Of a stretch of DNA of 64,000 bases, positions 1 through 64,000 are shown in pieces. The DNA is from Hydractinia symbiolongicarpus (Eukaryota > Cnidaria > Hydrozoa > Anthoathecata > Hydractiniidae). A program made the translations under genes and the position numbers. Location: contig NC_079880.1 of the NCBI RefSeq assembly GCF_029227915.1, positions 13,028,501-13,092,500 of the forward strand, given 5' to 3'. A model generated the notes under the pieces. The model searched no databases, was not told the origin of the DNA, and saw nothing but the letters and a program-made list of their open reading frames with translations. Each line of letters opens with the position of its first letter. Positions within the stretch are counted from its first letter, which is position 1.

Positions 1-33
1 ACGTATGAGTTATTTCAATGTTTTTGCATCTAG

Positions 34-792
34 GCATTCCTATGTAACATATCAAGACATACGTGGTATTCAAGATTTTAATGATAAAACAGTGATCGCT
101 ATAAAAGCACCACCTGAAACGAAATTGGAGGTTCCAGATCCAGCCGAGGTAGCTACTGTTTTCAATCATCTTATTCTTCCTGAAAACCGTTATTTCAGGT
201 TGCCTTTTAGCTTTTATTATTCTTAAGTTTATAATAAAAATATGGTAACCTTTTAAACTATCTAAACAAAGTTTATGGATTACGCATTGACTGTTAAGTG
301 GTCTAATATTTGTTGACTTTATTTATTTATTTTTTTTTTTTTAAACACTTTCAGTCAATACAAATATGGTTGAAAAGTTCCAATGGGCCAATCGATGTTT
401 ACCTTTGTCCAGAAAGTAACAAAGAAAATCATATCCCCAGCAGCACGCAGGATGATTCCAACTTTTCAGATACCAGTTCCACAACTACATCGTCACCACT
501 ACACACGACAGAGCTTCCCTCTCTTGACAGTCTGAGTCAAAGTTCGGGATGTTTTGAGGATGAATCTCAAGATCTCCACTGCTTAAACAATATCCCAACA
601 TTGTCCTCCGTGAACACATACACTCCAAAATTCAAAGTGGAGCAGGATGAACTGGTGTACGATGCAAGATCGGACTTCTCAATATCACCGCTCATACCGT
701 TAGAACCAAACTTCAAACCGGAAGATTATTTATTTTCGTTGGACAGCAATGAAGGGCTGACAGATCTCTTTGATGTTGACACTTTTTTGTGA
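34..792 (+). CDS. E2F: E2F-family transcription factor, C-terminal two exons (5' partial)
   Basis: Last two exons of an E2F1/2/3-like cell-cycle transcription factor. Exon 34-148 follows an acceptor (ctag) and ends at GAG|gtagct in phase 0. Exon 355-792 follows ttcag and ends at TGA. The first exon encodes the end of the coiled-coil/marked-box region, with [10 protein letters not shown] and [17 protein letters not shown], which are hallmark E2F dimerisation-domain strings. The second exon continues with [19 protein letters not shown]. The tail is Ser/Thr-rich and ends in [17 protein letters not shown], matching the retinoblastoma pocket-protein binding motif of activator E2Fs (DYxFxLxxxEGxxDLFD). 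By family knowledge the protein pairs with DP and drives S-phase genes. The DNA-binding domain lies upstream, outside the window. An AATAAA follows the stop at 821-826. Family assignment is firm; the subtype (E2F1-3 rather than E2F4/5) rests on the C-terminal motif. Confidence 0.93.
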
Positions 793-820
793 CGCTTCGG
801 ACAAATTAACTTATACTCAA

Positions 821-826
821 AATAAA
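821..826 (+). terminator. Polyadenylation signal of the E2F gene
   Basis: AATAAA lies 29 bp after the E2F stop codon, in an AT-rich stretch. It is the first canonical hexamer after the stop. Confidence 0.6.
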
Positions 827-3800
827 TCTGAAATTGTTCCTTGTTTTTTTTTTCAAGCTTCGGTTTCATAGTTTTAGCCATACTTTAAGTATATCTTCAG
901 TGTCTTCACGGAATGACAGGATTGCTACTCCTCAAAATTCTTCAATTTTAAACATTCTACTCCTTATGTCGACTCAATATTGAAAAGTTTCAATCTCCTC
1001 AAATCTCCTTTAGATTTTCGACAACCTTCCTAAATTTCCTTAATTTAATTTTTAGCACATGTTGCTATTAAAAATGCTCCATGGATACAGCAAAAGTTTG
1101 TTCTTCACCCATTCACCTCTAAAATCTCTTAAATTTCTTTGTAAAATCATGAAAATCTCCTCAACTTTTATTTTGGAAAATACCATAATCTTTAAAAGGT
1201 GAAGAGTTCTCATCAAATCTCATATTCGATATAAAAGCAACCCTGAATAAGTTACCAATACTTACCAATGTTGCCATTTAGTTCATTCTCTGTCAATTTG
1301 AAATATATTTACATGTAAAGATCGAGGCTAAGCAAGCTGAAGCTTTTAATTATAACTGTAAAAACGACTTCATGAAGATGAAAAACAAATTATTCTTGTT
1401 TTTTATTTAATATCTTCATAGCATAGATTTTTTTTCATCCTTTCTTTGTATCATATTGTAAATGTTGGAATGAAACCACACACAGAAGAAGAAGCTCCTC
1501 TTTTATTTGTATATTTTTAAAACATTATTTTAGTTATTTTTTTTATTTTCCATTTCAAAGCAAACGTTCTTACCAATTGTCAACGAAACGCGTACATAAT
1601 TTAGCTTGGTTGTGACACATACACTATCCCATTTGCAGAGAAACGTACTTCCTCATTTTTTAACACACATTCAGTAGTCGTAACTTAACCTAAATTGTGA
1701 TGGTGTGGGTAGTAAAGATTCTAAACTTCTATTTGACAGCCTAAAATACTGAGATTTGTATTCAAATGTTTTTTCATTTCCACAATTTGTGAAATGTATG
1801 ACATTTTTATTTGTATATTTAAATTATAATGTATTAATACAAGAATCTCTGTATGTAAAAAGTTTTTTTTTATTTCCTTTGATGCATTACCATGAAATTT
1901 ATGCAATTGATTAAAATATACACAAAACACCAATATTGGACATAATGTTCTCAGTTGTTTATTTTGTACTGGCATTTTAATTCAGAATATTGCATAAATT
2001 AAGTAACAGATCTGTTCAGAAAAAATGATCATTTAGTTTTAAGATTATGCCATCAACATGAATGTAATTAATTTTACATTTTTAGGGTAATCCAAGGTTC
2101 CAAGAAATATGAAATTCTGGTTAAAATCAGCAGAAAAAACGATCAGGGTCTCAGCCCTTTAATAATTGGCAACTTAAGCACCGTGCAAGCACAAAGTATC
2201 GCGCGTTTGTTGAACATGGCCAAAAACAGCACGGTTTTATCTATAGACAGCTGATTCAAGGGTACAAAAACCGGAACAATTATTTTTTTATCTAAAACTA
2301 AACAAATTTGAGTGTTCCTTGTTTTTTTATCTAAACAGTGAAATCACATCATTCTTGCCTAAAACTACTGTCATTCTCGAGGCATGTCTCAAAGCGCTCT
2401 AGGCAGAATGTATTTAACACGTCCAGATATAATGGAAGATGTACCCGAAATGTAAGAAGCTCATTCACTTCGGAACATATAATGAGGCTTAAATTTTGAA
2501 CCACACTGACTAATAGAAGTTATACTTCGGCTCATCAAAAAGTTAACCTACTCTATGGTTTGAAGGGTTCTATGAAAAAAAGATTCGTACCTATTTAAGC
2601 TTGATGTTTGCGAGTTTGGGAAATTATTGTTGTTAATTCAATCAGAAATCAGTCTCAATTGCTAAAGGTATTTTTTTTTAGTTGCTAAGAAGCTGCTAAA
2701 CGTATTGTTGGAAGATAACAGCTTATAATATTTCTGCACTTCATATTATTCTTTAGTGTCAATGCTTGATTGCTTAACTTTCCAATTCTTCAGTACGACC
2801 AGTTGTTTAAGTTAACCCAAATCTCAACCTCTGAACTTAGCAACTGTGGTGCGTATCAAAAGAAAAATGTACGTAAAAACATAATTACTATTTTAAAAAC
2901 AACATTACAGAAGTTATTTACGTTCTCTGAAAATTTCATCATCTTAAACTTAATCTGATTGTGTCACTGCTCTAATTTGTAAATATTGTACCTGAACAAT
3001 CAATTCGTCAATAAAATGTTCGGAAAAACATTAAACATATCGCTCTAAGATGCATTATTACAAATAAACCTGCACTTTACAAGTAATGCAATGATGATGA
3101 TGATGATCGAGCGGACCATTAAACATGTGAGCGATCTCACAAACAAAATTGAAACTAAAAGTTTTGTAATATCACCACTTAACCTATTTTTAAAAGTAAC
3201 TAAAACATTGTTTCGTCATGCAATAGGAGCCATGTTTACTCAAGTTAAGGTTATGTGAGGAATGTTATTTTTTTTCGTGTAATGTTTACGTAAGAACGTT
3301 AAAGTTTGCAAATTTGTGTTTCAGCGCTGTGGTTACATGAAATGAAGGAAAGTTTATTTTTTTTTTGTATAGTAATTTATTTTTTAATTTTATGGTTATT
3401 TGTTGGATATTAGTATTGTGTTTTTAAATGCTGTATAAAGTGATCTGAAGTGAATAAAACAGGATTCGTTTCAAATTACGAAGACTTACTCTGTTTTCAT
3501 GTCAAAAAAAAAAAAAAATCACAAAACTCCATATTGCTTGTATTACTTCTTTTCTGTCAATCGTTTATAATTCAATGCGTTCAAACTTTTGCAGCTACTA
3601 TTGCACTTCCATAAAAGCAAAATCTTCGTCATTTAAAAAAACAAAAAAACACAAAACAATTTCAAGATTCCGTTCGCTCGTTTTTTGTTTTCATGCTGTA
3701 AAAATAAATCAAAATGTCTCCAAAAAGAAGTTTGAATTTTCTTTCTTTTTTCTTTCCCGGCTCTTGTTCAGCAAATTTCTACAAGCACGACGGTATTTTT

Positions 3801-4221
3801 TCTACCATACCATTAAGCGGAACTCATAAGGTTAGCCATATCGTCTGGTGAAAGAAATGTTTCACCGTAACCTCATTGCATTTTCTCATTGCTTTTGTTG
3901 AAATTTGTCACCGAAAGAAAATAAGTGGTGAGAAGACGATATATATATATCATACCTAGGCGATAGATAGATTTTTTATTGACATTTGGTGTTAAGAAGA
4001 ATAGACCAGTTTCAGACTTAAAATTGACCAATTACTGATAAATAACACATTGATCACTAAAGCGCCTCCAATGCAATAGTTCGCAGTCATATAATTAAAA
4101 TATTATTTTTTTACTTATGCTAACAAACAATTGTATTTGAATGATATTGACGTGCTAGTTGGGTTAAAATATGTATTCTTGATACGTTTTCTGATCATTT
4201 TCTTTCTAGAAGCAACTGCAT
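827..4221. other. Intergenic region between E2F and the receptor kinase
   Basis: AT-rich DNA with homopolymer T and A runs, a short (ATG)n run near 3092-3106 and a short TA run near 3940. The only protein-like segment I see is the exon-like ORF at 2086-2254, listed separately. Other open frames here are short, low in complexity and without splice or start context. Confidence 0.6.
2086..2254 (+). other. Unrecognised exon-like ORF (possible last exon or relic)
   Basis: A 55-residue open frame follows a good acceptor (acatttttag) and ends in TGA. It has a balanced, protein-like composition, unlike the surrounding low-complexity frames, including KKYEILVKISRK and IGNLSTVQAQSIARLLNMA. I do not recognise the family. 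No upstream exon in the same phase and no AATAAA just after the stop was found. It could be the last exon of a small gene, an alternative exon or a fragment of a dead gene. It sits between two genes of the same orientation. Confidence 0.3.
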
Positions 4222-7200
4222 ATGAATATGACAATGAACTTAATGTATTTGGTGTTCAGTTTCTTCGCATTTCTTTTTGCAAACTGTCTACAAGGTGAGT
4301 ATAGACTTCCATTTGTTGTGTGATTTTTCTTTTATGAAATCCAAATATAAATAAAATATAAAAACACTGCATTTAGTTCTACCATTTTGAAACAAATAAG
4401 CACGGGGAATAAATATATTTGATATCATTTTCAACTCTTCTGGTTAGATCCTATCCAAGGACTGTTCTTCTGTATAAGGTCTTCTTCTTCTTAGTTTAGT
4501 TTTCCTTCCTCTTGCTTCTGTATAACCCTGACTTTTTTCCCAGTTGAGAAACCAGCAACCACATTAATACCCTCAAGTGACCCAAAGTAAAGTTTCTTGT
4601 TGCTACGAATTCCATTCAACATCCATCAAACATTGTTCAGGCTTGCATTTAAGATTCTAAAACATTTTGCTTTTTTTACTTTCCAGAAAACACGTGTGAT
4701 TTTGAGGAAGAAGGAGTTATCTGGACACCATGTGGAGATCACAATGTCACCAATACACAATGCACAGATGTTTATAACTGTTGCGTTGCCCCGGAGAAAT
4801 TTTTAAAGAAAAGAAATTGGACAGAAACATGTTTAAAAGTGTCTAAAAGGTATCTTTATAATAATAGCCTTCGTTTATCTGTTTGTCTGTCTGTAAAGGA
4901 AACAAGAATTGCGATATAAAAAGGACAGGCAACCCTGTCGATTTTTCCACGGGCTGACGACTAATTTGTTATATTTCGGTGGATTAAAACAACTTTTTTG
5001 ACGATGTGGTATATTCGATGTATAAATAATTAACTCTAGAGTTGCATAACATATTAAGGTCAGTACCTCAACCAAAGCAATTAAAAAGCAAGTTAGTTAA
5101 AAAATTAATATTTTTCAATCTAAAGTCTTTTGAACTTGCAAAAATTACTTTAAATTGTTTGTCAAATTAGTGGATGCTTCTAGGTATAAAAAAATAATTC
5201 CACATGATGCATAACATTATTCTTTTTACTGTAATTGGTCAGAAAACTATAACCTTTATTTTTTCTTTCTGGTTTCATTATTTTGCCTCCTTTTTCGTTT
5301 ATTAAAAAAGTTTATGTCACTTTTCACTTATATAGCCCAGGTATCACAAATGGAACCTGTCAATACTACAATGGTTCGGTATGTTTCCAATCAGATGCTG
5401 AAAAGAATAGCACAAACATATACCGATATATAGATTCTAAAATTGGTATGGAACAAACAGATGAAATTTTTGGAGAGTTTTTTGAAGCCCTTCGAGATAG
5501 AGCTGTTAGCAGGCAGGAATGTACTGATATTCTCTCCCCAGCGATGTGCACCTATGGGATTCCCGCATGCTACTATGATGGCACACCACAACAAATTTGT
5601 CGAGAAGATTGCGAACATATAATGGAGTTATGCAAGGACGATTTAAGTAAATTATTAGGAGCAATACAGTATATATCACTTAAAAAAAGAATCGACTTTG
5701 CACATCTCGCTGTTTTGGAAGGGTGTGGTTCTTTTCAATATTCATATGAAATTGACAGCAGATCGAACAAAACGTGTGCTTACCTGTTTAAAGATCTTGG
5801 TGAGATGTTTTATGTATTATGTTTCTACGTGTTTTGCTACATTCATCAGAACCTTTACCTGTTAAAGAAAGCAAAATCCTTAAATGATAATCTAAATGAA
5901 AGGATAGCTGAAAATTTGCACAACATATATTACAAATAAGATGATAATAACTCTACAAACCAAAGGGTTTATTTCTACTCTCCTCTAATTTTAACCGTGT
6001 CGAAACGTTGCAGATAAGAGTCGTTTAGGAATGCATTTCGAACCAAATAGGCTGCGTCTTTACAGGAAACTGAGCTGCCCGATATGCTAATCAAACTAAT
6101 TCCGCTTTAAAAAGTGAAATGATTTTGCTCCAAAACATCAGTGGCAAGAAACGAAAACAAGATTAAAAGGCAAAAAAAAGTTAATGTTTTCAACTAATGA
6201 ATTAATTAACTACTTTTCTTAGAAGACTCATAGCCTGCATATAGTACACACTGGATATCTTTCCAGGATGTGTAAAGATGATTTCATTAGCAAACTATCG
6301 TGATTGCTCGATTAAGTACCTCCTCTCAATCAAACGACTATCTCCACTTTTCACCTCTCTTCATTAAACGCCCCTCCTGATTAACTACTTTACTCGATAA
6401 ACCGCCTCTGTAAACTTCACCGCCCTTCTCAATTACTTATTTTACTCAATTAACCGCCTGTTTTGTTTTAACCGCTCTTCTCGATTTTAACGCCCGTCTT
6501 GAGTAACAGCTTTACTCAATTAACCGTCTTTCTCAAATAACCGTCTTTCTCTAATCAACGCTCCAGGAAACTACCAATTCATAGCGTAACTAATAAAAAT
6601 GAGCTTTTTTTAAAAACATTTGTACGCTTACCTGCTTTTTATTACGCACCTCTTTTGACTAAGTCCTACCCCCGTCCTGAGGAGCGATTTGAAACTAGCA
6701 CTCCACGCGGTTGATGAAGCGTTAAAGGTAACACTTTAACCAGAATGATCCACCTTTTTACTGTTTTGTTAGATAGAAGTCGACCAATTGCAGCTGAGAG
6801 TTCGAAATTACCATTAATTGCCACAGTATCCGCAGCTGTTGTGCTTGTGGTCACAATTGTTGTAATCGTTCTTGTGTTGCGTCATCTTCGAAAAAGAAAA
6901 CAAATGTACAAAGGTGATCATGAAGGCGCTACCTCGATGACTTCAATTCGTGATCGAATCCGACAGGATTCATACGTCAATCCATTAATGGAGCTGTTAG
7001 CTAGCTCAAAACCTGGAGAGCTAGTACAATATCCGCTTGATTGCGTCGAATACATTCGAGATCTTGGTGAAGGACAATTTGGAAAAGTTTTTCAAGGTAA
7101 TAATCTTGTTGCAGTTTAGTCAAAATAATGTGCTGATCAATTGAAACCTCTTTGAATAACCACAGTCCCAGATTACCACACTTTTAAAAGCCGAAAGGCA

Positions 7201-10200
7201 AAGTTAATACACTTAACTGAATTTTATAAGGAATGATTAGATCCTTCCCAATCCCTTAGAATATTTAAGCTTACTATCAGGTAACTTTAGGTAAATTCAG
7301 TACAGTGGACTCTATCTATCTCGAACTCGAAAGAGATCAACGGTAATTTAAACAGGTTGTATGCGACATAGATGGTATTTAATATAGATGGTATTCGATA
7401 TAGACGGTATTCGAGATAAACGATATATGAGATAGATGATATTCGGGATAAACAGTTTTTGAGACACAACGATTTCAAGATAGACGGTTTTGAGATAGAC
7501 GATGTTCCAGGCGGTATTAGAGTCTATTGTATTTGTTTTTATGGAGTTTTTTTAAAGGGTTTAATCTCAGGTCAAGTCATGCCAAAGGCCATAAAAGTTT
7601 GCTTTTTTGTGTGTTTGCAGGACGTGTGCATGGTGTTGTCAAAGGTGAGGAGAGTACAGACGTTGCAGTCAAATGTTTGAAAGAAGGTTCCTCACCACAA
7701 GCGCTTGATGAGTTTCACAAAGAAGTTGCATTGATGTCAGTGCTACAACATGTGAACATATTGCGCTTACTTGCTGTGTCGACAGAAGAAGAACCATATT
7801 GCATGATTTTTGAATTCATGGAAAACGGTGACTTGAACGAGTACTTGAGAAAGTGGAAAGGAAAAGGTATGTAATTTGTTAGTTGTTATTGTTGTGTTGT
7901 GATGTGGGACTACGGATATCATTTCATATTGAGAATTAATAAATATAGGTTTAATGCTTTTTATCAGTTGCTTATTTTGCAATAAAATTCCAGACCAGAG
8001 AAGTCGACACAGATACAAAGAGTCCAGAAAAATAAACAATGCCAACCTTCATTTAGATTTAGTTTATTTTAGATTTTTTTAACCATAGCACTGTGTTTAT
8101 TTCTAGAGCACCTTAACGACAACGATTTGATCAAAATATGCAAACATGTGGCAGCTGGAATGGAGTATTTAGCCTCAAAGAAATTTCTTCATCGAGATCT
8201 TGCAACAAGAAATTGCTTAGTTGGAACGGATATGTTTGTAAAGATAGCAGATTTTGGAATGTCCAGAAATATTTACCACTCTGATTATTATAGGGTAAAA
8301 GTGGGATTCTTATTTTGTAGCTTGCATTGTAAGGTTTTGAAAGATCTACGGGCTGACACGATCCTTGAAAGTACTGGGATTTGTCAACTGCCACGAAGCA
8401 CACTGGAGTTTGACTGACGTTGACAGATTTTTCGTAATTTGTTTTTTTTTTTATTAGGCACAACTTTAAAAGCAGTTAATATTTTAGCATATTACTAAAA
8501 TTGATAACTTCCATGTAAACTCAATCAAGAGGGGATTGTGATTCTATTTTTTGGGATTATTCAATCCTTCGTCTTTTATAGGCCTGATATATTAAATTGT
8601 TTTAATCTCTTTTTTTTGATAATTTTTTTTATACTTATTTAAATAGTTGTTAAAGGGATTGACATTGCCTATTGAATAATTAAAAAAAAAAATGTTATGC
8701 AGATATAAATTCATTTTTTTAAGTAATTAAATTTAAATAATTTCAAATAATTTTTTTAATTAATTGGTTATTACGCATAATAAATATAACCCTAACCCTT
8801 ATACATAATAGCCAGTAAATGTATAAATTTCCAATTGATCCTACTATAACATATACATGCATGTTTCACAGGTCGGTGGCGAGGCAATGTTGCCTATTCG
8901 CTGGATGCCACCCGAAGCGATCTTATATGGTAAATTTACTGTGGCAGCAGACGTTTTTTCGTTTGGTGTTGTATTATGGGAAATATTTAGCTTTGCACTT
9001 CAACCGTTTTATGGATATTCAAATGAAGAAGTCATTGATTTCATTAAGAAGGTACGCCGCCATATTATTGTTGGATAAAGGGTTGCTGTTTTTCGAATTT
9101 ATGGCAAATTTTAGGGGTTTTTTAGATAACGTGTATTAAAATGACGAGCACTTTTGACGTTGTTTTTTGCAATATGTTAAGAAGGAAAGTTTCTATAGTA
9201 CTGGTCCAAAAATCTTAAAAGTTCATTGTTGTTAATAATCGACATGAAAAATCCTAAAATTTCTAGTTTATCAGCGATCTACAAAACCCTGATCTAAAAA
9301 ATCCTCAACTTATTAACCAGGTCATTCTAAGAATATTCACTAGAATCAGATAGTACAATTTAAAGAAAGCACTTCATTATCACCTGACAATTTTAAGATT
9401 TTCGTATTTTTCAGGGAGTTCTCTTACCCCAACCAGAAGATTGTCCTGAATGGATATACAACATAATGTTGGGATGCTGGAAACGTGAACCTGAAGATAG
9501 AATGAGTTTCTCACAAGCATTAAAGTTGTTGAAAGGACAGTTTCCTGATTATGACGAACCAAGTGAGTGTAATTAGTTGTGTGAGAAGCATATGGGTAAT
9601 TTACAGAATGAGAATAATTACTAAAGTTGGGAAGTGGTTTTCATTGCCGTCCATTGCAGAGATTGCTAAAACAACATTTCAATGTGCTGCGATTTAACAA
9701 AGATATGGGTTTAGTGGCATGCTAAAAAAAATTTCCAGCTTTTTATTAAACGCCCTCTTGATATAACGCCTCTTTGGAACATTTATTTTTTTAAGTAAAC
9801 GCCCCTCGTCATTTATTAAGAAAAATACGGCATATATTTAACTACCCTATCACATCCATAGCCTTTTTAGATACAAGGCTATCCCGACAAACATTGATTA
9901 CATACTCTTTTTAGGAGGAGCATCACCCTCCACATCAGCTGAAGGCTACGATGTTGTCACTGTCATTCCACCAGAGTCAACGTACGATCAGGTTCCATTG
10001 CACAATGAAGACGAAGACGAAAAAGTTGCTCCTACGACGGAGGGTAAACAATATTATCAAAATGTAAAAACATCTATGGAAAAAAGTACGTAAAGCTTAG
10101 TTTACATTAGGGTTTAATTGCTTATTAAGTTCGTGAAGCTTTAAGAATCATCATCGAATAATAGCTGGTGGCATGAAGTATTAAATTACTTTGCACGAAA

Positions 10201-13200
10201 TCCATAATAAAGCTGTGGGGAAACCGTTTTGGAGATAAAGAATAAGGCTATTATCAAGTCTAGTGGTTATTAAATTTATAGAAAGACCCGAATTGCGACA
10301 TTAATAAGGACTTTGTTGAATGTTGTTTACTCGTCAGATTCGACTTGCTTTATTGATAATAGGAAACAACTATTTTTTGTTTGGTAAAATCATACTTACT
10401 ACCACAGCTCACATAAATAACGAAACCATCGATCTTTTAGATCCGAGTTTAGCAGAAGAAGCACCGTGCTATCAAAACATCAAGCCAAATCAACCGCACC
10501 GTAAGAATGATATGTTTTTATTCATCCATAGTTCTTGGACGATTTTAGACATTAAACTGATCCGACGAACACAAAGGATCGGATGGTGGGATGGGTCAGA
10601 TGTCCAATGGGGCCTCTTATGTTTTTTAGATATAGTTTAGGTGGCTTTGAAAAAAATTATTTTCTCCATTTTAACACAATAAGACTTTATATTTTGAATA
10701 ATGTTTTAGGCAATCTGGAGGCACCAACTATGGTGGGCTTTTTTAGTACATATGTTGGCCCCTCCACTTTTAAGTGGCCCTATAAAATATTTTAATTTAT
10801 GCTTATCAGAAATCAAAAAAAAAAAAGAAAATCGCGGGGGAGATTTAGTTTCAAGCTTTTAATTTAATATTTTACAGGTCAAATACACAAAAAACTGAAA
10901 AAGCTTAAGAGGCCAAACATTTTCACCAACTTGCAGAGACATCTTCTCTATTTAAATGCAACAACTTGATTTCTCCATAGCATACATAACAAAACATAGC
11001 ATATCGAAATGTGTGAAATCTCTCGATACCTGAAGTATATTCCATACATAAATATAAGACTTACAATTTGGTGATAATCCCAAAAGGACGAGAAATCATT
11101 CATTTTTTGTTTCACATCCTGAGAAATATTATTCTGTTTTAGAAAATAATGACGATGGACATTCAAACGGTGCATTTGATGATGACAACAATCTCACTGC
11201 TTCTCTCGTACCTGCAGAACTACGTAAGTTTAAGAAGATGTACCTTCCTAAATTCCTTTTAAAGCTTCCCTACCGCATAAAATAAGTTAAGCTCATAAGA
11301 AAGATTTTTCAAAGTTATCTAGAAAATTCTTCGTTCTCGAAATATATGTGTTGAAAATTTTGCAAATCATTATGACGTCATCCACTAGCTCTAAAACATG
11401 TTGTTTTTAAGTGTATTGATGGTAACTAAATATTGAAATTTAGGTAGAATGTTTAAAACGCCAAAATTAAATGTCCAAAAAAATGTTTTAACCCTACATA
11501 CCGTGGTAAACCGTTAAATATAAAACCTCAATCAGGGCTAACTTATAATGTCAGCATAATTTAGTGCAACTTCTCGTCCAAAATTTTGAGAACCCATGGA
11601 TAAATCCAAAAATGTAAATTTATCGTATGAAAATTAGCATGTTTAAATTTTAGTATTTTCTTTTATTTGTCAGGAAGAACTTCAAAAACAAACAATAAGA
11701 CAAACTCTCTCCCAAAAGTTAGAAAAAGTATTGAAAAAAAAGCTTTGAAGGTCTCCAAAACAGACTCATATCCACGTGGTGGAGGCTCTTTGGGTGGAGG
11801 TCGTTCTATTAAAGATGTTTTAAAAGAAGATGCAAGATATGTGTCTGGAGACAGTCTCGCGAAAGCTGCAGAACCAATCGGTACGTAATTTTTTGTTAAA
11901 GTTCGAACACAATATTTTTTAAACGTTTGAAATCTCGCACTGTTTTTCTTGTTTTAAATCTTTACGAATGGTTTCCGATGAAAAATATACTTTAACTCTA
12001 AATTATGCGAACAGAGAAAATACTTTCATAGTTATACAAATTAAAAAAGTTGAGGTGAAAAACTTCATTTGTTTGATATAGAAGGATGAATGCAGATAAT
12101 GAGTCTCGGCTTTAATGTCAGTCTTGAGTTACTGTTTCATTTCGGTCACTTGAGACGTTTTAAATCATGGGGCGTTTCACATAACTTTCTTAAGGCGACT
12201 GCCAATCGGGACAACATTTTGGCCAACATAGGTCACCGAAATTTGTTGGCCAACATCCTGTCTTGATTTGCAGTAGCTGTAAACATGTTGGCGAAGAAAA
12301 AATAAGCCAAAAATAGCGGCATGTGGGCGGTGAAAAAAAAAACCGTGCTTGATACTTTAAGGGCAGAAATTTTCGCGGGCAGAAATTTTCGCGATTATCG
12401 CGATTTTGGCCCCTTTCTGCGAAAATCTCTGCTCAGTAAGAAATTTAACCTGAAATTCGCGAAAGTTATTTTCGCAAAAAATCAACTTTTTCTAAAAATC
12501 TCAAAAGTTTTTTCCAGGTTTTAAGCGCTGAAAAATCTTAAATAACGAGGGCCCTGAGGAGAAGGGTAGAAATAATAGAATCACAACGAAAAAAATTAAC
12601 AGCCTGAAAAATGGCTCCAAAGCCCGACTCAATGTGGGAAAATCAGCTAAAATATCGAAAAACGGAAGGGTTTGAATATCTTTGTATCAGATATTTCATT
12701 GGAAAGATATTCGATTTAAAAACAATTTTTTTTCATTAAAATCCATTGTCATTTGCGAAAGTTTTTGTTTTCAAAAATGTAGATTTTGGAAAATTATTCT
12801 ATTTTGTCTGTAAAATTTCTTCCAGAAGTAGAATTCACGAAAATTAACTTCGCGAAATTTCTGCCCCCAAAGATTTCTGCCCTTAAAGTAAACAAAACTT
12901 ATTTGTAAACGCAAAGATATGGCTGTTGGAATGCTTATTACCTTTGATTAAAACATTTATTCGTAGATCTAGGCAAAGTTTAAATGTATAATATTTATGT
13001 TATGAATATGCAGAGAGTTATTCATAAAGTTAAGCTAGCTACTCAATGAGTTTTACGTACTTCCATCTTGAAGGAAGAAGGAAGAAAACAGCTCGTTTAA
13101 GCTTCTACCAAGCTATTCCATTTTTACCAAGCTATTCCATTTTCACATCAAAAACTTTTTGATATTAATTAAACCGTGTCTACAAATTTTTGTTTGTCTT

Positions 13201-13550
13201 TTTTTTTGCGAGAAATTTTTGTCTGGCATACTGAAGAGGAGTATAAGTTTAATATCTACTAGGAAACCTTGTTTGTTAACTTTCCTTGCCTTAAATGTTG
13301 GAGGTGTTAAATGAATCAACGTTACTAGTGTGTTGGGCAAGTTTTAGATACAATATGACTGTTAAGGCTTTGAAGATTTATTGTTTTCTTTTAAGATGCA
13401 CCGAGTAGGCACATCCAACCTTCATTTCGTCCATCAAGTGAATTTCTACAATTTCATGGTTACGGTGAAGATATTCAGGCTACAGACCCTGATGAAAGAA
13501 ATATGATAAAGAAAATAATTGAAGGTGATCACTCAAAGCATGGAAAATAG
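4222..13550 (+). CDS. Receptor tyrosine kinase with Frizzled-type CRD (ROR/MuSK-like), complete, 13 exons
   Basis: Exons, all phase-consistent: 4222-4294, 4687-4849, 5336-5799, 6773-7096, 7621-7866, 8107-8294, 8872-9051, 9415-9562, 9915-10085, 10408-10500, 11143-11223, 11674-11880, 13396-13550. They sum to 2493 nt, or 830 residues. Order: signal peptide (1-24); a Cys-rich stretch; a Frizzled-like CRD at about 85-225 (CQYYNGSVC, then CTYGIPAC and [12 protein letters not shown]); a membrane helix near 246-269 followed by basic residues; a kinase at about 325-595. Kinase landmarks are the GEGQFG loop, VAVK Lys359, HRDLATRN with Asp454, DFG Asp472, an IYHSDYYR activation loop, and PIRWMPPE as in ROR and MuSK. 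The start is the first ATG before a hydrophobic stretch. No kringle or Ig domain lies between the CRD and the membrane helix. The roughly 235-residue tail has several Tyr and a basic part and is unlike any tail I know. By family knowledge it is a single-pass, Wnt/agrin-type signalling receptor; the ligand cannot be inferred. Confidence 0.92.
4853..4964 (+). mobile_element. Short non-autonomous Helitron-like element in the receptor-kinase intron
   Basis: Starts A|TCTTTATAATAATAG, contains the TCTGTYTGTCTGT block shared with the other copies, and ends in a hairpin-like segment (tcgatttttccacggg), then CTAA|T. A 3' hairpin about 10 nt before CTRR and insertion between A and T are Helitron marks. 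The copy is 112 bp and lies just after the donor at 4849. Confidence 0.6.
6300..6560. repeat. Degenerate ~20-bp minisatellite in the kinase gene intron
   Basis: Variants of ctcaattaaccgcctttct repeat across this stretch (for example near 6430, 6510 and 6530). The copies are strongly diverged. A similar short run (aaacgccc, aacgcc, aaacgcccc) recurs near 9747-9805 in a later intron. Confidence 0.55.
7295..7515. repeat. Degenerate ~20-bp minisatellite (gatagacggtattcga type)
   Basis: About ten diverged units of gatagacggtattcga occur in the intron before kinase exon 7621-7866. The run creates small spurious open frames on both strands. Confidence 0.6.
12353..12890. mobile_element. MITE-like element with TIRs, rich in TTCGCG motifs
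   Basis: The left end tactttaagggcagaaattt mirrors the right end aaatttctgcccc...aagatttctgcccttaaagta, giving imperfect terminal inverted repeats of about 40 bp over 538 bp. Inside, ttcgcgaaa-type motifs occur in both orientations. There is no coding capacity. It lies in the last intron of the receptor kinase gene and resembles the element at 51836-52206. Confidence 0.65.
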
Positions 13551-13596
13551 TTCTTTTTGATCAAAGAGCTGACTATGTTGATGCAAACAACAAGGC

Positions 13597-13602
13597 AATA
13601 AA
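13597..13602 (+). terminator. Polyadenylation signal of the receptor kinase gene
   Basis: AATAAA occurs 47 bp after the TAG stop at 13548-13550. Confidence 0.55.
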
Positions 13603-16226
13603 CATCGCACTTTGAAGGCATCCTGACCACCCGTGGTCGTGTTTTGTATTTAAAGTTCCCGCTGATTGGCTGTTATTGGAACGACCTCTTTTGTCAATTT
13701 AGCCACTAAAATACTTTCTTGGTTCTTTCATAAGATAGACTTAAAAACGTTTTTATTAAGTTTTGTGAGATTATGTGCTGGTAAATACATTATTGATTCG
13801 ATATTCAAAGTTTTATTCAAACGAAGATGATATTTAATAGTTGTTTCAAGAAATATTTTGAGTTTTTAAACCGTCAACTGGATTCCATATCAGGAGGCAA
13901 GAAAAATGAAACACGCTTCTAAAACTACTTGAAATAATTCTTATTTTTATTTATCTGAATAATACTCCGAAGCTCATATGCGGTGTACATTTAATATTAT
14001 GTTTATTATAAGCATATATTTTGCTTTTATATTTTGCTTTACGGTTTTTTCGAAGTAAAGGAAACCAGAAACTCTAGTCACGGATGACATAGCATTGATA
14101 TCATTTATTTTAACGCAACCACATGAATTTATTTTTTTGTAGAATAACATCCGTTTGACTTCAACTTAGAATTTAGCGAATTTAAAAATTTAAATTGATA
14201 ACTGATTCATTGAAAAATTGTTTAGAGAAAACACTGAAAACATAATGATTTTCGCGTGTACCGCAAACTTCTTTTAATTTCGCGAAAACTTGTTTTGAGT
14301 ATGCGAAAATATTTTAAAATTGCTTTTTACTAACTAACAAAAAATTGTTTTAGTGGAAAAATAAAAATTCATTTTAGCAAGCGAATTCGTTCACCCAATT
14401 TTGTTATTCATAGAGAAAAAGTCAGCGTAAAAAAAGTCGGTAAAAATTTTGAATCGGTTAAGTTATTAGTTACCCGCACAAAATTTACAAACTATTTATC
14501 ACAATACTTATTGAGTTTATAAAATCTTGGATGAAATAAAAACAAATGTGTTTGTTTTCTCCAAAAATTTTATACAAAGAAATTTGTTACGATCCTTCGT
14601 TTCATACAATAATTTCAAGCAACTGAAAATGCCTGTTACTTCCTTTTCAAGAAATTCTTTTCTTAATGGAATAAAAAGGGGATCAAAATTGACAAAGTCG
14701 AAAAAAAATCATTAAAATAAGGAAAATATTTTGATCGCTAAAAAACTTTAGTTACTAAGAAAAAATTTAATCATTACCTACAAAATTTTTTCATTGAAAT
14801 GCAAAAGATATAAAAGCGGTGTAAAACTATAGTTGTTATTTTCATATTGTGTAAAAAGAAGATAAAATAATCAGAATTTTTAGGATTTTATAACAATGTA
14901 TAGCAAATTTTATTGATTATAGATTTTTTTTAGTCGAAATTTTTTATTTGTAGTAAAATGTTTTTAACACATCGATTTTATATGTAGGTATGTATCATAT
15001 TTTAGATAAAAAAAAGTTAACTAAAAAATTGGATTCTAACAGTTTTATCTTTCAATTAACATAAAAAATTACCCTTCTTATTTCTATGTTCTCAGCAGAT
15101 GGGAGGATCACACAGTTACAGTGTTTGTTATGAGGCAAAAAAACTCATTTTAGCCCGCACTGGTAATATAAGAGCTGCAAAATTCGGACTAATAATCAAT
15201 CAGTCAGTAAATATTAATTTTAAGAAAATCACTATGATTACCGTGGTATAAAAAGTCATCATGCTCCTCATATTTACCTTAATATTTTAAACAACACAAA
15301 AAGTACAACCTCGACTTATTTAAAATCCGCCATTTTTAAATCTATATTATTGCTTAAGAATCAAAGTTTTGTACATATGTAGTGCCAAGAGCATTTACGT
15401 TTTCATTTTCTTTTTTTGTTAATTCCACATAGCGATTCTTAGTGTCCAATCAAGACTACCTATGGGCTTCTTCACAACTACGCCCTGTGCCCTAGGTGCG
15501 TTCTCCCGCATTTTAAAAAAAACGTTAATTTGACGTAAATACAGTCTGGAAGTGTCGTTTCTTTACTCCAGAATGCTGAAATGACGGGAGTTTATATTCG
15601 TAAATGATATCTCATTTTTTAAAGAAAAAAAACCCCTCGTTTTATATAACTGTACTCACGTGTATTTTTCTTAAGATCCTGTAACAAAATCTGGAAGAAT
15701 AGAAAACAATTTTGTCACACCCATCCAAGCAACAAATTGTTTCTTCATTTTCTTATTTTGTTTTAAGAGGGCGTAGATTCTGAGAGCTTTGAGAGGGCGT
15801 AGCCTCTGTGTATGGCGGTCTTAATTGTTTAATACTGTTTGTGGCCCTTACTCGATCATCTTTGCCTTTCTTATTTCAAAACTACTTAACTACTTTTTGT
15901 AGATGGTTAGAGTTAGAATAATATGCTGGTATATTTTTAAGCAGAAGTTTTAAGTCATTTTGAAGTTGTACGACTTTTGCTACCAGTTAAGTAACTTTTT
16001 TATCATTTTTAAAAATATAGTTACTCATTAAAAATCTGCTTGTGCGAGGGTTACAAAGTTACCTCGAAGGAAGAATAACATTAAAAGAAATTCAGATTGT
16101 AAAATAGAAACAAACGAACAAACAAAAACAAAACACGCTTATTTCATGTAGCTTGATATTTAGAAAAAAATGCAGCTGATACTTGCAGAGTATTGAAGAC
16201 ATGCCAATGCAATGTTTGCTATAATT
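13603..16226. other. Gene-free AT-rich intergenic DNA
   Basis: No convincing ORF, RNA gene or intact element was seen. A few isolated TTCGCG-type motifs (14250-14300) suggest very decayed MITE pieces. Open frames such as 14527-14715 are Lys/Asn/Phe-rich and look like chance. Confidence 0.6.
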
Positions 16227-16475
16227 TCAACCAGAACAGACGCGTTTTTTTCTCCGCTTGCAAATTTTATAACATCTCTTCCGAAAGCAGTACCTTACAC
16301 AGTGTCTTGTCCATCGAGGTTTGCAAAGATGTGGTAAATTTGATAGGTATCTACCAAGGCCACGATACCCTTGCCGAAGACTTCCCACTATCTGTTTTCG
16401 TTTAGCTGCAGCATCGTTAAGTTGCGAACATATTAACAATATATACACAACCACATAAACATGGAGCTCCTTCAT
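16227..16475 (-). CDS. Secreted, highly basic six-cysteine peptide, copy 1
   Basis: Single-exon gene of 82 residues. The N-terminus is a hydrophobic signal peptide of about 23 residues ending near NDAAA. The rest holds about 20 Lys/Arg and no Asp/Glu. The C-terminal domain has six Cys in the framework C-x7-C-x3-C-x4-C-x3-C-x7-C and ends exactly in C-S-G-stop. Two paralogues (20956-21204 and 48310-48537, same strand) share signal peptide, charge, Cys spacing and the C-S-G end, so the frame is real although the linkers differ greatly. I do not recognise the family. Size, charge and Cys pattern suggest a host-defence (antimicrobial) peptide; a venom-type or signalling peptide is possible. The two central CxxxC motifs recall helical-hairpin disulfide peptides. 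Confidence 0.75.
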   Translation of the reverse strand: MKELHVYVVVYILLICSQLNDAAAKRKQIVGSLRQGYRGLGRYLSNLPHLCKPRWTRHCVRYCFRKRCYKICKRRKKRVCSG

Positions 16476-16649
16476 TGTTCTTAAAGTAGGTGTTGCTTGC
16501 TATACCAATCGTCTTTATTATCAGTTTAGGCGATCGCATTATTTTTGATACATTTACAGCGTGGTAATGTAATAACTTTGACCACAAAAAACAGTTTTGG
16601 CTAGCTTGTAAATGAAACTTCCCTATCTTATGTGGTATTTGAGGTTTAG

Positions 16650-16865
16650 CACAAAATGGATGCTTAGCTACATAGATAGATGCTTAGCTGCAAGATAGAT
16701 GCTTTGTTACACTGAGAAACTTTAACCATAAAAAAACAATTTTGGCTAGCTTGTAAGTGATACTCTTTTGAGGTTTAACACAAGATGAATGCTTAGCTAT
16801 AAAGATCGATGCTTAGCTACATAGATGGATGCTTAGCTACATAGATAGATGCTTAGCTACACTAA
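16650..16865. repeat. Minisatellite, atagatgcttagctac units
   Basis: At least eight ~20-bp units of atagatgcttagctac are interrupted by a duplicated spacer containing ttttggctagcttgtaa (16594 and 16740). It lies just upstream (in the minus-strand sense) of basic peptide gene copy 1. Confidence 0.65.
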
Positions 16866-17894
16866 TGGAGTGTCATGAGCACCTGGGTCACTCCTTACTA
16901 ATTTCACTGATCAGATAAAGCAACGAGTAAATTATTCTTTACTTTAAACAATTTTTTGAAAAATCTGAAGCGTCTAAAAATGTATTTTGGTGAGCTTTCT
17001 AGTAACGAACTAAATAGGGATGAACCATTACACACATTTAAAAATGCTAAAAAGCTCCAACGCGTCATAGTAACGTGGCATTGAGGCTATGTTCAGCCGA
17101 CCTTTTAACTCGCATCGAATTAAACCATGTACATTTCTCGCATCATGATAGACAGATTTTTAAGTAAAAGAGTTGGTTTTGATGTCTTCACTATAGCATG
17201 GAGGTACAAATAGAGAGTTCTATCTCCATGCGAATAGATAGTAAAACGTTTAACCAAAGAAAACGATTTCTTATGGACTTAGATATAAGTTAAAATGCAT
17301 GCTCAATTGAGACATTTTATGTCATGCCGAAAAAAAAATCATTTGAAGTAGATCTATTAGATATAACTTACAACATAATGATTAAAACACGCTGCGTGAT
17401 GTAGCATGTTAATTTTGTCATTTTGTAACTTCTTGAATGGTCAGAAAATTTACTTCATTATTCCACGTTAACGTGGTTATGCTATATAAGAAAATCAAGA
17501 GGAATGGGTTTAAAGATGTGTGTCGTAAAATGTTTGGAAAAAATGTACCGTTAGTTGACTTATTTTCGCAAGGTTAAAAAAAAAGAATTTCACAGAGATT
17601 AATTTCGCGAATTAGTCATTTTAAGACATACTTAGGGATTATCAAATAGGGATTTGAACAAGTTTAACAAAAATGATTTGATTATATAAAAAATACGAAA
17701 GTTTGTAAACGGTATTTGTTGCTAAAAACAAAGTCCCACTTTTTTTGATTGTGGAAAAGGATTCTTCAAAGTTTGGTAGATATAAATATATAATACCTAT
17801 ATGAAAGTTTTTTACTATAGTGAAGTAAGGTTGAAATATCTATAGTTGCTTATATCTTCAAGACTGTTGCAAGACTGTCAGTTGTCAGGAGCTA

Positions 17895-18617
17895 ATGGTA
17901 CAAACAGGACTTGCCTATTGGATTTTACAAGAATCAATTTTTCGCATACCCAGTGTTGTATCTTTGTTTTTATTGTATATATACTTATATATATAGTTAA
18001 TTGTGTATTCTTTCGTTAGTCATGGTTTTTGAAAACAATTCATTTAAATAAAATAAATAAAAAATAAAAGAGATTAAAAAAACCTATTTGTTTCTTAAAG
18101 CTCTCATAGTAACATTTGAATTTAACCGAAACAGGCACTTCAAAAAATACACGTCTCAATAGTAACAAGAAAATCTGTCAGTTTGAACACACAATCCAAT
18201 CCTAATAAACAAATTAGAACATGGTTAAAATCTGCCTATGCAAGAAAGTGGGACGGCTTAAACACTCACAACTTCCAGAAGGCTATTCTGACCTTCTGTC
18301 AGTTGAAACAAGAAGGCTTTCAACTATCTACGCTTTTGTGAAAATGTTTTATTACAATGGATAGCAGCAGTACTTGCATATAGAGGGTGATAACGATTAA
18401 AAAAACACTGTATATAAAGAACTTTTACTATAAAAAATATCAGTAATATTTTTTATTTATTTTATTTAAATGAATTGTTTTAAAAACCATGAATAACGAA
18501 AGAATACACAATTAACTATATATATAAGTATATATACAATAAAAACAAAGATACAACACTGGGTATGCGAAAAATTGATTCCTGTAAAATCCAATAGGCA
18601 AGTCCTGTTTGTACCAT
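17895..18617. mobile_element. Element with ~172-bp inverted terminal arms
   Basis: 17895-18066 and 18446-18617 are near-perfect reverse complements. The left arm starts atggtacaaacaggacttgc and the right arm ends gcaagtcctgtttgtaccat. The ~380-bp middle has no clear ORF. Long TIRs and the size suggest a non-autonomous DNA transposon (foldback/MITE type). A transcript would fold into a long hairpin. The few arm mismatches (for example near the middle and the TA-rich part) imply a fairly recent insertion or arm conversion. Confidence 0.75.
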
Positions 18618-18999
18618 CACCACATCATATTACTGCAATTTTAAGTAACAAATTTGCAAATGAGAAAAAATATCACTTATGAAAGACAAGGAATTTATAA
18701 AAAGTAGCAGTTTGGATGTGATTCTCAAGAATCTTTACAAACATATCGGAATAGAAGTGACATCAGGAAATAAAGTACAGGTATTTGGGACTTCAATCCT
18801 CAAAAATTGTGTTATTTAATGCAACAATAAACGTTAAAACTGAGAAAATGGAGCTGACAGCTATTCTCATAAACAAAATTATGTAAATAATTATAATATA
18901 TACAAAAAATATATTAGGCAACCACATTGTTTTTCTTTCTTATATTTATTGCATTTTTTGAAAGTGAAAAAGTATATGTCCTCTACCATCCTTTTATTA

Positions 19000-19240
19000 C
19001 TCCAGCGATAATCTGGTGACTCTCTCGCTCTCTGGTTTTTAACGAGGGTACCAACAAGCCGGAAGCACCCGCGTATAAAAGGGCGAGCTCGGGCGACTTT
19101 TTTGAACTAAATTGACAGTTCTCCACCGAAACCGCCCGCACTTTCCCGGACACGCCCAAACTCGCCTGGAGCATTCCTGAAATGCAACACCTTGTAACAT
19201 AAACATGGCGGACGACAGTTGAAAGCATGCGCTTGAAGAG
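19000..19240. promoter_or_regulatory. GC-rich island with TATA box, possible promoter
   Basis: In AT-rich surroundings this stretch is GC- and CpG-rich. It carries GCGTATAAAAGGGCG (TATA at 19074-19081) and, 124 bp further on, AACATGGCGG. The ATG opens only a few codons before a stop, so no coding region follows directly; a short first exon or a non-coding start is possible. An 81-codon frame on the minus strand also crosses it without homology I recognise. Confidence 0.3.
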
Positions 19241-19686
19241 AAAAGGAGTTAGTAAAGTTTGTATAAGTTATTTATCAAGTAAATCTTATTAAAAATCATC
19301 AAAAACAGTTCTTTTAAGCACTTCGCTACCACATAGTTTAATTCATTTTAATTTTTATACTTTTTTAAATAATTTGTCGTGAATCTTTTTTTTTGTTCGG
19401 ACATTGCGGTTCTATGTAGGTTATTTCAGGCGAATACTTGATTTCTTTTCAAAACGCCGAACCTGTCAGAAAACGCTCACACTTTTCACGATGTATGCGG
19501 CTTATCGGCACCCTCGTGGTTTTTATTCCATAAAATAGCTATGCAAAAATGCAGGTAAACAAAGTGGAAATTTTTCTCGGTTGAACAAAAGATGAATTAT
19601 CTAAAATGTCCTAATTTCGTGATTTAAGTCTTAATCCTGTGATGTGTTTTTTTTCAATCTTAGATACTCTAGGCTCTACATATACA

Positions 19687-19837
19687 TCTATATTATAATA
19701 CCCGTATACGTCTGTCCGTCTGTCTATCTGTCTGTCACGCAAAATAGTAGCTGAGCTGCGCAAGTAGCGAGAAGCACGCAATGCCGTATCAAAAAGGATG
19801 GGTGAACCCGTGGATTTTTCCACGGGCTAACGACTAG
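19687..19837 (+). mobile_element. Non-autonomous Helitron-like element (151 bp)
   Basis: It starts A|TCTATATTATAATACCCG, has the TCTGTCYGTCTGT block and a cacgcaatgc-type body, and ends with the perfect hairpin CCCGTGGA-tttt-TCCACGGG (19807-19826), then CTAACGACTAG|T. This gives a TC 5' end, 3' hairpin, CTAG end and A/T target, all Helitron/Helentron marks. It is the best preserved copy in the window. Confidence 0.8.
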
Positions 19838-20955
19838 TACTAAATAATATAAAAGCTCGTACGCAGCTTATTTCTCTTCGATTTGAAAAATCTCAACAAC
19901 ATAACAAATGCAAAATTCTGGACTTCATTGCAAAATTTGTGATGTAACCAATGATGTTGTTGTGTATAATAAAGTGAAACCTTGTGTTTACAATTATATT
20001 TGATTGATGTCAAGACTTTTGGGGTGAAGAATCATCTGAAATGACAAATTTCAAGATGATCGTGTCATCATAATGGAGATACAAAATCATAAGCAACACT
20101 GGTAAAAACTTTAGAAATAGAATGAAATGGAATAAAAAATAGAATCAAAGTCTGCAGAATGAATTTCCATAATGCACCTAATTTTTCTATAGCTAGCTGA
20201 AAGTTCCTTATAATGGATGCAATCAATATGTTTTAAGCTCCAAAATGATATTAAATCAATGTAAAACCATAGTTGAAAGACTAAGATAAGGACTAAATAC
20301 ATACATTAAAATTCAAGATAAGTAACCATCAGTAAATACCCACCATCCAACACATGTGGGATAAGACTCATAATGGCAGAAAAAATCAGTCAAACGTTTG
20401 TACGGAAAGCGAAATATGTGCTTTTTGCGCAAAAATGATTAAACGGCACGCCATTAAACAACTTTTCGTTTCTGAAGTTTTGTTTCCAAACACTAGCCAC
20501 CTAAGGTGTGAGTCGGTAACTTGTACAGGAATATAAAATACGTTTATCTTAAGCCAGACTTAACTGCACTATAATAAATACAACATTATGAGCACTAGAT
20601 CTTAACATATTCTTTTAAAAATCAATGTCAACCTGCTTTATAAAAATTTTTTTACCGCCTCGGCTAGTGTCTCGTTTAATCTCGCACATGAATTGGCTCC
20701 GCGTAAAATATTCACCAATATGTTCATTTTTTTATTCCGAGACGAAGAAAGGCTAAGCCAAACATACATTCCTGCGGATTGTGTGAAAAACATCATCATT
20801 TATATGATTATTGATAGTGATCTTAGACTGGCTGTTCATAAAATGGTTATCTTATTGTTGAATGTATATTTGGATAAATTCCAAAAAAAAATTTTAACCT
20901 CAATTTAAATTTACAATGTAAACATGAATGTACGTAATTTTCAATGTCCACAGTT

Positions 20956-21204
20956 TTAACCGCTGCACACATATCGTCTTTCCCACTTGCAAACTTGAAT
21001 ACACCTCCCCCAACAGAATTTTTTACAGATGTATCGCCATCGATATAGACAATGTTTTGGAGGAATTCGAAGTCTAAGACGTACTTTTGATTTTCTTAGT
21101 CGAAAGTGTCTCCGGTGTTTCAATGCGGCATCGGCATGCTGAAACTGCAACAGCGATATCAGTAATAAACATAAAATCGCAACCAAGAAAATTGTTTTCC
21201 TCAT
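20956..21204 (-). CDS. Secreted, highly basic six-cysteine peptide, copy 2
   Basis: Single-exon gene of 82 residues, paralogue of 16227-16475 and 48310-48537. A strong signal peptide (about 27 residues, ending QHADA) precedes a very Arg/Lys-rich linker and a C-terminal domain with Cys spacing C-x7-C-x3-C-x3-C-x3-C-x7-C, then S-G-stop. The central loop is one residue shorter than in the other two copies. About 19 Lys/Arg and a single acidic residue lie after the signal peptide. The function is not known to me; a membrane-active defence peptide is the leading idea, from charge and secretion only. Confidence 0.75.
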   Translation of the reverse strand: MRKTIFLVAILCLLLISLLQFQHADAALKHRRHFRLRKSKVRLRLRIPPKHCLYRWRYICKKFCWGRCIQVCKWERRYVCSG

Positions 21205-23090
21205 TGTTTTCTGATAAAATCAAATATGATGAAAAATATCGTTGTTCCAACTACTCCAACTTCTCTGCTTTTCTATTTAGTTATTGATGTATGTTTTTCT
21301 TTCATACAGATTGTAACCATATAATATTTTCTTGCGTTGGTCATTCAAGTGTAGTTAGAAACGGAATGACAGTGATTAAGGCAAATGTGTGAAATTTATA
21401 AAAGATGAAACATTATGCTTTATACTTCCTCAAATAAGAATGTGTTTTAGGTATTTTAAGTGGGTTACAAATAGGTACATTAGTAGTGTTATATCTCAAT
21501 AAAAAAACAAAGTCTCCTTTCTCCTGTCGCAGATTCACACTGGCTTGCTTAGCTCCCACTGGTACTCCAGTTGATAAGAATCTTGCAAAAAGAATTTCTA
21601 GTAAACCTGAAGTTTATCTAAAGCTCCTATTTGTGCTAGAGAATTCTAGGCCTAAATGAAGCAGCTGGTAGTAAGTGATAAATTTTTTCAGAGGTAGCAA
21701 GGACTAAGAGGAAAAGACTTAAGACTAAAGAAAATTTACCCTAACAAATATTTAAAGTTATAAATGACAAAAGGTATCAACTCATCGATTAAAAATAAAA
21801 CATCACTTATTGACTGGAAAATGTTTTAATATCGGAGTTGTTATGTTATACTTAGAGCAGCTGACAACTAAAAAAAGTTAGAGTTTATAGCTAGTTTACT
21901 GTCATAACGGTGTCATTAACCTAATAAATTATCTGAAACATGTGTTATATAACCATGTGCGACTTGTATTAATGTTTTAGTCAGCATTTTACTGCAGTTT
22001 GCGGTGCCATGTTAAATAATGATCAATTGATTGATGCAAAATATTTAATGTGTTTTTTTCAATTAATTTACTTTTCGTTAAACTTGGAGTTTAAATACTC
22101 TTAGGAATATGAAAATATGTTTGTAGAAATATATAAAAAAGTTAGCACGTGGATTGTTGTATCGCAATAGCTGAAAATAGGACTATTTATAATGTTTGTT
22201 TATCTAGACAACGATCAGACGATGTTGGGCAATTTTAAAGGATAGAAAAGAACAGTCATTTGTGCATGAGTATATGTCCAGCATAGCAGTCAAAAATTGA
22301 TTTTCACTCAACCGTGTGATTTGACCGTAAAGTGGTTTGCGGCAGGTTGCCGTGAATTAAAGCCTGCTTATTGAGTGTATAGAGTTACAGCGCCTTTTTC
22401 CAAAAAAACTTCATCGCAACTTTGGTTTGAATGAGAACACATACTGTCGATACCCCGTGCATCTAAAACATGAAAGTTTTCGTGAAATTTAAAAAATTTA
22501 TTGTCACTTTAAATAAAAGCGCATTTTAAAGCCTGTCGTTACCAGATGAATTGTGGGTAACAAAACCCTAGCTAAATATTTCAGGTTAATTATTATCTTA
22601 TTAAATCAATAAACATTAGACTTACTCCAAAATTTGTACTACAGTAAAAGGCTACGTAACTGTATTGAGCATCAGAAATATTTTTATTGCAGCCAATACC
22701 AGCAGCCACAAACCCATGTGCAGCTGATTAAAAATCAAATTTTCGAAAATAACACAAAAAGAAACAATGATAATAGCTAGGATAAAAGTTATACCAAACT
22801 AAATTAAAATCATACATACTACTGCACACGACAGCCAAATTTTGTGTTTAACTTAAAAAACGTGAAATAGACGCCCAAAGGTTGAGGGTATATTCCAAAT
22901 AAACTTGTAAATTTCTATTAGTTACAGAACATCCAGAAAAAAATTAATACGAAATTAGGTGTTAGCAAATTAACATGTGAGAAATTTCATATTGCAGGAC
23001 TCATAATTGCGTTATTTATAGACAATCAGCATCTGAGTGATTGAGGTAAATAGAATTTACGAATTTTTTCTATGGACTAGAAGTGGCAGG
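21205..23090. other. Gene-free AT-rich intergenic DNA
   Basis: No ORF with coding character, no clear repeat boundaries and no RNA gene seen. Confidence 0.55.
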
Positions 23091-23859
23091 TTTTTATGAA
23101 AATGCACCTTGAACAGTTTATTGAATCAAATACACGTTTTTTTTTTCTTTGTTTTTCTTCTCTTGTCAAGCTTCGTCTTAAAAGTTGTTGTGACGTACGA
23201 TCAACGTTGAGCATGTTTTGTAAATATGAAAAAGAAAAAGGATTTGAGAAAGAAAAAGTCTGTTTTGCACTTCGATTTGGTTACTGAATGTGTTTCATAT
23301 AGTTTCAAAAACTAAAAACTTTCTCTTCACTAGCACAGTATTATGACATATCTTAATTTATGATTACTACCTTGAACGTATTTTGAATCTTACTTATATT
23401 GCGTATTTAGAAAAACATGTTAGCAAATACGACAACGCATAAGGTTGGAAAAATATATGAACGCTTTCGGTGAGAAAAAATAAAACGCTTCTAACAAATT
23501 CAGAAAGTTGGAGAAAGTCGTTTACTACAAGATAGTAAATACTGGGAGACCAGCCTATATTAGGCTATATCTTGTGCCTTTGTTTAAACTACCGAGTCAA
23601 CAAATGTGCAACTTAAAGTATAGATGCATTAGACGCTTCACCTGGATCCGGGGAACGGCTGACCTTGATCGTCGGGTTACCTAGCCGGTATCAATATATC
23701 CGTCTATGCGAAAAAGAGTTAATAATTGAGGGCTGGAATATATCAACGGGCGAACCAGAAAGTGACACAATAGTAGCGATAGCTGTTTCCTGGGAATATC
23801 CCGTAATCGGTAAAATCTGTGGATTTATCTAGGGATGCAAACTTTCTATATAATACCGG

Positions 23860-24065
23860 GATTCTCTTTCTCTGGTGGTAAGAAAAACTACCTGCTGTGG
23901 GAACACGTAACGAGATATCAAAAAGAAAAAACGAATCCTTGATCGACGTGCTATCGACTAGCGTGAGTGATAGTAGTAATAGCCGTCGCCTGTCTGTCTT
24001 TATGCGCGCTCTCTACTGAGTTAGAAAGTCGTGCTACAGAAGCACAAAATACGTTATATAAAGGA
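23860..24065. mobile_element. Degraded Helitron-like fragments
   Basis: Pieces of the family seen at 19687-19837 lie end to end: an ataccgggattct 5'-like part, a 3' end reading gtgctatcgaCTAG, and then a new 5' part tagtaatagccgtcgcctgtctgtct. A related set of fragments is at 30040-30190, within the duplicated block. Confidence 0.45.
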
Positions 24066-24544
24066 ACGTCAAAATTTTTCTCAGTGTATTACAATGTGAA
24101 AATGAATGTATGTGCGTAGAATTCTTGTAATTCGTTATCTTCGTCATTTCTGTGGTTAAAAAGTAAAAGGTTATTGAAAGGCTATCCTGATAAAAGGAGA
24201 ACATTTGTATTTTGATAAGTTAAACCAAAACAAAAGAATTTTCAAAAACCAAATAAATTCATGTGGGCCGCAGAATCATGTCAAAAATCATTCCTTGCAT
24301 AAACGCACAAAACATGTTTTATTCTTTTAAAAACTTCCTTGTATCTACCCTTTGCAACAGTTTAAATTGTCATGGGTGTATCCCGACATAATAATTGATT
24401 ATACGAAACATTCTATCGGTTATTATTAGAATTGTATTATATTTAATGAACAATGAACAATGAAATCGGAGAAAGGCCATATAAAATAGCATGGCATTTA
24501 AAGAAACAAGAATTTCCCCTTGGGACGAGAAAAAAAATTGCTTT

Positions 24545-24592
24545 ACTCGAGCGATTACCACATAATAAGAATTGATTTCGAAGCTATAAATA
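24545..24592 (+). promoter_or_regulatory. Conserved promoter of acidic gene copy 1
   Basis: TATAAATA at 24585-24592 lies 94 bp before the ATG. About 35 bp upstream is actcgagcgattaccacata, repeated almost unchanged before copy 2 (about 30850) and with changes before copy 3 (about 39237). Conservation across three paralogues supports a proximal element plus TATA box. Confidence 0.6.
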
Positions 24593-24678
24593 CCGGTTCA
24601 AATCAGAAATGCTTCATTAGAAGCTCAAAAGGTTGGACGTTTCTATAAAGCACGCAAGGAGAAAAAGATTTGGCTATA

Positions 24679-25385
24679 ATGAAATTCGCTGTGATTTTAG
24701 CAACCTTATTTGTTGTCAGTCTCGGAGCGCCGCTCTATGAAGGTAGGTGAACGATAATAAAAGAACGGTGTGAATGCAAATATATATTATGTTAAGAACA
24801 TTTCCGATATCTTTTTTAGATGAATATAATACTGACAGACTTGCTCAAGATGCGATTGGTAAGTCTAATATACTCTTGTTTAAAGTATGTATTTTTGTAT
24901 GAATTAAAATGTTTTCTTCGTTGTAACATTAAGATGGTGACAACACAGCTGTTAAATCTGATACACATAATGATTTAGCAGCACGTGAGTCAGATCAGTT
25001 CAACAATGGGTGGGGTGACGCATATGGTGTGACCGACGAAACGCAAAAAGATAAGGCATTCGTCACTGACGAACAGAACAAGTCCGACGATGTTAAAGAC
25101 GCGTCAGAAGATGAGTCCCACGTTGTGGACGACGCGTCAGAAGATGAGTCCGACGATGTAGACGACGCGTCAGAAGATGAGTCCGACGATGTAGACGACG
25201 CGTCAGAAGATGGATCCGACGATGTAAACGACGCGTCAGAAGACGAATCCGACGATGTTGATGACACGTCAGAAAATGAATCCGACGATGTTGATGACGC
25301 GCCAGTAGATGAGTCCGACGATGCCGAAAACGGGCCAGTAGATGAGTCCGACGATGCAGAAAACGGGCCGAGTCCGACGATGTAG
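24679..25385 (+). CDS. Secreted acidic Ser/Asp/Glu-repeat protein, copy 1
   Basis: Exons 24679-24742, 24820-24858 and 24934-25385 (phase 1 at both joins) give 184 residues. A signal peptide (MKFAVILATLFVVSLGAP) precedes a short linker (DEYNTDRLAQDAIG), a conserved NNGWGDAYG motif and about nine tandem copies of an 11-residue unit like DASEDESDDVD, encoded by a 33-bp repeat. Close to the end a short deletion in the last repeat shifts the frame and ends the protein at SPTM; the original frame would have run on. I do not know the family. Extreme acidity and secretion suggest cation or calcium binding, a matrix or mucus role, or a charge partner for basic peptides; all of these are inference. Copies at 30981, 39386 and 44581 share exon structure or promoter. 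Confidence 0.85.
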
Positions 25386-25981
25386 AAAATGGGTCAAAGA
25401 TGAGTCAGACGATTAAGGATGGGATCAACAAAGTCTTAAGCGAAAAAAATATAGTGGGAAGAAAAAACCAAGTCAAGAGAATAGCTGGCTTGGTGAATTA
25501 AATGAAAATGTTTTTCTAAATTATGTAAATAAATTATTCATCAAAATGGAGTTTTTCATAAAAATACTGATAAATAAGAATCAACACTTTCTAACAAAAG
25601 CTAAGGAATACTTTCTGACAAAAAAATCAGAACTGCGTCTATAGTAACAATATCAACAGTCAATTAAAATTCAACCTTTCCAATTAATTAACACCCTCTT
25701 TCAAAAAAATTACTAAAGCAAAAGGAATATTGTCGCTAAAAGTTTAAATTTCCTGGTCAAAAAGGTGACGGACTTTCATTTTCCCATGATATAATGTGTG
25801 GAGTCCAACAAAAACGTGTGTAGTGAAAAACTAACGCCTAGTTATCTCCTTTTTGTGAGTAAATAACGCAGCAAAATTGGTGTTGTTTAACTTAATGTTC
25901 CACTTGCAAACTCTTAAAACTCAGCTATTTTAAAGTTATCCTTTTTAACAAATTAGTACATTAATAAAGACGAAGTATACA

Positions 25982-26680
25982 AAATTTCAGGCTACACTTT
26001 CGTAAGACGTCATAGAACTAAACGTCGTAGTGGGAGAGTGGCCATATACTTTAAAGAGAAAGTAAAATTGAAAAAAAGAAGCGAAGTAGAGCGGGAAAAT
26101 GTTGAAAGTTTGTGGATCGAAATTATTTTCTCAAATACAATAAACACTCTCTTGACGTCATATTACAGTCCACCAGAAAGCTCAAATTATTTCACGAAAG
26201 ATTTCAGTGATATATTGAATGAACAGTTGTTACAAGCAACAAAGGAATCAAAAGAAGTCATACTACTTGGGGATTTAAACACCTATTACCTCAAGAGAAA
26301 AGATAGTGAGAATATAAAACAAACGTTGAAATTAAATGGCATTGTATGTCAAATCTCCTACCCGTGTCACAATTAATTCTTCTATATTGATCGACATCAT
26401 TTTAAGTAATAAAGACCGTGAGACTTCAATTCACAATAAAATGAAAATCAAATATTGTTTAACAGTAAAAAGATGTATGTTGAATGATGTTTGTACTTCT
26501 TTGAAAAGTTATTTTATAATTAATGAACATGGAATAAACACTCGAAAAAAAAGGTTGTTATTAAAACTCCTTGAACTTAAATTTGGAAGAAAGTCTTTCC
26601 TCTTTCTTGAGGCTAACTTTACAATTCTATACCCAAGAATATTAGAAAAGTCGAGGCTTTTAATTCTTTTAAAAACCATA
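25982..26680 (+). mobile_element. LINE relic: endonuclease domain fragment
   Basis: Frames 26038-26376 and 26336 onward encode an apurinic-type LINE endonuclease. ILLGDLNTYY matches the GDxN motif, and after a frameshift near 26350 SILIDIILSN matches the L-x-D-x-I-x-S/T-N strand. No reverse transcriptase follows. The same sequence, more complete, is at 40830-43100. Both copies lie downstream of an acidic gene, so the relic was duplicated with it. The clade is probably CR1/Jockey-like, by motif style only. Confidence 0.75.
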
Positions 26681-28109
26681 TGAAGTTGCTAGAAATTTAA
26701 TTTGTTTTTATTAATAATATACTTTTGATTAAAAGTATGTGGAGTGTTTGGAAAAGTCTGTAGTTTTAGTGTTTTACGTCTTATTTAGGTTTTTTCTTCT
26801 TCAGCTACACTTTTCTAGACACACTGTATATTAACTTCTTTATATATTTTTTAACCTTTTAACCTTTTAACAATTTAATTGAAAGTTGTTATACATTTAT
26901 TGTTTTGGTCCAACATTTATAGCAGAATATTATTTTTTGTAACCCAGTAAAATATTGCGTTTTGCCGTATTTAAGGTTGATTCGTCAAATACTTAACATT
27001 TTTATCGTCTCATCTGTATCTATCACCAAACCATCTGTTTTGTCGAGTTTACTTTCTATTTTTATCGTTCTTGTTGGATTTATTCGTTAACCAGGTGTGG
27101 CCAACTTCCAATCAATGTTCTCTATATCGTCTCTTCAAAGGACATTTTATGTAGATTTTCTCTTCTTTGCGAACATCTGCCATTTGGTCAACAGACTTAC
27201 TAAGAAAAATTCAAACGAATTGTGCTATCAAGGATCAGAAAAGGGAAACAGAACTCGGTGTAACTTCGTAGAATAGGCTCATTATTTTTGATTTTCGGAA
27301 GTTTTCGGGAAAAGTCAGAAGCATTTATAGAAATCTTGACAGATCAAAATTTATTGCGTTCGTTTGATTTACATCTCGGATTACATTTTAGATTAGATAT
27401 CCCCTGTTTAAAAAAGAGATGCTTCACAACAAATATTGTAGGACCATCTCTACAACAGCTGCACGAGAACTAGTGGACAACGATTTCGAACTCTAATGGA
27501 AACCATTTCAAAATGACGAGCGGATGTTCATGTGAAAACTACAACAATGGACATAACATATTAGGAAAAATAGCGGAATCTTAAAAACTGCAGCCACAAG
27601 CAATTAAAAACGCCAATTCTATTCAAGTAACACACATTGCAACCTTGTGAATGTTTTTAGTAGCGGACTTAGGACTTAAGTTATTTAGGTCCAGACTGAA
27701 ATTTTAATTAATGATGGTTTTTGGTGAATTTTTCCTGCCCTAATTCCACCATGTCTTTGGCCTAGCGCATTTTCGACATTGCTTATTTGCCCTCCAAATT
27801 ACTTTAACAAAAGATATGAACTAAAGCGCTTAAAAATGTTACAGAAATACAATAGCCTGCTAGAGAAAAACTAGTTTATAAATTACTTGGCCTGTTTTAT
27901 TTATTATCCGCTACTTCCAACATTTTCTAAAAGGATAACCCATAAAAAGCGTTGGTTATTAAAAAAATATTTATTCCACCTAAAAATGATTAAATTTGCA
28001 GTATTTGAGTTGAAATTGGTTGGCAAGGGAATACCTAGATGGTTCGTGTTTGGTATTACGGGATAACACAATTGACCTTCTTTGGAAACAACAAAACCTT
28101 CAAATGATG

Positions 28110-29190
28110 ACCTAGTCCTCGGGAGCTATCAAACTCCCGATTGGGCCTGTCTTTCCCCTATATTTTGACCGTAAATATACGTGATTCGCGGCCCAACATG
28201 CAATATGAACTAAAAAAGTTTTTAAAGCAATAGAGAAGAAAAGTGTAATGATTTCACAGAAGTCAATTTTCAATCTAAAGAACAATTTAAGTGATTTCCA
28301 AAGATCGTAAATTTTATTTTAATTATAAAACGCGGTGTTCGTTAAAATTACAAATTTCTCGGCTTTTCAAATAAACAATAATTTTTTTAGCAACAAAGTA
28401 AACGGACGTGCTCAAAATATCATATCAACATAGGTAGAAGTATTTTTTACTTCTTTGAAAACTTTTTAAATAAACGAATTGTAGAGTTTGGAATAGCTGT
28501 CATCTTGATAGAAATTACAATCGTGTTCACAATATGTTGGGACAAGACAACGAGTTTCGAAGTTCGACACCACAAGTATTTTTTTGTGGGCTCATTTTAT
28601 ATTAGATTCACACATCTTGAACTTGTCAAAGTTCACTTGTCAATGTTCAGAGTGGACTTAGGACTTAGGTTATTTGGTAAATACAAAATTCTTAGAATGT
28701 GCTAATTGTTGCTGACGTCAGAAAGGCTATTAATCACGAATTTCGGGGCCTTCGTGGACCCCGACGTGAATTATTTAGGTGTGCGGGCGTCGTAAAGAAT
28801 GTGACTAGCAACTTTTCAACGCTCTCTGCCTGGCCTATTTGTGTGCAAAAGTAGCGACTATTTGACTGTTTTGTCCATATTTGGATAACGAGTAAAAAAC
28901 TGCCTTAGTCTCAATATTTTTGTCCACGATTGTAGTCTGTGCTCATGGGGGTAAGTAATAATTGTTCCAACCCGGTCATAAAATCTAATACGTACACTAA
29001 AACGCTATAAAAACTCGCTTGTATCGATAATTGTCCCAGTCGGGTGATAAAATTTAATAATTACATTTTAAGGGTATAAAAAACTCGCTTGTATCCACAA
29101 AAACATTTAAATTTCAACTAGAAGCCTGAGAGGTTTAATTAAGCTTGATTCTAATTCAAACAAAGAACTTGATTACGTCATCATGGAGTA
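28110..29190 (+). repeat. Duplicated block with orphan promoter (paired with 43920-44580)
   Basis: Anchors shared with 43.9-44.6 kb are cctagtcctcgggagctatc, gtgattcgcggcccaacatg, and a twice-repeated ~70-bp promoter-like unit ending gctataaaaactcgcttgta (near 29003) and ggtataaaaaactcgcttgt (near 29073). In the other copy this unit lies just before an acidic-gene relic at 44581. Here the sequence after attctaattcaaacaaagaa runs to ATGGAGTAG, so no gene follows. Confidence 0.65.
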
Positions 29191-29498
29191 GATGAAATTT
29201 TACAACTCCAAAGTCAAACATTTATTTTTCTTCTCATGTCAAGCTTCGTCCAAAAAGTTGTAGGTGTGACATATGATCAACGGTGAGCATGTTTTGTAAC
29301 ATGAAAAAGAAAAAGGATTTGAGAAAGAAAAAGTCTGTTTTGCACTTCGATTTGGTTACTGAATGTGTTTCATATAGTTTCAAAAACTAGAAACGTCCTC
29401 ATTTCCAGCACAGTATTATGACATATCTTCATTTATAATTACTACCTTAAACGTATTTTGACCAAAGGTGCAAGAAACTTATTTATCTTGCGTACTTA

Positions 29499-29958
29499 AG
29501 CTCGGTTCCCACTGTGGTTTAAGTGTGTTTTAAATAAGATTTTAAAGTGAAAGCATAATGCGAACGTGTTCGTGTTTTAAAAGTTTCGGCATAAAACCTG
29601 TTTAAACCACAGATAAAATAAAACCTTAGATCAAAAAATTTTGATATTGTGGTTTAAAGTTCAAAAGCGCCGACAAATGCCGAAGGAGTTTTCAACGATT
29701 TTAGGGTACATTGTGCGCATTTTCACGTTAAGACAGAAAAGACAATAAAAAATGGCAGAAAAAACTAAGTTTGGTACAGGAAGAAAATCTTAGCTATCTT
29801 GTTCGCCAATATCCAGGGTACAAAGAGAGAAACGCCACATGTTTTTGCTTTTAAAACACAGTGGGAATGCTCAGGTTTTATTGTAATTTTTAAAACACAT
29901 TTAAAACCTTTTAGGTTTTATATTTAAATCCCAGTTAAACCACAGTGGGAACCAAGCC
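29499..29958. mobile_element. PIF/Harbinger-like MITE (460 bp) with TTA target duplication
   Basis: Terminal inverted repeats read agctcggttcccactgtggt at the left and accacagtgggaaccaagcc at the right, flanked by TTA on both sides (29496-29498 and 29959-29961). The paralogous duplicated block at 23401-23415 reads gcgtatttagaaaaacatg with a single TTA: an empty site. Three-bp TTA/TWA duplication is typical of PIF/Harbinger. There is no ORF, so it is non-autonomous. Confidence 0.8.
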
Positions 29959-30849
29959 TTAGAAAAACATGTTAGCAAATACGACAAGGCATAAGTTTTG
30001 AAAAGAAACGTGAACGCTTTCGGTGAAATAAAATAAAATGCCTCTGCTGTGGGAACACGTAATATCAAGAAGAAAGAGCGAATCCTTGGATTGACCCACG
30101 TGCTACCGACTAGCGTAAGTCATAGTAATAGCCGTCGCCTGTCTGTCTCTACACACACTCTTCGCTGAGTTAGAAAGTCGTTCCACGAAAACAAAAATGC
30201 GATATATGAAGGACCAACGACCCCGAGATATTTTCGCTGGTAAATGACTATTGCAAATCATAATGCTCGCGGTCTGGCTGTTAGCCAAGAATGGTAACTT
30301 CCATTTGAGATAAGCGAATTCCTGCAGTTTTTTCCGATGAAAATTGTTCACATACTTCATCAGGAATACAACCAAATTCTTTTACTTTAAACAATTTTAT
30401 ACTTTTAAATTTTTCCACATATTAAATTATATCTTAAAAGATAAATGGTGAGACGCAAATTCTCATAAAGTAAACGCATGTTCCTAGATGTGTTGTAATT
30501 TGATATCATTTTGATATCCTGATTAAAAGAGAACGTTTTGTATTTTTATAAGTTAAACCAAAACGAAAGGAATGTCAAAATCCAAAGAAATTTACGCGGA
30601 CCGCACAATCATGTCAAGAATAGCTCTTTTACAAACGCACAAAACACGTTTTATTGTTTTAAGAACTTCCCTGTATCTAGCCTTTGCAATAGTTTGAATT
30701 GTCATGGGAGTATCCTGACTATAATCGATCATGTGAAACATTCTATAATCTATTGTTGCGATTACATTATATTTGATAAACAATGAAAATGGAGAAATAT
30801 CATTTAAAGAAACAAGGATTTTCCCTTGAGATGAGTAGAAATTGTTTCA

Positions 30850-30896
30850 CTCGAGCGATTACCACATAATAAGTATTGATTTCGAAGCTATAAATA
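30850..30896 (+). promoter_or_regulatory. Conserved promoter of acidic gene copy 2
   Basis: TATAAATA at 30889-30896, 92 bp before the ATG, with the upstream cactcgagcgattaccacat element as in copy 1. Confidence 0.6.
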
Positions 30897-30980
30897 CCAG
30901 TTCAAATCAGAAAAGCTCTATTACAAGCTTATGAGGTTGGACGTTTCTATAAAGCACACAAGGAAAAGAAAGATTTGGCT

Positions 30981-31718
30981 ATGAAATTCGCTGTGATTTT
31001 AGCAACTTTAGTTGTTGTCAGTCTTGGAACGCCGATCTATGAAGGTAGATGAAAGATATTAAAAGAACGGTGTGAATATAAAGATATATATATATCATGT
31101 TAAGAACCTTTCCGATATCTTTTCTAGATGAATATAATGCTGACAGACTTGCTAAAGATGCGATTGGTAAGTCTAATATATTCTTGTTTAAATTATGTAT
31201 TCTTTTATGAATTAAAATGTTTTCTCTCGTTTTAACATCAAGATGCTGACAACGCAGCTGTTGAATCTGACACACATAAATCAATTGATTTAGCAGCACG
31301 TGAGTCAGATCACTTAAACAATGGGTGGGGTGACGCATTTAGTTTTTCCAAAGACTCTGAAAAAGACAACTCGCAAGAAGATGCATCATCCGTCAATGAT
31401 GCAGAAAATACAAGTGATAATGTTGAATACGACCTTGAGGTACAAGAAGATATGTTGGACGACGTAGACGACGTGTTAGAAGAAAACACCGAAGATTTAG
31501 AAAAGTCAGAAGATGACGTGGTCAATTTAGAAGACTCATCAGAAGATGTGTCGGACGACCTAGACGACGCTTCAGAAAATGTGTCAGACGACCTAGACAA
31601 AGCGTCAGAAAACGTCTCCAACGATATAGAAGATGCATCAGAAGATGAGTTTGACGATGCAGAAGACGTGTCTGAAGATTCGGGTTACATTACAATAAGA
31701 AGGCGTGTAGGAAGATAA
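30981..31718 (+). CDS. Secreted acidic Ser/Asp/Glu-rich protein, copy 2
   Basis: Exons 30981-31044, 31128-31166 and 31243-31718 give 192 residues, with joins in the same phases as copy 1. Signal peptide, DEYNADRLAKDAIG linker and NNGWGDAF motif are conserved. The acidic part is less regular than in copy 1, with units like DDLDDASENVS only near the end, so repeats have degenerated or expanded independently. The C-terminus differs from copy 1: after the acidic run it ends in a short basic tail, YITIRRRVGR. The frame is open throughout. Function is unknown. The acidic body and basic tail would allow processing at the Arg run in the secretory pathway, but that is speculative. Confidence 0.85.
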
Positions 31719-34700
31719 AAAGTGCGATGGGGCTGAAATAATAAATTGGATGAAACGTCTTATAGGTAAATGTAAATAAATTAACTTAATCACAAATAAG
31801 GTTTTTCTAGAGAATACCGAAAATTTAGTATCGTGCACATTTCTTTTCCATACTGTTGCCTCATCGTGTTTGCTAACATGTTTTTCTAAGCATAAAATAA
31901 TATGTCACACGACTGTGGTAAAGATGGGAAAGTTCCAATTTCTGAAATGACTTTTTCTTTCTGGAATACTTTTTTATTTACAAAACATCACAACTACAAC
32001 TTCAGAGACGGTTAAATAAAGATAAGTTAGAAATAATTGAATTATATTGGTGAATAGCCTTAAATAATGAAATGTCTTTATATTTAAGAATTGATAACGA
32101 AAAAATTACCAGCCTACATGATTTTTAGTTTTAACGACGTTCGTAGCCAAATGCTCAATCAATAGTTCTCAGAGAAGATAACCTCTTCCACTTATCGCAT
32201 AGAAAAAAGAGTTAGCAACAACATAAGACCAACAACAATAATATGAATAACAGCATTTGCACTTTTGTGTACTTAACCATAAGAATAGCAACTTATCTAC
32301 CTCTGTATCATTGCTTATTGAGCAAACCTTCCTGATAAGTATTGATTTGTCTACCATCACTTTAACAAGGCAGCTATTGGGCTAAGTTATTTTAAAGCAT
32401 TCTAAATATAAGGACGGAAACTTTTTATTGATTAATATATTTTTCCTTCTTCTGACAATTGTGTAAAATATTGTTTACACATAGCTTTGGCAGCCGCTGC
32501 CTCCATACTATTCTCAGCAGAGTTTTTCTCATAAGAATCCTGCTTAATAAAAAATTTGGCAAATTGCAAGGTTTAATTACATTCTACTTTGCTAATTCCA
32601 TTGTGCATGATGGGTGTGTTACCCCAATAAATACAGCTGCTTCCACCCTGAACAACATCCCTGCAACATGATTACGGCTACCTGTAAAAAATAAGTCTAT
32701 TCATCCAATTATTCCCAGAAAAGACACATGTACATTTACATAGTAGACCAGCTGTACACCTACAACACCCGGCTAGGAATTTGCCACCTAACATATCACC
32801 ATGGTCTCTCTCAATGATATACCAAACGTCATAATGTGTTAAATTAACTGTTTGTGATGATAGAAACTTCGCTTTAATGATACTTGCCTTGCACTCCTGT
32901 TCCAGTATGTTTTTTATGACGTGGCGTAACGCTAAAATTTACCAAGTTAACATATGTTTATTTGTTTTAAAAGCCCCGTTGGTGGTTATAGATAGAATAA
33001 TTTAATTTAACCTCCGGTTTACCATGTGCGCGCCGTATCTCACGGAAACAAAGTTTATCAACTGAAAAAGAAAACCGAAGCGAAGAAGGCTATCTCATTT
33101 TCAAAGTTATCCTGAAAAAAGTTGTTTTAAACAATGTTTACTCATCATGAGGTTAGATTAAAGCTTATTTGTTTCTCCTATCATTTTTGAGCTCTGGGAC
33201 CGAGGTTGCTTTCTTTTTTAAAAAAACTATGGAATTCGAATGATAATTTGAATCTAAAATGTAAAAAACAAAACTGTTGTTGTAGAGCGGCTTTTGTATC
33301 GAGCGAGCATAAAAAGTTCATGTTAGTTGGCAGAAATATTTGTTATAAAGAAGAAAAACGTACGATGATATAACATCAAAAAAAAACTGATTGGAAATGT
33401 ATCAGACAATCAGTAGCTAGCTATACATTTTCAATTTGTTTTCTTTGGTATGAAGCGAAGTTTATTAATCGAAGTAAAAAACTGATTGGACTTTTATCCA
33501 GAGAGCTACTACTGAGAAAGCGAAAGAAAACCAGGTGTGTTGTTTAGATTATCTGGTAGGGAAATAAATTTAGGTGAATAACGTTTTTAAAGATATCTTA
33601 AAATATGTCCAGCCTCGATTGTTTTAAATAAATATAAAATAATTTGCCAATAGCCATGGCAACTTATAGCAAGCCTTATTTTAATAAGGCATTATATATT
33701 TTCAGGACATAGACATGCTAAGAATATAATTAAGAATAATAGACAAGGTATATCCCTCCATATTTGTGAGGCTAGCCATGTAAAATATGCACATCTATCT
33801 AAGAATAACGAGGATAGTGTTTGTCAAGAATTTTAAGAACATTTTTTGTAAGACTATATAAACAATGGGTCAGAAGTTCAGAATATTCTAAGAATATGTC
33901 TAATCTTGATTGTTTGTTCTAAATATAAAAAAATTGCCAATTGCTATAGCAAGATAAAAAAAATTGTATGATGCACAAATTTAATTAGAAGTTTACTTTT
34001 TTTTGCGTATATATCTCACAAACTGAACCTTTTTCTCTCCAAAGCAGGGGGCAAGTACACCAGGCAAAGTTAAGAACATGAAGGCTGAAATGAAAAAAAA
34101 AACACTTGGTAAATTTAATGTTTGCTATTGCCGTTGTTACTGTTTTTAAGGCTACGACGTGGTTGATGTCATTATAACAAACCCTAATGTAAACAAATTT
34201 AAATCAATGTTTACCTCCGTTACGTTACCGTTTGAAATAATTCGATTCTTAAGTTCGAAAACATTGAATTGTTATCATGCTCGGCGTTTACGCAATGGGA
34301 GGGTTGCTGAATGCAATAGACTAAATAGCTAATTTGGTATGATGCATTAGAAACTGTACGTTGTGAAAATTTTGCAATAACCTTTTTTGTCTGACTTAAC
34401 GATTTTTCTTAATGTCTGGTATACTATTTTTCCTGGTTTACTTCTGGCATGGCAGAGCTAGTATTTAGTTTTTGCAGATTTAACTTTTTACATAACCGTT
34501 GTTAGACACCTTCGATTGTGTTAGACCTTCTGCAAGGTTTTTTCATGTTTTTTTCAGTTTTGATGATATTTTTGACGCCAGACATGTTTTATAGCTAGCA
34601 TCATAAAAATCCAACCATCAACAACAACAACAGCTAGCTAGCTAGCTAGCTAGGAATTTATATATATATGTAGCCATGCTCACTATACCTAGCGAAGTCT

Positions 34701-35079
34701 CCAGTTTATATTTAAGTGACCAGCTATTAGCTGCTGTGGCTAGCTAAGGTTAGCTTTAAACTAAAGATTCCCAGTATACCTAGCTAACCTGTGAATTTTA
34801 CGTTGCTTTTACATGTACCTAGGTACTGTAGTTTATTTTAGTGGTCTTTGCTAGGAATATGGCTGTAACCTATTTGGCTTGACCTTTTAAGCCTAAATAA
34901 GAAGATAAAAGAAGCTACAATACCTTTTAAGAAAGGATTTATAATGTTTAAGGATAGTTTAAGGATTCTTTTTTATGCAACTAGATAATATTTTTTCCAC
35001 ATTTTGTGTAACTAAACTTACATCGGTTGCATGCAATATGACAAAAGGATTTTTATTTAACATGTAGTAATTCTGATGT

Positions 35080-36200
35080 TCTAGATGTTCTTACTCAAAT
35101 GTTTTTATTTATGACATTTCGTGTTATTTAAGAAAACTTTACACCTTTTCGAGAGAGTTACTACATGCTAGCACAGAAAAAACATGTGTTTTTTTTTAAT
35201 TCTTATTTTATAGAGGTTTTTGACATTATGGGGAAAATTTACGTAGCTTTTTCACATTTTTTGATTTTATTGCAGTATTTACATGGGCTTTTGATTATTT
35301 ATTCATTTAATTTAGAATTGTATACTAAACACAACCATTATTTTACATTTAATTTAATACACCAAAAGAGCTACTTTGTTGATTTCGATTTTATACTCTT
35401 TGTAAACTATTTTTTTCTTCTTTTTGACATTTTGAATTAACTTATTGTTATAGAAGGCATATAATATACAATATATATATATATGCATATAAAAAAATGG
35501 AATTTTGCAAATTTCTGTTTTACCACTCAATTTTTACATTTTATATGAATTATTTGGGACATACTGGTATGAAATAGACCAAAATACCTGATCTTAGTTG
35601 TTTTTAATTTACATGCTGCGTCTATGAAACTTTAAGGGAAACATTCTGTGGAAGACAATGGCATGACATATACTGATAGAACTGATTTTTGTTGTGTTCG
35701 ATGTTATATCTGAACTTTTGTGACATTTTATGTTATATTTGCGAGGAAGGACCATATATACACAGAAGAAGAATTCGATTTTACACCTTGCAAGCAGTGT
35801 TTTTCTATACTTTGTATAAATTCTTACCAGGTGGGACTCTGAATTTGATGTGTACCAAATCGTAGTTTTTTTGAAATTTTGTGTAAGATTTAATGGGTAA
35901 AGACAACATGCAAAATGTCAAAAAAAAAAGATTTTTGTTGAATCAGAAGCACTCCCTACAACCATTCTTTTTTTTACAGTTTGTAAAGCTTTTGTGGGGA
36001 AAGAGTGTATGCAAAATCATCGAAATAACTGATTTTTGTTGCAAACTGTTTTTCTTTGGCATTTTTGATTAAAATATTGTTTTAGTGGGCATATGCAATA
36101 GATATATATACCAAAATAATTAAATTTTTCAAACTTTGATTTTGTTATTAACCTTTAATCTTTTACATTTTAATCAAACTTTTTTGGTCCAAAATAGAAG
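35080..36200. repeat. Diverged ~110-130-bp tandem repeat field
   Basis: A recurring pattern of tttttgacattt, tgggaaa, atgcaaaat and tgatttttgttg can be followed at about 35220, 35630-35720, 35880-35935 and 36000-36060. Units are too diverged to count exactly. A Helitron-like 3' end (36493-36516) follows, so this may be the repeat-bearing body of such an element. Confidence 0.4.
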
Positions 36201-36492
36201 AACTTAGTATTATTTAGAATTTATATTTTGTGTTGCCAATTTGGTGCAAAAATTGACATAAGATGAACTGTTAGAATGATTGTTGTTGTTTATCCATGAC
36301 TCATTATAACTGAAACATTTTTTTGGCAATCTTATTTGACTAATTAGCCAAAAAAAATTTTTGCCAATAAGTTTCACATCATACAAGCTGTTTTTTATAT
36401 ATATTATATGACACAAAAGATTCGAAGATTGCAAGATTCGCACTGCTGTATTGTTTGTTTTTTAATGGACGTATATATGTTACATGAATAAT

Positions 36493-36516
36493 GGATTTTT
36501 CCACGGGAAACAGCTA
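36493..36516 (+). mobile_element. Isolated Helitron-like 3' end
   Basis: The sequence ggatttttccacgggaaacagCTAG|T matches the 3' terminus of the family seen at 19687-19837, with a partial hairpin. A matching 5' end was not identified. Confidence 0.45.
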
Positions 36517-37302
36517 GTACTGATGTAATACTGTACTGCTATTAGTTAATTGGGCATATTTTAAAGGGTCTGTAATTACAACAAGGAAATAAAAGGATGT
36601 TTGCTTTGGAAAAGCCAATTCTTGTGTCTGTGTGGATTTATCCGCTCTTCAGTCAGTATAACTGCATGCCTAAAGCGAATTCACTACGTAACGTTTGATA
36701 GCGTGCTAACGAGGCAGGAAGTGTATTCACGCCAGAAATCTTGAAGCTACAAGTAACATACGCGATAAATTTCACAAAATTATTGTAATCCCTCGCGCGT
36801 AATACAGCAATAACGAGCCCTGACTTTGTGCGGACTTGAAATGCTGACGAAGAAACATGAAGTCAAAGCTTTTAATTTAATTCTGTGACACGACAACATT
36901 AGCATGCGTTTGTATCTAACAGAAATCGCAATTCAATTTTTCACGCTATATTATTGCTACGACCGCCCTATATGAAGCTGTAACTTGCTATTGCGTTATA
37001 GGTAGTTTTAGCTAACTCAACAGATGTGCTACATAAAGTAAAAATGCATGGGAAACGGCGTACCTAACTTTACTAAGCGCTCCACCGGACGTGCAACTTC
37101 GGCTAACCTAGTACTTATATTAAAAACATCCGTGCTTTTTCCGTTAGTAAAAGAACGGGAACATATGAACGGTCTAAAGAGAAGGTGCCACAATAGTAAC
37201 AATAGCTGTCTTCTTGGATTTATGCAGCTGTATATTGCACACATTAGGCGCGATGTATGAAGGATGGAGAGCACTGTGGATTTTTCTAGTGGCTGGAAAA
37301 TG

Positions 37303-37418
37303 TCTTGATAATACCCGTATTCTGTTTCTTTGCAAAAAAACGTCGTGCCACGGAAACACGACCTGAGATATACTAAGAACAGGCAAATCCTTGGATTAAT
37401 CCACGCGCTACCGACTAT
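37303..37418 (+). mobile_element. Degraded Helitron-like element
   Basis: It starts tcttgataatacccgtattctg, contains gtgccacggaaacacg, and ends tggattaatccacgcgctaccgactat, a weak hairpin and a degenerate CTRR. A separate 3'-end relic (gtggatttttctagt) lies directly before it at 37277-37291. Confidence 0.45.
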
Positions 37419-37601
37419 TCTGTATTATCTCTATCTATCTGTAACACAAAGATGTTATCTGGCAATAGTGGCAGGCGAATTATTATTGATTTTTTCGATG
37501 CGTAAGTGTTCGCTAACGGTATACAACTAGTTTCAGTTATTTCTGCCCAGTTTAAATTTTCTTAATTTTCTTACATATTCAATGACGTTGTTAAAAGTTG
37601 A

Positions 37602-38934
37602 ATGGCAGGTCTTTTATCTCTTAGTGCATTGCGTTGCAAAAATGTATGTGCCAAGTTTTCAAGCAATTTGATTTCTTCTTTATTTTGTGTTCCACAAGGT
37701 TCCATTTTGGGACCACTGCTTTTTATAATATTTTATGATGATTTTGTAGACCATATCTCAAATTCTAAATTTATAATGTACGCAGATGACACCGTCATAT
37801 TCGTTTCTCATAAAGATGTTACTAGAATTGAACAACTTTTCAATCAAGACCATGAGAGACTATCAGTATATTTTCGTGAAAATGAGTTAATTATAAATCT
37901 AAAAAAGGGAAAACAGAAGTCATGTTGTTCGGAACAGCTAAACGCTTGAAAGCGCATGGCAAGGCTCTACAAGTAGTATGTCAAGAAAATCCGATAAATT
38001 TCGTTTCTCAGTATAAGTATCTGGGAACAGTAATCGACAGCAAGTTAATGCTTAATGACAACTTCGACCGATCATATGAAAGCGCCAGCAGCCGTTTACG
38101 CCTGCTACAAAGATTACGACCGTACCTTACCGCTGAAGCCGCACACAATGTTTTCTCGATGATGATTGTACCTTTAATCACTTATAGTAGTGCATTGAGA
38201 ATACCTTTCACAAATACACAGCTCAACAAATTAAAATCGCTTGAGAACCGTGCTAGATCGATTGTCCGGAGTGATAATATTCCATCCATCACAGGACCCG
38301 TCAACCCTAATATTGGTTGACGGGTCCTGTGTAGTACTCCTTAAAAAGTGTCTACTAAATGAACTAACGTCTGAACATTTTGACAATTATTTTTTCAGCC
38401 AACAACATGACAATAACACATGAAATAACGGCTGCATTGTCAGGTTACCTCGGGTCAAACTAGAAATCGCCCGGAAGAGTTTCTATTTTTCAGGGGTAAA
38501 CTTTATAATTCACCGCCACTTGAAATTCGAAAAATCGATAATATGTGTTTTTTATGAAGGCGCTCAGAGGGTAAAGCTCTTAATAGACGATACCAGCTAT
38601 TGAGCGATGTGCACTCTCAGCGGCTATCTTAGTCACTGTGCCGTCCAGTCTGCTTCAAGTTTGGCTAAGTGGGATTAATGTTTTGAACTCTGCCTATGTC
38701 CTATTTAGCTCTAACATTAAGTCACTTTACAGCTTGTCTGCATACTGTTGCATTTCTATTTGATCAATTTTTTGTTTGTTTTTATCGTTTTTACTGTTTT
38801 TACTGCTTTTTTCCATTTTTATTTTCAGACAGGACGGACATTGATAGCCATTTTTTGTATTTATGTATATATTTACAAATTACTGAAGTCCTCATCCTGT
38901 ATAAATATTTTTAAATAAATAAATAAATAAATAT
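37602..38934 (+). mobile_element. 5'-truncated non-LTR retrotransposon with reverse transcriptase fragment
   Basis: The frame 37602-37949 holds reverse-transcriptase motifs VPQGSILGPLLF and MYADDTVIF, with the catalytic YADD intact. A one-base deletion near 37915 shifts to the frame 37922-38320 (QYKYLGTVIDSKL, YLTAEAAHNVF), typical of the thumb region. A second break follows, and C-terminal residues continue to about 38560. The 3' end has a (AAAT)n tail near 38915-38933, the kind of microsatellite end seen in CR1/L2-type elements. It is clearly inactive. It is more intact than the LINE at 40830 and differs from it, so it is a separate insertion. Confidence 0.85.
38291..38330. repeat. Perfect 16-bp inverted repeat inside the LINE relic
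   Basis: 38291-38306 (acaggacccgtcaacc) and 38315-38330 (ggttgacgggtcctgt) are exact reverse complements around the 8-nt loop ctaatatt. The repeat sits where the reverse-transcriptase reading frame breaks. Confidence 0.9.
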
Positions 38935-39236
38935 ATGTAGCAAAGTTCAAAATCAAAAGGTTATCATTATTTATGTAGGGTATCCCATTAAGAAAAAAAC
39001 CTTTTTCGTATTTGGAGAAGTTAAATCAATACCAAAAAAAATTAAAAGCAAGAGAAATTCTTGTGGACCGCAGAATCACATCAAGATCTTTTTGTTTAGC
39101 CACAACAAAAAACAAGGTTCATTCTTTTGAAACCTTTCCTACATCTACCCTTTAGTTTGAACTATCACGGGTGTATTCAAATATTTAAATGACATTCATA
39201 ACAACAATAAATTTCCCTTGGAAAAAGTGATCTCAC

Positions 39237-39290
39237 TCGAGTGACTGCTAAGTAATAGGAATTGATAATTACATTCCGAAGATATAAAAA
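39237..39290 (+). promoter_or_regulatory. Promoter of acidic gene copy 3
   Basis: TATAAAAA at 39283-39290, 103 bp before the ATG, and an upstream cactcgagtgactgctaagt element that is a diverged form of the one before copies 1 and 2. Confidence 0.55.
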
Positions 39291-39385
39291 CTGATTTAAA
39301 TCAAAAATGTTCTATTACTAGTTGAAAGTTGGACTTTTTGATAATTTTTTGCTTTGCACACAAGCAACAGGAAGACTTTGCTATT

Positions 39386-40250
39386 ATGAAATTTGTCGTG
39401 TGTTTAGCATCTTTATTTGTTCTTAGTCTTGGAGCACCTATCTTTGAAGGTAAAATGAAAAATTTAAAAAACAGTGTAAATGTAAAGATATATTATTTTT
39501 CTAACGTTTGATATTTTTAGTAGATGAATATAGTACTTACAGACTTGCTGAAGATACCATTGGTGAGCCAATATATTCTTGTTTAAAGTATTTTAGACAA
39601 TTTTAGTTATTCTTAATGAGTTTCCTCTGATTTTGTTTAACATTAAGATGATGACAACACGGCCGCTGAAACTAATGGAGATGAATCCAAAATTTTAGCA
39701 GTAAGTGAGTCAGATCTAATAAACGATAATGGATGGGGTGACACATATGGTGTGACCGACAAAACGCAAAAAGGTAAAGCATTCATTCGTCACTGACGAA
39801 CAGAACAAGTCCGACGATGTTGAAGACACGTCAGAATATGAGTCCCACGTTGTAAACGACGCGTCAGAAGATGAGTCCCACGTTGTAGACGACGCGTCAG
39901 AGGATGAGTTCGACAATGTAGACGACGTGTCAGATGATGAGTATGACGATGTAGACGTCGCGTCAGAAGATGAGTCCGACGATGTTAAAAACGTGCCAGA
40001 AGATGAGTCCTACGATGTAGACCACGCGTCAGAACATGAATCCAACGATGTGGAAGACGCTTCAGAAAATGAGTCCAACGATGTTGATGACGCTTCAGAA
40101 AATGAGTCCGATGATGTTGATGACGCGCAAAAAGATGAATCCGACGATGTAGAAGAGGCGTCAGAACATGAATCCGACCATATTGAAGAGGTGTCAGAAG
40201 ATGTGTCCGATGATGGAGAATACGGGCCAGAAGATGAGTCCAACGATTGA
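39386..40250 (+). pseudogene. Secreted acidic repeat protein, copy 3, frameshifted
   Basis: Exons 39386-39449, 39524-39562 and 39648 onward match copies 1 and 2: signal peptide MKFVVCLASLFVLSLGAP, linker DEYSTYRLAEDTIG, then NDNGWGDTYG. In exon 3 a 4-bp tandem duplication (attcattc, 39779-39786) shifts the frame, and the reading ends at TGA (39795-39797). The original frame stays open downstream to 40250, with at least a dozen DASEDESDDVD-type units. Either this is a recent loss or the 4 bp are an assembly error. If translated from the first ATG, only a short peptide of about 85 residues results. Confidence 0.75.
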
Positions 40251-40829
40251 GCATGTGATCAACAAAGTCGTGCGACAAAAAAAATATAGTGGGAAGAAAA
40301 GACCAAGTCAATATGAATAGCTGGCTTGGTAAACTAGATGAAAATGTTTATCTAAATTAATGCAAATAAAATATGACAGCTAAGGAAACTTATCTGACAA
40401 GAAAATCAGAACAAGTGAAAGACATTGACTGCGTCTATCGTAACAATATCAACAGTCGATTATAAAAAAGTTCACCCTTTCCAATTAATTACCACCCTCT
40501 TTCAAAAAATTGCTAATTTTTTGATTTTCTTCTGTCGACTGTGAAAGTTTGAAATTCCTGGTCAAAAAGTTGACTTAACTTTTAGTTTCCCATGATAAAG
40601 ACCATACTGACACGTCGTGGATGGTTGATTTTTGATTATAATGTGTACAGTCCAACAAGAGTAAGTCTAGTGAAAAACTTGAACGCCTATTTATCTCCTA
40701 TTTGTGAGTAAATAACGCGGCAAAATTGATGTTGTTTATGTTAATGTTTCACTTTCAAACTCTCAGAACTCGACTATTTTAAAGTTACCTTTTTAACAAA
40801 TTATTACATTGATGACGGAGTATACAAAA

Positions 40830-43100
40830 TTTCAGGCTACAGTTTCGTAAGACTTGATAGAAATAAGGGTCGTGGTGAGGGAGTGGCTATTTACAATAAA
40901 GAGAAAGTAAATTGAAAAGGAGAGCGAATTAGAACGAAAAAATGTTGAAAGTTTGTGGATCGAAATTATTTTCTCAAATGCCAAAAACGCTCTCTTGACG
41001 TCATATTACAATCCACCAAAAATTAAATGAACAATTGTTACAAGCAACAAAGGAATCAAAAGAAGTCATACTCCTTGGGGATTTAAACACATATCACCTC
41101 AAGAGATAAGATAATGAGATTATAAAGCAAACGTTGACATTAAATGGCTTTGTACAGTATATCAAATCTCCTACCCGTGTCACAATTAATTTTTCTACAT
41201 TGATCGACATCATTTCAAGTAAAGAGAACATTGTTAAAACCGAAGTTATTCCATTGTCTATCAGTGATCACGACATGGTCATCGGCATTCGTAAAATCAA
41301 TTACACAAAATACAAAACGATTTACAAACGAATGAGAAATGTTGCACGTTGTGACCATTAAGAACTCGTCAAAGAACTTAAATCAAGTGATTGACATTCC
41401 ATCTTCATGAAACTGATGTGAATAATGCTGTTATTTTGTTTACAAATATTCTCAACAATGTTTTCGACCGTCATGCACCATTTGTAAGGAGAAAAGTGAA
41501 AGAAAAACCTACTCCATGATTAGACGAATCTGTTAAACCGCACATGGATCAGCGATACAATTTTTGAGAAAAGCAAGGAAATCAAACTTGCCAGAAAACT
41601 GGAGTGCTTACACAAGGGTTTGAAACACGTGTACAAATCTTCTCCGATCAGCCAGGTGCAAATATCATCAGAATCTCCTTAATGAAAACCGCTTAAGTCC
41701 TAAAAACCTTTGGAAAGCTATCAAGAAAATCTTTCCATCGAAAGTAAGAAAACATCACCATCATCAAGTGAATCGGAATCAAACGAGAAAGTATCAAAAT
41801 TTAGAGACTTCTTTGCTTCCGTAGTAAATAAACTAAAGAAAAACAGTTTCAAGTTAGTTGAATTAGTATGGAGAATGCCAAAGGTTTTTCTCTCAAGAAC
41901 TAATTCAAGATTTTATTTCACGTATGTATCTGTAATCTTTGTTCGGAAAGAATTACGAGCACTTAAACGGACGAAAACAACAGGTCTGGACCAACTTCCA
42001 CCTTCCCTTCTGAAAGATGTGGCTGACGTAATATCAGTACATCTTACACACATAATAAACCTATCATTAAAATCAAACCTTCCCGTCACTATGGAAACAA
42101 ACAAAGATCATACCGGTCTTCAAGAGTGGAAATTCTGCGGATCCTTTGAACTACAGAAGAATCTCTGTGGCTTTACCAACACTCTCAAAGATTCCGGAGA
42201 AGGCGGTAAACTAATAGATTAATTGGAAGACAATCGCCTGTTAAACAAATGTCAGTTTGGATATAGAAAGAACCGTTCAACTGAATCTGCAGCTACTATT
42301 CTCGTGGGCCATATCTGAAATGAAGTCGAGGATAAAAAACTTCTCGGAGCAGTATTCATGAATTTAAGTGGCGCATTTGATACTTCTAGCCACAGCGTAC
42401 TTATCGAGATGCTTAACTTTTATGGTCTTAACCATGGAGTGGTAGCATGGTTTGGTGATTATCTGTTTTGTAGAACTCAGGTGGTTGAAGTAGACACTAC
42501 ACTCTCTACACCTTTCCAGCTAACGTTAGGAGTACCACAAGGGTCGATATTAGGCCCATTGCTGTTTTTAATTTACTTCAACAACCTGGCAGACCATCTT
42601 CATTATATTCGTTTTCTAATGTATACAGATAACACTGTAATCTACTAATCCGACAACGATATTTAAGCTATTGAGTGTGCTGAACTCCGAGTTTGAAAGA
42701 GTTTTTTGTTACATGAACGATTCTGAGCTAATAATGAATTTAAAAATTGGAAAAACAGAATCAATGTTGTTTTGCACTTCAAGAAAGTTATCAAAAATGC
42801 CATAAGACTTTGAAGTAAAGCACAATAACTATGCTATCAATGTTACCGACGAGTAAAGCTATTTAGGCAATATCATTACTCCAACTTCAAACTTGGACAG
42901 AAACTTTCAAGAGCGTTATAGAAAAATGTCCAACAGGATCAAATTGTTAACAAAAACTTGTGAATATCTAACACCTGAAGCTACATATAAAGTATATGAT
43001 AGCATGATTGAAGCACTGATGTTGTACTGTGGTTCATTAAACTTAGATCTTACTTCAACCCAGCAAAAGAAGCTTACAAGTATAATAGATTCAATTTGAC
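40830..43100 (+). mobile_element. Decayed LINE with endonuclease and reverse transcriptase
   Basis: Endonuclease pieces lie at 40836-41361 (SDHDMVIGI and FSTLIDIIS motifs). Reverse transcriptase lies in 42358-42648, with VPQGSILGPLLFLIYF and MYTDNTVIY: YADD has become YTDN, so the active site is lost. A thumb-like frame is at 42893-43099. Many stops and frameshifts occur. It shares flanks and its endonuclease part with the relic at 25982. It lies within the duplicated block downstream of acidic copy 3. Confidence 0.85.
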
Positions 43101-44365
43101 AATGGCAAAAATGTTCAGCACCTTGCAGATTCAACATAGCTGCCATTTTTTTCTGCTGTAATGTAATTATGTAATTGTGCAAGTTTACAGTTGTCACTGG
43201 ACTAGAGCAACAGCATCATAACAAACACAAGACGGTTACGTACTCTAATGGAAACCATTTCAAAAGGATGCACGGATGCTTCGATAGTTTCTAGACATAC
43301 TACAACTTAAAAATTCAAGCAGAGGTTCAGAAGTAGATGTGAAAACTACAACAATGGACATAACATATTGGGAAAAATAGCAGAATCTTAAAAATCGCAA
43401 CCACAACCAATTAAGAACGCCGGTTCTATTCAACTAAAACACATTGCAAACTTTTGAATGTTTTTAGTGGCGGCATTAGGACATTTTTAAGTTATTTAGG
43501 TCCAGACTTAAATTTTAATTAATGATGATTTCTGGTGACTTTATCCTGCGGTAATTCCACCATGTCTTGGGCCTAGCGCATTTTCTACATTGCTTACTTG
43601 CCCTACTAATTACTTAAACAAAAGATATGAACTAAAGCGCTTAAAAATGTTACAAAAATACAATAGCCAGCTAGGGAAAAACTAGTTTCTAAATTACTTG
43701 GCCTGTTTTATTTATTATCCGCTACTTCCAACATTTTCTAAAAGGATAACCCTAAAAAAGCGCTGGATATTAAAAAGATATTTATTCCACCTAAAAATGA
43801 TTAAATTTGCAGTATTTGAGTTGCAATTGGTGGACAAAGGGATACCCAGATGGTTCATGTTTGGTATCACTGGACAACCCAATTGATCTCCTTTAGGAAA
43901 CAACATAATCTTCTATGACTACCTAGTCCTCGGGAGCTATCAAACTCCCCACTGGGCCTGTTTTCCTCCTATTTTTTGACCGTAAATATACGTGATTCGC
44001 GGTCCAACATGTAATATGATCTAGTATTAGAGAAGCAATGTGTAATGCTTTCACGGAAGTCAATTTTCAATCTAAAAAACTTCCGCTTTCCGCTAAAAAT
44101 AGTGTGCGACATCAGGCGGATCGTAAAACACTATAAGTGATTTCCAAAGATCGTAAATTTTATTTTAATTATAAAACGCAATTTCTCGGTTTACCAAATA
44201 AACAACAGTTTCTTTAGCCGCAAAATTAACGGAAGTGCTCAAAATACCATATCAACATATGTAGAAGTATATTTTACTTCTTTGCATTTTTTTAAATGAA
44301 CGAATTGTAGAGTTTAGAATACCTGTCATCTTGATAGAAGCTAGTCTGTGCTCATGGGGGTGAGT

Positions 44366-44504
44366 AATAATTGTCCCAACCCGGTCATAAAATCTAATAA
44401 TTACACTAAAACGCTATAAAAACTCGCTTGTATCGATAATTGTCCCAGTCCGGTGATAAAATTTAATAATTACATTTTAACGGTATAAAAAACTCGCTTG
44501 TATC
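44366..44504 (+). promoter_or_regulatory. Tandem duplicated promoter-like unit of acidic copy 4
   Basis: Two ~70-bp units (ataattgtcccaacccggtc ... tataaaaactcgcttgtatc and ataattgtcccagtccggtg ... tataaaaaactcgcttgtat) each end with a TATA-like box. The second lies about 98 bp before the ATG at 44581. The same pair occurs at about 28959-29098 without a gene. Confidence 0.5.
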
Positions 44505-44580
44505 CACAAAACCATTTACTGAGAGGTTTAATTAAGCTTGATTCTAATTCAAACAAAGAACGAACTCCGCCCCGTCCATC

Positions 44581-45640
44581 ATGAAAATCGCCGTATGTTT
44601 CGCAGCTTAATTTGCCATCAGCTTTGCAGCGCCAATCTATGAAAATAAGTCCTTAGAAAATTAGATGTGACGTATGGAAAGTAATAAACTTTCTGATTGC
44701 TGGATTTCCCTTTTTAAACTGCTTGTTATTCAAAGTCATCTTAAATAAAGTTACTCTTTTTAATTCCTAGACAAAAAAATACAGTGGATGAAGTCGGAAC
44801 AGCTGCTGGAGAAGTAAATGCTGTATCTGTCCGTGAAACGGAAGTAGAAAAAGAGTTGGGAGATCTAGAGGTGGCAGAACAAGACCGTGAAGTACACCAC
44901 TCAGAGGATGTAGATGATGCTGTAGATTATTCCGACATAAAAGACGACGCCGAAGATTAATCCGACGTTGAGTATGATGCCGAAGTTCAGTCCGATGTTA
45001 AAGATGATGCCGATGTTCAGTCCGACGTTGAAGACGATGCCGAAGATCTGTCCGACGTTAAAGATGATGCCGAAGATCTGTCCGACGACGTTAAAGACGA
45101 TGCCGAAGATCTGTCCGACGACGTTGAAGACGATGACTATGTTCAGTCGACGTTGAGGACGATGTCGAAATTCAGTCCGACATTGAGAACGATGCCGAAA
45201 TTCAGTCCGACGTTGAGGACGATGTCAAAGATCAGTCTGACGATGATGACGATGCTGAAAGTCATTCCCACGTTGAGAACGATGTTGAAAATCATTCTAA
45301 AGCTAGCTATAACGAAAAATACGATGCTTCAGAAGATGATTATGAAAATGTCGACACGCAAATTAACTCTGACACACAAGGTAACTCTGACACAGCACAT
45401 GACATGTCGAAAGTTGATGACTTTAAAGATGTCGAAGACGATATTCCCGAAAATGATTACAATGATACAGACGATGTGTCGGAAGATGAATCCGACAGGT
45501 CCGAGACAGAATTTGTAGAATCAAATGATGACACTGATGATAAAATCGATAATGAAACAGAAGTCAACAAGGAGGAGGAAAAGGTGGAGGACACAAAAGA
45601 GGAATCCAGCTTAGATATGGACTTGGTATGGCTACGATAG
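44581..45640 (+). pseudogene. Decayed copy 4 of the acidic secreted protein family
   Basis: The start MKIAVCFAA is followed by TAA at codon 10, then FAISFAAPIYE as in a signal peptide, and the usual GAAG|gt donor has become gaaaataagt. Further on, acidic repeats of a new type (about 14 residues, DVKDDAEDLSD) run with an in-frame stop at 44957-44959 and a frameshift near 45146. Acidic sequence resumes to 45640 (DDVSEDESDRSETEF), ending DMDLVWLR. It is almost surely a pseudogene, though the last exon could be read by another transcript. Confidence 0.7.
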
Positions 45641-47495
45641 GCTTGAATTTTACGCCTCTCTTTAATTTCGATGTTTAAACTATTAGTTCAGTCTTAAATA
45701 ATACAATTAAAATTTGTATGAATAGTGGTTTCTTATTCTGTAGTTTTTTTGAATTCTACAAGTGATCAGGAGGCCTCGGAAACAATTACAATCTTGCAAT
45801 ATTTTTAAATAAAATTATTGGCAATTTTGGTCGCAACAGCTAGTTTTATGGATGAAAAACGTCGATTAAGTATTGGAACGTTGGGGACCACAAAGCATGT
45901 AGGCCAACAAATGGTACGTTTTTGTCTGGGTATATAAGTTCACTTTAAAGTTGAACGTTTTTAAAATATGTAAAATTGGCCAACGTAGGAAAGCAGATAT
46001 CTTGTTTTGTTTTATTCTTATTTTTTTGTTACTCACTTGATTTCCTCAAATTTCAAATGCTGCTATTGTATTGAAACGATTTAAATACAAATTAGTTTGA
46101 CCAATTAAACTTTGTGTGTGTATTTCAGCCAATATGGAAACAACCGAAGTTGTCAACACCTGTCATGTTTTTTTTATATTGTCGATGACATAAGATCTTT
46201 CTCCATTTTTCAAGATAAACAATTATGATTAGACCTCAGTAAAAATTTAATTCGGATGTAATTTCAGCTTCCGCTTAAACTTTAATTGTTCAACGCTTTT
46301 TTGATTTGTTAAACAACTTTTCGGAGATAACTTTACGATTGGTAGATTATAGGTTTTATGACTCGTGTGTTAGAATTACCATATAATTAATGACGGATAT
46401 TGAGAAAGTGACACTTCCGTCTTTCCGCTTTGTATTTTCTCTTCAATCTACTCGGTGCTGTTCAAATAATATCAGAGATATCTCAACTAGAAAAACAAAA
46501 CAAAATTCGCCATACACAATTACCGTTTTCAAACAATATCAAGGAACATAATTGAAGCAAGTACAATTAACAAAATCAATGTCTTTTTGTCACAAAATGC
46601 AAATTTTTGTGAAATGGTGTAATTAACTTGTGTCTTGTGTCTGTGTATATTCGCAGATAGTTTTTTTATATAAATTAACATGGCTATATTTATACTGCGA
46701 AGAATAGTTGGTGTAAAAACATTGTGACTGACAATACAAATGCATCAAGGAAGACAGATTTAATAAAAAGTGGGGCAAAATTGAAACATAAAGTACAGAT
46801 GTATCTCACAAACATTTGCATGTATCTTATTGTTTGATGAAACCTTTATTTTTTATGTTTTTTTTGTCAAAGTCAGTCTATGATGCCAAAAAAGTTAAAC
46901 GATAATTTTACGAACTTTTAAAAAATTTGAAAATGTGTCTGATTTATTCATTAAGCGCTTAAGTTACATTAAAGCGTATTTATTTATACCGAGAAAAAAA
47001 CGTTTTGGAAGACAGGTGAACTCAAGTTTGTTTACCATTGTTTTAGATAATTACGAGGTAAACAAGGTAGAACGAGTGTGCGATTTAAAATGGGACGCAC
47101 AACCGCGGACATAAGCCAGTGGAAAAACAGAAGAAGTTTTTAAGGTCATACGTACAAACTATTAAGAACAGTGTTAATCTCAGTAACACGCCCTTCGAAT
47201 ATGACAATGTATACAGCAGATTTATTGGGCTTAGTGTTTTTAGTCCAAGGTCACCCCGCCCAATTTTTCTCATATTTTGGACTCTATGGGTCATGAAGGG
47301 TATTGCTAATGCAACCATTTTCGAAATCTGCATTTTTGTCAAGTCGATGCAACGTTGTTTACTTTACCTACACACCTTCCAAGCAAACGCAAAGTCCGGC
47401 CAAGTGATGCTATTTAGGCATTTCAAGGAATAGCCAACAAAGGGTTATATCCAAAAATACTATGCCTAGGGTTTTAGACATGGAATTATAAGTAG
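45641..47495. other. Gene-free AT-rich region
   Basis: No gene, RNA or defined element found. Frames near 47085-47433 overlap on both strands and show no domain I recognise. Confidence 0.5.
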
Positions 47496-47631
47496 ATATA
47501 CAATAGGTAAACATAGGTTATTGAGATTTATTAACCCGAGGTGATTTATATTCAACGACGCGCAGCGGAGTTGAATATAATATCACCGAGGGTTAATAAA
47601 TCCAATAACCTATGTTTACCTATTGTATATA
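47496..47631. repeat. Long imperfect palindrome (136 bp)
   Basis: Arms of about 62 bp: the left starts atatacaataggtaaacata and the right ends tatgtttacctattgtatat, joined by a CG-rich centre (cgacgcgcagcgga). Single mismatches (cgaggtga/tcaccgag) mark age. No ORF. It is either a short foldback element or a strong cruciform. Confidence 0.8.
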
Positions 47632-47636
47632 TGTTT

Positions 47637-48078
47637 TATTATATACCCAAAAGAGATTGTTATAATTAATATTACTTATTTTGTTTTGTGTTTGTTTTGT
47701 TTTCGTTTCATTTTATAGTGTAGATCGAAACATTTTTTTGTGAAATCGACATGTTTTCGAAATGTTGTTGAAATCGACACGGTACAAAGAGACAAAAAGT
47801 TCATTTCTTTTTTTTGAATGTTGAGTAAAAAGAATTTTCTCGACAAAAAAGTTCCCGCCATTTCACGTGTTTGGAAATCGACCAATCAGAAAAGAAACCA
47901 CTAAGAAACAACCAATCACAGTTAATTACGATAAAAATTAATGAGGCGGAAAGGATAAAATCAAAACATGCGTTTACGAATGTTTTGTCAAAACTATTGT
48001 TACGTCACAAGCATTGAATAATACGGGTGGAATACGATTATTTATTCAATGGCTGTTTTTGCTTACGGGTATATAATA
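47637..48078. mobile_element. Short TIR element next to the palindrome
   Basis: Inverted 12-bp ends tattatataccc and gggtatataata bound 442 bp with no ORF. Inside the right end is a second small inverted repeat, cattgaataa ... ttattcaatg. It abuts the palindrome at 47496-47631, so the two may be parts of one composite element. Confidence 0.45.
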
Positions 48079-48309
48079 ATAGTTAATATATCAAAATGTT
48101 GGAAAAAGGAATGTTGGAAAAAAGAGCAAAATAAAGTAACATAACTGTCAATCTTACAAAAAATTACTTTCCACAAAACACCTTACAGTAAAAAACCAAA
48201 CAAACCCCAAAAATATTCTAATTCTACATTTATCTAAGAACAAAAGTTTTAGAATTACTAAGTTTATAAACCTTCACCAGTTAACCCTTTCCGCAATTCT
48301 GCTGAATCT

Positions 48310-48537
48310 TTATCCAGAGCACACACGTTGCACTTGCCATCTACAAATGATATGACATCTCCACCAGAAGCAATACCTTTTACATATCTTAACTTTTTTA
48401 TATCGACACCGTTGCGGGGGTTTTGAAGTTCTTCGTCTGGCCATCATTCTTCGTCTTCTACTTGACGATTGAACTTCTTCAAATTGCGAGAATATTAACA
48501 GAAAACATAGGACTGCAACAAAAAGAAATTTTTTCAT
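48310..48537 (-). CDS. Secreted, highly basic six-cysteine peptide, copy 3
   Basis: Single exon, 75 residues. A signal peptide of about 24 residues (ending EEVQS) precedes an Arg-rich stretch (SSRRRRMMARRR) and the same C-terminal domain as the genes at 16227 and 20956: C-x7-C-x3-C-x4-C-x3-C-x7-C, then S-G-stop. About 18 Lys/Arg and no acidic residues follow the signal. It lies 27 kb from copy 2, beyond the acidic gene cluster, on the same strand. Family unknown to me; candidate defence peptide by composition. Confidence 0.75.
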   Translation of the reverse strand: MKKFLFVAVLCFLLIFSQFEEVQSSSRRRRMMARRRTSKPPQRCRYKKVKICKRYCFWWRCHIICRWQVQRVCSG

Positions 48538-49128
48538 CTTCTTCGTTCAATGAGCCTTCGTGCTTGTCGAAATTATCATTGCGTGTTTGTCAACTCTTTG
48601 GGTTGCAATTAATCATGCTTTGAAACTCGTAACTTAAAGCAGTAATTACTCTTGTGGTCTTTACTTACGCGAAATGACTTTGTTATTGAATTCTTTTAGG
48701 TATTTTGTAAATGGAAATTACGTCGGTCGTAATTTTATACAAAACTAATCTGTATCCTGGAGATAAATTCACGGCTTTGACCGTCTTTTATGTATCGTAT
48801 TTGGTGTTTTCGTAGCATGACTTTTATCTAATACACAAACAGACAAAATAAGGGTATTAGTAACATAGAGATAAAAAAGATTTTACATTTCTGGCTGCTA
48901 TTTACGATCCAACTTCATTCATAGCCAAATACAGATTAGCACTTTGTAAACACAGAAAGCGTTAATTGTGCTTTTAAGGAAATGCTGACAATGCATCAAC
49001 ACACATTTCTTTAGAAGAAAATGATTTTTAGAATATGAGGCTGGTTTGAGTTTTAATTTTCTTATAAAAAAAGCCTGTACTGTACTGCTGGCATCATCAA
49101 AATTCCTAAACAACCTATATAAGCATAA

Positions 49129-49210
49129 GTGGATTTTTCAACAGGTTTATCGACGCGTCTAGTCCCTATAATAATAGCCGTATTCCGTCTGTCTGTCTGT
49201 TCAAAAGGGT
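49129..49210 (+). mobile_element. Two Helitron-like ends, head to tail
   Basis: A 3' end (ggatttttcaacaggtttat ... CTAG|T, to 49162) is followed at once by a 5' end (ccctataataatagccgtat then tctgtctgtctgt). This suggests an insertion next to an older copy, or a tandem copy. Confidence 0.45.
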
Positions 49211-50088
49211 TACCGATATTCCTTTGATCTTTCCGCGATTTTTAAAAACCAGGGGGTTGTTTAATCGCAAATCTTATTATTGATTAAAATAAATTTTGAA
49301 AATTAATTTAATTCTTTAATTAATTGTATTGCTTTAATTTATTGCCATAATAAGAAAAATAAATTTAGTGATAAAAATGAATGCATTATTTTAATACGCC
49401 ATTTTTAATGATAACCCCCGTGACCTCAATCGCCGTTTTCGCTCAGAAGCTACAGAAAACAAATGGGACAGTTTACTGATAGTTTTACTGACTTTGTTTT
49501 GACCGCTTGTACATAATACACCAATCAAAAACGCTTGGTTGTTTAAAAAACCAATCCAAGACTTTCGCGGCCTGGGCATGCCAACGAAGAAACATGAGAA
49601 CCGAAACATGATGGCCATTTTTGTTTTAAAAGTAATGGTGGGTCAGTGCTGTTTGTACAGTGCTGTTTGTAAGTCTGTTTCACCTTTTTGTCTTCTATAA
49701 GCTTTTTATTTTCGTAATATTGGTTTTTTGTATGTTCTAAAATGTTAAGATAAATATGTTGTCACGTTTTTACTCACGTACAGATCTTAAACGCACCTGT
49801 TTTAGGATTTTTGGCTAGGAACGAAGATTTTAGAGGCTAGCTAGGTAGATCCTACCCACCATTTATTTTTGTGTTGACACTGTAGCCATTTAGCTAGCTC
49901 CTATCTTTGGCTAAAAATTGAGAGTATAAAAATGCATTTGGCTACAACAATGTTCTTAAATAATAATTGTTATGCCAACTTTTTCCTGAAGGGGTATTAC
50001 GCCTCTACACCTGTTTGACTCTGCTTAACTATACTAAGCGGTTAGCCCAGTATTAAGAACAGTCAGTCTTTGGTAAAAAGCTGCTATG

Positions 50089-50389
<301 letters not shown>

Positions 50390-51835
50390 CGCTATATCAA
50401 CCTTAGGTGGACACTCTGAAAATTCGAACTAAAAGTGGACATATAAAAACCATGTTTTTTCGCAAACCCTTACCCCCTATAACCTTTATTTTTGTATAAG
50501 GAGTATTCTTTTTGTCTGCGTATGCGCCCTGTATGCCTTTTTGCCTCTTAAAAAAAATTTGAAATTTTTGTGTCTACATAACGATTCCATATGATTTGTG
50601 TCTACTTTAAGAAAATTTTTACATTAGATCGACTAAATGTAGACAGATATATATTTTATATACATGAGCGTTAAACCCGATCATCTGATAATTATTAATA
50701 TTGAACTGCAATATTGTCTTTTTAAAGACATTTGTCTCATTGTTGTAAGTGATATTTTTTATAATCTGTATGAAAACAAAAAAGAAGCACACGTTAGCAG
50801 CTGTCCAGTTCGGAGAAAAAATATAAAGGAAAAAACACAAATTATAGCATCCTTAACATGTATTTAAGAGTATGTGAATTTGTACCAAAAGTTTGGTTAC
50901 AATTTAAGAACTAGCTTAATGAAGCAGCAAAATGCGTGGAAGTGGTTTATGTGGGTACAAAACCAACAAACAACGAATGCAACAATTGCGCTTTGTAAAG
51001 AGGATCTTAAGCAACATTAAGGGCATTAAAACTGTTGCTTTTGCATGTATTCGATCCGATACGTTTTTTACAGGGTTCACATACAGCTTTTAAACCAAAT
51101 TTTTCCCTGACTTTTCATTGAATTCTATATTCTTTGCCCTGAGTCACTGAGTGGAAAGGCCATGATTTCCCAGCATACAATCAGTAAAAAAAACCCTTTC
51201 AAGACATTTTGTAGTTTGCAAACGAACACAACTTATACTGTTTTTGCTATGATGTAGTAACTACGGGTTATAAATTTTCCTTAAATTTTTTTAAGATTTT
51301 GAGGTTTTTAAGGCTGCTGGGTTTGTTTAAAAAGATACAAAACTAAGAGTGTCAAAATAAAAGTGTATTCCTGAAACTTCCAAACACATGACATGCGTAG
51401 TAATAGACTCCTTTGAACATAACAAAAATCAAAAAAGAAAGAAGAACACCTAAATCTATAATATGCGTTATTAAAAACAACAGAACAAGGGTAAAAATGA
51501 AAAAAAAGGGTAAACACATAAAATTCAGTATTTTCATACATTTTTATATGCAAACAAAAAAACAAAAAACGATTAATCATTTGCTGCTTCTTCGAATTTA
51601 AATAAACGAACCTGGATAACCAAGCAGTTATATCTTACTAATTCCACAGAAATTAACTTCCTTTTCCTTTTTCTCATTTGACACTAGTTATATAATGGGG
51701 CTGCGTAAGGAAGGACTGAGAAATCAAGAAACGTACGCTAAATGATAATCTGTTTAACGCCTTAAACCTTCCTAAATGTATCACCTTGTACGAACTATAT
51801 CACGAATAAACGAGAAATAACTGTGTAAACAAGAT

Positions 51836-52206
51836 ACCTTCAGGGAATTAATTTTCGCGGGGACTTATTTTCGCAGAATTTTTTTTTACTAGAATTTGGC
51901 GGGAAAAAAGGGAATTTATTTTCACAAATTTAGTGTTGAAGAAAATTTCGCGGTAACTTATTTTTGCGAATTATGCAAATTTGGAAAAACAACTATTCCG
52001 GTGAGTTATTTCGAAACAACATACAGAAGAGAAAGGAAAATGTCCCAGAGAAAGTTATACATCATTGTCTTTTGTATCAGGCCGATTTGGAAATTTCCCA
52101 GATCAGGGATATTTAAACTTTTCGCGGCGACGTATTTTCGCGTTTTTGGAAAAACTCCGAAAAAACCGCGAAACTTAATACCCGCGAAAATTAATCCCCT
52201 TAAAAG
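51836..52206. mobile_element. MITE-like element with TIRs, TTCGCG-rich
   Basis: The left end ggaattaattttcgcgggga mirrors the right end cccgcgaaaattaatcccc. The body repeats ttatttTTCGCG-type motifs in both orientations. Same style as 12353-12890. Open frames across it are not genes. Confidence 0.6.
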
Positions 52207-52495
52207 ATATACTTCACTTATGAGAGCCAGTTTTCTTATCACATACAGTTATGAAAACCACACAGTTCAAAATATTTTTCATGGGAGAGGGGGGAGAGTT
52301 GAATTAAATTATCGTTGATCATACATTTTGATTGTTAAAACATGATTGAAACCTGTATAGAAATTATCCTCGTGACTTTAACACTTTTTCTTGCCTTTCT
52401 CCCCGTCTAAGGGGTGACGGAGTGATGTGTTGTTTAGACTTGAATTTTTTAGAGTATACTCAAGAAAATTTGATGATGATAAAAGCTGTCACATT

Positions 52496-52534
52496 ATTTA
52501 TAAAAACATGTATAGTGTACATGTTTTTATAAAT
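52496..52534. repeat. Perfect 17-bp hairpin downstream of the SET-recombinase gene
   Basis: atttataaaaacatgta (52496-52512) and its exact reverse complement (52518-52534) flank the loop tagtg. It starts 94 bp past the stop codon of the minus-strand gene ending at 52628, so it probably lies in its 3' UTR or at its 3' end. Confidence 0.85.
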
Positions 52535-52627
52535 GTACTTTTGTAAACATAATAAATAATTATAAACATGTACTTTTATGGTAACGTAAAAATAATAAAA
52601 ATAAAAGAAACCAAAGCTCTATCACAA

Positions 52628-55600
52628 TTAAACAATGTTCATTTTCTTTTTTTTCGCTTCCGCTTGTCGTGCTATTTTTCCTCTTTCATTGTTAATTTTA
52701 TTTCGAACAGTTCCAACAGTAATTCCTTCCTCGTTGGCGAATTTTTTCAGATCATCAGAGCCTACACATACACAAATATTAGATATTCAAAAACATGTTT
52801 TCATAATTAGTGCAAAACATACATGTCATACATACAAGGCCATCCATTTTTTTTATTTTTTATATGTCTTGCAAATTTTTTGTATAGTTTATCCTCTTGC
52901 TCTGACGACCATTGAATGTATTTTCTTTCTTGTTGACCTGTAAAAGAAAACATTACAAGATTAATTTATACACGAAAAGGGCATACAAATTTCAATGATT
53001 TCATTCTTATTTCGTCCTCCAATAGAAGAGAAGAAATTGTCGCGGAAGCAATTTTTGCGGATGGATGCTTTCAAAAATTGTATGAAATATGCGAAATAAA
53101 AAAGTTACGAATAGTCTCATTTAGTTGCAATTGAAAATCTTTAATCAGATTGTTGGAATCTCAACTTTGCGGATGCCCGCCCTTGTCTGGTAATTTGTGG
53201 AATTTTGGTTTGTGAAAACAAATTCGCAAACATTAATTCCACCATCTTTATTATCATTTTCATTTCTTTATTTCAGTATTTCTTTAATGAATTTTTTTCC
53301 ATATTTTAAAAAGGTTAATTATCTATATTATAATACCCGTTTACGTCTGTCTGTCTGTCTGTCACGCAAAATGGTAGCTTAGCTGCGCAATAGCGAGAAG
53401 CACGCAATGCGGTATAAAAAGGACGGGCGAACCCGTGGATTTTCCACGGGCTAACGACGAATAGCGAATTAATAATTATTAAGTATTATAGGGATTAAGA
53501 TAATCTATTTCTTTTTATTAGTTTCTGTATATTTTCGGACTCCAATTTCAAGAATATGGAAATAAATATTGTGAAAACGGATACGATGATTTCGGATCTA
53601 AGCTGTCTGCGAGTTGTATCAAATAAACTTTCGTGTTCAAGTACAATAATTTCATTTATTTGACGCAAAATATTCCACTTTAGCAATATTTTCATTTTCG
53701 GCAATTACGCAGCAATTTTTAAGATATTATTCTTTTTAGCTGTTGTTTATCACCGGTAAGTACAATCAACTAATTTTTGCAATTTCATATACTATATATA
53801 GACAGACCAAGAAATTAAAAAATATGGTACTTTTTGATTTTTCTTAGTAAGGAGTTATACAGTATTGTTGATTAACAAAACCTCACCAGTGCATTTTACA
53901 GAATTCTCGAGTTCGCTATCTTCACTTGATTCAGACCATTCAGAAGGTTCATCATCGTTCACATTTGTAAAATGTTTGGATTCTTCAGATGTTTCTAAAC
54001 CGTTAAAAACATTGTAACTTTATTGAAAAATCAGGAAAAAATTAGGGAAAATCAGAATATAAAGCATCACTTTGCAAACAACCAGTAACTTGTTTATAAA
54101 GAAGTTAAATGCTGACAAAAAACAAACAACACAGGATATCATTTTGAAAACACAAAATCATGGAAATCAAGACATACTTTGAGAAACGTTCTTTTCTTTT
54201 CTAAGTGCATACTTTCTCGTGGGTGCTAAAAGGAAAACGGCTTTCAGTCATTTTGCAATCAGGTATTGTAACAAAGTTAACTTACACAACAGAAATACTA
54301 AAAAAATTGACTATTTATACTGTCCTTCCCTAGTAACAAATATTATGTGTGATGTTTTATGACGTCACTATAAATCTGAGATCGTGTTTTCGCTATTGAC
54401 CATCTAAGTCGAATAGGTTGGTTTTTCACGTAAATTTTGTTTACATAGGGGCTTTTATTCGAAGCCCTGTTCTGAAAACAAACATTTTATTTGCAACGTA
54501 AGGCTCTAATGATTCAAAAACGAAAATGTTTCCAATAATACATAATATTTTGTGAATAAAATCTTATTGTTACGCAATGAACTAACCGCAAGTTTTCTCT
54601 TTTTTAAATGTATCGTTTCGATGAGTTTGTCTTTTTTCTCCCACTTGTACACTTTTCTTCATTTTCTTTTTATTCGGTAATTTTACAGTGTTCGCTTTAC
54701 TTGTGTCTTTTTCAGCATTTTCATCTACAAAATACATTTACAACGTAATTCAAGCCTGTATGTAGGTAATTACGAACAAGTTAGACCTGAATAGAATGAA
54801 GAGTCAAAAGAACTTACTTTGGAAGAATTTCAAAATTAAATTTCTTGTTTGACTGCTCACAAGGAAAAGAAGTATGCCAATATGAACAGCCATAATTCTA
54901 AGTTTTACCTCTAAATTTTTTTTCATTTTCTTCAACTAAGTTAGGACCCTTTTTCTCGAAGTTATTGTCATTCTTTATACTTTGCGCTATAAGAAGATAT
55001 GCGTTTGTTTCACTTTTAAAAAATTGATACACAAGAATAGACTACAGAAAAACAGCTCACCATTATCAAGGACAGATAGATGTTTCCCAGTTGACAATAG
55101 TTGTCGATGAGCAGCTGGTGCTTGGTATATCGTTTTGTTAATTCTCTCACTGTGCCCAAAATGATCATAGGCCAAACTCATATCGGACTCTGATAGACCT
55201 AAACCAGCAATTAAGGTACTAAGGCGATGTCGGTTACTTGTACCACTAATTCTTTCTCTGTTGGCAATTGGAAGTTTTGCACAAACATTATCTAAGCTAT
55301 GCCATCCAGAGCAATGATTATCAGAACCTTGGGTACTGGGAAATATGTATGAGTTTTCTTCAAGGACACCAGCATCTTTCCTTACTTGCTCGTTAGCCAA
55401 CAACTTCATTGCAGCAACAGTATCTTTAGGAATAAAAACAGGAACTAAATGGTTGACTCCTTTTCCCGATTGAAATGTGATCTTTGTCCCACTGCTTAAG
55501 TTAGTTTCTTTTGCAATATCCTGTATCCGCTGTTTGTCTAACCATTCATCCTTTTCAGCTTCAATCCACTGCGTAACGGTTAGACGCGATGGTTCTCCAC

Positions 55601-58600
55601 CTCTTCGGCCATTATACAGCACAAGACGAGTGCAAGCACAATCACGTAGTTCAACAAACGTATGTCTGTCCATGATGATAAATGGATCTGATGATAAGTG
55701 GCGTATCCTTTCAATCACATAATCTCGAATTAGTTGGACATCGCCTTCGTTTGGAAGTTGTGCAGGTTTTTTAGTTTTTACATTCCTTCTCATGTTTAAA
55801 TCATACGTTGCGTCAGCGAATATTTCATCTTTGCGTAATTTCAGCAATACCAAAAAGTTTTTAATTTTTTCTGCATCAACATCATTATTTTTACCAAGGT
55901 AATAACCAATTAGTTTTTCGGCGGCGTCTTTCAACACGTAGTACAAGGCTGCCTTAAGTCCTGACTTTTGAACTTCCAAATCAGAATGAGTGTAGGATTC
56001 AATAGAATATTTCAGCACCTCAAAATTTTCCCTCAGAAACATGTCACCAGCATTGTTTTTGTCATTACAACAATCTCTTGGTACTTCCAACACCCTATCT
56101 TTAAATCTGGAATAAACATGTGCCAGACGACGCATGTCGCTTCGAACAGACCGTTCAACTTCCATCTTTTTGTTTAGTCTTCTTTTTATTTTGCCATAGA
56201 GGCGATGACCAACCATCAAAATAACGGGATCCGATTTGGCAAGAGTACCAACGGCATCGTCTCTGATGATGTTCAAAATTCTCTGCTTAAATTGATCATC
56301 CGATAGCTTCCATGACTCATCACTAGTACAATCCAGAGCAATTGTAACAGGAAATTGACAGGAGTTCTTTGAGCAGTCTGCCTTGTGCCTAGCTTTAAAG
56401 GTTTTGGCATAAAATCCTTTGCAGGTGGTGCACATAACAAGTGGGTCATCTGAATCGTTTTGCTTTTCACGCAACAAATTTCTACCGCCCTCCTCAATTT
56501 CTTTAACATTATGATTATATATGCCAATTTTTCGAAAGTTAGCGAAGGCTCTCAGTCTTTCTTTTCGAGGCATGTTCAAAGCATCCTTTACATCTGGATG
56601 ATGCTTATGACATAAAGTGATGTGTCTATTTAATTTCGAATGCTTGATCTTTTTATCGCAAACAAAACAGGGTCTCAATGGTCTTGAGTTTATCTACGAA
56701 TAAACATCACGCCTAAGCTACTTAACCGTTTATTCTTACAAAATGTTTAGCATCAGATTTATCAGATTTGTCGGAGACAAAGGGGTTCAAATAAGCAATT
56801 TAGGAAAGAAGCTGCGTTTAAATTGCCAATATTACAAAAAGAAGCTCTTGAGCATCAGTTATTCTTGTTTCAGCAAAGAGTCTGGATTCAACTTTTAAAT
56901 GCAGTGACTTAACGGCGTCAACGAAACAAACAAAAAATAAAATTACCTGTTTGGCTTCTTTTTCCTCAGATTTTCCCACTTTCTAGTAAAAAAAGCAAAA
57001 GGTTATAAAAGTTAATATATCAAGTGCAAAACATAAGAATACATTTTTAGCATCCAGTGAAGTTATGGATTATCTTGTCAAGATCTTTTAAAATAAACAA
57101 AAAATAAACACTACCTCGTTGGCGCTTTTCTTTACAGATGTTTCTTTCTTCTAATAAAGATACAAATCAGGCTATAGGAAAGATGTCAATCGCAACATTA
57201 TGTACATACATTATGTTCAATTCTTATTTGATTCGATTGCTACGGCATGTCATATCCTTCCAATGTCAAATGAAACGCCGCCTTTAGTTCGTTTGATGTA
57301 AATTCTAGGCCTTATTATAATATATAAAATAGAGTCGCTTTTTATAACTAGAACAAACTAATAGTTACACAACATCGGGTATTTTAGAAGGCTAAAGAGG
57401 TACATACTTAAAAATATGATTAATACTTTCGACATAAAATACCAATAAACCCTATAATTAGAAGGAACCTAACTTTAACTTTGGATTTTAAAGATTGCGT
57501 AAAAAAAGTCAGGGATTAAGAAAGAGAAATGACACTATGCGTAAAAAAATGATAACGTCAAAGATTGTAGTTATGCAAACCGAACATTCTCCTTATAGGA
57601 CCACGGAACATTACCTCTATAGCAATACTGTTCTCCACTTTTCCTTCCTCGTCTGTATCAATGATTTCCATATCGTCTTCAACATTTAATCCGGAATCAT
57701 TTTTCACAGAAATCTGAAAGAATCGGCATTAAACAATTTATTTTAGTAGGGTAATTTTATAGCATAACGTGTTATTTACCATAAATCTTCTTTAAATACT
57801 TATGATCAATTAAGATAAAAACCTTTTGATTTTTACGTATCCATTTACACTTTCCTCGTTTGCATAACAAAGTATTGTATGGAATTTCGGAATATCATAC
57901 ACTAAGCTGCTATCAAGTTACCTCACATATGGATGGACTGTCCGTAGTAAAATCAACCTCAAGATTGTCTAAAAAAATTAAACCTATTTTAAACCAAAAT
58001 AACAAAGGACACTTTTTAGCCAATGGACCAATTAAAATAAATACTTAAAACAGACACAGTATGGCTTTTTTAAAACAGATAAAAACAGTTTATAAAATGG
58101 GACTTGATAAAGGTGAGCGGGTTAGTATTTACGAATAAAAGCGAGCAGGTTATGAGTTCTAAGTTACAACAACAGAGTCCTTTTTGGAAATCCAGTTATA
58201 TATCATATGAGAACATGCTTTATTCAGAAGGATTTTTTGAAGGCCCAGAATTCGAATAACAACTTAAAATCATTGCACTAAATGCAAAAAGAATCAGTCA
58301 CATTGGAGCTTAATAGAAAATTAATTTAATGTAGATGGCAGCTTTACCTTTATCAATACTTGTTTGCACACCTGAAGCCTATGAACAAGACAAATGTGAC
58401 TTTTACTTTTAAGTTAAATTAAATTAAAGAAGGGAAGAGAATAAATTTAGTTAGCAGAATTTTTTCATGGCATACAATTAATATTTATGCTATCTTTATA
58501 CTTCCTAGATTATGGCAAACAAGCGTCTAGAGACTTTCAATTTAAAAACGAACACGCGAGATTATAAACTTAGAGAATTGACCACTGAATTATAAAATAG

Positions 58601-61346
58601 CAGTTGTTTGGTATCTTTGACGGCAATAAACAAATCACTCAATCTATTTATGGCGTTATGATTTATAATGAAAAATGTTACACCATGAAAATTTTACAGC
58701 GTTCATTTTCACAATTTTAATGAATTAAAATTGTGGAAGTTGTTTTGAAGTTCCTATCATACCTTATACTGAACTGATAGTTTTCTAGTCTGTATCGGAG
58801 TTGAAACTGTGACCTAAGAGCATTTAAATTTATATAATTGATAGTAATTTTAAATGCAATTATGTCTAGGAAGCATGACATTCAACAAAGTATGTATTAC
58901 AAAAGCCTATACCAGTCCGATTTCCTCATATGGACAAAGGTTTAGGTTTAATTTCTTGAATACGCAAAATTATAAATTACTTACAGACGAAATATGATTC
59001 AAAGTATCCAACTCTGAAATATCTTCTGCCTCTTCAGAATCTTCAACCATGGACTAAAAGGAGAACAAACATTTTTATTGTTATCAGCAATTATGCTAAC
59101 ACAAACAAATTATGATTTAAATTAATTTAACATTAGTGCCGTAATTTCTGTTATGTAAACCGTCAATGTAATCATAGAAATATATATGACCACAACAATA
59201 ATAAAGCAAAACTAAAAAGTCCATGAATAGTGCACCAAACTCAAATAGGCTTACCATAAAGGGAAGTAAATTTATTAACCTAGTAAATAAAGACGTAAAG
59301 AATTTAAATAATATTAAACTTTATAACACCAAGACTCTCCATTGCCAGCACTGTGACATTAAGAAAAAAGAAACAAAAATTATACATGTTGCCACTTGAT
59401 TTTAGTCCCTCATCTTCACTGTCTGAAAAATCTGGCACCATATTTTCCATCTTAAAAATAAAGAATGTTAAATTTAACAAGAACTAGTTTAAGATTTGGC
59501 ACACTCAATTTACAACATTTTTTAAAAAAGTTTGTCTTATTCCTATGCTAGAACAGATTGTGTGCTATGTTTCATAAAGCTTGTATTTCTTAGCAGCCAC
59601 TCTGAAAACGAGTCTTAGAAGCTTTGAATCAAAAATAACAATTTTAAAAGAACCAGGTATGTAAAGATTCAATTCTCTAATAAAAAAAATCATTTTTACT
59701 TGGCAGCCCATGGCTCAACTGGGATTTTGTACCTGGCCTTTAAAAAATAATAAGGTGATGCTTTTCCTTAAACAGCAAAATGTAGTAGCTTTACCACTTT
59801 ACATACTTCAATTTACATTGAATTTTTTATAAAATTAGAAAATATAACAAGTTTATCACCTGAGTTGCCACCACATCATCAAGCAATTTTTTGAGAATAT
59901 CTGTAATGATACCCACATTTTCGTCATTATCCTCCTTCTAAGAAGATATTATCAGTGTTCACATTTCAAAAAACAACATTCGTTTTGCTATATCAACTGT
60001 GTCTTATTTTTTATCACGTTTACCTTTTTTGCAATGACATCAGAGGTCAAGTTATTCTTGCCTTGGACCAAGGTCAAGTTCTTACTCAACACCTGAAACA
60101 ACAAATATCATAGAAAAGGAAGATCCCAAGAAACTAGAAAATGGATAAAACATATTGCTAATGGACGACCTTATTATATGCACACTTACTATTTATTACA
60201 TGTAATATAAAAACTTACTAGCCTATCTGAAACTAGGTCTTCTAAATTGAATGGTATATTATGTGTTGGATCCTACAAGAAACAAACAGTTTTATTTGAC
60301 TGTTCTTTCATATATGTATATATCTTTTATCCTAGAAGTTTTTTTTAAAACATGTCCGAAAGCTGTGTTCAAAATAAAAGCTGTTTGACATACAACATAC
60401 TTGCAGACAACAAGCTTAGGCATACTCAAAAGAGGAAAATATAAATTTTGTTAATTGTGTGCTACCTTTTGCCATTCTAGCCCTGAAATTCCATAATTGT
60501 ATCGCAGTTCAGTTCCTAAAGGAATGTCATAGGAAGCAAACAAACATATGAATGCATTTCCACCCTCCTCGATCAATTTTGGATAACAATTCAAATATTT
60601 CCGATGACTTGAATGGTTCACATATTTTCCCAGCCTGGTCTCATTTGTAGCATCAACACTAAAAATTTAAAAAATATATTAAGACATAGAGAACTATAGA
60701 AGGGAACTGTTTGTAGTTTCGTTTTTATCTTTACCATAAGATGTTTTAAATCAAATTGCAAAAAATCCAAAACAGAAATTGTTTATGTCTATATGTAATT
60801 TGATGTAAAAGCTAAGTAGTCTTAACTTCCTGGTGCTACTTTGGTACGTCAAGCTTACATAAAACACATCTACACTCCAATTCCTAAATAAGACCTTCTA
60901 TTTTCACCTTAGCTATTAGGTGAATGTGATCCAACTTCAAGTGCCTCCCCAAATGAAACTGAAAACAAAAGGCATTCTCAATTCGACATACCACTTTTTG
61001 TCCATAAAGAAAATAAATGATCCACAGGAAGTTGGATACTCTAGCTCTAATCTCTCTCCTTCCTTTCTTGTGAGAACTTTTCCAGGATATTGCAGGACAA
61101 ACTGGTGATGTTTCAGGGGCAATGTTGTAAACACACCATATCCTACAAATATATGTTTACCACACATCTATTCTGTAATCATTAAGAAGTTAAGTTATAA
61201 CAGTTATTCAAAAAAATAACAAATTTACCAATGTGATCATTAATCCATTTCTTTACAAATGATTTTGGATCAGTTCCCCTTTTACAATAATATAGTGCAG
61301 TTTGTCTTGGCGATTTAACATCATTAGCTCTACTTCTTTTCGTTCT
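52628..61346 (-). CDS. SET methyltransferase-tyrosine recombinase-Myb-like fusion protein (5' partial, 21 exons)
   Basis: Exons (minus order): 61346-61229, 61142-60992, 60658-60466, 60272-60219, 60092-60024, 59937-59860, 59450-59386, 59279-59255, 59053-58985, 58378-58348, 57968-57922, 57713-57615, 57150-57115, 56982-56947, 56693-55061, 54986-54909, 54724-54587, 54225-54178, 53994-53887, 52937-52836, 52761-52628. All joins keep phase; the sum is 3312 nt (1103 residues plus stop). Residues 40-154 form a KMT5A-like SET domain: GYGVF, CVDATNETRLG, YVNHSS, ELRYNYG. Residues 155-357 are an acidic linker. About 366-470 hold two zinc-finger-like motifs (CFVC...; CTTC...H-x3-C). About 670-885 is a tyrosine-recombinase domain: Arg720/721 in NGRRGGE, Lys768 in SGKGVNH, Arg847, His871 in FGHS, Tyr880. 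Residues 1030-1090 look like a Myb/SANT-type helix-turn-helix (WSSEQEDKLYKKF, TVRNKINNE). The recombinase exon has no ATG of its own. Role is inferred: chromatin-linked DNA binding or transposase-derived. Confidence 0.8.
53322..53460 (+). mobile_element. Helitron-like element in an intron of the SET-recombinase gene
   Basis: It starts A|TCTATATTATAATACCCG and ends cccgtggattttccacgggctaacga, close to the copy at 19687-19837 over its whole length. The 3' CTAG is mutated (cgaata). It lies between exons 53994-53887 and 52937-52836. Confidence 0.75.
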
Positions 61347-61383
61347 CTAAAGAGAATTAAGTAATACAAGTGAGTCAGTAAAA

Positions 61384-64000
61384 TAATGCCGAAATTATCA
61401 TTTGAAATTGGACATATCAAAAACATAAATTTTAAAACTCAAAGTGGACATATACATAAACATTTCCTTTTTACATATTTTTGAATAGTTAAAACTAATA
61501 TGTCTAAATTATCATCCTAAAGTGGACATGTCAAAAACATAAATTTTAAAACTCAAAGTGGAGATATACATAAACATTTCCTTTTTACATATTTTTGAAT
61601 AGTTAAAACTAATATGTCAAAATTATCATCCTACAGTGGACATATCAAAAACATAAATTTTAAAACTCAAAGTGGACATATACATACACATTTCCTTTTT
61701 AAATATTTTTGAATAGTTGAAACTAATATGTCGAAATTATCATCCTAAAGTGGACATAACAAAAACATAAATTTTAAAACTCAAAGTGGAAATATACATA
61801 CACATTTCTTTTTTAAATATTTTTGAATAGTTAAAACTAGTCGAAATCTTTCTTTACATATTCTTGAATATTAAAAATAATTTTATCTTGAAATTATCAT
61901 GCTAAAGTGGACATATCGAAAACATAAATTTTAAAACTTAAAGTGGACATATACATTTTCTTTTTACATATTTTAAATAGTTAAAACTAATATGTCGAAA
62001 TTATCATCCTAAAGTGGACATGTCAAAAACATAAATTTTAAAACTCAAAGTGGACATATACATAAACATTTCCTTTTTACATATTTTTGAATAGTTAAAA
62101 CTAATATGTCGAAATTATCATCCTAAAGTGGACATATCAAAAACATAAATTTTAAAACTCAAAGTGGACATATACATAGACATTTCCTTTTTACATATTT
62201 TTGAATAGTTGAAACTAATATGTCGAAATTATCATCCTAAAGTGGACATATCAAAAACATAAATTTTAAAACTCAAAGTGGACATATACATAAACATTTC
62301 CTTTTTACATATTTTTGAATAGTTAAAACTAATATGTCGAAATTATCATCCTAAAGTGGACATATCAAAAACATAAATTTTAAAACTCAAAGTGGACATA
62401 TACATAAACATTTCCTTTTTACATATTTTTGAATAGTTAAAACTAATATGTCGAAATTATCATCCAAAGTGGACATATCAAAAACATAAATTTTAAAACT
62501 CAAAGTGGACATATACATAGACATTTCCTTTTTACATATTTTTGAATATTTAAAATAATTTTATCTCAAAATTATCATGCTAAAGTGGACATATCGAAAA
62601 CATAAATTTTAAAACTTAAAGTGGACATATACATTTTCTTTTTACATATTTTAAATAGTTAAAACTGATATGTCGAAATTATCATCCTAAAGTGGACATA
62701 TCAAAAACATAAATTTTAAAACTCAAAGTGGACATATACATACACATTTCTTTTTTAAATATTTTTGAATAGTTAAAACTAGTCGAAATTATCATCCTAA
62801 AGTGGACATGTCAAAAAAATAAATTTTAAAAGTCAAAGTGGACATATACATAAACATTTCCTTTTTACATATTTTTGAATAGTTAAAACTAATATGTCGA
62901 AATTATCATCCTAAAGTGGACATATCAAAAACATAAATTTTAAAACTCAAAGTGGACATATACATACACATTTCTTTTTTAAATATTTTCGAATAGTTAA
63001 AACTAGTCGAAATTATCATCCTAAAGTGGACATGTCAAAAAAATAAATTTTAAAAGTCAAAGTGGACATATACATAAACATTTCCTTTTTACATATTTTT
63101 GAATAGTTAAAACTAATATGTCGAAATTATCATCCTAAAGTGGACATATCAAAAACATAAATTTTAAAACTCAAAGTGGACATATACATAAACATTTCCT
63201 TTTTACATATTTTAAATAGTTAAAACTAATATGTCGAAATTATCATCCTAAAGTGGACATGTCAAAAACATAAATTTTAAAACTCAAAGTGGACATATAC
63301 ATAGACATTTCCTTTTTACATATTTTTGAATAGTTAAAACTAATATGTCGAAATTATCATCCTAAAGTGGACATATCAAAAACATAAATTTTAAAACTCA
63401 AAGTGGACATATACATAAACATTTCCTTTTTACATATTTTTGAATAGTTAAAACTAATATGTCGAAATTATCATCCTAAAGTGGACATATCAAAAACATA
63501 AATTTTAAAACTCAAAGTGGACATATACATAAACATTTCCTTTTTACATATTTTTGAATAGTTAAAACTAATATGTCGAAATTATCATCCTAAAGTGGAC
63601 ATGTCAAAAAAATAAATTTTAAAACTTAAAGTGGACATATACATAGACATTTCCTTTACATATTCTTGAATATTTAAAATAATTTTATCTCAAAATTATC
63701 ATCCTAAAGTGGACATACCAAAAACATAAATTTTTAAACTTAAAGTGGACACATACATAGAAATTCCTTTACATATTCTTGAATATTTAAAATAATTTTA
63801 TCTCGAAATTATCATGCTAAAGTGGACATATCAAAAACATAAATTTTAAAACTTAAGGTGGACATATACATTTTCTTTTTACATATTTGAAATAGTTAAA
63901 ACTAATATGTCGACATTTTCATCCTAAAGTGGACATATCAAAAACATAAGTTTTAAAACTCAAAGTGGACATATACATAAACGTTTCCTTTATACATATT
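61384..64000. repeat. Tandem array, ~114-bp unit, at least 2.6 kb
   Basis: About 23 units run to the window edge. Each unit carries aaagtggacatat twice, once before caaaaacataaattttaaaa and once before acataaacatttcc, then ttttgaatagttaaaactaa and gtcgaaattatcatcct. Some units are shortened by about 10-12 bp. The array starts about 40 bp upstream of the acceptor of exon 61346-61229, so it is probably intronic to the SET-recombinase gene. Confidence 0.95.

Follow-up and report, generated by a model that had tools for sequence, protein, structure and literature searches.

The stretch of DNA analysed here (the window, 64,000 nucleotides of the Hydractinia symbiolongicarpus genome) carries a minus-strand gene in which a SET domain appears to be joined to a tyrosine recombinase (YR), and the question raised by this locus is which of the two partners took up the other. 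A sequence-only reading had favored a host gene that had captured a transposase. The features to which we refer are as follows (window coordinates, strand, description and basis).

50091..50388, no strand: (TA)149 tract adjoining the 3′ end of the element, presumed target (Tandem Repeats Finder; similar tracts at 7/7 right junctions)
50390..64000, minus: in-window portion of the element, with its 3′ end at 50390 and its 5′ end, read in sibling copies, beyond 64000 (block common to six sibling copies; window copy at G000:C6)
50390..50413, minus: terminal arm at the 3′ end, repeating the family's 5′ end in inverted form, 18/24 bases (end comparison)
52629..54724, minus: last five exons (54724-54587, 54225-54178, 53994-53887, 52937-52836, 52761-52629), basic linker and three-helix domain (exon chain, model)
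54909..54986, minus: in-frame 78-nt exon without counterpart in NCBI isoform X3 (exon chain, NCBI protein)
55061..56693, minus: 1633-nt exon, two zinc-finger-like Cys/His clusters and tyrosine recombinase (sequence, structure model, alignment of relatives)
56947..60092, minus: eleven short exons, acidic linker, poorly conserved and modeled at low confidence (exon chain, protein comparison, structure model)
60219..61346, minus: SET domain and its C-terminal extension, four exons (61346-61229, 61142-60992, 60658-60466, 60272-60219) (exon chain, Pfam, PDB)
61392..64000, minus: array of 114-bp tandem repeats within intron 1, holding 41 of the 42 TGTCCACTTT decamers of the window, which are presumed to be binding sites (repeat analysis; intron 1 from sibling copies)

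Twenty-two minus-strand segments with AG/GT borders run through the window from 61346 to 52629, where the last ends at a stop codon. Joined in a single phase, they form a stop-free chain of 1120 residues, and the remaining two frames contain 63 and 122 stops. When this chain was used for a protein search, the best match was P0002 (98% identity, 100% query coverage), which is 'uncharacterized protein LOC130657627 isoform X3 [Hydractinia symbiolongicarpus]' at NCBI. Isoform X3 is without the 78-nt exon and has 11 additional N-terminal residues; the exon for these lies beyond the window and is found in the sibling copies at element base 923, followed by a GTAAGT donor. The whole gene has 23 coding exons, the first being placed outside the window from these copies, and the order of domains is KMT5A-like SET, zinc-finger-like motifs, YR and three-helix C-terminus. 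As the sequence-only reading had claimed, SET and recombinase are joined in one predicted gene, judging from the phase-matched chain and the NCBI protein. Its minus-strand chain stood, and its count of 21 exons was corrected to 22 in the window, the extra one being the exon missing from isoform X3; its interval of 52628..61346 was too narrow, as the element spans from 50390 to beyond 64000.

The structure model of the product of the 1633-nt exon matched tyrosine recombinases, that is, it has the YR fold. The window protein and 122 of the 131 relatives have the catalytic Arg, Lys, Arg, His and Tyr, as assigned by position. Thr takes the place of the first His of the HxxR motif in 109 of the relatives, as it does in the window protein, and none of the 131 has His there; relative to the R-H-R-Y tetrad of Cryptons, the window protein has R, R and Y, with Thr at the HxxR His and the later His of GHS retained. 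Pfam gave no accepted match for the exon alone (only zf-C4, E 0.079, below the cut-off), a Foldseek search with the model of the recombinase yielded no significant hit, and the PDB, searched by sequence using P0114 and the A1 profile, yielded no recombinase. No match to Crypton YR / DUF3504 was found in Pfam at E <= 0.5 (8 proteins) or 0.1 (8 others) in this profile-based comparison, nor to DUF3435 in the recombinase exon or the relatives scanned, where a scan without a hit does not prove the domain to be lacking. The fold of the model and the five catalytic residues indicate that the exon is predicted to encode a tyrosine recombinase with zinc-finger-like motifs, which agrees with the first reading. 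The C-terminus showed three confident helices in the structure model, and its former label 'Myb-like' found no support in Pfam, since none of six C-terminal pieces matched Myb at E <= 5.

We searched the genome for further copies. The recombinase exon was found in nine full-length copies encoding 100% identical protein, and SET lies upstream in 11 of the 12 near-identical copies, the twelfth being truncated by a contig end. These copies, on several chromosomes, have in common a block of ~17.5 kb (pairwise 98.3-99.96%) between otherwise unlike flanks, and only 2 of 3,362 coding columns were variable among seven of them. The search with the 5′ end hit ten places, all at known copies. In addition, there is a second family, with 99.95% identity across 20 kb, which has a SET exon and (TA)n at its right end. 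Among 64 YR loci genome-wide, SET was found upstream on the same strand within 20 kb in 27 and downstream in none; the other 37, which may be incomplete loci, gave no SET match within 20 kb upstream.

The unit is 17,488 bp long in three copies, and 17,374 and 17,387 bp in two. Its ends are imperfect 24-bp inverted repeats (18/24 bases, uncorrected P 3.6e-6), and all junctions read (5/5 left, 7/7 right) lie inside (TA)n tracts; as a background, such runs made up 546 bp of the roughly 68.6 kb of flank elsewhere. With a TA repeat as the target, a target-site duplication is indistinguishable. Placed end to end, the arms form an inverted pair around a TA core, and an inverted pair around a core is the usual plan of YR sites. 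No other long open frame (>= 90 aa, unsplit) was found in the element except a 109-aa piece in intron 1; no frame of reverse transcriptase length was among these, and Pfam detected no reverse transcriptase in P0002. By eye, the 109-aa frame resembles a reverse transcriptase relic. Rfam gave no match within 50-64 kb of the window. We conclude, with a probability of about 0.82, that the window contains a copy of a young YR-type DNA transposon whose single gene encodes a KMT5A-like SET, zinc-finger-like motifs, YR and a small helical C-terminal domain. The direction of capture is thus more likely the reverse of that first proposed, with a mobile element carrying the SET domain.

The SET domain matched Pfam with E 2.1e-11, and its best PDB match was SETD8/KMT5A (E 1.4e-11), KMT5A occupying the top rows. 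KMT5A, or SET8, is the H4K20 methyltransferase. In a tree with three host/reference SETs, the element SETs grouped with KMT5A, apart from the two other host SETs (support 94/89), and the GYG, CVDAT, NHS and YxYG motifs are retained in the window copy. By sequence, therefore, the domain is KMT5A-like and nearest to KMT5A, and the earlier description of its intact motifs was borne out. We consider that the SET-YR protein probably binds GTGGACA motifs in the terminal arms (and the array), that it would bring the two ends together around the TA core, most likely forming a circle, and that integration into another TA tract would follow by strand exchange. With low confidence, SET might methylate nucleosomes at the element or the target, at H4K20 by kinship, and this might determine chromatin state or timing or allow silencing to be escaped. 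The coupling of a chromatin mark and the recombinase is something we infer. The widest reading, to which we give somewhat less than even odds, is that there are DNA transposons of animals which, as a class, write their own histone mark: the protein would bind the GTGGACA ends and array and methylate nucleosomes there (H4K20 or other), thereby controlling the timing of transcription, excision or insertion into TA tracts, in several phyla and with lineages still mobile in Hydractinia.

Alternatively, the SET domain may be genuine and under constraint without acting as an enzyme, its binding to nucleosomes or histone tails serving to place the recombinase. This possibility, compatible with the mobile-element reading, seems to us doubtful but worth serious attention, because the His of NHS, kept in the window copy, is Asp (ND) in 17 of the 21 readable SET-YR proteins, and the window copy has Phe at the slot aligned by eye to KMT5A Tyr245. 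However, all four motifs are present in the window copy, and SET conservation against P0003 / P0006 is near that of YR and far above that of the linker (SET 44% / 40%, YR 55% / 41%, linker 21% / 9%).

The transposon might be moved by another enzyme, such as a DDE transposase that works in trans at the TA-flanked inverted ends, leaving the recombinase a different role. Such ends and flanks fit DDE transposons: MuTAnT, a group of Mutator-like plant elements, targets TA microsatellites according to the sections of PMC4486113 considered here, and shares the TA target with the Hydractinia element but differs in enzyme class. We regard this as unlikely, since the element has no further long frame beyond the 109-aa piece, the YR residues are kept in most relatives, and the second SET-YR family has the same (TA)n right end. 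There is at best a slight chance that SET and recombinase are separate transcripts wrongly joined by gene models; although the models of P0004, P0005 and P0007 start without SET, exon phases match throughout the chain, joined models occur in other animals, and the NCBI isoform is missing one in-frame exon. Even so, SET and YR would travel in one element. A host gene with a domesticated Crypton-like recombinase, the remaining copies being gene duplicates, is suggested by the 23 coding exons, the joined host-type domain and the existence of domesticated Crypton genes (PMC3212892, in part). We judge it highly improbable: the nine identical recombinase exons contradict domestication, as does the fact that copies on several contigs are alike within exactly one block, whose ends are fixed and lie in TA tracts, and unlike outside it, and the catalytic residues kept here are lost in the domesticated genes described in that part of the source. 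Host-gene domestication was rejected because of the near-identical copies, fixed ends and TA-tract target; numerous almost identical copies were an outcome that the first reading had itself listed as refuting it. An assembly artefact can practically be discounted, for although some copies are on short contigs or contig ends (C19, C41, end of C6), others lie inside large contigs with distinct flanks and differ in array length and private changes.

We compared the element with known systems. It resembles KMT5A / SET8 in SET sequence and fold and in CVDAT, NHS and YxYG, and differs in that its SET belongs to a mobile element, where it is joined to a recombinase, and that many relatives have ND for NH. 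Fungal Starships are large YR elements with cargo, in which a DUF3435 captain gene is separate from the cargo genes, whereas the Hydractinia element has one fused gene without a DUF3435 match in Pfam. YR retrotransposons of the DIRS/Ngaro type have their own reverse transcriptase, which was not found here among unsplit frames >= 90 aa or by Pfam of P0002. Cryptons, known from cnidarians, sea urchin and molluscs, are DNA elements that code for a tyrosine recombinase and lack their own reverse transcriptase, some in oomycetes having captured a C48 peptidase (Kojima and Jurka 2011, PMC3212892, in part). The Hydractinia element, set beside them by description, is likewise a YR-encoding DNA element in which no reverse transcriptase of its own was found. 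In the same portion of that paper, animal Cryptons have no C-terminal domain and no terminal repeats, and Cryptons are said to lack terminal inverted repeats and to have short terminal direct repeats or none; the Hydractinia element differs from Cryptons in having SET, zinc-finger-like motifs and a C-terminal domain, in its inverted ends and (TA)n target, in its 23 exons and in the Thr that replaces the first His. Captured cytosine methyltransferases are known from retrotransposons of dinoflagellates and charophytes (PMC5890265, in part), which are similar in carrying a chromatin-related methyltransferase aboard a mobile element; theirs is a DNA methyltransferase, and the SET of the Hydractinia element is of the histone type and sits in a YR DNA element of an animal.

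The locus presents a recombinase transposon that has a single, intron-rich gene and whose ends and target are defined. Hosts silence transposons via chromatin. An element that brings along a SET methyltransferase-like domain, conserved to roughly the same degree as the recombinase, may reverse this relation, and young copies in a tractable colonial hydroid make the chromatin idea testable. SET-YR elements are also a possible source of new animal fusion genes.

A search for this architecture across animals, suggested with the first reading, found joined SET-YR models in hydrozoans (Hydra and Clytia in addition to Hydractinia), echinoderms, molluscs and a tunicate. Detectable SET was absent from 105 of the 131 YR relatives, whose models may be incomplete, and three proteins were found when the P0003 SET served as query in a protein search. 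SET and YR identities did not correlate (Spearman -0.11, 1548/2000 permutations as high, n=18 proteins), and therefore a single capture is not claimed. The SET tree neither supports nor rejects a single SET origin (support 23/3), and grouping of the Anneissia SET and one sea urchin SET with KMT5A was not rejected (p-AU 0.27). In IMG/VR, where a viral carrier was looked for, 31 stretches fit a pattern and tblastn found 0 relatives among them; the literature search, with subscription papers and Repbase outside its scope, found no description of a SET-recombinase element among the papers listed. One of the proteins, P0042, is a kinase-SET-YR protein.

The unit in the window that joins a KMT5A-like SET domain to a tyrosine recombinase (YR) is a mobile element, its mobility being examined in Hydractinia alone. 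When the recombinase protein was compared with the 481-Mb assembly, in which the window is located at G000:C6:13028501-13092500, at least 83 matches were found (77 of 255 candidates scored). Nine were full-length and 100% identical (contigs C4, C6 (three), C8, C9, C12, C15 and C19), three further near-identical copies were broken or truncated at contig ends (C15:3010075, C41 and the end of C6), a match on C11 was 91% identical and broken, and the remainder were more distant. Comparison of 30-kb stretches around six copies, together with contig C19 (20 kb), revealed one common block of 17,488 bp in three copies and of 17,374 and 17,387 bp in two; the copy on C9 lacked its first 134 bp, and the 5′ part of the window copy lies beyond the window edge, outside this comparison. 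Copies whose tandem arrays match in length were 99.90-99.96% identical in pairwise comparison, and the other pairs 98.3-99.5%. An alignment of seven copies over 10.9 kb, running from the SET exons as far as the 3′ end, showed variation in 2 of 3,362 coding and 37 of 7,610 other columns; two 14-bp insertions account for 28 of the 37, and that of sibling copy F is inside exon 53994-53887. A genome search with the 5′-end DNA gave 10 sites, nine whole and one starting at base 135, all of them known copies.

The element adjoined (TA)n at each of the five left junctions that could be read and at every one of the seven on the right, and (TA) runs of at least 16 bp occupied 546 bp of about 68.6 kb in the remaining flanks. 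The ends are inverted repeats matching at 18 of 24 bases (P = 3.6e-6, uncorrected), and both contain GTGGACA, which is found 63 times on the two strands of the element (1.03 expected), 53 of them within an array in intron 1. Within the window, the array is located at:

61392-64000, intron 1: tandem array with a period of 114 bp

Of the 42 TGTCCACTTT decamers in the window, 41 also fall in this array (0.18 expected for the whole window). If the two ends of the element are abutted, the arms point towards one another across a TA core, like a YR site, described in PMC3212892 as 6-8 bp flanked by two inverted repeats of 11-13 bp. In intron 1 of sibling copy D, a 109-aa minus-strand frame (element bases ~2410-2737) resembles, by eye, a reverse transcriptase piece.

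The SET is part of the element. The SET profile matched at least 112 genomic sites (150 of 232 candidates scored). Of these, 11 scored equally and lie upstream of the recombinase exons of this family; the remaining one of the twelve near-identical copies, on C41, starts at the contig edge. When the 83 recombinase matches were merged into 64 YR loci, 27 had a same-strand SET upstream within 20 kb, none downstream and one on the other strand (~0.15 expected), the 27 not being independent, since 11 belong to the window's family, four each to two other multi-copy families and eight to others. At the other 37 loci the profile search found no SET match within 20 kb upstream. A second family has a SET exon that is visible in the frame translation and was not among the profile matches listed; the copies of this family at C7:23735914 and C2:32318330 are 99.95% identical over 20,363 bp, both with (TA)n at the right end. 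These right ends (L031, L032) read CCCTAACGTGGA... and then a TA tract; the similar CCCTAATGTGGACA marks the 5′ end in the window's family, and the two may represent a common binding motif. Further repeated SETs (C2:13181258, C11:17864678, C13:19350270, C14:11854056, C53:3520, C4:27109146; also C6:18057139, C8:14721492, C11:26625721 and others) include six matches of equal 58.6 bits and one set with ~130-aa frames; none had a linked YR match in the locus comparison, and they are perhaps other SET-carrying elements.

At least 131 YR relatives were gathered (one search contributing 120 of its 140 matches), and the profile built here detected a SET in 26 of the 131 among the matches listed, that is, 30 matches minus human KMT5A and three proteins from the search with the SET of the related protein P0003. 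The named hosts of proteins with both domains are cnidarians (Hydractinia, Hydra, Clytia), echinoderms (Strongylocentrotus, Apostichopus, Anneissia and, weakly, Diadema), Argopecten, Mytilus and Styela. P0002, the annotated protein of the window copy (LOC130657627 isoform X3), is 44% identical to P0003 in the SET, 55% in the YR and 21% in the linker, and 40, 41 and 9%, respectively, to sea urchin P0006; SET identity is close to that of the YR and higher than that of the linker. Three of the SET-YR relatives, P0042 (Hydractinia), P0082 and P0084 (Hydra), additionally have a protein kinase domain, according to Pfam runs for P0042 and P0084 and a precomputed label for P0082. P0023 and P0028 of Apostichopus japonicus retain the SET, but their five recombinase residues are altered to His, Arg, Arg, Tyr and Asp; they are perhaps domesticated, perhaps decayed.

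In the SET tree, element SETs and KMT5A group together, separate from two host SETs (94/89), and 15 of the 17 element SETs form one group (85/91); a common origin of all of them (23/3) is neither supported nor rejected. Co-variation of SET and YR identities was not found among the compared SET-YR proteins. The SET may have been captured repeatedly, or exchanged between elements.

The gene, domains, copies, ends and target of the element are shown by sequence. With fair confidence, the recombinase would excise and integrate it via the TA cores, the protein sitting on the GTGGACA arms, presumably through a circular intermediate with the two arms joined. With low confidence, the SET would methylate nucleosomes near the element or its target. 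The window copy retains the GYG, CVDAT, NHS and YxYG motifs; counting against activity, ND replaces NH in 17 of the 21 SET-YR proteins readable there, and the window copy has Phe aligned by eye with Tyr245 of KMT5A.

The element behaves like a YR transposon and is not classed as a Crypton. According to PMC3212892, animal Cryptons lack a C-terminal domain and terminal repeats, and domesticated Crypton genes have lost the catalytic site; the Hydractinia element differs from the former on both features and from the latter on this loss. A SET-recombinase element was not found described in the literature searched, Repbase being outside the search. The SET is a strange, testable cargo.

Elsewhere in the window, the following were found:

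24933-25385, 31236-31718, 39756-40250 and 44961-45640, plus strand: four open frames rich in Asp/Glu/Ser repeats
5253-8417, plus strand: exons encoding Frizzled-type and tyrosine kinase domains
25957-26376, 37602-37949 and 42319-42648, plus strand: endonuclease/exonuclease-like (under the cut-off) and reverse transcriptase pieces

Pfam gave no match for frame 31236-31718, which has an N-terminal stretch in common with 24933-25385. The exons at 5253-8417 look like a receptor tyrosine kinase gene, and the pieces in the last line are probably retroelement remains.
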